NCBI GenBank assembly: GCA_032622095.1
Contig: CP136061.1
Span: forward strand, 39,065,797-39,129,796
Length of the DNA: 64,000 nt
Reading direction: 5' to 3'
From: Siphonodentalium dalli
Lineage: Eukaryota > Mollusca > Scaphopoda > Gadilida > Siphonodentaliidae
The translations under genes were made by a program, and so were the position numbers. This document shows, piece by piece, positions 1-64,000 of this stretch. The notes beneath the pieces were generated by a model. It searched no databases. It worked only from the letters and a program-made list of their open reading frames with translations, and was not told where the DNA came from. Positions within the stretch are counted from its first letter, which is position 1. Every line of letters begins with the position of its first letter.

Positions 1-1330
1 ATTTTAGGATATACATGTATGGATTTAAAAATATAATTCGTGCAGCAACTTCGTATTATTGCACGTGCATACGTTACATCCTGTACTTCCGGAATTATGA
101 CACCGGAAGTGCGGAAGGACAAATAAACATCCGAACAACGATCCGGGCATCACTGTCATCCAGCGCAGACAGGAACAGGTAATGATGCATCCATTCTAAT
201 TCGTCCAATTGAATTTTTTATTGCCTCTATCAAATTAACTTTTTATTATCTACTAACATATTAAATTAACGGAAAAACGTAACTAAGATACGGCGGATCC
301 ACAGCCCCAGTACCATCATATACTAACATATTAAATTAACAGGATAACGTAATTAAGATACGGCAGATTTACCCTGTACCATCATCATATACTAACATAT
401 TCAACCAAGAGAAAGCAATTTCAGTCACAAGTTGAATACAAGCATCTGCTGATTTTTAATATATATTTATTTAATTTCCAACCACGGACTCCATGGAGAT
501 TTTGTGGAAAGAATTGGAGAGCTATACAGGAACGTTATTAAGATTGCAAAAGCACCAGTATATGAAACACACCTTGATGACTGGTGGTCGTGTGAGTAGC
601 AGGAGGATGCTGGTGTCCAGGAACTGTTGCCGCAGAATTGTTTCGTCTTGAAATAATAAAAATAAAAATATTAGATTGTGTGATGCAACCATGTTAGCAC
701 TGCGGATACCCGTAATACATACCAATTATAACACATTTGAGACAGCATATGTAATGGGTGGATGGAATTACGATACATATCAAACATGTATGGTTTCATT
801 GATCCCCAGAGAATGAAGCTTGTTACAAACGTTTGACAATGGGCATTATACCACTGATTTGAATACCGAATTCCGAATTATCCTCCCTATATCAGTGAAT
901 TACATGTAATAATGCATTTTAACAATCTATTTTCCGACATACAGTTCTCCTCATAACGGAGTTCACGTTTGTTTTCGTGTCAAATTCACTTAATGTATAT
1001 TGTCATACTTTATACTGTGTATGGGCATGTCACACGGCTGCCACATTCCGAAATTTCGTAGTACTCACAGTGCAGAAATTCCTTAACCATTCTCTAATTG
1101 GTTGGCGGCAACACTCCGTTTATAAAACCGAACCATTCTTAACAAACGAGTGCTGTGATTAGTGTCTGATTTGCTTGATGTTTGTTTCAATTTAATAAAT
1201 AAAATGCGTTGCTAAGGAGACCTTTCTGCACAGGATATTATAATAATTACATTGAAAAATTAATTAATTCCTTGGATACGTCACCTGTTGTAGCGGTGGA
1301 TACTGATTGATTGATAATTGTATTTGCCGA
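1..1330. other. Non-coding stretch with short tandem duplication
   Basis: No gene recognised. A roughly 80-bp unit containing TACTAACATATTAAATTAAC is tandemly repeated at about 245-405. The short open frames have no family signature. A palindromic ACTTCCGG-type segment at 85-115 resembles one at 4640-4675, suggesting pieces of a common repeat. Confidence 0.4.
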
Positions 1331-1710
1331 CTAGCACGGTTACCCGGTGTTGACCAGGTTGAAGTGATGTGAAACCCTCTGCTGTGGACATTTGGTGGTA
1401 ATAGAGAATAATCTTGCTCATAAATTGTGTCCCACCAATAAAGAAGTATTTATTTATTTACAACTGACGTACATTAGACGTTACCATTTATTTAAATCGT
1501 TCAGTCGACGTGGTTGGTTGGAATTGACGTTTGTTCTGTTCTTGTTTTCTTAAATATTTTTTATTGGTATCAAAACATGAGAATAGTTCAAAAAGACGAC
1601 AATTGGGCTTCACATAAAGATGTATAAATCAATATAGTGGGTTCGACTAAGATTTTGATGACACCTGGTAATCATATCTCCATGAAGATACACATGCTTT
1701 TATAAAAATG

Positions 1711-1837
1711 GTGACCTGGCTCGAGGGCAACATTGCGGATTGTCTCCCCGAGGAACCACTGTCTCCCGAGGCGGAGCCGAGGGATACATTGGTTCCAAGG
1801 GGAGAGTATCCACAATCTTGCCCTCGAGCCAGGTCAC
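1711..1837. repeat. 127-bp near-perfect palindrome
   Basis: The sequence starts GTGACCTGGCTCGAGGGCAA and ends with its near-exact reverse complement TTGCCCTCGAGCCAGGTCAC. The arms stay complementary almost to the centre, with a few mismatches. It looks like a small foldback element or the terminal palindrome of the neighbouring insertion. No clear target duplication was seen. Confidence 0.75.
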
Positions 1838-1972
1838 AATTGTTTTTATTATACCGAATAACCATGTCAGCAGTTCTGAAAATTGGAAAATAAAGAGGAC
1901 ATTATTTAACTATTTAACTAACTTCGTCAAATAATACTTTTCAACAAGTACATAATGTTCACAATTGTTTTT

Positions 1973-3367
1973 TCACTGTTCTGGCAAGCCCGCTACATCA
2001 CCATACACGTTCATTGTGACGTTACAGTTCAGGAATCTGGGCTGGAAATTTACCATACGGGTTTGACTGACCGTTGCTTTCTGAACTTTCACAGTTGTCT
2101 GATCGGATGATTTATCTGAGTTAGTGTAATTTTGATCCAAATAACGTTCCAATTCATTGTCGCTCATAGCTAAAAAGTCATCAAATACATCATCTGTAAC
2201 CATAGTAGTAACTTCATCAGTTTTGGATTTCTTTGGCTGAACACTGATGTCCAAAGGTCGCGACATGCCGACTGGCATAAGTTCCATGGAATCAGTTTGT
2301 CTTGTAGCATATAATGTGTCACTTATATCCCGTTTCTTCCCATCACACAGCCTGTGAGAATAAGACCTGATTGAAGATTCCGACTTATGTCCAGTGGTTC
2401 TCATAATGTGGCGGGCTTCAATGCCAGCATCATCCAGGGCGGTTATTGCCGTAGAACGAATTGAATGGTTTGTGTATTGACGCGACAGCTCCCCTAATTT
2501 TGAAATGTTAATCATCATTTTGCCGAGAGTATTTTTTCCGAGCAGCCCCTTGGTGTACCATGTTTCTTGATTATTTGTGAAAGAGTCAACTGATCTCTGC
2601 CACAAACACAAATTGCTAGCATTCAACTTTGACTTATACAGTTCAAAAGATACCACCGGGCACAAAGGATCTCCACGCATTTCGTACATCCTACCTTCAT
2701 CTGTAGTGTCATTAGGGCCATCTGTTTCACGATGATTTTTGTCGAGCTCTCCCTTCTTCTGGTACACATATCGCCTTCCGGTGGCATCGGTCGCGATAAC
2801 GAAAGTGTTACGAGACATGATTCTCCCTCACACGGCGACACAAGAAGAACATTAGTTCAACCACACTTTGTGTTGGAGGCCAGTTGGAATAGAAGTGTCA
2901 AAAACAATACTTTTAGCTTTGTACAGTTTTGGCATGTCCTCGCTGGAAATTGGTACAATGTGATCAGTGTCACCGAAACCCTCTTTCTTCAAATCAACCA
3001 ACACGGCACGATAAACTTCCCTTGAACTTTGAAATTCCTCACTGTCCGTTACATCAATTCCTGTTTCTGAGAGGATATATATGTTGAGTCCAAACCTCAA
3101 ATTCTGAAACGTATTCCGCTTGTAAAGTTCTCCATTTTTAGTTCGAATAGAGGCGTACAATTTTCTCAACTCTACATTTAGCTCCGGTTTTGATAAACCT
3201 TTCAAGTCCGTATCACTATTAGTTCCATTTCCGACAAGAAAGTCAGTAATCATATGTTTACTGTTCGCGACGCATCTTTTTGTGCTTTGACTGTCCTTTT
3301 CTTCAACAAGTTTGGAAATATCTTCCTGCGAAACATCCGCGAACCGCTTCGATTTACCGACATCCAT
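1973..3367 (-). pseudogene. Crypton-type tyrosine recombinase (DUF3504-like), frame-broken
   Basis: Two consecutive minus-strand frames make up one protein family. The upstream frame (3367-2852, 171 aa) has the N-terminal SAM-like region (RFADVSQEDISKLVEEKDS) and a segment resembling the DNA-binding core of Crypton/ZMYM-QRICH-type recombinases. The downstream frame (2818-1973, 281 aa) carries the C-terminal catalytic motifs: an HxxR box (NHSIR), then GHKS and a candidate nucleophile Tyr in IRSYS. The block joining them, with an RRVREN motif expected to hold the first catalytic Arg, lies in a third frame around 2819-2860. The gene therefore has two frameshifts and is probably dead. It sits in the approximately 1.9-kb insertion within an older repeat. 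Family assignment is by motif recognition, not by search. Confidence 0.75.
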
Positions 3368-4000
3368 GGTGTTTACTTTGATTGAAAGAATGCGGAAGTC
3401 GTCTGAATCGTGACGATTTGGGGTTTTACGGTTTGAATGTCACGGTCATAAAATATCGTTCGGGTGCTTCCGTGAGCATGTTCGGGCTCTTTCGGTCGAA
3501 GCTGTCAACATTGCGAAAAATGTTGACCGGCAATGTTTCATGGGGGGAAACATTGCAAATTGTAAAATCACACCCTATGGGAAATTAACATAGGCTTTTG
3601 ATATGAGGTATAATAAAAATAAATGTCCATGTGCTCCTCTGTTCATGATGCTGTACTGGCTAATTATTCTGAGTTTAGAAGAAATGTTGCTATATATCAC
3701 TACATGTGTCCGACACAGAACGAGATTTTAAGTTGTTTATAATAAGTTGTAAGTCTGTTTTAAAATGAGATAAATCCTCTGTATCGGGCAGATGTACCGT
3801 TGTCAGATGCCAGTATTGGATAATCCTGATAAATCATGTGCTACTGACTGTTTTATCACAGAAGAAAATATTTTTGACTGCACACTGTGACCACTGTTTT
3901 TGAACAGGCATTCGATACATGTCCATCTCTCTTGACACATTGTATTTTATTTGTGAAAAATATCTTGACTGGGAAAGACTCAATAATACATGAGCCATTC

Positions 4001-4912
4001 TAATACACTTATTGATACCCCTGACCCAAGCACAAAATAGAAATGCTACATAAGGGAAGAGCACTGTTGGGGGCCACAAGTTTCCATAAATATGTTCCCA
4101 TTTCAGTGCTTTTGCAAAAACTGTTCGTATTTTATGTGAAACTTTCCATAAATTTTCTTCTGACATTTCCGGTTATTTGCGGAAAAATCATAGCGCTAAT
4201 GGTAATTTGCGGGGGACAATCTGTTTCGGAAAACATTTGGCGTGACGAATGCGGAATATTTTAATTCTCAGAAAATATTTTGAAGCCGATTTTGAAACTG
4301 ATTTCCGATGTTCGAGTTGCATAAAACGGCGTTTGATGGGCCGTCTATAATTTCTCTGACTGGTTCTATAAATGTGTATAATACACACACGAAACTGTTG
4401 GGGGACTTATCTCAATGGCTTGGCAAAAATAATACACGACTCGGCTCTCTGTATATTTGCACGCAGAAGGATGCCCCAAACGTCGTTACATGCATGTACT
4501 CCATGATATATGATTTATATAAAGCTAAATTGAACATATGCAAAGGATTGTCTGTAAAAAACCAGCCACAAATACTAGTAAACATTTTGTTTAAACGATG
4601 CTTAAACATTTCATATTAACGCACTTGAGTAGCAAAAATGTGTACTTCCGGAATAATGTCACAGATTGAGTGGAAGAACACGGATTAGTAGATATAACCA
4701 AAACCAAAACCATTACTAGTGTATGGATGCCATGGCAAATGCTAGGTGAGCAATGAGTTGGCAGTATAGATTATGATATAATAATAATGGTTTACAACAA
4801 TAATACATTCACGTGTATGATAGACCGGTGCGAGTAATCACGTTCCTGTCCTGCCACCACGTTTTGTAAGTGATTCGATGTATTATTATGCCCACATCAT
4901 AATGAGCAACGG
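4001..4912. other. No gene recognised
   Basis: Open frames up to about 110 codons occur on both strands but lack family motifs and overlap each other. A short segment near 4640 resembles the start of the window. Nothing else is supported. Confidence 0.35.
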
Positions 4913-5040
4913 TGGATGCCACAGTGTCCTGGGCCAACAAACAAAGTACCCCGCCTTGCTCACCGGAAGCTTGTATTATGATGGTCTGCCGTCAAAGCAG
5001 TTATTGCCAGTCCAAAAATAGTATAAATCAAATTGTAGAG
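4913..5040. repeat. Dispersed repeat, paralogous to 50187-50320
   Basis: The block beginning TGCCACAGTGTCCTG and containing TTGCTCACCGGAAGCTT reappears in the same orientation just upstream of the SRCR exon near 50.2 kb, with moderate divergence. Class unknown. Confidence 0.7.
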
Positions 5041-6760
5041 AACCCGGAGTCTTAGGTCATGTATTTATAATATATTCATTATTTATACAATAGTTAAGTT
5101 GTCGCCTTATGTATGCCGAACTATTCCAGTAGTTTTACAGAGTAGTTTGTGTGTGTCCCTTTAAATAAATTTGGCTATTATACTAATTGTGTTAAGGATT
5201 TTTAACGTATAAAGGTGACAATAATTAGAGGTACCGCTGTTATATTATCATGTACTTCACATGTAAATCGCGGACCAAACACTCTTCATTTGGATTTGTT
5301 AGACATATAAAGTTATCATGTGGATACCAGACGCAAGCAAACGGACAGCCAGACAGACATATGACACGTCCCGATTATTAAACCGGACATTCAAAACGAG
5401 CTCTCATTTGTATTATTATGCATTTATATACATATACTTGTATGCGTGTACGGGGATCTGGAGTTCCGGATAATATGTATCACAAACAATTATATATATA
5501 GTTATAATTATACATGTCCCTGTATGCGTATAAATCCTGACGACGAGGATCAAACATCAGCTTCTTGGTTAGCGGATGTTTTGCAAATGATCACAGGGCC
5601 AACATATCGACCAAGAAACAGCCTGCTATGTGGGATGTTTGGTATGTAAACTGCTATACTGTTCACTTTGAATTCCGCTTGGTCCCCTTTTGATCATAAC
5701 GGTGGACACGACAAACAAAGAGGACACACTGGGATCAGTTCGGAATCACACAATCACATTGTGTATGAAACAATCCGTCACATTGCAGATAACTATTAAC
5801 TTGTTTCTGGATACTTATGTATACACTTACTCATGTTTGTTTCGTCTTCGCCTGATTAATATAACAACCACAACAATCAGCACTAACACCACAATAGCGA
5901 GAACACTTAACAATTAATTATTATTATAATGATGATATCCATTCCTGTATCCGTTCCAGTATTCGTTCCAGTATCCGTCCCTGTATTCGTTCCTGTGTCC
6001 GTTCCTGTATCCGTTCCTGTATCCACTGAAATGTGAGAAAGCTGTCACTAAGCAATATATCACATAGTTTCATATTTTCTATTATTATATTGAATCGAAC
6101 ACACGTAATATGGAATTGTTATATTATCTAATTTATCTTAAAGGGCTTGCCACCTGAATGGATAATTCTTCAATTAATATATCATCAATTTTACTATATG
6201 TATGTCCAAACAACGAGCAATTGTGTTACGTAGGTTTTCAAATGGCAATTTCCCATATCCATGTGAAACGTGCAGCATATCCAAACGGAACATGTGCTGA
6301 TAATGAGAGTTGCATTGAAGTGCGTAACTAATATTTTGAAAACTATACAGAGGATCTTCCCAGGTGATATAACCGTTTCCAAAAGTCTACAGAATAGTGA
6401 ACTGAAAGGTGATAAAAAAAACCGATCAATAATATTACATTATTCAGACCATTTCTTCTTGTGGTGACATTAAACACTTCATAGCACATACACTTTGTTT
6501 ATACATACGGCAACTACTCGTCTGTCTCAAATTATCATACGATAAAATCGTTTATCGTATGAATTCAATTAGAAGTGTAGCATGCTGGAAGGGGCATCTA
6601 AAGGACGTCCCACTGGGCCGAGCGAAACCAAAAACAATTGAACCCGACACGTACAAGTTGGAAGCGTAATGTAAGGCCTCAACTATTGGTAGATTTGAAA
6701 GATAATTTACTACTACTGGAAATAAATGGTCAACTCATTATACTTGCTACGCTCATCACA
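5041..6760. other. Non-coding stretch with a 12-bp minisatellite
   Basis: No gene recognised. At about 5938-6026 a 12-bp unit (variants of GTTCCTGTATCC) repeats seven to eight times. The remainder is AT-rich single-copy-looking sequence. Confidence 0.5.
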
Positions 6761-7250
6761 ATTGCTAATATCCAATACAGTAGTGGATATAGCGGCATAT
6801 CGACCGGACTATCGACAATGCGTATCTGAATAGCGTCGTGACTGGGATATCTGACACTCTTAGACAGCAGTGGATACGGCGGCACTGGGTGGCTTGTTAT
6901 ATATGATATCTTACACAATGGATAGAGCGGCACAGTGGCCGGATCGTCGACATTGTATAGCTGGCTGGTATGACATCTGTGATATATGACAATCAGTGGA
7001 TTGGGCGACACAGCGACGGGATAATCGACTCTGTATAACTGAATGGCCTGGCATCTGGAGTATGTGACACTATATATATCGCGGCACAGTGGCCGGGTCA
7101 TCGACATTGTAGGGCTGTATGGAATGACACCTGAGACCACTGACGCAATGGATAATGTAATGGACAAGGCACCTCAGCGGGGCGATCATCGACATTGCAA
7201 GTCTAGATTGTATGATATCTGGAGATCGATGGTACCCACAGTAATCGGAC
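6760..7250. repeat. Diverged tandem repeat, unit about 80-90 bp
   Basis: Phrases such as GCGGCACAGTGGCCGG followed by TCGTCGACATTGTA recur at irregular spacing (about 6790, 6880, 6930, 7010, 7085, 7180). The 145-codon minus-strand frame across it is repetitive and lacks domain motifs, so I treat it as a shadow of the repeat. Confidence 0.6.
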
Positions 7251-8274
7251 CAATCGTCGTTCTCGGATAGGGAAACAGCAATGCCGATAACTGCAGGGTT
7301 GGTTGGCTGTACTACTCGGGCTTGGGAAAATACCCAATTCACTCTGAGTTGACCAACTTAATACCGATATAGAACACAAGCCGGATTTATTCACAATCAG
7401 GAACAGAAATTTGCTACTTGGATCATTAAGTGCACAACGTTCGGAAAAGTAATAGGTGAAATAAACTCAGGTCTTATATCCGCTATGAATTGACCAATCT
7501 GAATATGATTGTGTTGAATATAAGCTTAGTCAGATATAGCAATCAATCGATCCAAACCAGCGCATTCAATAGAAACGCGATACCACTACGTGACCTGCTT
7601 TACACAACACAGATACTGTACTGTATGCGCTAATTAGCTAGCACGAATATAGCTTCAGACTTTAAGCGACATATGATCTCTTCGACAAACTCGACTATAC
7701 TATATATAGCCAACTAGCCTTGGTAAATTACAGAAGGTCCAGGATTCAATTTTATCCTGCATATCAAATCGAGTTACCTGTGAGGAGAGTAACAGGAGCT
7801 TGGTAACCTTACGTGACTAACAATGGATACAACATAATGACCTGTCGGAACCGTGTACTGTGCTGACTTGATGGATACATCTAGGATTAGCACAATACCT
7901 GACCTCGGCACGGCAATCGATCAGATAGTAACCATCATGTAATATTTGGTTTCACCTCGCCATAAGCTGCAACAGTTACTGGCAAGGGATTGGCATCTCG
8001 TATCGTCACCATCAAAAGTGACGGTAGCTGCATCAGTACAATACGTGGATCAGGATGACCAGTTATTGTGGTAAACTCCGTTCTGAGTCCTATGGATGGA
8101 TAGCATCGACATTATGTTGATTGTTGCTGCACGACACCCCTAATTACTCACAGATAACTATACAGGTGAACATTCACTAAATTGATTAAGTCCAAAATGC
8201 ACTAAATTAGGTTAAATATGTCAAATCAAAATCAAATTACGACAGGCGTAATCGGAGTAGTTGATCGCCGTAAT

Positions 8275-9200
8275 CGGTATGACTAATTACCACCCAGGAC
8301 CGCCCGGGGACCGCTCGGGCGCCCCCACGGACCCGTGGACACTATATATCGACGTTATACGGTAGCGACATGCCACCTGAGGGCAACCTAGAAGATATTA
8401 CTCGCTCGCTCGTCTCCGGCTGGTGTTATTAACCCCGCAAATGCCGATATTGGCTAAGAGCCCGGTGATCCCGGGTGATCCCGGGTGTCTTCGTGTGTTT
8501 TCGGGCAGTATATTTTGGTGACATGTGGTGGTGCAATACCACGTGAGTGTGACTTCCACATATTGACTCGTTGACGCCTCCACGGCCGATGTTATTAACC
8601 TCTCAAGAGCCCTGGACCGCCCGCGCCCCCATGGACCCATGGACACTATATATCGACGTTATAACGTAGCGGCATATCCCACGAGGTCAACCTAGAAAAT
8701 TTAACAAGCTCGCTCATCTCTGGCCGGTGTTATTAACCCCGCAAATGCCGATATTGGCTAAGAGAGCACGGGGGAGCCCGGTGTCTTCGTATGTTTTCCG
8801 ACAGTATATTTTGGTGATGCCCGGTAGTGCAACAACACCTGAGTGTGATTTCCAAATATTGACTCGTTGACGCGTCCACGGCCGATGTTATTAACCCCTC
8901 AAAATCCGATAAAATACCATATAAACAAAAAGAGCCCGGGGCCGCCCGGGACCGCCCGGGCGCACCCATGGAGCCATGGACACTGTATCTCGACGTTATA
9001 ACGTAGCGGCGTACCCCGCGAGGTCAACATAGAAAATTTAACAAGATCGATCGTCTCCGGCCGGTGTTATTAACCCCGCAAATGCCGATATTGGCTAAGA
9101 GAGCCCGGGGGAGCCCGGGCGTCTTCGTGTGTTTTCGGACAGTATATTTTGGTGATGTGCACTGTGGTAGTGCAATACACCTGGGTGTGACATCCGGGAC
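8275..9200 (+). repeat. Left arm of a large foldback element (three subunits)
   Basis: A GC-rich unit of about 330 bp is repeated in tandem three times (starting near 8290, 8614 and 8938). Each unit contains a GACCGCCCGGG-rich part, a GACACTATATATCGACGTTATA part and TGTTATTAACCCCGCAAATG. The same units occur reverse-complemented at 14945-15605. The outer tips match around GACTAATTACC on both sides. The layout of long inverted arms built of direct subrepeats is that of foldback transposons; the class is inferred. Confidence 0.75.
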
Positions 9201-10064
9201 GGGAGGCACGCGTGGTTTCGATTGACTATAATATTTAATCTGAAGGGTAATAACTATAAAGAATATACCTTTACGAATTAACGGCGATTTGTATGAGAAA
9301 GTACAACACCACAATATATCAACTCTGGTTATTTGGTAAAAAAAACACTTCTTCAAATATCTCAGTTATTTAGTTAATAAAAATAATTTCCTATTTCGCT
9401 GCATTTTATATTCCGCTATTTCGCTGTATTTTCCTATTTCGATTTTCTTTGTCTGCCATATATTTTGAGACTTCAGTATATTTGTATATCCTTAATATAC
9501 TCGAAAACGGCTCGACCGATTAAGCCCAAACTTGCTATCTAGGGGTAAAAAGCAACGCGAAGTGCCATCGAGCCGCTTCTGTGAACGTCCTGCCACCGTC
9601 GTTGGAATTGATGGGTTAATGATTAAGGAGCGTTCGCATCTGCGGTGTCGTTGTTAAAGAGCGTTTATATACACGAGTATAAATACGGCTGAATCGACCG
9701 TCTCGGAAACTGGGGATATCGAGACGAAATTTCGTACTTAGGGCTTCCAAGGGACGGGGGAGATTTTCGTCTGGTCAGTTTGTCCGCCTGAGGTGACCTT
9801 GACCTTGAAACGGGTACCCACAAATGACCTTGGGCGATATATCGGTCGTCAGCGGTGACATCGACGTGAAATTTATCTGTATGTCAACTCGGGACGGGGA
9901 ATATTTTTGTGGGGTTATTTTGTCCACCCAACATGACCATGAAACGGGTACCCGAAAATGATAGCATGCTGTCGGCGTGCCTGTATGGGGTTACCTTGAA
10001 AAACAAAAATTAATGGATCGACCAAAGCCATGGGACCAATCCCGCCAGTGGCGGGCTAATCTGG
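9201..10064 (+). mobile_element. Helitron-like 3' end and preceding repeat sequence
   Basis: At 10041-10055 there is a perfect hairpin, CCCGCC-AGT-GGCGGG, followed five bases later by CTGG and then T. This is the layout of a Helitron 3' terminus (hairpin, then CTRR, insertion before T). The mirror-image end, with CTAG, lies at 54249. The 5' boundary was not found. Upstream sequence (about 9480-10020) is non-coding and carries one copy of the AAAGAGCGT motif at 9656. Confidence 0.55.
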
Positions 10065-10844
10065 TAGTATTTCATATTTCGATAATTCGCTATATTTGAC
10101 ATATATGGGATATGGGATTATATGATACCCTACATTCTGATTTTCAATGTGCCACCCGTGCTCGCGATTATATATTGTTTGCTATCAAATCCTTGGCGTA
10201 TTGGCTGATCCAAACGGAATAAAATTTTATTTATTGCGTCTACTCGCATTAAATTTGAAACAAACGTCGCAGTTTTGTCGAATTGAATTCAAATACCACC
10301 AAAGTACGTCACGCTCTTTGGGGTTTTCCAGTTTCAATTGGAATTCCCTCATTAGCATATAATTATGCAGCTCGTTTGCATTTCTCCGATATAAATTCGA
10401 GTCGACGTGATGCGACGTTTGTTTCTAACACGGATCTCAGACGCATCAGCAATTAGATTGGTGTTTCCCACACGCATTCTTCGTCGGTAGTGCGTCTACT
10501 AGCATTTATTTGAAACAAACGTCGCACTTTTGTCTACTCGAATTCAAATAATTGGATTCGAGTCGTCGGTAGTTCGACGTTTGTTCGAAGGGTAACCTCA
10601 TATCAGCTTTCGACCATCGGCCTGATATCGGGCCTAATATCAAACCAATCAAGTAATGTCCTCTAGCTACTGCATCAGAAAGTCAATTGAATATACGATA
10701 TGATATCTCAATATATTTTGCATTACATGTACCTATGGGTATGCGCGATTAAACTAATAATTGAATTATTTTTTATGATATATAACAGCTAAATATACAT
10801 TTATACGCATATGCATATTTTTGTGGTATAGCTGTTAAATTGAT

Positions 10845-10937
10845 GGTATAAGAAATACAGTGTACTGTTTATTTCACGGTATAACCGGGTACACAAAGTT
10901 CTGTTAAATCTACGGTATAAGAAAATAGGATGTACTG
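10845..10937 (+). repeat. Tandem repeat interrupted by an LTR element, left part
   Basis: The unit contains CTGTTAAATCTACGGTATA and GTGTACTGTTTATTTCACGG. Two units lie here and about five more at 14667-14925. The LTR element at 10938-14666 splits one unit; joining the flanks through the shared ACTG regenerates an ordinary unit. Confidence 0.8.
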
Positions 10938-11376
10938 TGTAATACTTCAACATATGTAAGTAGGGTTAATCTTAGCTGAAAGTTCAATGTCCTGATCTGA
11001 TGTGGGAACAACAACTCTGAGGTGAATGATCTAGGTCACTGACTTTAGAGTTCACCGCTTTTGTCAAAACAGGTTACTGAATTTCCACCTGTTTTGATGG
11101 GGCGCGGCGCACACATGTTCCAATCAAATCACGACATCTGGGGTCAGGGCGTTTTCCTCTCAGAGCATATATACCAGACAGAGCCAAGCTCTCTGTCTCT
11201 CGTGTTTCTGAACGCACACTAGATACTAACGTGCAGCATGAGAAGATGTTGTTGTATTATTCTACGTGGCCGCCTGATGTGACTTTGTAAATATTTGTAA
11301 TAATAAATCTAATCAACGTGTTCTAAGGATTGCCAACTTAATGCTAAGAACCTGGGACCAGCCCGAGAGTGGTACA
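10938..11376 (+). repeat. 5' LTR (439 bp)
   Basis: Contains a TATA-like CATATATACC at about 11167 and an AATAAA at 11302. Compared with the 3' LTR it carries two extra short blocks (about 33 and 12-20 bp), hence the unequal lengths; otherwise the two are very similar. Confidence 0.85.
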
Positions 11377-14272
11377 GGTCGACGTGGTGCCGTGAGCTAG
11401 ACATTTCTTGGAATTCTTGGAGATGGATGCCAGGTGGTCACGGGGAAATAGGAAGGAATACAAGGTATGAGACAATTTTGCCATTATTTGGCTTGGTTCA
11501 CAACTCTTTATAGGTAAATAGGTAGATTTAACTATAGTTTAAAATGGTTCCATCAATTTTTTCTATATAAGGTAAACTTAGAAACTACTGTTGTACCAGT
11601 ATGTTTATTACGAGTTATTGTTGTTTTCGAGGTATTATTAGTTAATTGTTGCTGGTCTAAAAAAATTTGCAAATTGGCCGTAATTATTAAAATTGAAAAA
11701 TGTTATCAGCTAGATGAAATGAATCACTGGGATAATGTGTCCGGAGCTATGGCATCCAAGAATTGGATGAGATTGGTTTGACAATCTGCGCGAGAATGAC
11801 TCCCAGTGAATTATTAAATTATGCAGGGAATTATGTTCAGGGAATTCACAGTTAGAGTTTATATTGTTGCGTCAATTTTTCTATATTAGGTATGCTTGGA
11901 ACTTACTGTTGTGTCAGAGTTTCTATGTCAAATTGTTGTTTCAAAAATCGTTGCGTCGATTTGAAATAAAGATTATTTTTTTTCGAGGTATTATTAGTTA
12001 CATGTACGCTGGTCTAAATTATTACACCTTTATGCAGGTTATATAGGTATTAAATTTACTGATGAGTTTAGGATGTTGTCAAGTTAATCAGTATGAGTTT
12101 AGTGAGTTCTTGTTTTGAACGAATTGTGGGTTTCAATTTTTGTAAGGCTGTTATGTCGGTCAATTGAGCGTATAATATTAGTTTTATTGTGCTCAGATTA
12201 TCCATTTGAAAACATTAGTTATTTATGACAGTTTGTCAAGAAACTGGTTGCATCCAGCGAGATATATCTTTAAATAAAAGAAATTAGTTGAAGTAATTCA
12301 GAAAATTTTAAGTTAGAAACATTATAGTCACTTGAAGTTTGAAGTATGGTTTAGGAAGGTTCCATTTAGCCAAATGGTTCCAACGGTTGCAAAAATATCT
12401 ACACGGAAAACTGTCCAACCGATACAATGGTAGATTTTCCTTTTGACCGCACTGGAGATGATACAAGGCTAAGTCAATTATATTGCAATCGAGTGGAGTC
12501 GCTCAGGCGAACAATTTAAATGAATGTCCACGAGTGTTATGGAGGTAATTGAAAATTTGACTGCTTGGTAAAATTTCATACATATCACATATAAATTAAG
12601 TTCCGTTCACCATATCGAGAATTCATATTTTACGAGGAACCTGTGACATGTGAATGAAAATTAGCTTGCACATTCCGTTTAAGAGTGGTCTGAGGTCATG
12701 AATATAGAAGTTAGTCATTGTCTGATGATTTTAAGTTTAAAGGGACATATGAGAATGAACTGGAAATACGTTTAAAGAGATAGCTGATGTCAGGAAATTA
12801 AAGTTTGTATAGTGAACTATTGAATTGTTTTAAAGGGAAATATCATGATAATAAGGTAAAGTAGGTTGTATTAAAACCCCATATATAATTAGCTATGAGT
12901 ATGTGAACCAATAAGCCAAGAAACTTTTCTCATGAGTTGTACATTTTGTTCCGTTTCACAAGGAATATATATATATATATATAATCGATGGCATTTATAT
13001 AAAATGTTCTTGGTTGTTAACGTTTATGATAGTTGTTAGAATTACTAGCTGACAAGCTATAGATTACTCGATGGGTATGCCCAAATACAGGGCCCGTGAT
13101 ATTTAATTTGGCGTTCCAGGTTTATGGAATCGTGCTTTGACACAAACGACGAGATTTTGACACGTCGGCGCTAATGATGTTGTAAAAAGTTTATGTTATA
13201 GAGCATTAAGGTACATGCTGGTATACATGGAGATGTTTAATTTGGCATTCCAAGTTCATGGATAGCGATTTTGACGCGACAGGCGTGATTTTACACGCCG
13301 TGCCAAGGGATTTCTAAAATCTCAGTTTATAGAGCATTTGTACAAGAGCATTTGTACAATGCTGGTATTTGTAGGGCATTTGAGCCAAATTAAAATGTTA
13401 GTCAGTTATATGGGCATTTCTGTGCAAAGAAACGTGTTCTACACGTATAGCGTGATTTTCACACGCTAATGCCAACCAGACTTAATTGATATTAGTTTCT
13501 AAACACAACGTATGAAGTCCTACACTAGACACCAATATATTGACCCTTAACCAATTTACCCCCGATTCAAGATCAAGTTGGAAATTTATTCAACTTTCGT
13601 ATCGAACAAGGCGGTTTAAGCCATGCTGGGAAGTCGCACCATAGATATTAAACCATATTGACTCTTAATTAATTTATGCCTGAACTCAAGATCAAGTTGG
13701 AAATTAATTCAACTTTCGTATCGACACAAGGCCATTATAACTTCCGATAGAAGTCATATCTGGATCAATCATTCAATCGGAATCTAGCCAGGATGCTCGG
13801 GAATGACCGGGAAAGGCACCGTTGTTCTCCAACGCTGGATCTGGATCAACCGATGAGATAGAATATAGCCAAGATAAACGGGGTTAATAGGGAGAGGCAC
13901 CATTAACTTCCAACTCTGGATCAGAACTAACTCTCCAGAACCAAAGCTTACTCTAGGATTATGACATTCTTCTGTTTCATACCAATTCATAGCAATCGAA
14001 GGGTTGCTCGTCTAAAGAAATTTCTGAGTGTGACATTCCTGTGATGGGAAGTTTTTAGGATTATGACATTCTTCTGTTTCGGAACAATTCATAGCAATCG
14101 ACGGTTTTGCTCGAGTAAAGAACTTTCGGGACGTGACATTCCTGTGATGGGAACTTTTAGGATTATGACATTCTTCTGTTTCGGAACAATTCATATTCCA
14201 AATGGGATAGTTAAATCTGTCATCAAGTTTTTTGTCTTAGGACAAAAATCTTGAAACAAAGGATAGGAGTTA
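11377..14272 (+). other. Interior of the LTR element, non-coding with internal repeats
   Basis: No open frame resembles gag, protease, RT or integrase. Internal direct repeats include segments at 11540-11640 versus 11860-12010, three related blocks at 13090-13480 (TTTAATTTGGC...), a pair of about 125 bp at 13540-13735, and units of about 105 bp at 13960-14200 that generate the repetitive ECHNP frame. A short AT repeat lies at 12968-12984. Confidence 0.65.
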
Positions 14273-14666
14273 TGTAATACTTTCGACGTAAGTAAGTAGG
14301 GTTAATCTTAGCTGAGAGTTCAATGTCCTGAGGTGAATGATCTAGGTCACTGACTTTAGAGTTCACCGCTTTTGTCAAAACAGGTTACTGAATTTCCACC
14401 TGTTTTGATGGGGCGCGGCGCACACGTGTTCCAATCAAATCACGACATCTGGGGTCAGGGCGTTTTCCTCTCAGAGCATATATACCAGACTCTTGTTTCT
14501 GAACGCACACTAGATACTAACGTGCAGCGTGAGAAGATGTTGTTGTATTATTTCCGTGGCCGCCTGATGTGACTTTGTAAATATTTGTAATAATAAATCT
14601 AATCAACGTGTTCTAAGAATTGCCAACTTAATGCTAAGAACCTGGGACCAGCCCGAGAGTGGTACA
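14273..14666 (+). repeat. 3' LTR (394 bp)
   Basis: Directly repeats the 5' LTR with TG...CA ends and is followed immediately by the ACTG target duplication. Confidence 0.85.
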
Positions 14667-14925
14667 ACTGTTTATTTCACGGTATAACTGTTAAATCTAC
14701 GGTATAGGAAAATAGTGTGTACTGCATATTTCACGACCTAACTGTTAAATCTACGGTATAGGAAAATAGGGTGTACTGTTTATTTCACGGTATAACTGTT
14801 AAATCTACGGTATAGGAAAATAGTGTGTACTGTTTATTTCACGGTATATCTGTTAAATATACGGTATAGAAAAATATGGTGTACTGTATATTTCACGGTA
14901 TATTACTGGCAACTGTGCTGTCGGT
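14667..14925 (+). repeat. Tandem repeat, right part (about five units)
   Basis: Units of roughly 50-60 bp alternate GTGTACTGTTTATTTCACGG and ACTGTTAAATCTACGGTATA. They continue the array at 10845-10937 that the LTR element interrupts. Confidence 0.8.
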
Positions 14926-14944
14926 ATTTTACCGTAAAATTTAC

Positions 14945-15605
14945 GGCCTATATTTTACAGGATTTTGAGGGGTTAATAACATCGATCATGGACGCGTCAA
15001 TGAGTCAATATTTGGAAGTCACACTCAGGTGTTATTGCACTACCACGCACCACCAAAATATATTGTCCGAAAACACACGAAGACACCCGGGCTTCCCCGG
15101 GATCTCTAAGCCAATATCGGCATTTGCGGGGTTAATAACACCGATCGGAGACGAGCGAGCTTGTTAAATGTTCTATATTGACCTTGCGGGGTATGCCGCT
15201 ACGTTATAACGTCGAGATATAGTGTCCACGGGTCCATGGGGGCGCCCGGGCGGTCCCGGGCTCTTTTTGTTTATATGGTATTTTACCGGATTTTGAGGGG
15301 TTAATAACATCGGCCGTGGACGCGTCAACGAGTCAATATTTGGAAGTCACACTCAGGTGGTATTGCACCACCACGTATCACCAAATTCACACGAAGACAC
15401 CCGGGATCACCAGGGATCATCCGGGTCCCTTAGCCAATATCGGCATTTGCGGGGTTAATAACACCGGCCGGAGACGAGCGAGCGAGTTAAATCTTCTAGG
15501 TTGCCCGCAGGTGGCATGTCGCTACCTTAGAACGTCGAGATATAGTGTCCACGGGCTCGTGGGGGCGCCCGGGCGGTCCCGGGCGGTAATTAGTCACACC
15601 CGCCG
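14945..15605 (-). repeat. Right arm of the foldback element (two inverted subunits)
   Basis: Reverse-complement copies of the units at 8275-9200, one starting near 14950 and one near 15285, ending at GGTAATTAGTC. Together with the left arm they bracket about 5.7 kb. The 114- and 108-codon frames across it are repeat shadows. Confidence 0.75.
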
Positions 15606-16195
15606 TAATAAACCAGTTTCCAGAACGAAAAACCCTGTATAATCTTCGAGATAATAGAGCAAATATGTCGACCAAATACTACGAAATAGTGCAACTTTAC
15701 TACGACAATTGATCAGTGTTTACGTTTAGAGGTGGACATATGAAGTTAGTGCGTGCGAGGGAGTGACCACATGGCCACGGCTCTGACGGTTGGTCGTATT
15801 TATAACCATTGTGGAGGCGTCACCAATCGTTAGGGTCATTACAACAATGGTAACACGCGCATACACGTGCTATTTTCCGTGGTACATAATGATTTATTTA
15901 TAATTACAACATGATTCGAACGAAGTGGCGTAATTATATCAAATGCATAATAATACGAAGCGACGATTAGTGGATTACGTGTATGAATTGCACCTTATAA
16001 TTAGGTATTTATGTTATTGATAAAGGATGACGGGACACCTTTCATTTCCTGAAATCGCTTATCATACTGTGGATTAAATTAGATCCATACTAAATATTAA
16101 TGTGTAATTATAAAACGTTGGCAGATAAACAAAGCAGTAATGCTTGTCTAACCCGACGTGTATATTAAGACCCCCAAATGACATGCTATACTCAC
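15606..16195. other. No gene recognised
   Basis: AT-rich sequence between the foldback arm and the last receptor exon. The segment at about 16036-16090 is duplicated near 18811-18860 together with the adjacent exon end. Confidence 0.4.
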
Positions 16196-16321
16196 TTGCT
16201 ACACAGCTGGTACCAGTCCAGAACTTGTAGCGATCGCATTTACATATGCCATTCTGGCAGCTCAGGTCAGCAACACACAAGTCATCTCCAACAAGGGAAC
16301 ATCCACCATTAAATGTTACAC
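16196..16321 (-). CDS. EB-like cysteine-rich module exon of the receptor gene
   Basis: On the minus strand an acceptor (CTTCCAG) precedes a 126-nt, phase 1-1 exon that ends at a GTGAGT donor. It encodes 42 residues with CSLVGDDLC, LSCQNGICKCD and FWTGTSC. This is the spacing of an EB or EGF-like disulfide module, as in extracellular receptors and matrix proteins. Size, phase and cysteine pattern match the exons at 17.4 and 18.0 kb, so these are tandemly duplicated module exons of one gene. The exons that follow lie beyond position 1 or were not recognised. Ligand and exact protein identity cannot be read from these pieces. Confidence 0.85.
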
Positions 16322-17371
16322 CTGGAAGTAATTAATAAACCACACATAGACACATAACATGATATTCGCTTCAGACACGAACATATCAGAGATGTTGGTT
16401 GTGGGTGGCCTGCCATAACAAAATAAGTACACGTATGTTACTAGACAAACTATCATTTGTTTATCATATGATATTGATAAGATCCGTTGAATGTATTACA
16501 CCCGCTGGTAGTTGAAATCTTGAAAAATAAATAAATATTTGTTTGCATTTGTACAGTTGCGTGTGCAACTGCGCGGATGTAGAGATAATTTATATAATTG
16601 TGACGTAACGATGCCGATTGACCTCATTATTTTGGTTCACTTTAGTGCGATTAATTTTTTTAAGTTTCAGAAATTACAGGATATTTCCTGTCAAAATTGG
16701 GTTTATTCTGACCAACAAAGCATGGCACTTGGAACGGAATATTGTGAAGATTCTGATTATGTTTGTTAACAATGTTGGTACACATACAGGAGATGTTTGG
16801 AAATCGTGCTAAAGGAGAAAATTACGTTTCGAAGTGACGATGGCTTAATCATCGACGTAAACAAACACTCGAAGACTAACACGTGGAAATTCAGCTCGGA
16901 GCAGGTTAAATTTATTGTTCAAATTGAATCATCGGAGTCGATAATAGGTAACATTCTTCTTATTTTATCGGCTTTCTAACTGCTTTCGAATCATCGTTGG
17001 CAGGTCGTTTATGACTTTCTGTTCAATTTTAACGTCGTTTGAGCCGTAGAAAGTGAAAATAGTGAAAAATCGCATGCTCTCACTTGTGACGTAATTCAGT
17101 GATGTGACATTATCACTTTTAATTCGCCGAGAAATATTTATAAATCACGGCTAAGTGTATCAGTCGATAACACTTATTATGTCATTGAAGTAAGGTGTTA
17201 GGGTATAACTTGAATCTCATCACGTGTAAGTTCTCCATGGGGGATGTAAGGGGAAGTGTATTGGTCCGTCCATGTTCGAGACAGTTTCACTATATAAGCG
17301 TTAAGTGACAATGCTAAAGTAAAGAAAATAAAACATATATCCCAAAACTGATTTACATAAATTTAACTGAC
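16322..17371 (-). other. Intron of the receptor gene
   Basis: About 1 kb between two module exons with matching phase. No other feature recognised; short plus-strand frames lack motifs. Confidence 0.6.
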
Positions 17372-17503
17372 CTGGTTCACAACTAGTTCCACCCCAATGC
17401 TGGTTATCACTGTCAGCACATAAGCATTTGCCTCCTTGACAAGCTAGGGTGTCGACACATTGGTCCGTTAAGCTTGGAATGCAGCTACCATCGTAAGACA
17501 CCC
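17372..17503 (-). CDS. EB-like cysteine-rich module exon of the receptor gene
   Basis: The preferred acceptor is TTTGTAG and the donor is GTCAGT, giving a 132-nt, phase 1-1 exon of 44 residues. It contains VSYDGSC, LTDQCVDTLAC, GGKCLC and HWGGTSCEPG. I chose this acceptor over one further upstream (TGTTCAG) because the exon then aligns residue for residue with its neighbours (xxSY-G-C start). The frame can be read further upstream, so a longer exon starting near 17550 remains possible. Role: one extracellular disulfide module. Confidence 0.8.
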
Positions 17504-17976
17504 CTACAAATTCCCAACATGTATCAGCAGTTATTTTCCAACAGTTTTGTGCTGAACACATTGCAAGTAAACGCTAACTGTCAATGGAGCAATCGCCATA
17601 TCGATACAAATGTGTCACGTTCTTTGTTTGTCTGATTAATTCACTTACTACCACGGGATGCGTGCACTCAAATCAACAAAACTGAGTTGGATCTCACGAC
17701 AAATGTCATCATTGAACGTTATAAATATATATCTGAATTATGCTTTTCGCTATCTGTTTATTATGTTCTGATGTTTTACTTATTGTAAATTAAGATAGAG
17801 GTGACGGAACAATGTTCATTAAATTTCAAAATGACTTAAATACTAGCTTGCGATCCATGTAGTAGTATGGTGCCAGTTTTAGTCCAAATAAGTTGTCCAT
17901 TGTCAGGCATGTGCTTTGTAGAGATTATATAAAATAAAATAAGTCAATATCCAATGATCAGACATCACCTACTTAC
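17504..17976 (-). other. Intron of the receptor gene
   Basis: 473 nt between two module exons in phase 1. AT-rich, with no other feature recognised. Confidence 0.6.
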
Positions 17977-18114
17977 TTTGTGCACATAATGAAGTGCCAT
18001 CCCAGTATTGGTTCGATGTCGGGCATTTACATACTCCTCCCAGGCAAACCAGACCGAATACACAAGGGTTATCATACGTGATGTGCGTGGAACATAGGGT
18101 GCCATATGTCAGAC
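17977..18114 (-). CDS. EB-like cysteine-rich module exon of the receptor gene
   Basis: Acceptor TTCTGCAG and donor GTAAGT define a 138-nt, phase 1-1 exon of 46 residues. It contains LTYGTLCS, NPCVFGLVCLGG and CKCPTSNQYWDGT. The Cys pattern resembles EB modules (Pfam family known for C-x-C pairs in invertebrate receptors). Upstream in the same transcript direction lies an intron of about 20 kb holding the Polinton, then the SRCR exon at 38.3 kb with the same phase. Membership of one gene is inferred from strand, phase and domain type. Confidence 0.85.
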
Positions 18115-18810
18115 CTGCAGAACACCAACAAATACCTAATTATTATGGATGAACATTTGCGAGAAGACACCACTTGTATGAGGCTGAATAACACAAGCTG
18201 AACCTGACATTTTACCAGCAACACACAATACATAGCCATCCATATAGGTGTGCATTCCCTCGCCTATGTATGCATATATAATAGAAAACCGAGCATCAGC
18301 TACGATTCTTCATTCCGCAAGTACCATAGTAATTCACCCCACGACGATAGCACGATAACTTGGTTTAACAATAATGATTACATATCAAAGTTGTAGCCTG
18401 TTAGGCTGTTACCACATACTTATAATCAGAAGTTAATTTAAATAATTTGCATTTGACAGGGAAAACACATTTTCGTCTTACTGACATTAGAAAATGACTG
18501 ATTAAAGCTTCTTTCAGAACCCACGAATATCATTAATATACGAATTAATAGCACACGTTACTGGTATGTTAACATTAACTGGGCTTTCGATCTGTAGTTA
18601 CACTCCAATAGTACGAATTAGTTAAGAGTTCCTAATACAACTAGCGTGAAAAGTAGTATGCATGCAAAGACTATACATCTGGTGTAGTATTGGAGTCGTG
18701 ATCACATCCAAGTTAATAGCCAATGTTAGTTTGTTGGCCTTTGGCTTGTTCACAAACTGACATATATGTATACCGAATGATGCGAAACATTTGAAGATAC
18801 GAACAATCTT
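18115..18810 (-). other. Intronic sequence, nothing recognised
   Basis: First part of the long intron upstream of the module exon. No domain motifs or clear repeats seen. Confidence 0.45.
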
Positions 18811-19045
18811 CATTTCTTGAAATCGCTTATCATACAGTGGATTAAATTAAACCCACAATAAATTATCTATCTACTGTCCCCAGCATGACATGCTATACTC
18901 ACTTGCTACGCAGCTGGTACCAGTCCAGAACATATAACTATCGCATTTACATATGCCATTCTGGTGGAGGCCCCATATAAATATTATATTATATAATTAA
19001 TAAACCACATAGACACACAACATTACATTCGCTTCAGACACGGTC
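18811..19045 (-). pseudogene. Truncated duplicate of the 16.2-kb module exon and its flanks
   Basis: Positions 18811-18860 copy the downstream flank of the exon at 16196-16321. Positions 18904-18968 copy the 3' half of that exon, including its GTGAGT donor and the FWTGTSC segment. Positions 18998-19045 copy its upstream flank (near 16335-16382). The acceptor and the first half of the exon are missing, so this is a dead exon left by segmental duplication with an internal deletion. Confidence 0.8.
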
Positions 19046-19460
19046 ACCAGCATGTCGTCGACAGAATGCCACAACGCTTCCATGTTCCAAGACAATGAAT
19101 TTATACAGTGCTATTAGTTTTGTTTTCATGCAAAACCAGCTCTTCAATGACACATTAATAAAAGTATCAAGCAGAGAATTGTCGCTAACTAATTATCTCA
19201 GTCTAATAAGTTTCTATACATGCTATTTTATCATGACTGCAGAAAATTGTGTTACAGGATGAATTAATTCACACGATGAGTGACCACATATTTATATTAC
19301 AGAAGTTGGAGTTTGGCAGGATTCACAACATAGGCTGATTGAAGCTATCCAACGGAGGTACTCAGAAAACGAGGTCGTAACCACGTAGATAATGCCATGA
19401 CGTTCTGACCAGTTCTGACAGGGAACTTTATACCATTGAAAAAACAGGGCAGGGAATATT

Positions 19461-19714
19461 CAAGCCTTGAAATAGGGTGCCTGTCATTTGCAGAATGAGG
19501 TCCCCAGAGGGTGAATTTAGTGATGCTGTCCCGCATAGCGGGCTAGCATCACCAAATTCACCCTCTGGAGACCCCATTCTGCTTACACCTCAGCAGAATG
19601 AGGTTCACAGAGGGTGAATTTGGTGATGCTAGCCCGCTATGCGGGATAGCATCACTAAATTCACCCTCTGTGAACCTCATTCTGCAAATGACAGACACAC
19701 TATTTCAAGTCTTG
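19461..19714. mobile_element. 254-bp foldback element made of nested palindromes
   Basis: The outer arms (CAAGCCTTGAAATAGG and the reverse complement of CTATTTCAAGTCTTG) enclose two inner palindromes of about 90 bp. Each reads CAGAATGAGGT, GAGGGTGAATTT, TGATGCT, a GC-rich centre, then back again. The whole can fold into one long hairpin or two. It is non-coding and probably a miniature inverted-repeat element. Confidence 0.8.
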
Positions 19715-20246
19715 TGAAAGTTTCTTTGTTAATACGTGCTTCTCAATAATCTACTTCACATTGGGGTGGTCCCAGCTTGAAATTGCTTGCTTTTCTGTGA
19801 CGTTTGTGAGCCGATACCGCACCAAAAAAACATTGAATTAATTACCCAGGAGAAATTATATAATTGTAAGCGACGCAAAACAATATCGCTTACAAAGTCA
19901 ATTAAATCGTGATATTTCGAGTTGGAACCTTCACATACAGTGAAGTACACTATCAAGGAACATGTAATAAGTGAGAAATATATTCCCCGCGTTATTTTTC
20001 GAATATATAAGGTTTCCTGTCAAAACTTCAAAAAGTTCCCAGGTTTTGTACTGGTGGAGTATGAGAGACAGGGACATAATCTTTTATTAACGTGACATGT
20101 GCATCCACAATACATAAATGTAGTACATAAACAAATAATGATATTGCACCCGGCCACATGGGGCCTATAATTAAGTCACGCATATAGTATGTAATTTCAT
20201 GCGTGCGATGTTATATTCAGAGGCATTGCGTTGAAATTTCTTGTGA
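19715..20246. other. No gene recognised
   Basis: Intronic AT-rich sequence between the foldback element and the LINE remnant. Confidence 0.4.
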
Positions 20247-21178
20247 TTAATCGTTCATCCGAGTATATATATATATCGGAAATAACACATAAATATCACG
20301 ATAGTGGTCATCTACAATTATATATATAATATGGAGTTTACTATTCCAAGTGTTATTTATAGACAATTTTTTCTTTTCATAAAGGCATATAAAATGAATT
20401 TTGCTAACTGACGGTGGATATGATATTATTTCAATCAGTGCATCATTGTTGTCTTCATCATTAATAGTAATACCAACGGGAATAGAATGCAGGAGCCGAA
20501 ACCGTAAGTGTGTGTACAGAGGGCAACGCAAAAGAATGTGGCTTTCATCCTCCATTTCGTGCAGGTCGCACAGAGTACAGATTCGTTCATGAACTTTCTC
20601 ATTTCGAAATCTGCAAGTTGCTATTCTCAGCGGAAGTATTGCGCAACGAAATGGAGCCAAAATCGATCGGTGAGGTTTGTCAATGTTCATAACCTGTAAG
20701 TGCGTAGCTTTGGGACATAGTTAAGTCTTTATAGCCAGTTATCTGCTCGACTTTGAGTGAGTTTCAATTCTAGATCGGAACGTTACATGTTTGTATATTT
20801 TCAAAGGTTTGTATCATTCCAGCTTCGTTAAGAATATCAGAGAAATTGGCGCTCCAACCATTTGATATTTCCAAGAGATCCCACAAGAACACGTTTTTGA
20901 AAAGTCGTTCATCAGACAATTAATAAGATGGTTCCATGCACATTCTAGCCATGTTGACCAATCAGCGTAATCTACTTGTTTGGATACCAATTTCGCATTC
21001 AATGGCGCATTCAATAGCGGACAAAATCGATGGACGCCAAGGAAATACACGAACGCTCTGTTTTGAACCATTCCTATACAAGGGTATTTTCTGTACCCCA
21101 GATACCAGACGTATAATCCATAATGGGGCTAACACAGTTTTGGAAAATTTTACCAAAAGTTTTGAAGCATATGTCCTT
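20247..21178 (-). pseudogene. LINE (Jockey/CR1-like) reverse transcriptase C-terminal remnant
   Basis: The minus-strand frame 20690-20247 contains RSILAPFRCAILPLRIATCR and a CTLC...HILLRCPLY cysteine/histidine cluster. These are typical of the region after the RT domain in Jockey-like LINEs. Upstream, around 20990-21060, is an AFVYFLGVHRFCP segment, and around 21080-21170 pieces of the RT thumb-side region occur in more than one frame, so the copy is frameshifted. The Polinton interrupts this LINE at 21178/37469; its other half is at 37469-37600. Confidence 0.7.
21173..21178. repeat. Polinton target-site duplication, left (GTCCTT)
   Basis: GTCCTT immediately precedes the left terminal repeat and is repeated exactly after the right one (37469-37474). 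A 6-bp duplication is characteristic of Polinton integrases. Confidence 0.95.
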
Positions 21179-22323
21179 AGAAGAATAGGGGGCTCGTTAG
21201 AGTCACATCTAAAAATAGAATCTTTGGGGTCTAAAATTGTTTGTACTAAAATATTCCCAAAATATCAAAACCCAAAAAAAAAAATTCAAAACTTCAAAAA
21301 TTTATTTTTTCCAAAAAATTTAAAAACTTCCAAAAAAATTTCAAAACCCTAAAATTTCCAAACTTCCAAATTATCAAAACCCTCAAAATTATTTCTCTAA
21401 AAAAAGTTTAAATAAAAAATTTATAACGAGTTTATCGGTTTCTGATAATCTCGATATTAAAAAATATCGAATGTTAAATTATTTGCGCGTAATATCTTTC
21501 GTTATTTTTTTGTTCAAATATTTTTCATGAATTTATTAATCGATGTTTAGAAATAGCTTTATTGGACATTGTGACCAACGGTATGAATGCATACATTCCA
21601 GTGTTTAACGGACGCAGTTCATATAATTGTCATACCTGAAAATAGACACCATTACTTTTTACATAAATAATAAAGAGCGTTTATTCTTTACTTATCTCTA
21701 TATGAAGTTATTGAGTATATGACAGGCGTGTGTATTTTCGTCAATTATTGGAAGTATTCAAATGTACTATGTTGAATCCCTAACGGTCGAAAATTGTAAT
21801 GTGAAATTAGAACCCTCCAGAATGAATTGTCATATTGAATGAATGATGATTTAATCTCAGCCATTTTTACATGGAACATGAGCGATGTACACTCAATCAC
21901 ACACGCCACATTGGTGTTAACAATGTGTCTTTCACACCTTTGCTTTACCAAATGAATTCTATTATTTCCCCGGTCACAGCTATATGGTATTCAGAAAACA
22001 TATCGAATTAATGTCTGAACAAACGGGGTTAGCATCAATTAAGGTTGATAAACTGTGTCATTCACGCGATAATTAGTTATCCATAAAACATGCATACATA
22101 TTAAGTCAGGTCGTGAGACACTCAATTATACAAATTGCTTTGATCACATTGTTATAACAACATTACGTAATAACCCCTTATCACTCCAGTCACACTTACG
22201 ATCATTTTGTATGCCGAAAACTCCAGGTAGCACCGATGATGTAACATTATATCACTGCTATTGTGCCAATGATAGGTTCAGACATGTTCTATGTTTAGAA
22301 AAATAGATAATCTGCAGGTGTTC
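21179..22323 (+). repeat. Polinton left terminal inverted repeat (1,145 bp)
   Basis: Starts AGAAGAATAGGGGG and matches the reverse complement of 36324-37468 over exactly 1,145 bp. I noticed about four substitutions (near 21282, 21588, 22008 and 22029) and no length change. A mirrored 68-codon frame occurs in both repeats but has no recognisable domain. One AAAGAGCGT motif lies at 21672, within a palindrome AATAAA-GAGCG-TTTATT. Terminal repeats are the integrase substrate and, in protein-primed replication, the likely origins. Confidence 0.95.
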
Positions 22324-22584
22324 ACTTGACAAGAGATTTTGTACACTCAATCACAGACCAACGTGATAATACCAGCCCACACCTAACCCCCAACATCCAC
22401 CAAACACCTTCACATCACTTACCAAAACCAATAATGTTATAAGAACTGTAGGTTTTTATAATATTATAGCTTGCAGTGACATCCTGGTAATTCATTTACA
22501 ACAGCCATAACAAATGTTTACTTATCATGTATATAAGAACTGTATAGCTCCTAATAAATAGGACACAGTGAACACAAAAAAAAA
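22324..22584 (+). promoter_or_regulatory. Leader and TATA promoter of the capsid/integrase gene cluster
   Basis: Unique sequence between the left terminal repeat and the ATPase start. A TATA-like TATATAAG at 22530-22537 lies about 48 nt before the ATG at 22585, consistent with a short 5' leader. All genes from 22585 to 28021 follow in the same direction with little or no spacing. Confidence 0.5.
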
Positions 22585-23250
22585 ATGGGTCCAATTAACC
22601 ATAGCTCCATACCATTTGAACCTTGTTCTAGTATTTGCATCACCGGACCAACTGGTTCTGGTAAGACGAGATGGGTCTACAGATTCCTGCAAAATCTTAA
22701 TGGAATGTATTCTAGAGATCCACCTAAGAAAATAATGTACTGTTACGGTATTTATCAAAATTTCTATGATGAAATTGAATCATCAATCGAAAATTTGGTC
22801 ATGCATCAAGGATTACCTACCCAAACAGAAATCGAAGAATTTGCTGACGGTAAACATAATATGTTAATATTAGACGACTTGATGCATCGCATTATTGACC
22901 AAAAAGAGATTGAAACACTATTTACGCAGCAAACTCATCATCGCTGTCTTTCGGTGCTGTTTATTTCACAAAATTTATACGCACAAGGCAAGGCTGCGAG
23001 AACTATAGCCTTAAACACAGGATATCTAATTTTATTCAAAAATTTGAGGGATGGATCACAAATTTCCACATTGGGTAGACAATTGTATCCCGGTAAATCT
23101 AAAGTACTCATTGAGGCATACAAGGATTGTATGAAGAAACCATTTGCGTATCTTATAATAGATATGTCCCCTCACACTGAGGATAAATACAGGCTACGAA
23201 CAGACGTGTTTCCCAACCAAGACCCTATAATTTACGTACCTACTACGTAA
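22585..23250 (+). CDS. Polinton packaging ATPase (FtsK/HerA-type, A32-like)
   Basis: A 221-aa P-loop ATPase expected to pump the element genome into capsids. Walker A is GPTGSGKT at residues 21-28. Walker B is MLILDD at about residues 93-98, followed by the LFISQN segment near 133-138, which resembles the conserved sensor region of Polinton and poxvirus A32-type ATPases. Length is normal for Polinton ATPases. The first ATG after the leader is used. It is the first gene of the plus-strand cluster, consistent with a morphogenesis unit. The frame is intact with no unusual residues in the motifs. Confidence 0.93.
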   Translation: MGPINHSSIPFEPCSSICITGPTGSGKTRWVYRFLQNLNGMYSRDPPKKIMYCYGIYQNFYDEIESSIENLVMHQGLPTQTEIEEFADGKHNMLILDDLMHRIIDQKEIETLFTQQTHHRCLSVLFISQNLYAQGKAARTIALNTGYLILFKNLRDGSQISTLGRQLYPGKSKVLIEAYKDCMKKPFAYLIIDMSPHTEDKYRLRTDVFPNQDPIIYVPTT

Positions 23251-23290
23251 TAAGAAGGGGACAGTATCGGAGCTGAGTCGCGACGATAAA

Positions 23291-23614
23291 ATGAGTCGAT
23301 TATTACGTAATGAGTTGAATTTTGTCAGACTATTGGCATCAACCCAATCAAGATCTCAACGAAACGCATTATTGACATCGATAACTAATAATCAGTTGAA
23401 AGTTCTGGTTGAAATTACGATCAATTTACTACATGATAGTTTAACAGTTACAGTTCAACAAAAAGCTAAATTACGGCGATATAAATCATTTTATATATTC
23501 TTGAGTGATAAATCTGTGAGTTTGTTGAGGAAAAGAAAAAGTGTGAATAATCACTCAACCGCCATTACTTTGATGTTGAACATCGTTGAACCTAAATTGA
23601 AACAGTTTTTGTGA
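23291..23614 (+). CDS. Small basic Polinton protein (107 aa)
   Basis: A basic, helix-rich small protein starting MSRLLRNELNFVRLLAS, with a patterned centre (LVEITINLLHDSLTVT) and a KLRRYKSF-type basic segment. Proteins of this size and pattern precede the integrase in many Polintons and adintoviruses as I remember them. No enzyme motif is visible. By analogy with adenovirus-like core or membrane-active peptides it could bind DNA or membranes, but that is only a guess. The stop codon TGA overlaps the next ATG by one base (TGATG at 23612-23616). Confidence 0.7.
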   Translation: MSRLLRNELNFVRLLASTQSRSQRNALLTSITNNQLKVLVEITINLLHDSLTVTVQQKAKLRRYKSFYIFLSDKSVSLLRKRKSVNNHSTAITLMLNIVEPKLKQFL

Positions 23615-23982
23615 TGGAGTCTGTGAAGAAAACTGTTTTGATCCCGTATGAAAGATATATGAGGTACACTGAAAAAAGTGAACACAAAAAAGTTTCATCG
23701 GAGTCTAACATTGAACACAGCGACATCTCGGCAAACAATAGTACCCCTTCCGATGAAATGGATAAAGAAATGGACCCGATGAATAATCAGATTGTTAATA
23801 CAGTTCAAACGACTGAACCTCAGGATGCAATCCAAAAATCAGAAGTTAACACATCGAAAAAGACACGTACCAAGCAAAGAAAAAAGAAAATAAGAGGAGT
23901 TAAGCGTGAAATATCTAGACCTCCTGGTATAATCGCCGGTAAGCTGACCAAGATAAAGAAGAAACGTTGGCTATCACTGTGA
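23614..23982 (+). CDS. Basic-tailed Polinton protein (122 aa)
   Basis: Begins MESVKKTVLIPYERYMRY. The ATG at 23614 is chosen; the frame is open three bases further upstream but only with GTG. The middle is acidic and polar (about residues 27-75). The last 40 residues are strongly basic (KKTRTKQRKKKIRG, KLTKIKKKRW), with a RPPGI element as seen in similar Polinton proteins. A nucleic-acid-binding or core role is plausible from charge alone. It shares one base with the preceding gene and ends five bases before the integrase ATG, implying translation from one polycistronic or alternatively spliced message. Confidence 0.7.
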   Translation: MESVKKTVLIPYERYMRYTEKSEHKKVSSESNIEHSDISANNSTPSDEMDKEMDPMNNQIVNTVQTTEPQDAIQKSEVNTSKKTRTKQRKKKIRGVKREISRPPGIIAGKLTKIKKKRWLSL

Positions 23983-23987
23983 ACAAT

Positions 23988-25097
23988 ATGGCCGATTGGA
24001 AAGATTATTTGAGTTCAATTTATTTTAATCCGGGTCACCCCGCATCGTACTCAGGAGCTACAAAGTTGCATCAGACTGTAAAATCTGAAAATAAGCACAA
24101 CATTTCCAAGCGCGAGATTGTGACGTGGCTACAAAATCATGAAAGTTATTCCCTGACAAAAAGTGTTAGACGAAAATTCCCGAGGTCTCGTGTTATTGTA
24201 AACGCTTCTGACAGTCAATGGGATGGAGACCTCATGGATATGAATGATGTTTCCAAAGACAACGACAATTACACCTACGTGTTAGTAATGATTGACATTT
24301 TTTCTAGGAAGTTATGGTGTGAAGCTATAAAGAGGAAAACTGCAATTAATGTGATCAATGCTATGAAACATATATTTGAAGGTGGAAGAACCCCGCGCGT
24401 CCTCCGAACGGATCGCGGTTCGGAGTTCACAAACAAACGGGTCAAAAGTTACCTAAAGGGTCTTCATATATCTCAAATTTTTACTCAAAACGAAATGAAA
24501 GCCAATTATTCGGAACGGGTCATAAAAACTATAAAGCAGAAGATTTCGCGTTATATGATAAAGCATAATAATGCTAGATATATCGACATTCTACAAGATA
24601 TTGTGAAAAGTTATAACCATACAATACATCGTTCGTTAGGCACCACCCCTGACTCCATAACTGTTGAGAATGAAGATGAGTCTCGTCTCGATCAGTGGTT
24701 AATAAGACAGAAGGGAGGTGTTAAAAGTAAATTGAAGAAAAAGTTCAAATACAATGTAAATGATATCGTTAGAATATCACACACCAAAGCAGTTTTTGAC
24801 CGAGAATATTCTCAGAAATGGACTGGAGAGTTGTTCAAAGTGACTAAGAGGTTTTACAGGCAGAACATACCCTTGTATACATTGACAGATTTCTTGGATG
24901 AAAACATTGAGGGTGCTTTCTACGAGTCAGAACTTCAAGGGGTGCGCGTTGATGACGAAACAGTTTACAGAATAGATAAAATTGTCAAAAAGAGGAAACG
25001 AAAGGGTCAAACTGAAGTCCTGGTGCACTGGCATTCATGGCCTGACAAATTTAATTCATGGATTTTAGAGTCTGATGTCGACAGATATCAAAATTAA
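23988..25097 (+). CDS. Polinton integrase (rve/DDE) with C-terminal chromodomain
   Basis: A 369-aa retrovirus-like integrase that inserts element DNA and makes 6-bp duplications. The ATG at 23988 (MADWKDYL) is chosen; an upstream TTG is not a credible eukaryotic start. Catalytic triad: D81 in WDGDLMDM, D142 in RTDRGSEF and E176 in YSERVIK, with 33 residues between the last two. Residues about 327-368 form a chromodomain (EVLVHWHSWPDKFNSWI), as in many Polinton and chromovirus integrases, which probably steers insertion by reading histone methylation. All key residues are intact. It lies between the small basic genes and the membrane PC4-like gene. Confidence 0.95.
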   Translation: MADWKDYLSSIYFNPGHPASYSGATKLHQTVKSENKHNISKREIVTWLQNHESYSLTKSVRRKFPRSRVIVNASDSQWDGDLMDMNDVSKDNDNYTYVLVMIDIFSRKLWCEAIKRKTAINVINAMKHIFEGGRTPRVLRTDRGSEFTNKRVKSYLKGLHISQIFTQNEMKANYSERVIKTIKQKISRYMIKHNNARYIDILQDIVKSYNHTIHRSLGTTPDSITVENEDESRLDQWLIRQKGGVKSKLKKKFKYNVNDIVRISHTKAVFDREYSQKWTGELFKVTKRFYRQNIPLYTLTDFLDENIEGAFYESELQGVRVDDETVYRIDKIVKKRKRKGQTEVLVHWHSWPDKFNSWILESDVDRYQN

Positions 25098-25136
25098 TAA
25101 GAGCAAGCTATCCGAGGGGGGGAAACCATTACAATC

Positions 25137-25577
25137 ATGAATAATAGAACAGATACCTTGACGAATATGTTTCAAACAGAACGCGGTCGTCTACATATGA
25201 ATCTCCTTAAATGGATAGGAATTACGATTATGGTAATAACTCTGTCACTACCGGTTATAATAGTTCCAAAGAAGATACCACGTCAGACGGGGGACTATGA
25301 ATTACGGCATACGAACGAGTCACGCCCCCATGATTACGAACAACACCCCTGTGGGTTCGTGAAAAAGTGGACAATACGATCAAACATTACTGTTACATTA
25401 TGTAATAATCAAGGGCGCATTTATACACGCATTAGGCGAGTTGTGAATAACACTCCCGCGATTATAAGTATTCCGTATAACCAGTGGTCTGCCTTCAAGT
25501 ATATATTCAGTGATGTTGATAAAACTATAAGAGAAGAGATGAACATTGATTCTCATTTGAAACAAAATAGAAACTAG
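25137..25577 (+). CDS. Membrane-anchored PC4-like protein
   Basis: 146 aa. One hydrophobic segment, residues about 26-44 (WIGITIMVITLSLPVII), is long enough to span a membrane. The C-terminal part (about 80-134) resembles the PC4/p15 single-stranded-DNA-binding fold: a strand pair ITVTLCNNQGRIYTRIRR, then SIPYNQWSAFKYIFSDVDKT, matching the end of PC4 where a strand leads into the long helix. Seen directly: the hydrophobic segment and this pattern. Inferred: that the PC4 module faces the inner side and holds ssDNA or viral DNA at a membrane. It sits between integrase and capsid genes, which also fits a virion or membrane role. The element has two further PC4 modules at 28905-29516. Confidence 0.65.
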   Translation: MNNRTDTLTNMFQTERGRLHMNLLKWIGITIMVITLSLPVIIVPKKIPRQTGDYELRHTNESRPHDYEQHPCGFVKKWTIRSNITVTLCNNQGRIYTRIRRVVNNTPAIISIPYNQWSAFKYIFSDVDKTIREEMNIDSHLKQNRN

Positions 25578-25581
25578 TCAT

Positions 25582-26022
25582 ATGGATAATTATTATCTGT
25601 ACCTGACTAGCGACGATTCCATAGATAAATATCCAGATAATCGTCCTCTCGACTTCACAATAGAGTTACCTGGTGTATTAATATTGGAAGGGGCGTGGTT
25701 ATGTTGTTTGAAAGACATAAACATAACTGACCATATAGACACGGATTTATTATATATTTGTTCGGACATATGTGGAGAATCAATAGCCTGCGACACATCA
25801 TACCCCATCCTCCGGGTTATAAAGAGAGACACACGTGATACGGGTCATTGGCGGAGTTTTGAGCACTCATTCTACATAAACGTAAGACAGGATAAACTTC
25901 AGCGTCTCAGGATTTTTATAAGAGGCGATAAACTTTCTAAAATAAATGCAGAAAAAAGAGTGACCTGTACACTACATCTGAAGAAGAAACATGTCGATCA
26001 CGTATATTCCAGCCGATATTGA
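25582..26022 (+). CDS. Capsid-cassette protein, candidate minor capsid/penton-type
   Basis: 146 aa beginning MDNYYLYLTSDDSIDKYPDN, followed by a beta-rich region (DFTIELPGVLILEGAWLCCL). This opening pattern recurs in a protein of the capsid cassette of other Polintons as I remember them, where it has been considered a structural component. No catalytic motif is seen. It is shorter than most penton-type jelly-roll proteins, so this could be a compact version or a different structural protein. The last 32 nt overlap the next gene in another frame. The start ATG is five bases after the previous stop. Confidence 0.55.
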   Translation: MDNYYLYLTSDDSIDKYPDNRPLDFTIELPGVLILEGAWLCCLKDINITDHIDTDLLYICSDICGESIACDTSYPILRVIKRDTRDTGHWRSFEHSFYINVRQDKLQRLRIFIRGDKLSKINAEKRVTCTLHLKKKHVDHVYSSRY

Positions 26023-26320
26023 AATGTGGCGAAAACATTTCAGGAACATGATTAATGGGAAGTTAACGCCAGATAATGAGGGTCGCTACTTTATTGACAA
26101 AACTCAAAATAGCGATAGTGAAGAAGAAGAAGACGTTCTAAAACCACATATTAACGTAGTGACACCCATAGCGCAAGCGATTGAAATGGCCAAAGCAGAA
26201 GTTGCAGAAAATAAGTTGACACAAGCACGTAAGACGTCAAAAAAAAACAATAAGAGGGTGTTACCTAACGATTTGGCTCATAACCCTAAGAAAGCACCTG
26301 GTGGGATAAACCATGAATGA
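25991..26320 (+). CDS. Small basic Polinton protein (109 aa) before the capsid gene
   Basis: Starts MSITYIPADIEMWRKHFRNM. It has an acidic patch (DSEEEEDV), then VVTPIAQAIEMAKAEV and a basic tail (KTSKKNNKRVLPNDL). A short protein with the same order of motifs precedes the major capsid gene in many Polintons and adintoviruses as I remember them; function unknown. A virion-internal role is possible. It overlaps the previous gene by 32 nt and the capsid gene by 8 nt (ATGAATGA at 26313-26320). Confidence 0.65.
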   Translation: MSITYIPADIEMWRKHFRNMINGKLTPDNEGRYFIDKTQNSDSEEEEDVLKPHINVVTPIAQAIEMAKAEVAENKLTQARKTSKKNNKRVLPNDLAHNPKKAPGGINHE

Positions 26321-27575
26321 ATACAGAGAGTACCATACCTCTAAATTGGCATTATTTGAATCGCCCCCGGTTGACAGCGGAATACAAGCGACAGAATGGA
26401 TAAACTACAGACCCGTGAATCAGCTGACAGACACTGCAGCTTTAGAGTTCAATATTCCCGCCATGGCCACAACCTACATGGACCTCAAACGGACATTGCT
26501 ACTTCTCAAACTCAAAATAACCAAGCAAGATGGTTCGGCTCTAACCGTTAATGACGATGTGGGTCTGATAAATGCACCCCTACATTCAATATTTTCGCAG
26601 GTCGATTTGAATATACAGCAAGTTCCCGTGAGTCAAGTCGGTCCGAATTATCCATACAAAGCATATTTCGATGTACTCTTAGAAACTGAACGTAAGGAAC
26701 AGCTACATGGACAAGCGTTCGAAAAGGACACGGCAGGTGGTATGGACCTGGCAGATTCGAAAAGCGGGAACTCTGGCCTGTATTACAGGTCCAAAACAAC
26801 CCGTACTAGTCAAATAATGGATATTATGGGATCAATTCAGCTTGACTTCTTCCAACAGGACAAATTACTACTAAATGGTCTCCCGCTCACGTTAAAATTC
26901 TGGCAGACGAGAGATGTTTTTAGACTGATGTATGCGGGAACCACTGAGACATACAAGTTGAAAATACAGGAAGCTAATTTGAGACTAGCCACTGTGAAAG
27001 TTAACCCCGGTGTATTACTCAGTCATACTGAGTCACTCAAGAAAAATAACGCGTGTTATCCTTTTTCAAAATCTATCATAAAGACGTATACAGTGTCAAA
27101 AGGTGCATTCAGTTTGGGAGAAGATAATCTATTTCAAGGAAACGTACCCAGTAGCTGTATTATTGGCTTAGTATCATCAAAGGCTGAAAGCGGTTCACGC
27201 GATAAGAACCCGTTCAACTTTGCGACTTTTGGATGCAACTTCGTCGGATTTTACGTCAACGGGCAGTCTATGCCCGCCCAAGCACTCCAACCGAACTTTA
27301 CCAGTAAGGAATATGTAGAAGCTTACAATACGATAATAAAAGATGCGAAACGAAAAGCCGTTCATATTACTTATGAGGATTATGCGAAAGGTTATTGCAT
27401 ATATCGGATAAACCCGCAAGGAATTAATCACGACAGGGTCATACCACACAAAGGTCACACACGCCTCGAAATTAAATTCTCATCGGCTTTGAAAGACAAT
27501 TGTACTGTAATCGTATACGCAAAATTTCCTGCCGTTCTCAAAGTTGACGAGAGTCGTAAAGTTTGCATTGAATAA
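26313..27575 (+). CDS. Polinton major capsid protein (double jelly-roll, F54H12.2-like)
   Basis: 420 aa. It follows the family of animal proteins annotated as F54H12.2-like, recognised as the Polinton major capsid protein. Recognisable blocks: FSQVDLNIQQVPVSQ near residues 95-110, YPYKAYFDVLLETE at about 116-129, then DIMGSIQLDFFQQDKLLLNG at about 169-188, CIIGLVSSKAESGSRDKNPF, and YAKGYCIYRI toward the C terminus. Predicted role: forms pseudohexameric capsomers of an icosahedral shell, matured by the protease encoded next. The frame is intact. Its TAA stop overlaps the protease ATG by one base (TAATG), and its start overlaps the previous gene. Confidence 0.9.
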   Translation: MNEYREYHTSKLALFESPPVDSGIQATEWINYRPVNQLTDTAALEFNIPAMATTYMDLKRTLLLLKLKITKQDGSALTVNDDVGLINAPLHSIFSQVDLNIQQVPVSQVGPNYPYKAYFDVLLETERKEQLHGQAFEKDTAGGMDLADSKSGNSGLYYRSKTTRTSQIMDIMGSIQLDFFQQDKLLLNGLPLTLKFWQTRDVFRLMYAGTTETYKLKIQEANLRLATVKVNPGVLLSHTESLKKNNACYPFSKSIIKTYTVSKGAFSLGEDNLFQGNVPSSCIIGLVSSKAESGSRDKNPFNFATFGCNFVGFYVNGQSMPAQALQPNFTSKEYVEAYNTIIKDAKRKAVHITYEDYAKGYCIYRINPQGINHDRVIPHKGHTRLEIKFSSALKDNCTVIVYAKFPAVLKVDESRKVCIE

Positions 27576-28021
27576 TGAATACACTCGGACTCATGAGGGC
27601 GATAAATAGTTTCACAAACCATAATGAGATAGATGTTTGTCCCATAGACAAATTACCTCTTTATATCCAATATCCCCGGATGTATATAGTTAACACAGAC
27701 GAGAGTAGCCAACCTGGACGCCACTGGATATTGATGACATTCCAGGAACATAACGTATCAGAGTTCTTCGACCCTATGGGATTAAAACCCGAGTGTTACA
27801 ACGGACGATTTAAACACGTGTTGTTATTGAATGGACCTCGTTACGAGTGCAATGCTTACAGATTACAGGGTTCTAATATATGCGGTCCCTATTGCATATA
27901 CTTTGCATTCTATAAACTGTGCGGATACAGTCTAGAAAATATAATGAGACGTTTCAGTGCCAATAATTATATGTATAATGATTTAATTATTAAGGATTTT
28001 ATGTTGAAATATATTCTGTAA
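27575..28021 (+). CDS. Adenain-like cysteine protease (maturation protease)
   Basis: 148 aa, the usual size of Polinton Ulp1/adenain-type proteases, which cleave capsid precursors. Catalytic candidates: His50 (GRHWIL), Asp66 (FFDPMG), Gln98 (YRLQGS) and Cys103 (NICGPYC). The His-Asp-Gln-Cys order and the five-residue Gln-Cys spacing fit the family. All are present, so activity is plausible. The start ATG shares one base with the capsid stop. It is the last plus-strand gene of the cluster and converges on the TBP-like gene. Confidence 0.9.
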   Translation: MNTLGLMRAINSFTNHNEIDVCPIDKLPLYIQYPRMYIVNTDESSQPGRHWILMTFQEHNVSEFFDPMGLKPECYNGRFKHVLLLNGPRYECNAYRLQGSNICGPYCIYFAFYKLCGYSLENIMRRFSANNYMYNDLIIKDFMLKYIL

Positions 28022-28136
28022 ACGCTCTTCATTAGCGACAACGAGATAAACACTCTTTAAATTATATTATGTATATAAATAAAATATTGTAAATACAATC
28101 ATTTATCGTTCTTATATTATCATATGTATGACTGGG

Positions 28137-28183
<47 letters not shown>

Positions 28184-28368
28184 CTGGGTTGAGAGGGGTG
28201 GGGGTGGGGGGTCTGTGGAGAGAGTCCGGTGAGGTGGTATTAGGTCTGTTGTCAAAACAAACAAAAAAAATCTATTGTTTTTGTTTGTTTCGTCAAAAGC
28301 CTAAAAAACAAAGGTATGTGAGCCATCCCCCCGAATGAAAAATATAGATAATCGATACATATATATAT
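28022..28368. terminator. Convergent intergenic region with AT repeat, G-tract and hairpin
   Basis: Lies between the ends of the protease (plus) and TBP-like (minus) genes. It holds an (AT)n run at 28141-28180, a G-rich tract GGGGTGGGGGTGGGGGG near 28195-28211 that could form a quadruplex, and an inverted repeat AACAAACAAAAA / TTTTTGTTTGTT at about 28256-28291. ATAAA-type polyadenylation signals occur on both strands. Transcription-end function is inferred from position. Confidence 0.5.
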
Positions 28369-28893
28369 TTATTCTGAAAGTAATTCAAGTTCACATATGG
28401 TAGGATATACAATATTTAACATCTGCTTTTCACTTTTAATGCCCGTAATCACAATTTTTCCATTATGAAAGCATGTAAAATGTATTTTCTCACGTCTGAA
28501 CATTGCCGCAGGGAACAGCTCTAATTCGTAAGAACATTCCATAAGTTTCACTAAAATGTTTAAGTCAAGTTTTCCATTTAACTGACAAAATGCAGACATT
28601 GTCAAAATTTTTATGGAATTTAATCTCACTCGCCAACCACATTTTTGAATATGTCGAGCGTACCGACGCAATCGAACTCGTGTCTGTTTGACACTATCAG
28701 AAAGCCCGTTAACAACGATTTTACCCGTGTTAAACACGAGGCAACATCCACCGAATTTAGAATGTTTCCATACAACTCCGCTAAACTTTTTGGAATTGTA
28801 TTCAATGTTCGAACAGCCGAGTGTCAAATCCCTTAGATTAATAGAACAGTTCAAATCTGCAGAACATACGACATTAGTTATTCGTAGCATCAT
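28369..28893 (-). CDS. TATA-binding-protein homologue encoded by the Polinton
   Basis: 174 aa covering both repeats of the TBP saddle and almost nothing else. Repeat 1: ITNVVCSADLNCSINLRDL, IEYNSKKFSGVVW, CLVFNTGKIVVNG, then RYARHIQKCG. Repeat 2: CSYELELFPAAMFR and FTCFHNGKIVITG. The four phenylalanines that kink TATA DNA in cellular TBP are all present (F37, F54, F127, F142). The minor-groove Asn of repeat 1 is kept (N7), while its repeat-2 counterpart reads Thr98 (KILTMS in place of the usual IQNM). Similarity to TBP appears to continue a few residues upstream of the ATG. It begins 11 nt after the stop of the tandem PC4 gene. Likely a promoter-binding initiation factor for the element; function is inferred. 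Confidence 0.9.
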   Translation of the reverse strand: MMLRITNVVCSADLNCSINLRDLTLGCSNIEYNSKKFSGVVWKHSKFGGCCLVFNTGKIVVNGLSDSVKQTRVRLRRYARHIQKCGWRVRLNSIKILTMSAFCQLNGKLDLNILVKLMECSYELELFPAAMFRREKIHFTCFHNGKIVITGIKSEKQMLNIVYPTICELELLSE

Positions 28894-28904
28894 AGGAGTA
28901 ATGT

Positions 28905-29516
28905 TTAGATCAATGTCTGCATCCGGTTAATCAAACACGTTCTATCGCCGTTGGGGCAGCATTCCATACATCTTAAAGATCCTTCCTGGTTTTGGTGATC
29001 GTCGGTCAAATAGCACTGCACAGTCTGATCAATTTCAGGAATATTAGCACACAGGACGAATATAGCTCCAACTAGTTCTTCAAATTGGTCGAATGTCAGA
29101 GATATTCCGTATTTGGTTGCACACAAATCATCTGAATGTTCAGGCAGCCAATACCTGCGAATGTCAACACGCGGGATGCCGCTCTTTATCGTAATGAAGA
29201 AATTCCCTCCGATATGACGTCTCATGAATACATCGTCTTCACCGGTACGATAACTGACCACTTCTTGATGTATATCTGCTAAGTAAGATTTCAACTCTTT
29301 GAATCTCCTTAGATTTAATGTTATTCCAGATTTTGTCGGAAATTTAAGGCCCGCAGAACTTTCACCGCACTCTCGTATGTGTATATACAGATTTCCCTGG
29401 AATCGGCCGTCAAATAGGAAAATGTCATTTCCTAACGGGGCCAAGCATTGTGGATGGAACGCCCTCTCGTTGGTTTCAGTCCGTTGGTTTCCTTCAACAT
29501 CGGGTTGATCAGTCAT
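28905..29516 (-). CDS. Tandem PC4/p15-domain protein (transcription cofactor-like)
   Basis: 203 aa from the ATG at 29516 (MTDQPDVEG); the frame is open 14 codons further upstream but that part reads as leader. Two PC4-like modules: residues about 32-87 (GNLYIHIREC ... SGITLNLRRFKELKSYLADI) and about 102-158 (NFFITIKSGIPRVDIRRYW ... YGISLTFDQFEELVGAI). Each has the antiparallel sheet and the G-I-x-L strand leading into the long helix, as in the cellular coactivator PC4, which binds ssDNA and promotes initiation by RNA polymerase II. A Cys-rich tail (CMECC ... C, residues 183-194) could bind metal. It is co-directional with and 11 nt upstream of the TBP-like gene, so the two are probably co-expressed. 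Confidence 0.82.
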   Translation of the reverse strand: MTDQPDVEGNQRTETNERAFHPQCLAPLGNDIFLFDGRFQGNLYIHIRECGESSAGLKFPTKSGITLNLRRFKELKSYLADIHQEVVSYRTGEDDVFMRRHIGGNFFITIKSGIPRVDIRRYWLPEHSDDLCATKYGISLTFDQFEELVGAIFVLCANIPEIDQTVQCYLTDDHQNQEGSLRCMECCPNGDRTCLINRMQTLI

Positions 29517-29915
29517 TGTTTTTTTATTTTGAACCTGGAAAATAAGAAAACAAAACATTACTTATCAGTTACACATCGAGAATACAAAAGTCCGAAAGGA
29601 GTCCGCTCATGCGTTTGGTGGATGTTGGGTGTGGGGGGAGGCCCGCCCCCCGCCCGCCCCGCCCGCCCTGGGGGAGGGGGAGGCCCGCCCGCCCCGCCCG
29701 CCCGCCCGCCCGCCCTGGGGAGGGGAGGCCCGCCCGCCCGCCCGCCCGCCCGCCCTGGGGAGGGGGAGGCCCGCCCGCCCGCCCGCCCGCCCCCGCCCAC
29801 CCTGGGGAGGGGGAGCCCCGCCCCCGCCCTGTCGCCCTGGGGGGAGGGGGGAGGCCCGCCCCCCGCCCGCATACTCAATAAGAATAAGAAAATTGAGTCA
29901 TTGAGTCAGTTCATT
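29517..29915. promoter_or_regulatory. GC-box minisatellite between divergent genes (candidate bidirectional promoter)
   Basis: Between the divergent PC4 gene (minus) and F-box-like gene (plus) lies a 240-bp GC-rich island (29631-29870) in an otherwise AT-rich element. It is built from tandem units of CCCGCCCGCC followed by CTGGGGAGGGGGAGG, repeated about five times. GGGCGG-type GC boxes occur many times on the minus strand, and G-runs allow quadruplexes on both strands. No TATA box is evident next to either start. Promoter role is inferred from position; long Pro/Arg frames across it are shadows. Confidence 0.6.
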
Positions 29916-30476
29916 ATGGAGAGAATACTACCCGCAGAAATACTGGAGAAAATATACAATCAGCTAATTGAAATGTCAACTATAAATCCAGAAATAAAAA
30001 AACAACTACTACACAATTGGTTTATAAGAGAAATTAAAATAATACTGAAGAATATAGATGAAGGATATTTTCCTGTACAACGATTGAAATCTTTGATTGA
30101 GAGGTCTGAATTTGAAACTGATTTCTTACAAGATATATTGAATCAAATGTATTCAAATCGCTGGGTATTTAGAGGCGTTCCTAAAAACAAAATACATGAC
30201 ATTCGTGAACTTATTGGAGATAACTTTGTGAGATTTGCAGAATACCGAGACTGGGTTTTCAATCAGAGAAGTTTTGAAGAAGTGACAATAATTCATGGAT
30301 ATATCATTCTCCGTGAACCGGGTACACTGTTCACGATTGAACAAATACTTAACAGCGGCGTGATTTTGGATTACATTTCTACAAGTAAATCGAAATATAT
30401 TTCAGAATTAGAGAATGAATTAATCTGGTCATTCGGAATAATCTGGAATTATGGTGACTCTTCGTTGAGAAAATAA
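29916..30476 (+). CDS. F-box-like accessory protein of the Polinton
   Basis: 186 aa from the ATG at 29916 (MERILPAEILEKIYNQL); a longer frame through the GC minisatellite is open but not credible. The first 20 residues fit an F-box-like pattern (LPxEILxxIYxxL), which in cells would link to Skp1 of a ubiquitin ligase. The rest is charged and helix-rich, with a block DIRELIGDNFVRFAEYRDW and a second HGYIILREPGTLFTIEQIL. I recognise no known domain there. A clear paralogue with one premature stop lies outside the element at 59224-59820, so this gene family exists more widely in the genome. It could be a captured host gene or a host-interaction factor; both are hypotheses. Confidence 0.7.
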   Translation: MERILPAEILEKIYNQLIEMSTINPEIKKQLLHNWFIREIKIILKNIDEGYFPVQRLKSLIERSEFETDFLQDILNQMYSNRWVFRGVPKNKIHDIRELIGDNFVRFAEYRDWVFNQRSFEEVTIIHGYIILREPGTLFTIEQILNSGVILDYISTSKSKYISELENELIWSFGIIWNYGDSSLRK

Positions 30477-30862
30477 AAAAAAAATAGTTGTTTTTGGTTT
30501 AAGTATAAACCAAAAATGAGATTGTACTGGAGGTAAAAATGTAATGATAGAAATCATAATTCATAACTAACCTGTATAGAATATTTCACACGCACAGTAT
30601 AGGACTACCGAATTTGTAATTGTGAATTGGATCGGGTAGCATTTTATAGATCGAAAAAATGGACACCTTGGATAAATTGACCAATGACGGCCATACGTTT
30701 ATAGTAATACGTGTTCATACACGCTCGATGTTATCTAACATCGAACGTGTTTGAACGAGTCTTAGTATAATCCGATAACTACCATCGATCGAATATTTAC
30801 ACTCTCATTACAACCTTGATCAAATATAGACGATTAAATTATATATATATTACGTACCTCGT
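30477..30862. terminator. Convergent intergenic region with two hairpins
   Basis: Lies between the ends of the F-box-like gene (plus) and polymerase gene (minus). A perfect 10-bp stem TTTTTGGTTT / AAACCAAAAA with a six-base loop lies at 30491-30516. A longer stem lies at 30713-30756: 21-nt arms with two mismatches around a TC loop. The first resembles the T-rich hairpin at the other convergent junction. Transcript-end or replication roles are inferred. Confidence 0.55.
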
Positions 30863-33800
30863 TCAATATCCATATGGCAGTGTATCCATGTTATCCAATC
30901 GTCTGCGTTTGGTATAAACAACTCGGTACTGTTTGTCCTCAGATCTGTTATATATCTTTCTTTTTCCTTTCGATCTGCATATTTTCCTTGGATTGGTTGT
31001 GGTGATGGGCACTGTGCTTCCAGATTCTAACAGCTCTTTAATCGTCTGGAAATTGATGAACTGTGAATTTTCAAAGTTCAAAGAGAACCCCCGAACTTTA
31101 CACGTCTCTTTAGCTTTATTTGTTCGATAAGCGTAATTCTTGGGGCCTCCAGAAACAAATTCTTCGATGTATTCGTCCTGATCTAGCTCGCTGGTGAGTT
31201 GGCCCAAATAGTCGCCCAGTGGGGGATTAATTTGATCCTCAGTGCTGCTAAATACACAACTATCCGTGTCGTAATATAATACTCTTCTGTCCAAGGAATG
31301 AATAACTTCATATAGCATTAATCGAGCGTGACACGTCGTGAATGTGGCCAAATATATGTTATTCGCTGCTCCACAAGGCACACAGTCTTTTCGATAGGTC
31401 CACTCCATTTGAAGCATGTCATCAGTTATGACATGAAAATTTTCCATTTGTTTCATTGGATTTGAAATCAGCTGGAATAGATTGTCTTGTTCCGATTCAT
31501 GGAAATACTCGGTCTGCTTGAAATTCTGGTTTTGGCCTAACTTCCCCCAAAATGAGTTGAGCATGAGCTTGCTGATTTGCCTCAGTCCTGGATTCTTTTC
31601 GATGCTTTCTCTGTCCAGTAATATACCTTCGTTGTCTTTATACGATGTGATGTATTTATCCATGTCTTCGTTAGATTTTATCCAATCCGGAGGACCGCTA
31701 GCCTGCTGCTTGAACTTTAGGAATGTGTTTATATAATCCGTGAATAATCCATTTTGTTGGCTATAGTCTGACGTTTCGGTCCAGTGGTATATTTCATATA
31801 TTTTGAGAATCTTGTATCCCACTTTGACAGCTGTCTCCAGTTCAGGAATACACCAAACGCCGGTAATGGCTCTCTGTTGGCACGTACACGTGCAAGGTCG
31901 TTGATTTTCATTATCAGCACAAGTCCTGCACAGTGGAAACTTCAGTTTACCTTCGGATCGATACGGTAATACGGGGTGATAGAGTCCATTAGGTGGTAAA
32001 ATCTTGACTTGCGCTATTCCGAAGTAATCCTTAAGCTCGGTAATGTCATCGCCCAAAATGATTTTAGGGTGTCCAATCGGATAGCGAGAGTATTTGAGCA
32101 CACTTGGATACAGCGACGTGAAATCAAAATAGTGTATTTTCTCACCAACGGCAGCTTTGTAGTGTAATTTAGTTGCATTCGTTCTGCCGCCGAAGAAACT
32201 GTCTCTAGGCTCTAGCCGCTCAACAATGTCTAAACTAGCGATGAAGTCACGAAGCTCCGGATTAGTCTTTCGAGCAGCGACGAACTCGTGTTCCCAAATG
32301 CACACATATTTCATGCCTCGACTTTCTATAAACTTCTTCTTTTTCTGTGTGAGTCCGTATAATTCATTAGGTGTCTGGTTGGTTATCGGATTCTTGACTA
32401 TGTCTCTGTCGTGACTCAGACAAAGTTCACATCCATGGAATTGACAGCCGTGAAATTCGAATGCCGTGTTTAATTCTTCGCAATAACCATCCAATCTGTA
32501 CTTTGCATCATCGAGTTTCTTTTCACGGCCGTTCAATGCGTGAGTTATGTGAACTTTGTCTTTGAACATCAGCCATTCCAGCCATTGAATAGAACTTTTG
32601 CTGTATTGATCTTTATACGATGTCTTGGGGATTCGAGCTATCTGGGATTTGAGAAATTCTTTCTCACGAATTTGGACGCCGCGTTCATCTTGAAGTTTTG
32701 TGTCTTGAACCCATTCACCTTTGTATAAAATAGACAAGGTTCCATCTTTACATTTAGCAGGAAGCCACGTTTTCCCTTCAGTACTTAGACGCACTCTCCA
32801 TTCCTCGTCGACGAATTTCGTTCTGAATATACCCATACATACCGATGCGATTGTAACGTATTGGAATGGATCAACCGCACCGACCAGTTTGAACTTCATA
32901 TCGCCAGAAAACTCGTCAATTACGGGTTGTATATTTCCAGTCGCATTCATGATGTGGGTTCTGAATTTTATGCAAGCTTGTCTCAAAATATTGACATCAC
33001 TACGACAATAATCCGATAATTCTTTCTTGAAGATGAAAACTGCATTTGTTTGAGTAGCGTGCCATTTCGTGAAGTCTTTTCGTTCAGCCACACTCATATA
33101 ATCAGCGCCGTAATATTTGGCATCCGGATAGGGTCCTTCATAATTCTGGTTGGCTGATTTATTGAAAAAGTGCGGGAACCATCCTTTTTTCTCGCCATCA
33201 AGACCGAAAGTTTTCGGTAACAGTGCCAGCTTCATTGGTAGAAAGCTGAGACTGTCCAGTACTTTTATATGAAGATCTTTTTCCACGTATAGGTACATCA
33301 ATTTGGATCCATTATATATAACTTTGGGTCTCAAGGATTGATCAATGAGATATTCCATGAGAAAATATCCATCGTAACCCTTGAAGTTGTGAGCCAGTGC
33401 TATGAACCCTTTGTGTTGTTCCGAGAATAACCATTTTCCAAACTTTTCACCGGTATCAGGACCGCTAAATATAACCTCTCGGAGTCCGCATGTATCCGAA
33501 CATAAATTTCGGTCACTCTTCTTTTTCTTCTTCTTGTCATCACTGTCGATACACGCATCACATAGAGGTCCGCAATTTTTACAGTTCGGTTTCACTTCCA
33601 ACGATTCATGCATGCATTCGTAGCAAGCTGTTTGGGCGACGAGGAAGTTCGGTGTATGCTGGACTTTTCCGCACCATGTTTTTAAACAGTTCTGAAAAGT
33701 AATAATTGAACGTTTTAACCTCTAGCTTTATCGATAATAAAAAACAAAATAAAACGTCTACACTTTGTTTAAATAATTATTTTAAAAAAAAAATTAAAAA

Positions 33801-36078
33801 AAAAGGTTTTGATATAGGTTCAACGTTAATAAAGAGCGTTGACGTATTACTATTGTTCGTTGGTTGATCCTAAAAAATTACTCGTTCCAATCTACGTGTC
33901 AATATTAAAAATGTATATCATGATTCGACATATAGCCTGTATAATTACCGATTCAAGCACGCAGATATCAAGTTCAATAAAGTTAAAACAATTATATATT
34001 ACGTTAGTTCACTATATAACAATTACAAATCTCTTTTCACAAAAAAATATGTTACACATTTGTTCAATGTGTCAAGAATTAAAAAAGTTAATTACTCGGT
34101 TTAACATCTGTGACTCAGTTGAATTTTAATATTGAGACCCCTTAACTTTGGTCGAATTCAAGTATGTAATTGTTATATGGTAATATAACACGCGAGGTAA
34201 CAGCTAAAAGAGCGTTCAGCGATAATCTAATTTAAAAAAAATGAAAGAGCGTCTCTACTTATGCGCGCCTTTAATAAAGAGCGTTACGTTATCGTGATTT
34301 CGACTGTAATGTGTTACATATATATATATTACAATTAGGTTAAGACTCACCTGACACTTAGCACATTTCTTACATATATGATCCTCTTTACAGTCCTGGC
34401 AATCCTTTGTATGTAAGGGTGAATATCCTTCAGAACATTCCAATATATCATGTTGAATGGTTTCGAAGTCGAAGAAACAGAATTTAGCTCTTTCATCATC
34501 AGTAACGGGAGGTATGGCCCTCACATAGCATTCGTGTGGTCCCATTGTGTATTTGTCACACGATCTACAAAATGTTTCTCCGCACACGTGTTGATTCGGA
34601 CGTCTTTTCCGTCTCTCCATGACTTTTGTACAGTCCAAGCATTTCCACCATTTTTGACAAGGCGCTGTAGTTTCTCCCGAAGCTTGATTAATAGGTTTTG
34701 CTTTATGACGCACGAAACATTGATGAGACATACACGTCATATTACAATCTGAACAATGTTCTTTGTTTTCACTTTGTCCACATTTATCGCTTTTGCACAC
34801 GAAACAGGTGTGTTCACAATAATGCTTTCCTTTGGTTGAATAATGTTTTAAACAATGCACACAGAAATATGCATCGCTAAAGAATCCCGTTATGGATTGT
34901 ATAGCGTGGAAATGTTCATTAGCAGTGAGATATAAATATATCACGGGTCTTTCTATACCGTCTGTAGGCGCGCTGGTAATGAATTTATTACCCAGTCTAG
35001 CACTGATGACTAGTATTGTCAAATTCAGAGTTTCCTCGAATGCTTTTAGATCTGCTAAACTGGCCGGTCTGTCTGTTGATACACCTGCGATGACACTAAT
35101 TGCTTTGGCTAATTTTCCTTGCTCCGTACGTTTTTTGACCGTCACATTTTTGTAATAACTGCTCGGTACTTTTCTGTATTCCATGATGAGTTGTAAATTA
35201 TTTCTGGTTCCTCTATTCTGTGTTATTTCCAGCCATTCATCAGGACTGCAAATATTTAATTTACACCAACATGTGGCGATAGCCCGTGCCATACACATAT
35301 TGTCGGTGTTTTCAATCGTAACGATCGATGTTTTATTTCTTAGATTGTTACTTTCATTATGTAAAGCCGTTATCCTCCTCCGTGCTCGGCCTTTAGGTAA
35401 CTCGATGGTGCCTATATCTATGTGGAAACTTTGATTAACAGTCAGTGTTTGATTACTGTTCAAAACGAGTTCGATTCTGTCAATCACAGTGTTAGCATTT
35501 AACGTTTGCAACGTTTGTAACGGAACTACTATAGGGTTGTCCAAACTTTCATGGTGAATGATAACTCTGCCAAGATCATTGTCAGCCAAATTTCCACGAG
35601 CTCTTTGAATAGTGTCCTCGAACATTGAATGCAGATTCCTGTATATGTCGATTAACTTTTTCTCTTTGTAAATTTCATCTAATTTGATTTCATATGTTCT
35701 CTGTGTTGCCAAATTGTTTCCGAAGATTCGTTCACTCCTTTTGCGAATGCTATATCCAGTTATTTGAATATCAGAACTGCCGGCTGTTTGATTGTCTGAT
35801 TTTACAGCTCCTTCTTCGTCTTTTCGGTTTTGTAATCCTGATGGTCCAGCTGTACCGGGTTGTGAGTTGTTAACATCATTTTTAGACGCATCATCTTCTC
35901 CGTATCCGATTTGGTTCGGCCATGGGTCATCTCCTGAACAAAGCGTAGATGCTTCAATTATATCTTCATCCAGTTGATAAGCTACGATAGCCTTGTCGTA
36001 TTCTTCGATGTCTTGCAGAATACATTCTATTTCATAAATTTCATCCACTGTCAGAGGTGTCATTATTTCTTCAGCCAT
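30863..36078 (-). CDS. Protein-primed family B DNA polymerase (POLB), two exons
   Basis: Two exons, 36078-34351 (576 codons) and 33691-30863 (942 codons plus stop), give a predicted 1,518-aa polymerase that replicates the element from its termini. The N-terminal part (about 250-400) holds a DNMC...HFHAI pattern reminiscent of OTU-type proteases. Residues about 405-576 are rich in CxxC pairs (zinc ribbons). Exonuclease motifs: DFE (537-539), NFKGYD (678-683), YCRSD (804-808). Polymerase motifs: A YFDFTSLYPS (D1099), B KLMLNSFWG (about 1284-1292), C YYDTDS (D1384, D1386). An insert before motif A (EFHGCQFHGC ... IWEHEF) resembles Vsr-like endonuclease segments of Polinton polymerases. The C terminus ends TLPYGY, typical of the group. 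All catalytic residues are present. Confidence 0.93.
33692..34350 (-). other. Spliceosomal intron of POLB (659 nt)
   Basis: The donor CAG|GTGAGT and acceptor TTACTTTTCAG|AA are both in phase 0 and link a Cys-rich reading frame on each side. Without splicing the upstream frame runs into a low-quality tail and stops. The intron contains four copies of the AAAGAGCGT motif (33831, 34207, 34244, 34276), all in plus orientation, opposite to transcription. Confidence 0.85.
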
Positions 36079-36323
36079 TTTTCGAGAAGTCCTGAGTAGT
36101 GATTACAGCGGCGTATATTCACTATATGGAATACAGCTTAGTAAGCTATATTTTTATACCATAAAATCCCGAACATATGCAAGCACGAATGACGTAACAT
36201 TATATAAGATTATATATATATGAACGTAATGTATGAATAGGCCGATAATTGGTTTTGTACGGACGAGGCAACATTAGTTGTTTAACTGGTTATTATTACG
36301 TAACCCTGTGTTCCCCCCGCTGA
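36079..36323 (-). promoter_or_regulatory. Promoter region of POLB
   Basis: Unique sequence between the polymerase ATG and the right terminal repeat. On the minus strand a TATA-like TATAAAAATATA (36147-36158) lies about 70 nt upstream of the ATG, mirroring the TATA box before the ATPase gene at the other end. Confidence 0.5.
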
Positions 36324-37468
36324 GAACACCTGCAGATTATCTATTTTTCTAAACATAGAACATGTCTGAACCTATCATTGGCACAATAGCAGTGATATAA
36401 TGTTACATCATCGGTGCTACCTGGAGTTTTCGGCATACAAAATGATCGTAAGTGTGACTGGAGTGATAAGGGGTTATTACGTAATGTTGTTATAACAATG
36501 TGATCAAAGCAATTTGTATAATTGAGTGTCTCACGACCTGACTTAATATGTATGCATGTTTTATGGATAACTAATTATCGCGTGAATGACACAGTTTATC
36601 AACCTTAATTGATACTAACCCCGTTTGTTCAGACATTAAATCGATATGTTTTCTGAATACCATATAGCTGTGACCGGGGAAATAATAGAATTCATTTGGT
36701 AAAGCAAAGGTGTGAAAGACACATTGTTAACACCAATGTGGCGTGTGTGATTGAGTGTACATCGCTCATGTTCCATGTAAAAATGGCTGAGATTAAATCA
36801 TCATTCATTCAATATGACAATTCATTCTGGAGGGTTCTAATTTCACATTACAATTTTCGACCGTTAGGGATTCAACATAGTACATTTGAATACTTCCAAT
36901 AATTGACGAAAATACACACGCCTGTCATATACTCAATAACTTCATATAGAGATAAGTAAAGAATAAACGCTCTTTATTATTTATGTAAAAAGTAATGGTG
37001 TCTATTTTCAGGTATGACAATTATATGAACTGCGTCCGTTAAACACTGGAATGTATGGATTCATACCGTTGGTCACAATGTCCAATAAAGCTATTTCTAA
37101 ACATCGATTAATAAATTCATGAAAAATATTTGAACAAAAAAATAACGAAAGATATTACGCGCAAATAATTTAACATTCGATATTTTTTAATATCGAGATT
37201 ATCAGAAACCGATAAACTCGTTATAAATTTTTTATTTAAACTTTTTTTAGAGAAATAATTTTGAGGGTTTTGATAATTTGGAAGTTTGGAAATTTTAGGG
37301 TTTTGAAATTTTTTTGGAAGTTTTTAAATTTTTTGGAAAAAATAAATTTTTGAAGTTTTGAAATTTTTTTTTTGGGTTTTGATATTTTGGGAATATTTTA
37401 GTACAAACAATTTTAGACCCCAAAGATTCTATTTTTAGATGTGACTCTAACGAGCCCCCTATTCTTCT
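36324..37468 (-). repeat. Polinton right terminal inverted repeat (1,145 bp)
   Basis: Reverse complement of the left repeat over its full length, ending CCCTATTCTTCT. The inner junction reads GAACACCTGCAGATTATC on this strand. It carries one ACGCTCTTT (reverse of AAAGAGCGT) at 36967. Confidence 0.95.
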
Positions 37469-37474
37469 GTCCTT
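37469..37474. repeat. Polinton target-site duplication, right (GTCCTT)
   Basis: Exact copy of the left GTCCTT. Removing the element and one copy rejoins the LINE remnant on either side. Confidence 0.95.
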
Positions 37475-37600
37475 ATATGTGTGAACATTTGATATGATGG
37501 CCCCGAGGACTCTATCTGATGACTTTGATAGAGTTTCAGCTGTCATATCGAAACTACCAAACTCGTGGAAAATAATACCAAGATGTTTATATTTATATGA
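37469..37600 (-). pseudogene. LINE reverse transcriptase remnant, part upstream of the Polinton
   Basis: The minus-strand frame reads YKHLGIIFHEFGSFDMTAE, then LSKSSDRVLGAIIS. This is the stretch that in Jockey/CR1-like LINEs precedes the segment found at 21178-21060. The two pieces are the same old LINE split by the Polinton. Its 5' portion ends near 37600. Confidence 0.7.
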
Positions 37601-38317
37601 TATATAGGCGCGTTAGTCAGAGTTGATATTCATGGCATGATCTAGTAATCATGAAGACTACATACTTACATATTTAAAGGGTATTCTTTAATAACTATAA
37701 AACTTCAAATCCGAGTTTGTTGTAATTGGATGGGTCACAGTTGGGTTCCTCGTATTGCTCCCATCCACTTGGCAAACCGGATTCCGTAATTCCCCAAAAT
37801 ATGGTAGTGGCAGCATATTTGCCAGAGAGTAAAAATTGACGGAAAGTCACATACCTGGCACAGGGTAACCAATTGTACACAAGCGACATCAAGTGCCTTA
37901 ACGTTAATTGGTAGCACCGCGTTTTGTTCACGTATGAATTCCAGTGGTGACAGTGACACCCACTCGCTGTCCACTATCATTGTGTACATTTTGATTATCA
38001 CACCCGCCTCCGCTCTGCGTGTTATAATTCCAGTACGCTCTTCAGTTTTGGGACGTGACTGTTATCAACAGAAACTACACGGAGATTATTGTACAACAGC
38101 CAGCACCTTTACAAGTCGTGGAATTATGATTGACGATGAAACCGAAAAGCAAATATGAAAGCCAGCTGTAGATACCTTCTAAACGGCAACTGATACCATA
38201 ATACATATATTACATCGTTGTTCGACCTCTACCGAGCACATTAAAAGCTGCATGGTACAACAAATACACACAGTAGCACACACAATACTATATCGAACTG
38301 TGAAATATTTTACTCAC
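37601..38317 (-). other. Intronic sequence, no gene recognised
   Basis: Short overlapping frames on both strands without domain motifs. It lies just downstream of the SRCR exon donor. Confidence 0.45.
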
Positions 38318-38602
38318 CCTGGCAGTCAACTCCAGCGGTGTTCAAGTGCGGACAGGTGAATGTGTGTAAATGCGAGCAATTCCATATTGCCTGCTCATTA
38401 CCGATGCATGCAACGTCACTCATCCAGATCGGTACAGCCCCTCGTAGATAAGATGACAGTCTGGCGATGCCTCCTCGAAATCCAAGCATATTACACACGA
38501 TAGCTGCATCAGAGTCATCCCATCCCGATGGACAAACTGTCCCCCATAGACCGTTCATATACACCTCAACTCGACCTCCAACGAGACGAATGTTTTCTGC
38601 AA
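38318..38602 (-). CDS. SRCR-domain exon of the receptor gene
   Basis: A 285-nt, phase 1-1 exon with acceptor TCATCCAG and donor GTGAGT. It encodes a scavenger receptor cysteine-rich domain: IRLVGGRVEVYMNGLWGTVC, GWDDSDAAIVCNMLGFRGG, then WMSDVACIGNE, WNCSH and a terminal DCQG. Six cysteines are present, yet one exon encodes the whole domain, as in group B SRCR genes. SRCR domains bind ligands outside the cell and are greatly expanded in marine invertebrates. The next downstream exon of matching phase that I recognise is at 18.1 kb, across the Polinton. Confidence 0.92.
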
Positions 38603-38872
38603 CTGGATGATAAAATACACTTATTACACGCGTGTTCCTAGAAGTACAGTGGTATTGCTGTTCCATATCTACAAATCCGTATGGAACGTACGTTCCATAC
38701 GCATTTCGTTGACGTAAAATGACGTACATGACGTTCGCCTCAACCATGAAACTGGAAATATTTAAATAAAAGAATCATCACACATTACAAACACGCCCTG
38801 TATGAGCCTCAATAAACCTTCTAATCCTGTATTTTCAATGCACGGATTCTAGGACGCGAAGCGTGTAATAAA

Positions 38873-39532
38873 CACAGAACGACACGATGTGTAAATGAGT
38901 TTGTCGATACGGCACCCGTGCTGTCGCGGAAGGATAGAACTCTATGGAATATTATTAGGGCCACTTCCTAATGACAAAAAGTGCGCCATTAGTAACGCGC
39001 CGAAAGCACCGAAAGCGACAAAATGTGCGCCGTTACGGCGCACTTTTTGTCGCTTTCGGCGCACTTTTTGCCGCTTAAGCGACAAAATGTGCGCATGTTT
39101 CGGCGCGCCAAAAGCGACAAAATGTGCGCCGTAACGGCGCACATTTTGTCGCTTTCGGGGCGTTACTAATGGCGCACTTTTTGTCGCTTTCGGCGCGCGC
39201 CGAAAGCTCCATTAGGAATAATATTAGGTCCACTTTCTAATGGCGCGCGCCGAAAGCGACAAAAAGTGCGGCATTAACGTATGTTTCGGCGCGCGCCGAA
39301 AGCGCCGAAAGCGACACAAAGTGCGCCGAACGGCGCACATTTTGTCGCTTTCGGCGCGTTATTAATGGCGCACTTATTGTCGCTTTCGGCGCGCACCGAA
39401 AGCGCCATTAGGAAGTGGCCCTAATAGTATTCCATAGAACTCGACGCGCAAGCGCCTCTCGTATCGTTCTATCCTTCCGCGACAGCACTCGTGCCGTATC
39501 GACAAACCCATTTACATATCGTGTCGTTCTGT
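38873..39532. mobile_element. Foldback/MITE-like element with GC-rich palindromic core
   Basis: The outer inverted arms (about 100 bp) begin CACAGAACGACACGAT and contain GTGCTGTCGCGGAAGGATAG. The core (about 38960-39420) is a dense array of nested palindromes built on GGCGCGCGCCGAAAGCGAC and AAAATGTGCGCC. The element can fold on itself almost end to end. It is non-coding; the 79- and 66-codon frames are repeat shadows. Confidence 0.8.
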
Positions 39533-39600
39533 GTATTTATTGGCCAATGTCACTCGACTGACGTGACACAGTCATGACGTCAAAACTGATTGGTGCGGTT

Positions 39601-40025
39601 TTACTGTCTGCAAAATATAATACATGCAATGTTGATGCACGGTGCATATCGATGTACAGCCTTACTGTCTGCAATATATAATACATCTAATGTTGATTCC
39701 CGGTGTATATAGATGTACAACCTTACTGTCTGTAATATATAATACATTTAATGTTGATGCCCGCTGTATATCGATGTACAGCCTTACTATATGGAATATA
39801 TAATACATTTAATGTTGATGCCCGGTGTATATCGATGTACAGCCTTGCTGTCTGTAATATATAATACATTTAATCTTAATGCCCGTCGTATATCGATGTA
39901 CAGCCTTACTGTCTGCAAAATATTACACGTTTAATGTTAATGCCCGGTATATATCGATATACAGCCTTACTGTCTGCAAAATATAATACTTTTAATGTTG
40001 ATGCCCGGTGTATATTGCTGATGTA
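39601..40025 (+). repeat. Tandem repeat, 61-bp unit, about seven copies
   Basis: Each unit starts TTACTGTCTGCAAAATATAA and includes TTGATGCCCGGTGTATATCG. Starts are at 39601, 39662, 39723, 39784, 39845, 39906 and 39967, an exact 61-bp period with modest divergence. Confidence 0.92.
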
Positions 40026-40133
40026 TATTAAACCACTGACATCGCCGTATTACAATATATTGATTAATTATGTTGGAAATAAAACATTGGCCAAACCAAT
40101 AATTCCATAATGATGGAGTTTTCCTAAAATAGC

Positions 40134-40440
40134 TCAATCAGTAATCGTTAAACATTCTTTGAACAAATCATTGGAGTTTTCCACCGTGCAATTCTTTGAT
40201 CCGAACACTGTGTTAGCTATGCTATACGGAAGATGAAAGATCGGGTAAATTGTTGAATAGCCTGGTCTAAAACCACATTGATGTTTGTAAAGTACATTGT
40301 ATTTTTTTAAATAATTTGATAAAGTGCTTAACACGGTTTTCTCTAATATTGCTTTAAAATGTTGGCAATATGCCTATCGGCAATATGTTATCGAAGCTGA
40401 CTTATAAATTGGAGTGACCCTGTCTATTTTCACCATATGT
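40134..40440 (-). pseudogene. LINE (Jockey/CR1-like) reverse transcriptase fragment
   Basis: Minus-strand pieces VTPIYK, LPIGILPTF, FKAILEKTV and LYKHQCGFRPGYSTI follow the order of conserved RT blocks in Jockey/CR1-type LINEs. They lie in more than one frame, with an in-frame stop near 40360. The fragment is short and dead. It is separate from the LINE split by the Polinton, since an SRCR exon lies between. Confidence 0.75.
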
Positions 40441-43400
40441 GAGCACTTTGGAGAATTATCTCTTTTATATATGAGGGAAACTGGAACTACTATGTTTTTA
40501 TTTCATCATGTTACAATGGAAATTATTTCTTTCCATCTGTTTGCTATGATGAGAATTTCCATAGTTACATTGCAGATATGTGATTAAAGAGATAACTGTT
40601 GTTTAAGAATGAATTCAGTCCGAAGAAATCGTTGAAACCTTGTGGTATTTGTTTTTGTCACTGATCACGGACACATATATGCTAAATGTTTCAGGCGAAG
40701 TATTTTATTTACCGCGTTTTATACTTTCATTTAATATTTCCCAGCGTTGTTACGTCCTAGTGACCAAAGCTGGCTTTTACATCGTTGTAAATTTGTTATC
40801 CCATAAGGGATCTCGATAATATTTCGCCTTATCACGTTTACATTTGTTTAATAACCTGCCATAATCCGTATAATTTGTTCCACTACTATATGTGGGCGTT
40901 GTTGTATACACGCTAAATATAGCTTTTGTTTTTCTTTTGATGAGGTCAGACGTCGGTCACCCACCGTTGTAACCTGGCATGTTTAGTATTACGTTGTGTT
41001 GGCAATATGGGAAATCTTCAATAAACGACCGGGATATGAATATTATAATTTTTGTATACGACTTTTCGGGCCAGTTTTATCCGTATTGGTTTCGAAGTCA
41101 GCAACTATCGTTTAAAAACTATATAATTGTCATCAAAACTCCGTTTACGTGCAGTTTCTGGTTTTGGTTGTTTCCGCGCGCGCACGTCGCAAAATAGAAG
41201 GTTCCAAAGTAGTCTTGTACACTCTCAAATAAAGCAATTGATTTAGGTACTCCATAGAACTAAAAGCCGCGATAGTATCAAACAGTTTGATACTATAAGC
41301 TTTTAGAGCCAGTATAACGCTATAGAACCCAGATGATATAGGTTCCACAGAGTACCAAATCGTTGACTCCAAGCTGATTGTGTGAGACCGTCACGTGTGA
41401 CGATATTGAGTGTCGTGTGCAAATTAATGATCAAATTAAAATGGAAAAAAATGGCCGCTCATCGACTCGCTGTCATAGATCTATCATTTAAAAGTACCTT
41501 ATAACAACGGAGAAACACGACACAACACCCGCTTGCATCTTTTATTTAAAGGCGAATTCGGCCTCGACTTACAGGTACACATTTTAGTTTTAGTGTGGCC
41601 TAAAATGAAATAATTTGCCAGTTGCTAAGTTACAACGAAGGCGTGAACATTTAAATGAAAAATGAATTTATTTTGGCGAAATTTGGCGACATTTGGATCA
41701 AATAGGTTCTTCTTGTACTGTATATATTCTGGAATAATGTCAACACTGTTTGATTTGGGTCTGAATGTGAACTGTTAAACTACAAAAACCGGTCGATGTT
41801 GATATTTTCGAGTTGTTCGACTTTCAATGAGTGTCACTGTTCACAACATTCCAACACTGGCAACAGCTGTTCAAACCAATGATGTTGGTGTTACACGTGG
41901 TACTGACACGAGAATAATTCCCCAAAGCTTTTATGTCAACCACTAGTGATTAGTACATGACAATATCAACAACAACAACAACAACAACAACGTAGACACT
42001 GAGAAAGTTTAGTCAGAATTGGTGTGTCGATATTGTCTTCTAAGGAATTAATTATCGCGAACTGACGTGTGGACACAGATCAGTCACTCGTCTCATGATA
42101 CATCATCATATTTCATCGAAACATGTGTGTGCCATGTCTACCAGTTTTGAAGTCTGCTGAACATTGTTTTGAATGTTTTACGGAGTCTGCGACAAACTGA
42201 TAGGCCTACTATAGTGTTGTGATGTATGCATCATTGTATGGACTGACTGTAAGGTTGTAGCCCATTAACGACTGCAGTTGTACCGCCATTCAACCACACA
42301 GTCAAGTGGTATCACCACGATTTATACTGTTCTTATACGGCATAACATATCGCCCAGTTACATGTATGGAGTCTGCTATTCTTTTGATCGAAACGATGGT
42401 GACGCTGTGACATTGTTGTGATATATGTATGTAATGACGGATAATCTCAGAGACACGGATCCAATTCTGGGACACACATTATCACTGAATCCATCACAAG
42501 CTGTTATTAGAAGTTGACTTTGTTCACTGTAACGTACTACAACTATGCTATTAATAGTCCCCTTTAACAAGGTTGTATGGCGTTAATGACACCAGTTATA
42601 CCATACCGGCGTTTAAACCCGGTCAAGTGGTTGACATGTGGCAACCGCGGGTAGTCTTACTACGGTTATAGTAATAATATTTTGCGACCACTTTATTAAT
42701 TTTTCACATGGCCACGTTACACCAAGTCCAGCTTTTTGTGAGCGCCATGCACCGTGATAACTATACACAAAACAATATTTTAATTAATAATTTGTTTACA
42801 GTTTAATCAACATTCGAAGTTGGTCACTGACCGACATTCGCAACTGTATCATCAATGCAGCGTCAAGCCATGCCATATATATACACTCTGTGGTGGTTAT
42901 ATTGCTGACTTTGAAAAGCTATGAAGGTCGTCGGCCATGGTATGATTGACCATGGTTAATAGCATCAACGCGGTCGAGTAACGCTGTAAAATCGGTGGTC
43001 AACGTCATTAAGGGGGGGGGGTCAATTAGCGCATAGCTGTAAACATACTTGTACATGTAGACCATTCCAATGTCCAGATGCATCATGTTCTTATCATTCT
43101 GAACGATTCGGCCATTTTCGCTTTACTAGGAAATAACCTCTTCCATAACTGGAAACCATATTCGCAAAATTCTACATTATATGGCTCTGGTGTTCAGGCA
43201 ATGACATTGACTTGTTGACGCATAGATGCGAATGGAGAATAATTTATTCACTATGGCTGTACCAAACTTGATCATATATTAAATACATTAAACTCTCGTT
43301 GTGTTATCTCAGCAATTGTTCATATACCGATACAGCACATCGGAAGTGTACGATAAGCAAAACACTCAACACCGTGGCAATTTTTTTGGGAGAATGATAA

Positions 43401-43690
43401 TAATTCCGGTGACCCATTCAAAATGAACGCGATATTTATTATGGGTATAACGAAAGGTCTGAGTGAACCACGGGGCTAAAATAAACCGATCGGTCTTCCC
43501 GGCACAGTGCTCACTGTTGTAAGAGTGGGAACTCTGAATTTCTTGACAATTTGAATCTGTTTGTTTGAATATCTGTATGCATGTATGTTTATTTTGAATA
43601 TTCTCTGTAAATAACTATATGGTGTCCTGCAAAAGAGATCAGAATTAATTTTGTTTTAAGTAATGGTTTGCTACCCGTGTCCCACATGCA
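40441..43690. other. Intronic sequence without recognised genes
   Basis: About 3.2 kb of AT-rich sequence. A CAA trinucleotide repeat lies at about 41966-41991 and a poly-G run at about 43012-43021. Two imperfectly related blocks (near 42230-42330 and 42560-42640) hint at an old duplication. No coding motif seen. Confidence 0.45.
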
Positions 43691-45240
43691 TGTTGGTTGT
43701 GAAAGACCGATCAGTCTATTTTAGCCCGACCATGCTATTATACATGTATATCGATTTGTGATTCATCCAGACTTTTTTAAGATGTCTGCTTTATTATGTT
43801 TATACGGTTCAAGCCCATTGGTGCCAACGCATAATAATATATCTGCAATAAATCACAAACTTTTTTGATAAATCTCAAACATGTTTGCGATAAATTGTAA
43901 AGTATAATCACCAAGTAGTCTTAGAGTTATCGTAAAGATTCTTGAGATTCATCGCAAAGGTTTGCGAGTTATCGCAAAGGTGTTTGTGATTTTTCGCAAA
44001 GTCGTTTTGTGATTTATCGCAAAGATTTGCTCCCCTCATCACACATGCATGATGGCTGTGAATGACCGATCGGTCTATTTTAGCCCGACCGGGCAATTAT
44101 AGATTGATAGGTTGTTCACCCAGACCTGTTTAAGATGTCTGATTTATAATGTTTACTTTAATTACACACAAATTAAGAAATTTGGACAATTAGTTCAGAC
44201 AATTAGACAAATGTACTCCACGTGCAGGCAACAGGTCAGGGAAATCCTGACCCAGACCTATTTAAGATATCTGATTTATAATGATTACAGAAGCCCATTG
44301 GCGCCAAAAACCTTTGCGACAAATCTCAAACATCTTTGCGATAAATCGCATAATATAATCACCCAGTACATAGTCTGAGAGTTATCGTAAAGATGTTTGA
44401 GATTTATCGTAAAGGTTTGCGTGTTATCGGAAGGGTGTTTGTAATATTTCGCAAAGGTTTGCTCCCCTCATCACACATGCATCTGAATGACTGATCGGTC
44501 TATTTTAGCCCGACCGGGCAATTGCAGATTGATGGGTTCACTCAGACCTGTTTAAGATGTCTGATTTATAATGTTTACACACAAATTAAGAAATTTGGAC
44601 GATTATTTCAGAAAATGTTTACTCCACGTGAAGGCACAGGTCAGGGAAATGTCTGATTTATAATGTTTACAGAAGCCCATTAGCGCCAAAAATAATTTGT
44701 GACAAATCTCAAACATCTTTGCGAAAAATCGCAAAATATAATCACCCAGTACTCAGTCTGAGAGTTATCGTAAAGATGTTTGAGATTTATCGTAAAAGTT
44801 TGCGAGTTATCGCAAAGGTGTTTGTGAATTTTCGCAAAGGTGTTTTGTGATTTATCGCAAAGGTTTGCTCCCCTTATCCCACATGCATGCTGGCTGTGAA
44901 AGACCGATCGGTCTATTTTTCCCCAACTGTGCTATTATAGATCGATTGGTGGTTTACCCAGACCAGTTGAAGATGTCTGATTTATATTTATATTTATACG
45001 TTTCAAGCCCATTAGTGCCAATGCATAAAAATATATCTGCGATAAATCACAAACCAATGTGCTCAATCTCAAATCTGTGTGATCAATTGAAAACCTTTGC
45101 ACTAAATCGCATATATTTATTGCAAAGTAGTTTGCGATTCGCAAAAGTTTGCGATTTATCGCAATGTAGTTTTTTTTATTTATCGGGCTATTCTAGATCG
45201 ATTGGTGTTTCATCCAGACCTGTTTAAGATGTTTGATTTA
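43690..45240 (+). repeat. Diverged tandem array, unit about 300-500 bp, with repeated TTTGCGATAAAT motifs
   Basis: A block with ATGCATGCTGGCTGTGAAAG, CCGATCGGTCTATTTTAGCC and CAGACCTGTTTAAGATGTCTG is present about four to five times (near 43690, 44045, 44475 and 44885, with partial copies). Between these, short phrases such as TTTGCGATAAATC and GAGTTATCGCAAAGGTG are iterated on both strands. No coding signal. Confidence 0.7.
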
Positions 45241-45783
45241 TAATGTAACTTTAATATTATTGCACACAAATTAAGAAATTTTGCCGATTATTTTAGACAT
45301 TCAGACCAATTTTACTGAACATGCAGGGAACAGTTCATGGAAATCCTGAAATCGAGATATTAAACCTTGAATTAAGTACAAAATCACGATCAAGGTTCTA
45401 TACTAATAAAAGTAATACATGTATAATTCGGATTATTTAATTTAGCACTATGCAAGGGAGTCCATGTGGTTTTGTACTTAATTCTATGTTTAAACGCCGT
45501 AGCATCATTGGAATCTAACATGCCACATTGTTAAATTTGCCATCGGCCATGTTTCGTAATTTCGAGTGCTTGGTATCTGGGCTGTTTGGTTCTCTGAAGT
45601 ACCAAATTGCTAGGTACTATGCATAGTACCTAAATACTTCAGAGTAACTGTCTTGATATTTTGGTACTTCAGATAATATAAAGGGGCGTGTCAAGAAAGC
45701 GTTTATTTCTTGGCACTTCATATCGTGTGCGTCATGGTTTCGGTAACATAAAGGCGGGGTGGGTATTATATTTCGTGTGTATT

Positions 45784-45858
45784 TATATAATGTGTAAAGC
45801 GCTTAGGGCCCCTTGCGGGGGATAGGCGCTATATAAATATTATTATTATTATTATTAT
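45784..45858 (+). repeat. SINE/LINE-type 3' tail with (ATT)n
   Basis: The string GTAAAGCGCTTAGGG followed by GCGCTATATAAATATT and an ATT microsatellite is a tail motif common to many metazoan SINEs and LINEs. Only the tail is recognised. Confidence 0.5.
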
Positions 45859-45879
45859 ATGCATAATGCCCGGATACAT

Positions 45880-46090
45880 GTAGGTACTCCACATACCCTA
45901 AATATAGGTACTACACATATCCTAAAAATATAGGTACTCCAGAGAATCTGAATATATAGGTACTCCAGAGAACCAAAATATATAGGTACTCCAGAGAACC
46001 TAAATATTTATTAGGTACTCTAGAGTACCACAAATTTGGTACTCCCCCTGGGACAAATCTTAGTACCTACGTATGTACTCTAGAGTACCT
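45880..46090 (+). repeat. Short tandem array of GGTACTCCAGAGAACC units
   Basis: A unit of about 30 bp (TAGGTACTCCAGAGAACC plus AAATATA) repeats about six times. Related palindromic GGTACTCTAGAGTACC forms occur nearby at 45595-45680 and 46010-46090. Confidence 0.75.
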
Positions 46091-46490
46091 ATTGTTTTAA
46101 GAGTGTACATTATAAATTGCTACTGCAACTTTCAATGAATTAGGGTTACCGCGTGATTCGTTACTGGCGATGGTTTTGTTATTGAAGGTAAGAGACTTTT
46201 TGAAAACTATATGGGCATGTAACCTATATTTAGAAATGCCAATATTAAAATCCCGCGAAATCACTGCTCGATTACAAGTCCTAGTGCGTTTTATGTAAGG
46301 GTTTGTGTCCTGAACCCGGCCTCCACTTCGACATAGACGGTGAGTGGTTTATGTATTTGTATACACATCATTATATTCCGTATGTCATGGTAGTTTGGTA
46401 GAAATCGGTAATACAAAGGGTTTGGTAATAATGGTCCCATCGGTCCTTGCCAACCCGTATCCGTGATTTAAGGGTGATAATTATACTATA

Positions 46491-47412
46491 CTAAAAGGGT
46501 GACCCGGCGTTGCCCAGGTTAAAGTGATGTGAAACCCTCTGCATACTGTGGATATATGGCGGGAATAGAGGATACTCTTGTTCAAAGCGTTACCCATATT
46601 TTCATAAATTATATATCCAAATAGCATCACAACACATGATTCTTACACACGAAATATAAGTAGTTGCCCACCTTGTCGGATCGGAGCGATTGTCATGTTG
46701 TTTATCGCGATTAATCCATCCCACCAATAAAGAACTGTTTATTTATTTACAACTGCGTATACTTCAGACGTTATAACATGAACATCATAAACACATTAGT
46801 TCGCAAAAATAAAAGACGACAATTGGGTTTCATATAGAGATGTATCAACAAATCTAGTGGGTTTGACTAAGATTTTGAGGACACCTGGTTATCATATTTC
46901 CATGAAGATACAGATATTTTAAAGAAATATCCAGGTGCTCCTCTGTTCATGGTGCTATATACTGGCTAATTATTCTCACTCAGAGCGAGATTTTGAGTTG
47001 TTTATGTTAGGCGATGAGTCTGTTCTAAAACATGAATATATCTTCTGTATATTGGGCAGATATAACCTTGTCAGGTGTCAGTATTGGAGGATCCTGAAAA
47101 GTTATGTTCCACTGACTCCGTTTTCTTTTATCTCAGAAGAAATTATATTTGACGGCACACTGTGATCAATATTGTTGAACAGGCCTTCTATATATACATT
47201 TCCATATCTCTTGTAACTTTTGTATGGAAACTATATTGAATGGGCAGACTCAATTGTGTTATAATATTAACATGTAACTAATATTTTAACATGTACCATT
47301 CTCTTCCTCGTAAAAAAGTTACCACATTTAGAATGCCTTGGTGCCATCTCGATTGTATCCCGTGAAGTTATATATAAAACACATACAGACATACATACAG
47401 ACAGACATATAA
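46491..47412 (-). repeat. Old dispersed repeat, copy B (uninterrupted)
   Basis: Matches 1331-1700 followed directly by 3600-4000, which shows what copy A looked like before insertion. It ends near an ACATACAGACAGACAT tail like those at 49490 and 54910, common at the ends of mollusc repeats. Non-coding. Confidence 0.65.
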
Positions 47413-49660
47413 CACGCACGATTTGATTCCTCGTATCATTTGAGAAGAACGTGTATGAATTTGATGTTAATTTGCACTAAACATAATTATATCAATTTTG
47501 GTAATCCGCCCGTCCTTATTTAGGACTCAAGTGGCACCACATTTGACATAATTAAACCCCAAACTTACGACTCATTATAGAGATGAATATATATAAAAAA
47601 AATTAGCATTGGCGAGTATACAAATTCGTATCAATATAGGGCCCTAACATCTCTCACCGAAATGGCACAAATTTGGCGTATTTGAACCACACGATTAGAT
47701 TCCTCGAATCACGGAGAAGAACATGTATCAGTATGGTGGAAATCGGCACTAAACATAATATATTGTTTATCAATTGTTGTGTCTCTCTCACCCTGTCTCG
47801 AATGGCACCGCTTTTGACATCTTTAAACTACAAATTTAGTGCCCACCCTACACCATATCTCACACAAATAGCACCAATATATCGTCTTTAAATCACATGA
47901 TTTGATTTTTCATATCATGGATAAGAATGTTTATAAATTTGGTAAAAATTGGCGCTAAAGTTATTTTGTATGAATTCTGGTGCCCCTCTCATTTTCAGTG
48001 CACCCTGACTCGAATGACGCCACTTTTAACAGTTTTAAGCCACACCATAGACTCATCATACCATGTGGAGGATTTTTTAAAAGTTTGGTATCAATGAGTG
48101 ACTAAAACAATTCTTAACAATGTTAGTGCCCCCCCCCCCCCCTCCTTGATTCTCACATCCAAACCACACCAATTTGGCGTCTTTAAATCACACAATTATA
48201 TTTCTTGTTTCATGGAGAAGAATGTGTATTAATTTGGTGGAAATCGGCGCTAAAATCATTTGTGGATGATTTTGTAAAAGTTTTTGTCTAACATTGCGAG
48301 TATACAAATCCGTATACAAATTAGGGCCCCCATATCTCTCAACCAAAACGGCACTAATTTAGCGTATCTAAACCAAACGATTAGATTTCTCGTATCACGG
48401 AGAATATATATCAATCTGGTGGAAATCGGCGCTAAACATATTGTTCATATTTTTGTGTTCCTCTCACCCTCTATACATCCTGACTCGAATGGCCCATGTG
48501 TGACAGTTTGCGACATCCTTAAACAACCCACTTAGACACCTCATATCATGGAGTTTGGTACTAATCGGCGACAAAACCAGTGTTGGTCAAATTTAGTGCT
48601 CACTAACCCCCAACTGTCACCCAAACAGCACCAACATGGCGTCTTTAAATCACACGATCAGACTCCTCGTATTATGGATAAGAGTGCGTATCACTTTGGT
48701 GGAAATTGTCGCAAAACTTATTGCGTATCAATCTTGGTGCCGCTCTGTCTTTCCCTGATCGAATGACGCCACTTTTGATGGGTTTAAGCCACATCATACC
48801 ATGGGGATGCTAAGTATAAATGTGGTGGCGACTAAACCCATTCAAATTGAGTGCCCCTTCCACAAACTTTCATCCAAATGACAGCAATTTGGAGTCCTTA
48901 AATCGCACAATTAGATTCCTATTATCATGGACAAGAATATACATCAATTTGGTGGAAATCGGCGCTAACATTAGTTTTATCAATATTGGTGGCCCTCTCT
49001 CCTCTGTGCATCCCTGACGCGAATGGCGCCACGTTTGACGTATTTAAACAGCACCATTATATTCCTCATATCATGGCAATGATTATATAACAGTTTCGTG
49101 ACAATCGGCGGCAAAAAAATTGTCCGACCCTCCCCTGTTCTGCCCCTGACAACGGCGTAACTTTAGAAAATTCTAAGCCGCACCATTATCTTTCTCGCAA
49201 AACGTTACCCCTAGTAGACCCGTTTGGTGCCATCTAGATGGTCCATCGGCGCTAAACTAGTTTATCAATTTTGGTACCATCAGATTCCTTATATCATGAG
49301 GATGATTATATATAAGTTTCGTGTCAATCGGCGCCATTTTGTCCCTGCCCCTCCCCATATTTTGCCCCTGAAAACAACCGCGTCATTTTAGAATATTCTA
49401 ACCCGCACCATTATCTTTCTCGTGAAAAGTTACCCATAGTAGACCCCTTTAGTGCCATATAGATGGTCCCCTGTGAATTTATATACAACACAGACAGGCA
49501 GACAGACATTCGCAAATATAGATATAGATAATTCATTAACACCATATAATAATTCATTCACACCATACAATAATTCACTCACACCATTAGATAGCCTATA
49601 TTTTGAAGATGGCGATATATAAGTTTGGTGAAAATCGCTGACAACAAAAATCATTAAATT
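47413..49660 (+). repeat. Diverged tandem array, unit about 200-300 bp
   Basis: Two alternating phrases recur. One contains GGCGTCTTTAAATCACACGA, then ATTCCTCGTATCATGGA and GGTGGAAATCGGCGCTAAA, at about 47661, 47881, 48177, 48362, 48637 and 48892. The other contains GACTCGAATGGCGCCACTTT. Short frames in it are repetitive and not credible genes. Confidence 0.7.
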
Positions 49661-49765
49661 TATACTTCGTTCCTCATTTCACAAGCAGCGTTAACTTTGG
49701 AACCCTATGTGTGGTTTCTATGAGTTCTCCTTTATCAGTACGTATGGTGTATATCATTGACTCAC

Positions 49766-50071
49766 CCGGACATTCCACTCCAGCGTCCTGACTGTGTTGA
49801 CAGCTATGTGTTCCCCATCCGCTGTGTGAGCATTTCAACACTGATGTCTCATTTCCAACGCATGTGACTTCGTCCAGCCAGATAGTTCCAGTCCCTTGCC
49901 CATAGCTTGCTGGACTTCTGGCAATTCCCCCTCGTAAACCAAGCGACTTGCACACGACGGCTGCATCGGTGTTATCCCATCCGTTGTTGCACACTGTTCC
50001 CCATTGACCGTTTCTATACACCTCAACTCGACCAGATGCTGTACTATTCCCACTAACTAACCGAGTGTCGC
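49766..50071 (-). CDS. SRCR-domain exon of the receptor gene
   Basis: A 306-nt, phase 1-1 exon with acceptor TTCATTTTAG and donor GTGAGT, encoding 102 residues of a complete SRCR domain: DTRLVSGNSTASGRVEVY, WGTVCNNGWDNTDAAVVC, GLRGGIA, IWLDEVTCVGNE and GVECPG. Six cysteines. It shares exon layout and phase with the SRCR exon at 38318-38602, which follows about 11 kb downstream on the same strand. Upstream exons (signal peptide, further domains) are not visible within the window. Confidence 0.93.
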
Positions 50072-51857
50072 CTAAAATGAAGTCACTGAATATCAATCCA
50101 GTATGTGTATAATGTATATTCATTGTGTAACTATTAGTGTTATAATGATTGTTTTGGCAGAATGGCAGTGTGCTCTCGGTACATGCCACAGTGTCCTGAT
50201 ACCGCAAACAAGGTACCCTGTCTTGCTCACCGGAAGCTTATATTATTCTAATGATGAACAGACAGCCTGTCGTTAGAGAAGATTTAGCCAGTCTAAAATT
50301 AAAATAGTATAAATACAATTCAGCATACCATACATAAAGACGTGCAGCATACCATACATTAAGTTATAAATTACAGAAGTTACATATCATCGGGAATACG
50401 TCACGTTTACAATCAAATAATTGCGAATCATTTTATATAATTTCGCCCAATTTGGGCGTTACTCTGATGGCTGTTTCTCATCTGACGTGTGTGTCAGGAT
50501 AGAGGAGCTGGAGGATTTGTGTAAATGTTAGCCCAAACTACATTTCCAAGTAACGATGGTTTGTTGTTTATTTTGAGGAATCGTACCACATCAGATGAAT
50601 TTAGCCCAAATATGTTAAAGGCACGTGCGGCCTTAATTGTCGAAAATATTCATATTTGTTCCAAACACCGTAAACAGAAAAACAGTAAAACGCATACAGT
50701 TCCGTTCATATATACCATGACCATCGCGTAAACAGCATGTTATCATAAAGACCTACTATATGTTACCTAAGCAAGAGCCTGATTGTGTTACAGAAGACAG
50801 CACAATGCTACTGGCTAATCACACACAAATTGCATAAACGCTCTTTATTAGTTCGATATAAGGTATTCACCAACAAAGAACGCTCTTTGTGTTTACCATC
50901 ATAATATAAACAAACACCAGAAAAGTAACTGTTTACGCTTTTGTTTACATAACAATGGTCAAACATGTGACCAAAACATACTGGTTATGCGATATTTCTT
51001 ATTTGTATACTGACAAAGTCTATCTACATTTTGATGTAGTTTCTGTTTGTGGCGGTTTTGGATGGGTGGAGATATATTCACAGGATACCCACCGCCAAGG
51101 CCAACCGTGTCTTTAACAGTTGTCGTGTAAAACATTTGCAGTAGGTTAGCGTTATTTGTTTTTTGCGGATGTCATTTAACATCGGGAAAATAGACTACTA
51201 CGTTTGAACGGCATGTGCATTTGTCGTTTTTAAATTATAACAACATGATAATCAATAACAGAGGCAGTCTTTGTCAAATACAGTCGCTCTATTTACGATA
51301 CTAATTGGGGAACTTTCTAAATTAAATTACGCGTAAACTAGCGTAAACGGATACATGCTGCAAATTATAGAACGTGCCGGAATCGGCCTACTCGCCCCAG
51401 GACTAACTCGCCCCAGTCGACGTGTGCCAACTCGGAATAAAAGACCGGCTCGGAATAAAAGATGTATACGGGGTGTTATATGGCGTTTGGTCCGTTGTTT
51501 CTCAATGAATATTATTGAAATTTGGTGTATATGTCCGGGCTGGGACATGGAATACAATAACGTTTGAATTGTTTTTAAATTTACAAATTTGTTGATTTTA
51601 TTCAACTTTTCGTTCTGAAACACACTATATTCGTCATGTAGATTTCTAGTATTACTTAGAAATTTCAGCTGTCCATATTAATAATCGCTCCATTGACTGT
51701 AACAGATGAAATTATCCCCCTCTTCGGATCGAGTGTCACTGAAACTTTATTTTGTTAGACTGCCTGTAGTCACTTATTATATGTGGCAATAATCTGTAAT
51801 AAGATGTAGCACTGTTTTATTTTATATTTACATTTAGTGCTGTTTTGTATACAACAA
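50072..51857. other. Sequence upstream of the SRCR exon; one repeat and two motif copies
   Basis: The segment 50187-50320 is the paralogue of 4913-5040. Two ACGCTCTTT motifs occur at 50838 and 50880. No further exon of the receptor gene was recognised; the small frames here lack motifs. Confidence 0.45.
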
Positions 51858-51865
51858 TTCCACCA

Positions 51866-53032
51866 GGGTTCTCAACGGTACGCAGTACCGGTACCGCGTA
51901 CTCAGGCATTTTTTGCGGTAACGGTGCTGGTGTGCAGATCCGCCGGTACTCGGTACTGTGGTTGCATATATGCAAGTTCGTAGATCAGCAGGCTGTCTGT
52001 TAAAATACAGTAGTATCAAGTTTCGCTCTTTAAACTACACGCGATGCACATCGATCGTGATTGTATTCATGGCGTGAGAGGTCGGCCACGGAACGGTGGT
52101 TCCTGAGTTTTATGTGTCTATTATAACTCTTCAATGGTTGAATTCCAATTCTTTGAAAGCACGGCCTTGTGATATTGTTTTAGTCTTAAAAGATTATTTT
52201 GTGTTGGGGAAATTGAGATTGCAACTTATGTTTTTGCCTTTATTTTTGCCCAGTTGTGGCAATTATACAGTTACAATTTCTTATCATGTATTCACCAACG
52301 ACCCCACCCACACGTATGGCCCACACGTTTTGATTAATCACATACACACTTACCCGTTCACATGTCGTATCAGTTTGCATATATAAGGTAGACCATTTTG
52401 AATTTAAATGGGACTCATGGAACCTCCAGTTATATAATAACATCGGGAACGAATATCCACGAACCGTGCACAGTGTACATGTAATTTGCTGAATAAACAT
52501 GATAGCTCATATTTGGTATAGGAACTCGTGGAGAGAAATTGTTGCCTAACTTGACTCATTATTGTTTAGATTTAAAATGGCCGACCGCACGACTTTGCAA
52601 ATACATTTAATCTGATTGAATATTGTGAAGTGAAAACCACCGACGTGTGTCGCGTTACTTTCTATCAGTTTATCACACACAGAAGAATAATAAGTTAAAA
52701 CCACAAAACGTGTGCAACGAATAGTTCTATTTTGGTTGATTGAATTGTCTATGTTGTCATTTGCGCATCACTAAACTCTACGGGAAAGTGTGTTAGTATA
52801 TTCCAAAATGGTATCTAATATCCCGAAATAGTTTCTTTATTCTGATATCAAATTATCATTAGTTCATGTTAATAATAGAGTTCGTGGCTTGTGATTTTCA
52901 GCACTGTATTACCTCCAGATATTCCTAGAACTATAAAATGGGTTGCCAATACCGGTACAGGAACCACGGTACTAGCAAAGTATTGATACTGGTACCGGCA
53001 TGTGTGGTACCGGCGGTACTTTGAGAAGCCCG
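51866..53032. mobile_element. Non-autonomous hAT-like element (1,167 bp, TSD ATTCCACC)
   Basis: The 8-bp direct repeat ATTCCACC flanks the element (51858-51865 and 53033-53040). The ends are imperfect inverted repeats, AGGGTTCTCAACGGTAC and CGGGCTTCTCAAAGTAC (the latter read inward from the right), of the hAT type. Sub-terminal regions on both sides are rich in GGTACCGG-like palindromes. No transposase frame is present. Confidence 0.85.
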
Positions 53033-53399
53033 ATTCCACCTAGATCATCATGTGATCGACCATACATCGCGTGTGATGACCTGGTTGAATTAAGAGCGGT
53101 TTGATGGATCACTTCTGTCTTCGAGCTAGATTATACTTATGCTATTTAATGGCATGTTTCTAACGTGGAGGAGTAGATATTCTCGATACCCCACTACTCT
53201 TCAATTCACACCAAGTTCTCAGCTGTCATGTTCGGATATTATAACCCATAGCCATAATATATGGTTTATTTTGTGTATACTAGTATAATATAGTTATTTT
53301 CAGTACCTTTATATACCAGTAGTGTGGATAACAATGCATATATATATATATGTGTATATGTATATTGATTCAACGGATTCAGTGGTTTTGTTCATTAGT

Positions 53400-53960
53400 C
53401 TATCAAATTTGCGGGGAAAACATGGCCACCAGCAGCACACCCTGCCAAATTTCAAATTTGAATCAATTGGCGCACCCTGCAGCCAGAATTGATTGGAGAA
53501 CTGTTTCTAATGTGGATATTTTAGGTCACCACTAGATGGGAGCCATATTTTTTCTCTCAAAATTTCCTTGTGAAAACATCACTGCCAGCGGTGATCTTGA
53601 GTTTTACTATTTGTATGGCTAAATAATTTGGTTGATCCTACAGACGACATACATTGTCCGATCGTCACCAGATTCCACAATGATCTTCTGGATAACCAGG
53701 ATGAGAGTTATCTATTTTTTTCCGAATTTCGTTAAAAACATGACCACAGACAGCAATTTTGTATCTTACTCTTTGTATGACTGAATTATTTTCTTTAGCA
53801 CCTCTACAGAACACATCCCTCATCTGATAGTCACCAAACTTCATATTGATCTTCGGGGTGACCACTAGATGGGAGCTATCAAATGATTTGAATTTCTTTG
53901 GAAAACATGGTCGCCAGCAGGATCTTCTATTTTGCTTTTTATATACATGTATATCTCTTC
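53400..53960 (+). repeat. Diverged tandem repeat, unit about 170 bp, three copies
   Basis: Phrases such as GAAAACATGGCCACCAGCAG, then TTTGTATG-CTGAATTATTT and GACCACTAGATGGGAGC, recur at about 53415, 53570, 53735 and 53900. Non-coding. Confidence 0.6.
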
Positions 53961-54248
53961 GTGCGGATAGCCAGTATTACTTGGGTAGTTCAACTTTCCA
54001 CATTCCTGTCATCATTTGAAATATAAAAATTTACCTGATACATGTAGTCCAATGAAAATTAACAAGCGTCCATAAATTAAATTTACCTATGATCTTATTA
54101 TTCCTTACAATCACATGCACCCTTCAAAATTTTGTTTCGTCGTATCTAATTTTTAATGACCCCTGTATATGTAAGATATATTTGTCAAACATTTCTTTGT
54201 ACAATATACAGGTATAAAGTTTGTAACTAAATCTAGAAATATATAATA

Positions 54249-54935
54249 CTAGCAGGTTAGCCCGCCACTGGCGGCGTTCGTCAGAAACATGACAAATTTT
54301 TTACTTTTGTAATTATTTTTTTTAGTTCCTAGGAACGACAGACATAAGAAACACACACCACGCATGTTTTGTTTTCCGATGAGTTAATTCTGCCTTTTTA
54401 ATCAAGATAAATGCATTTCGCGTTTTGCGTCCGCAGTTTCGTAGGCACATGCGAGCGTTTAACAACGCCGATGACAATAAAGAGCGTTAGTCGGTTAACA
54501 ACTCCAAATATGGTCAAAATAAAGATCGTGCCTGCCTTAACCCCCGATGTGCCGTTTGCCTTGATTTTGATGATTGGGAGTGGAGAATGAGTGCTCAGAT
54601 ATTGTTCAAAATGCGACGTTGACCATTCCCGTGGGTTTATCTGGACAAACTATTTTTCAATTGGTCCAGAAACATGCCTATATCAGCACGTTCGATGACA
54701 TGGTCGCACGTGAAATTGGACCCGTCCATATTGCTCCCGGGATCGAAGTAGTCCTACACACTAAATTTAGTCGGATCGGTCAAATCCAGAAACATGCCTA
54801 TGAGCGAGGTCAGGTTGACACGTTAAATACCAAATCCGAGTCGGATCGGTCGAGCAGTGTGCGAGTCTATAACACACATACATACGTGCATTTATACACA
54901 CATACATACAGACAGATATTCCAAAATGTATAATC
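54249..54935 (-). mobile_element. Helitron-like element end (minus orientation)
   Basis: Read on the minus strand, the hairpin at 54275-54261 (GCCGCC-AGT-GGCGGG) is followed by CTAG and then T, matching Helitron 3' termini and the end at 10064. The other side runs to an ACATACAGACAGAT tail near 54920. An AAAGAGCGT motif lies at 54479. A block with CAGAAACATGCCTAT is duplicated at 54666 and 54787. The 119-codon frame here is not a recognisable gene. Confidence 0.55.
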
Positions 54936-54981
54936 GATAGCTACAAGAATTCTATTATAAATAGTTCACGGGCGATCTGAT

Positions 54982-56655
54982 GCATGCATCTAGCAGCATG
55001 TATGCATCTGCGGGTCATGTATGTATGGGACCCCTATAGGTGTGTGTATGTCTATGCCCCTATAGTATGGCAACGCCCCCTTTCCTATGCTTCCATAGTA
55101 TTACAAACTCCTCCTTTTTTATTAATTATTATATATCGCTCCTCCTTCCTTCCCACGCAATTTTATCTTCTGGAACAATCTAGTAAAAAATATTCCTTCC
55201 CACGTAATTATATCTTCTGGAACAATCTAGAATTTTTTTTTTCAGGAACAATCTAGTAAAATATTTGTTTATGGAATATTCTGGAAATTTTTCTACAACA
55301 TTCTAGTGAAATCCATAATGTTTTCGTGTAATAAAATTCATACTTGTATAAGGCCTCTTTAAAATTTATACCTGTAAAGCCCCAATGTTAATTTCACACG
55401 GTACACACATTGGCTTCTCACGCTATCATAGCATCTATCTATTTACCGTTCTCCACGCATATAATTTAGGCAGTAAAACTCATTTCTCAAATCTTCTGGC
55501 TCTAAAACCCTTCGGCCCCTTTAACTTTTATACCTTTCGATAACTAAAAAACATTATTGATCTCACAGATTTATTAACTGCTCTGTACCTGGTAGTAAAC
55601 ACATTCCACGAGGCACGCTTTCTCTCTAACAATAACAGAGCATCATGGAATATATTCTATAATGGCTGGTTTACTCAATGCCAGATGTGCACTAAACACG
55701 CCAGCATCTATCTATTTACCGTTCGCAATTTTATCTTCTGGAACAATCTAGTAAAATTCCTAAAAAATATTCCTTCCCACGCAAATTATTCTTTCTGGAA
55801 TAATCTGGAAATTTGTGTCTTCTACAACATTATAGTAAATCCATAATGTATTCGTTTAAGACACTTCATACTCGGATATGGCCCTTTAAACAAACAATGC
55901 TGAAGGCAGACGCACTGTTGTCTGTTAATTAACTTCTAAGCACAGGGGGACACAATGCACCTACTGCAGGGCACAGAGCTCTCAAGCAGCAGAATGTATG
56001 CGTCTGCGGGTGCAGATGGTATGGGACCCCTACCCCTATAGGTGTGTGTATGTCTATGCCCCTATAGTATGGCAACGCCCCCTTTCCTATGCTTCCATTG
56101 TCTTACAAACTCCTCCTTTTTTTATTAATTATTATATATCGCTCCTCCTTCCTTCCCACGCAATTTTATCTTCTGGAACAATCTAGTAAAAAATATTCCT
56201 TCCCACGCAAATTATTCTTTCTGGAAAATTCTAGAATTTTTTTTGGGTTTCTGGAAAATTCTACAATTTTTTTTCAACATTCTAGTAAAATCCATAATGT
56301 ATTCGTGTAATAAAATTCATACTTGTATAGGCCTCTTTAAAATTTATACCTGTAAAGTCCCAATGTTAATTTCACACACACGGTACACACATTGGCTATC
56401 ATAGCATCTATCTATTTACCGTTCTCCACGCATAGAATTTAGGCAGTTAAAATCATTTATCAAATCTTCTGGCTCTAAAACCCTTCGGCCCCTTTAACTT
56501 TTATACCTTTCGATTACTAAAAAACATTATTGATCTCACAGATTTATTAACTGCTCTGTACCTGGTAGTAAACACATTCCACGCTTTCTCTCTAACAATA
56601 ACACAGCATCATATTCTATAATGGTTTAAACTATGCCAGATGTGCACTAAGCACG
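54982..56655 (+). repeat. Two direct copies of a repeat rich in heat-shock-element-like motifs
   Basis: Unit 1 (about 54982-55700) and unit 2 (about 55960-56655) share GTGTGTATGTCTATGCCCCT, CTTCTGGAACAATCTAG and ACCTGGTAGTAAACACATTCC. Each holds runs of alternating TTC and GAA triplets two bases apart. The clearest is TTCTGGAAAATTCTAGAA at 56219-56236 (four perfect alternating units); another is at 55274-55291. An inverted copy lies at 63270-64000. Non-coding. Confidence 0.75.
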
Positions 56656-56779
56656 CGATACACTAAGTGCGTTTTCAACATTAATCTGTCATTCAAATGC
56701 ATGCTCCTAATGGCTTCTGCATCTGTGCAGACTGAGAGATAAACAAAATTAATGTTTCTGTAGAAATTAAGGTTTTTTA

Positions 56780-57460
56780 GTGTGTCACTACTTCAGATAT
56801 GGTTCAAATAGCATACAAATCACCGCATTTTGGTCACATACCTTAAAGGTACACGTCATTTATGCATTTAAACCTAATTCCGCGTATACATCAATAAAAA
56901 CGCTCTTTATTTTCCAAATAGTTTGAATGTACCTAGTTTTTACAAAGATTTATGCAATCTACATGCTTTCATTCATATAAAATTTACGAAATGTATGTTA
57001 AACGACAACAACATTGTAACAGACTGGCCACTTACCTTCAATTTATAGGTCATATTAGCCTGTACATTTATGGGAGACAGACATACATAATATAATGCAT
57101 TGGCACAGTGTTAGTGATAATAATAAGGTGTCATTACTTCAGAAATGGTTCATATAGCATACTATTGTACCCGTGGTCACGTACATTAAATGAACACGTC
57201 ACTTAAGCATTTAAACATAACTCAGTGTATCTATCAATAAAACGCTCTTTATTTTCAAATTTGTCTGAATTGTACTACATTTACATTTAAAATCAAGCAT
57301 TTAAACCTAATTCCGTCTATCCGTGAATAAAAAACGCTCTTTATTTTCAAAATTTGTCTTAATGTCCATCGTTTACTAAATTTGTATTTAAAATTAATCA
57401 TTTAAACATAATTCATCGTATCCATAAATAAAACGCTCTTTATTTTAAAAAACGTCCATA
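56780..57460 (+). repeat. Diverged repeats carrying four ACGCTCTTT motifs
   Basis: About four related blocks each read TTTAAACCTAATTCCG, then ATAAAACGCTCTTTATTTTC, at about 56880, 57225, 57312 and 57410. Each motif lies within AATAAA...TTTATT flanks. Confidence 0.7.
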
Positions 57461-57599
57461 GTTTGAACAAAGATTTTGCAATCTACATGCTTTAATTCAT
57501 ATAAAATTACCCAGTGTGTGTTAGACAACAACATTATAACATATTGGCTTTCAAGTTACATATGCATGTACATTCGATGCACGAGGAAACATCGTAGGA

Positions 57600-58150
57600 A
57601 ATGAAGGTATTGATGTGTCACTACTTTAGAAATTGTTCATACAATTGACCGTATTTTGATCACATACCTTAAAGGTACACGTCACTTTGTCTATAATCAG
57701 ACAATACATTACATGTAGGGTTAAACATGTCCATCGTAGTAAGCTTATTTACTTCAGAAATGGTTCCAATAACATAGTATTGTACCCGTGGTATCACATA
57801 CCTTAAAGGTACACGTCACCTTTGTCTATAATCAGACAATACATTACACGTAGGGTTAAACATTTCCATCGTAGTAAGCTTATTTACTTCAGAAATGGTT
57901 CCAATAGCATAGTATTGTACCCGCGGGGTCACATACCTTAAAGGTACACGTCATTTGTGTCTATAATCAGACAATACATTACGCATAGGGTTCAACGTGG
58001 TCACCGAAGCAAACTAATCCAAAAGCAACGAACACCCATTACTGAGTCCCGCTGTTACACACAACACAATTACTCGGGATTACGGTCTTCTAGTAATGAG
58101 TTATGGTTGTATACTTTAGAAATGGTACCTATAGCATAATATTGTACCCC
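57600..58150 (+). repeat. Tandem repeat, unit about 137 bp, about four copies
   Basis: Units contain CTTCAGAAATGGTTCCAATA, TATTGTACCCGTGG and CACATACCTTAAAGGTACAC, then ATAATCAGACAATACATTAC. The two middle copies (57757 and 57894) are nearly identical. Related but more diverged copies occur at 56790 and 57130. Confidence 0.8.
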
Positions 58151-59223
58151 ATTGATGCACATCACGTTTCATGTGAATTACATGAGCAGGTAACTCAATT
58201 CTCTGCATTTCGAATGGAGTTGGGTATTTTTGTATATTATATACAGTGTTATTTAGCTTAGAAATGGTTGTTATTTTATATCAATATGCCAGTTTATGTC
58301 ACAGACAAAATGCGTACTCACTCTTCACATAGACTAATATGTAAGCATTTGTATCATTTAGAATGTCAAAATATGGTCTAAGTCAGTCGTATTAGCTATA
58401 TATGGCCACTTACCGTTCAAGTTATAAACCCATTAAAACTATGCTTCAAATGTAAATTATATGTAACTTGAATATGATCGGTCCCCAGGCCCTTTTTAGG
58501 TCATAGGTTCTAACCGACCATCGTTCATACTCGAACGCGTGTGTATATGATAGCTATGGTAATGGTAGAGAAATCTAGAGAGCTACGTAGACCCACTGCC
58601 TACATCAATATATATATACGATATACATGCACTGACCGCAATGGGTTCCCGTTACTAGCCTATAGACATGAAGTATTAAAGTTATACACCTTCATCAGCC
58701 CGCTCTTAATGAGTTTTGAATTGGCATATGGGTACGAATCCAAACCATTCCGATGTAATTTATCGGAATGCCAATCATAACCATCTGCACAGAGAAAGCT
58801 AGTAGGGACGATAGACACTGTTTGCGTAATTGACTAGACACATTGAGGTAAAGAAGCACCCTGATGTATCAAAGGTATATTTCAAGGATTTTTAATCGGC
58901 AACCAATATTGAATATATTTTTGTTGGGCATGGTCATATGCACCACTGTGTTTCATATAAAACAAAAAACTAGTGGGTGGTGAAATCACCGAAGGCCAAT
59001 ATTCCCGATGGTGAGTTATTTTTAGCATATGGGATACATTTATGACTAAATCGGTTATAGGAAATGAGGTAAATTGCACTTTATTATTTAAAAGGAATAA
59101 CGCTATACAAGCTTAAACACACAAACCATGAGTTTTATCAACTTATTACGTGTAGCATATTTGGAGTTTAGTTATGTTCATCAAACACCGGTAATTGACA
59201 CCTCTGTCTGTATATTTTTTTTA
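58151..59223. other. No gene recognised
   Basis: AT-rich sequence. The 79-codon frame at 58541-58780 has no domain signature. Confidence 0.4.
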
Positions 59224-59820
59224 TTACGATTGGGTCCCGTGTTCACCCTTTTTAGTTGTAAGCGAATAGTCTCCATAGCTCCAAATCGTTCCGAATGTCC
59301 AAACTAATTCACTATCTAATTCTGAAATAGGTTTAGTTGTGCTTACAATGTAATCCAAAACTAGTTGTTCATTGAACATCTTTTCAATCGTGAAAATAGG
59401 ACAAGGTTCCCTCATAATAATGTAACCATAAATTGATGTAACTTCTTCGAATTCCAAACTATAGTCATTAAAACCCGTGCTACGGTATTCAGCGAAGCGG
59501 GCAAAGTTATCACCGATAAGTACACGAATCTCATATATGTCTTTTTTAGTAATACCACTAAATATCCAACACTCAGAAAACAGTTGATCCAAAGTATCCA
59601 GTAAGATATCTGTTTCAAATTATGATCTCTCCGTCAAAGCATTCAATCTCTTTCTACCATCATCAAAATTTCCTTCTAGAAGTTCCGTAATTATTAATTT
59701 ACTCTCCCTTAAGAACCATGTATGTTGTAATTCTGTTTTCATGTCTCCATGTATCGTTGACGCGTTAACTAACTCCTTGTAAATTTTCTCAAGCATTTCT
59801 GTGGGTAATATTTCCTCCAT
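59224..59820 (-). pseudogene. Paralogue of the Polinton F-box-like gene, one premature stop
   Basis: A single minus-strand frame of 199 codons from 59820 to 59224 aligns along its length with the Polinton gene at 29916-30476. Shared blocks include LPTEMLEKIYKEL (F-box-like start), LIGDNFARFAEYRS, YGYIIMREPCPIFTIEKM and a WTFGTIWSYGDYSL end. It is interrupted once, by a TAA at 59622-59620, where the Polinton copy has a Glu codon. There is no frameshift. Divergence is substantial, so this is an old relative rather than a recent copy. No other Polinton gene was recognised around it. Confidence 0.85.
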
Positions 59821-60141
59821 AATTCCTAATTTACAAAACCATCTGTTTATTCGAGTAAATCCGCTAACTCACATGTCATTGGACATGAGTTCCTCATATA
59901 ATTAACACAATCGGTTGTTCGTACCCATATCTAGTGAGCTTTTGATCTATAATAGCTATCGGTAAAGTATTTAGTTCTTATTATAATATTTATAACCAAT
60001 CAAAATCCGTTGCTGAATTTAGCTATATGAGGGCAAACGGAATGATAACATCCGTTCAACAACTTGGTATTCCAGTCATAGTCATAGTTCATTTCATATT
60101 ATTACTCTAAAATCTCCATTACATGGAGAAAATAAAGAGCC
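59821..60141. other. No gene recognised
   Basis: AT-rich sequence between the pseudogene start and the tandem duplication. Confidence 0.4.
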
Positions 60142-62805
60142 CATCTGATGTAAACTAGTATATAAGTACTTAGTGATTTATTTTCATCAATTATATGTAT
60201 TGTTACTCCTATAAATATAGTCTGTTATACAGAGGATACATCGCCCACGTGACAGTATCGTGTCACGAAAGGTCTACTGTGTTCAAAGTATATAAATGCG
60301 TGTCAGGTTTATGTATATGTCCCTGTTTCTTAAAGCAAATCCAGTACATATACGTGCGTTAAGACACGTGCAATTGCCACTAGTAAATCACATATAAAAG
60401 CTCTTTACTGCATAGTTAAACTGTTGAGTTTTCACACGCATTATATGTCTTTTTTATGGACTATATACGTGGTATATGTCAGTATATACACGAATGTAAT
60501 GTAATCACGTGCGCGTATTAATTTCATATATTCTTCTCAAAACAACTCAGCACAACGCATCAATTCTGATGTCTATGGCAGTTCAAACAGTGTACACTTT
60601 CAGTGTTGTTACCGTTTAATGCATACCATACTCATTTATGCATAATAACGCAGGTCTACATCATTGCTATATACATATATACGTCCATATTTCTTAAAGT
60701 ATAGTATCTATACGTACATCATGGCGTATATTAAACCCCCTTTCACTGGTAAATCACGTATAAACGCTCTTTATTGTATAGTCAACTAACCATTTCTACA
60801 TACACGCTGCTCTGTGGTGGTCTGTTGTGTCTTACCATTATACCATTATATGTAGAAGGTAATGTGGTCAAATATGTATAAGTCTGATTTTGTGTCAATG
60901 TGCCTGTTATTAATCTCATCAATTGGGTCGTTTATAAGTCGTCAAACATGATGATTTCTAATCATCTAATAGGTATTATAAAAAATGCCTACTTCACAAA
61001 TATTTTGAGTGCATTTCAGTGTATGTTTCGTGCTCTGTAAAAACGTGATTTGACCGCTAGTGATGTAGTGAAATAACGTATTTTATAGTTGTCAAATACG
61101 TACTAAAAATATTGTCAATTTATGACTCATCTAATGAATTTTCCACACCTAGTGTCTACAATATGTTTATATATTGTGACTCATTACTACGATTGCAGTA
61201 TGTCCACGTATGTCAGATATTACATAACCTTGATAACTATGTTTAGAAATACCTGGTATATGAGATCATATTGTAGCTGACAGAGACTGGAATGCGACTT
61301 GCATCTACCATCACGTGCGTTCGAATGAAGTTACACGTACGATATGAGCCATTATATGTGTCGATGAGGTGTTATATCAGTATATTCATGCAATATTCGT
61401 AAATGACAGCAACATATCTTTACCCCCCCCCCCATTATCAAGCGAGATTTTGTGGTTAGCTGACAAACATGGCATCTGATGTAAACTAGTATATAAGTAC
61501 TTAGTGATTTATTTTCATCAATTATATGTATTGTTACTCCTATAAATATAGTCTGTTATACAGAGGATACATCGCCCACGTGACAGTATCGTGTCACGAA
61601 AGGTCTACTGTGTTCAAAGTATATAAATGCGTGTCAGGTTTATGTATATGTCCCTGTTTCTTAAAGCAAATCCAGTACATATACGTGCGTTAAGACACGT
61701 GCAATTGCCACTAGTAAATCACATATAAAAGCTCTTTCCTGCATAGTTAAACTGTTGAGTTTTCACACGCATTATATGTCTTTTTTATGGACTATATACG
61801 TGGTATATGTCAGTATATACACGAATGTAATGTAATCACGTGCGCGTATTAATTTCATATATTCTTCTCAAAACAACTCAGCACAACGCATCAATTCTGA
61901 TGTCTATGGCAGTTCAAACAGTGTACACTTTCAGTGTTGTTACCGTTTAATGCATACCATACTCATTTATGCATAATAACGCAGGTCTACATCGTTGCTA
62001 TATACATATATACGTCCATATTTCTTAAAGTATAGTATCTATACGTACATCATGGCGTATATTAAACCCCCTTTCACTGGTAAATCACGTATAAACGCTC
62101 TTTATTGTATAGTCAACTAACCATTTCTACATACACGCTGCTCTGTGGTGGTCTGTTGTGTCTTACCATTATACCATTATATGTAGAAGGTAATGTGGTC
62201 AAATATGTATAAGTCTGATTTTGTGTCAATGTGCCTGTTATTAATCTCATCAATTGGGTCGTTTATAAGTCGTCAAACATGATGATTTCTAATCATCTAA
62301 TAGGTATTATAAAAAATGCCTACTTCACAAATATTTTGAGTGCATTTCAGTGTATGTTTCGTGCTCTGTAAAAACGTGATTTGACCGCTAGTGATGTAGT
62401 GAAATAACGTATTTTATAGTTGTCAAATACGTACTAAAAATATTGTCAATTTATGACTCATCTAATGAATTTTCCACACCTAGTGTCTACAATATGTTTA
62501 TATATTGTGACTCATTACTACGATTGCAGTATGTCCACGTATGTCAGATATTACATAACCTTGATAACTATGTTTAGAAATACCTGGTATATGAGATCAT
62601 ATTGTAGCTGACAGAGACTGGAATGCGACTTGCATCTACCATCACGTGCGTTCGAATGAAGTTACACGTACGATATGAGCCATTATATGTGTCGATGAGG
62701 TGTTATATCAGTATATTCATGCAATATTCGTAAATGACAGCAACATATCTTTACCCCCCCCCCATTATCAAGCGAGATTTTGTGGTTAGCTGACAAACAT
62801 GGCAT
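60142..62805 (+). repeat. Near-identical 1.33-kb tandem duplication
   Basis: Positions 60142-61472 and 61473-62805 are the same sequence, about 1,331 bp each. I noticed only two substitutions and a one-base difference in a poly-C run (11 versus 10, near 61423 and 62754). Each copy carries one exact ACGCTCTTT and one variant (AAGCTCTTT), in halves that are themselves distantly related. The duplication is recent, or is an assembly artefact. Confidence 0.93.
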
Positions 62806-63269
62806 TTTCGAATATATATAGCCTATTGGACACTTACTTCAAATGCTAAAATTGCCTCTTCAAAATAGTTAAAAGTACACATTTTTATTTCGAATTTCAT
62901 TGTTTACGGTTAATTTCCTGTTATGAAATTGGTCCTTTTATAAATGCTTAATACGCAGTTACAAAAAGCCCTAATTGACAAACATTTTAAGCGCTATTAT
63001 GACTATATTTGACGAATAAAAAAAACGCCATTTGACGTAGTACAACAACGTGAAATGACTACTTTTTTAAACGCGAATTTGAAACAAAACTAATATACAA
63101 AAGAATTTTAAACTAAAATAATAAGTTTGGTTGATGTATAGTTTGGTTGACAGCATTTTCACACACAGATACGTTATGATACAGTTTCACCACTCACACA
63201 GAAGCGATCTTATACGGTGTAGCGGTATGTTACAGAGTTATCGTTCTTTTCGAGGCTAAAAAAGCGCAG
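62806..63269. other. No gene recognised
   Basis: AT-rich spacer between the tandem duplication and the inverted repeat copy. Confidence 0.4.
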
Positions 63270-63319
63270 GCCGGCCCCCTCCCTCTCCCCCGTTTTAAAA
63301 GGGGCGGTGTTAAGGGGAA

Positions 63320-64000
63320 ATAATTTGCGTGGGAAGGAATATTTTTTACTAGATTGTTCCAGAAGATAAAATTGCGTGGGAAGGAAGGAGGAGCGATATA
63401 TAATAATTAATAAAAAAGGAGGAGTTTGTAAGACAATGGAAGCATAGGAAAGGGGGCGTTGCCATACTATAGGGGCATAGACATACACACACATATAGGG
63501 GTAGGGGTACCATACCATCTGCACCCGCAGACGCATACATGCTGCTGCTTGAGAGCTCTGTGCCCTGCAGTAGGTGCATTGTGTTCCCCCGTGCTTAGAA
63601 GTTAATTAACATACAAAAGTGCGTCTGCCTTCAGCATTGTTAGTTTAAAGGGCCATATGCGAGTATGAAGTGTCTTAAACGAATACATTATGGATTTACT
63701 ATAATGTTGTAGAAGACACAAATTTCCAGATTATTCCAGAAAGAATAATTTGCGTGGGAAGGAATATTTTTAGGAATTTTACTAGATTGTTCCAGAAGAT
63801 AAAACTGCGAACGGTAAATAGATAGATGCTGGCGTGTTTAGTTCACATCTGGCATTGAGTAAACCAGCCATTATAGAATATATTCCATGATGCTCTGTTA
63901 TTGTTAGAGAGAAAGCGTGCCTCGTGGAATGGGTTTACTACCAGGTACAGAGCAGTTAATAAATCTGTGAGATCAATAATGTTTTTTAGTTATCGAAAGG
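63320..64000 (-). repeat. Inverted copy of the 55.5-56.2 kb repeat
   Basis: The reverse complement matches 55541-56213 closely over about 670 bp, including CACCTACTGCAGGGCACAGA and the CCTTCCCACGCAAATTATT stretch, and continues past the end of the window. Similarity stops at about 63320 inward. With the left copy it brackets about 7.1 kb that includes the F-box-like pseudogene and the tandem duplication. Confidence 0.85.

Follow-up and report, generated by a model that had tools for sequence, protein, structure and literature searches.

A Polinton in the genome of Siphonodentalium dalli encodes its own TATA-binding protein

A complete Polinton in the genome of the scaphopod Siphonodentalium dalli carries a gene for a TATA-binding protein (TBP), a core-promoter factor that is highly conserved in eukaryotes and archaea. 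It lies within a stretch of 64,000 nucleotides that was analysed as a whole (the window; contig CP136061.1, positions 39,065,797 to 39,129,796 of the forward strand). The gene encodes a protein with the predicted fold and the key residues of a TBP, is placed inside a complete element, occurs in high copy number and shows signs of purifying selection. A Polinton with its own TBP had been proposed in the first-pass annotation of the window, and the sequence, the fold, the copy number and the position of the gene support this proposal. We regard the element as a recently amplified Polinton whose TBP is genuine, largely intact and apparently under selection, and the transcriptional mechanism set out below as likely.

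The identification of the TBP carrier as a Polinton was borne out by its long terminal inverted repeats (TIRs) and 6-bp target duplication as well as by a type-B DNA polymerase (PolB) and an RVE-type integrase, both of which scored above the Pfam cut-offs (Table 1). The element has the termini AGAAG...CTTCT, and its TIRs hold AT-rich degenerate repeats. In the stretches retrieved around the ends of three copies, the left end was covered in all three and the right end in one; a second copy, at C7:8481656, was enclosed on both sides by a target duplication of its own, ACCGAC. Nested palindromic repeats flank the window's element on both sides (19461-19714 and 38872-39534). Among the 55 relatives of the putative major capsid protein, four are annotated in bivalve genomes, in keeping with a mollusc host. 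The lengths of the PolB exons on either side of the predicted intron preserve one frame, and such an intron would imply nuclear transcription by RNA polymerase II (Pol II). A search of the window against Rfam gave no match.

Table 1. Features of the Polinton and its genes (positions within the window)
Feature	Position	Strand	Remarks
Complete Polinton	21179..37468		16290 bp; 6-bp target duplication GTCCTT at 21173-21178 and 37469-37474
Left terminal inverted repeat	21179..22323	+	1145 nt, 100% complementary to right; terminus AGAAGAATAGGGGG
TATA box TATATAA	22530..22544	+	55 nt before ATPase ATG
Putative packaging ATPase	22585..23250	+	P-loop; AAA and Pox_A32 (E=0.0029) matches below Pfam cut-offs
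RVE-type integrase with C-terminal chromodomain	23967..25097	+	Pfam rve E=6.5e-15, Chromo E=8.4e-8
Putative minor capsid protein (mCP)	25582..26022	+	position and conservation only
Putative major capsid protein (MCP), 420 aa	26313..27575	+	55 relatives; no Pfam match
Putative adenovirus-type maturation protease	27575..28021	+	Pfam Peptidase_C5 E=6e-4, just under cut-off
TATA-binding-protein gene	28369..28893	-	174 aa, intronless, two TBP repeats
Tandem PC4-domain gene	28905..29513	-	202 aa from ATG 29513; Pfam PF02229 E=6.3e-14, two stretches
GC-rich minisatellite	29634..29870		between PC4-TBP and divergent gene; length-variable
Divergent gene, 186 aa	29916..30476	+	ORF; no Pfam match
PolB, second exon	30863..33691	-	Pfam DNA_pol_B_2 E=4.5e-52; acceptor AG 33693-33692
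Predicted spliceosomal intron in PolB	33692..34350	-	659 nt; GTGAGT ... TTTTCAG; by eye, consensus only
PolB, first exon	34351..36078	-	ORF 34255-36078 continues into predicted intron
TATA box TATAAAA	36145..36158	-	80 nt before PolB exon-1 ATG
Right terminal inverted repeat	36324..37468	-	1145 nt

The TBP open reading frame is found on the minus strand, and the plus-strand reading of the same positions is interrupted by stops. The profile search that the first-pass annotation had proposed as a check gave a significant hit of Pfam TBP (PF00352) over two stretches of the protein (110.7 bits, E=3e-32), above the curated cut-off and in line with the two TBP repeats claimed there. A two-repeat saddle fold was predicted, and structure comparison gave TM values up to 0.92 to cellular TBPs. 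The two repeats together with the saddle fold place the protein in the TBP family.

The protein was aligned with yeast TBP, the numbering offset between the two agreeing with chain 1ytb_A. Phe37, Phe54, Phe127 and Phe142 correspond to yeast Phe99, Phe116, Phe190 and Phe207, respectively, and Asn7 in repeat 1 to yeast Asn69; Thr98 stands at the position of Asn159 in repeat 2. The reading of these six residues from the sequence alone was thus correct. The four DNA-intercalating Phe, Asn7 and Thr98 are invariant in 99 copy rows, among which the window's own copy is included and four places are held twice. The roles assigned to the residues (DNA contact, kinking by Phe, contact with TFIIB) are presumably those that they have in known TBP structures. 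Val9, Thr150 and the TFIIB-contact residues Glu123, Glu125 and Leu126 are kept as well. Canonical TBPs have, in the middle of the DNA surface, an Asn in both repeats with a Val two residues on; repeat 2 of the element TBP departs from this with Thr98 and Ser100 and has in addition Thr140 instead of Leu. In repeat 1, Asn62 replaces Thr124. These four substitutions make a preference for the standard TATA box uncertain.

The 28 metagenomic relatives described below share Thr98 in all cases and Ser100 in 27, and retain E123, E125 and L126 in 26, 26 and 24 cases, respectively. Between the two Glu of the TFIIB contacts the host TBP and all 28 relatives have a Pro, whereas the element TBP has Leu124; of the 99 copy rows, 32 carry an additional amino-acid substitution in codon 124. 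The TFIIA contact positions are partly different. Judged from the sequence, the DNA surface appears mostly ordinary in its first half and altered in a clade-wide manner in its second, with the TFIIB contacts kept. Such a protein may still nucleate a Pol II complex, possibly with a preference for other boxes.

The host possesses a canonical TBP of its own, the coding region of which lies in at least five pieces (L039 and L117). The element TBP is 33% identical to the host TBP, 32% to that of yeast and 26-28% to archaeal TBPs, and its best database relatives are 30 metagenomic proteins with 38-58% identity. In a tree of 35 rows, the element TBP and 28 of these relatives (P0027 and P0030 being left out as incomplete) were separated from three eukaryotic and three archaeal TBPs by a branch with support of 100/99; TRF/TLF, giant-virus and mirusvirus sequences lay outside this sampling. 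This tree therefore sets the element TBP apart from eukaryotic TBPs, within a comparison of three eukaryotic and three archaeal sequences, and a grouping with the eukaryotic TBPs, as expected of a canonical TBP, was not obtained. Ten of the 32 inner branches were well supported, and the position of the element within its clade was not well supported.

Further relatives were sought in the same genome and in public collections. With the distant relative P0010 as query, no second TBP family was found among the best 150 of 429 candidates in the genome. Scans of IMG/VR and of GTDB genomes with TBP queries yielded no confirmed match, nor did the capsid scan of IMG/VR, and the capsid scan of GTDB returned one match, located at the end of a Solemya velum gill symbiont scaffold (NZ_JRAA01000003.1; L056:1-3986). 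This fragment holds matches to the integrase, mCP, MCP and protease, with a capsid protein 55% identical to that of the element, and neither a TBP nor a PolB was found in the fragment with the following 9.5 kb. The scaffold end is probably host DNA joined in assembly, and the element may be broken off there. A search with P0021 found nothing in the Solemya velum symbiont genome or in 194 genomes of its family, which shows little as the search had no positive control. The longest contigs of the 30 TBP relatives and of the 55 capsid relatives, compared by eye, had no coinciding sizes, TBP contigs of 13-20 kb included; this speaks mildly against Polintons with this type of capsid as the carriers of those 30 TBPs. 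Since none of the outside TBPs could be linked to a Polinton in these comparisons, their clade may live in another kind of element, which would have been the source for this Polinton.

The genome comprises 2.227 Gb in nine contigs. In the Pfam search of the genome, the best 150 of 600 candidates were scored and all 150 exceeded the cut-off, the top one being a host TBP exon. The best 150 of 455 candidates from the protein search were all 97-100% identical to the element TBP, 53 of them fully (the window's own included), and 148 were free of stops, two being interrupted; such lists favour well-kept, intact copies. The union of the profile, protein and P0010 searches contains at least 183 distinct TBP places across all nine contigs, counted with a truncated copy at C2:377017 and without the host exon. 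TBP was found in the same order and 2.15-2.60 kb from PolB in 42 of 50 PolB copies (the best 50 of 2321 candidates). One further copy had TBP at 9.6 kb, and seven had no TBP place among the matches listed. Four of these seven form two inverted pairs about 5 kb apart (C1:95380956/95385991 and C3:286444075/286449236), which are perhaps palindromic derivatives of the element.

Among 94 distinct TBP copies, two of which contain a stop codon, variants private to one copy numbered N55/S20 (omega about 0.90) and those shared by at least two copies N24/S26 (about 0.33; Fisher p=0.005), in a sample that favours well-scoring copies and in which shared variants are not independent of descent. A set of 39 loci did not show this contrast for TBP (shared N3/S1, too few to judge); PC4 (shared N4/S5, p=0.12) and the protease (N3/S3, p=0.36) leaned the same way without significance. 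The simplest reading of the variants is neutral decay after insertion, with constraint while the gene was passed on.

The gene upstream of TBP encodes PC4, a transcription and single-strand DNA-binding domain. The two genes share a strand but not a frame, with 11 nt separating the PC4 stop from the TBP ATG, and 40 of the 41 copy rows have an identical junction and spacer. The minisatellite region beyond the pair varies in length: in 39 copy rows, the two fixed markers that flank it are 276 to 446 nt apart. PC4 domains occur widely in the genome (150 domain matches scored, the best of 1076 candidates, in open frames of differing length), and each of the five proteins checked, among them that of the window, contains two PC4 stretches, which is what one expects of a single-chain dimer. 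A search with the PC4 protein found no relatives (18 candidates), and its structure prediction without alignment was unusable (pLDDT 34).

Eight stretches of 8 kb each, part of 20 other PC4 stretches first chosen in this genome, were inspected. None of the eight contains a TBP, and five of them have matches to further genes known from Polintons (ATPase, integrase, protease or PolB). PC4 thus appears to be a frequent component of these elements and TBP a special addition to them. The survey of other elements suggested in the first-pass annotation accordingly turned up no further TBP, either in these eight stretches or in the single Solemya-associated fragment, from which PolB is absent too. Genes for inhibitors of apoptosis (BIR plus RING) adjoin PC4 at L050:4824-5504 and L053:4257-5090, and a deoxynucleoside kinase gene adjoins it at L048:4572-5243. 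Elsewhere the PC4-TBP segment is present three times in tandem with a unit of 2.77 kb (L041, C2:85769000-85778900) or twice (L042, C2:195209000-195218900), and in one copy TBP and PC4 are open in a single frame of about 383 aa (L043:4373-5521).

Both TATA boxes to which transcription had been proposed to be redirected, at 22530 and 36147, are present in front of the ATPase and PolB genes. The ATPase box overlaps a 13-nt repeat, TATAAGAACTGTA, with a second occurrence at 22438; beyond the copies at 22438 and 22532 the window has no further exact match. A 30-nt stretch of the ATPase promoter matched 204 genomic places with up to two mismatches and a 32-nt stretch of the PolB promoter 160 places with up to three; the reversed-pattern control gave 0 in each case. 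The TATA core was unchanged in the best 100 of the 204 and the best 100 of the 160 matches, and all differences lay outside it; this gives weak support, given the young age of the copies and a search confined to close matches. The word TATAWAD was not enriched, occurring in four of 13 upstream stretches of 150 nt at an element density of 0.47 per 150 nt. No TATA word is present within 150 nt upstream of PC4-TBP, where the GC-rich minisatellite of varying length lies. A 16-nt motif that precedes the ATPase operon as well as PC4-TBP (expected 0.01) was rejected as a shared promoter element, since only 16 of 41 copy rows have an exact match to it and 22 of 41 an exact match to its 12-nt core. The kept TFIIB contacts and the predicted PolB intron make it plausible that Pol II is redirected to the two TATA promoters; against this, TATA words are not enriched and the host TBP could serve the same boxes.

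The best explanation, and in our judgement a probable one, is that the element TBP, paired with the tandem PC4 protein, recruits host TFIIB and Pol II to the promoters of the element. The TBP would sit on these promoters as a DNA-bending saddle, and its choice of TFIIB and Pol II as partners would favour transcription of a PolB replication operon and of a virion and integration operon (ATPase to protease), both of which start near TATA boxes. The PC4-TBP pair, with its TATA-free upstream region, could be the first to be expressed, by means of the host machinery. More tentatively, the TBP with its altered second half and the single-chain PC4 might form an orthogonal core-promoter factor that reassigns Pol II to the element operons, the TBP belonging to an old mobile-element clade apart from cellular TBPs. 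If the element TBP instead bound TFIIB or occupied host promoters, and thereby lowered host transcription or the antiviral response, one could understand why the TFIIB-contact residues were retained while the repeat-2 DNA surface changed; the BIR/IAP genes in two other PC4-bearing stretches would likewise act on the host. However, the four DNA-bending Phe and the repeat-1 Asn are invariant in the copy rows, although a pure decoy could do without them, and the gene is paired with PC4, a domain of transcription and single-strand DNA binding, which renders such interference unlikely. No better placed is an architectural role, in which TBP would bend DNA at the TIRs or the origin for replication, packaging or integration, with PC4 as the single-strand binding protein there. 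The DNA binding of PC4, the PC4-bearing stretches without TBP and the AT-rich repeats inside the TIRs agree with it, but it offers no obvious reason for the clade-wide conservation of the TFIIB-contact residues.

Two further possibilities concern the gene itself. A captured TBP without function in the element could have been amplified by hitch-hiking, and the copies are indeed so similar that they carry little information, for seven of the 50 scored PolB copies the matches listed include no TBP place, and the 39-locus set lacks the selection contrast. Against such a passenger stand the depletion of amino-acid changes among shared as compared to private variants in the 94 copies (p=0.005), the stop-free state of 148 of 150 scored copies in a list that favours intact ones, and a diverged clade with the same residues; we consider it very improbable. 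The intronless reading frame would also suit an origin from the host TBP gene, as a retrocopy or a fragment of it. This origin can practically be dismissed, given only 33% identity to the host TBP, a host coding region in at least five pieces and a position on the opposite side of the 100/99 branch.

Transcription of the element through its own TBP thus remains the preferred reading. A 16-kb transposon with a TBP in more than 100 stop-free copies suggests that a mobile element can supply its own access to the Pol II machinery. With its half-altered DNA surface, the protein offers a direct test of whether such a TBP can establish a set of private promoters in the nucleus of a eukaryote, and the many extra TBP genes in one genome constitute a natural experiment on host transcription.

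The element shares with Polintons/Mavericks (polintoviruses) a PolB and an RVE integrase, long TIRs, the 6-bp target duplication and a size of 16 kb, together with a capsid-like gene and candidates for ATPase and protease that score below the Pfam cut-offs, and differs from them by the addition of TBP and the adjoining tandem PC4 gene. Open-access titles and the starts of abstracts contained no report of a TBP in a Polinton; preprints and most subscription papers lay outside this scope, so that precedence is not settled. A term search of a paper on Polinton-like viruses (PMC4642659) retrieved no TATA, PC4 or transcription factor, and in PMC12220804 the term matches were confined to the reference list. 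Compared with canonical eukaryotic TBPs (host, yeast, human, Arabidopsis), the element TBP has Thr98, Ser100, Thr140 and Asn62 and no N-terminal extension. Non-cellular TBPs, among the matches and passages considered here, come mostly from large viruses. Giant viruses likewise carry TBP homologues, several of them so named among the 39 BFVD matches at E 0.001 or less; these are 8-22% identical to the element TBP, with a query TM of 0.80 or less as against up to 0.92 for cellular TBPs, so that they are structurally more distant, and the best is unnamed. A megavirus makes its own RNA polymerase subunits, according to PMC11464507, which also deals with a megavirus TBP, whereas no RNA polymerase subunit gene was seen in the element. 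In mirusviruses, DNA viruses that infect plankton, TBP is described in 59% of genomes and a contiguous genome reaches 431.5 kb (passages in PMC10132985); TBP is common in this group, likened here by description, and the genomes are far larger. Finally, the Cymbomonas heliorhodopsin elements (CHeCMEs) are integrated and reportedly contain TATA-binding protein genes sporadically, and differ from the Polinton described here in being mirusvirus-like algal elements of putative mirusvirus origin (as described in passages of PMC10675990).
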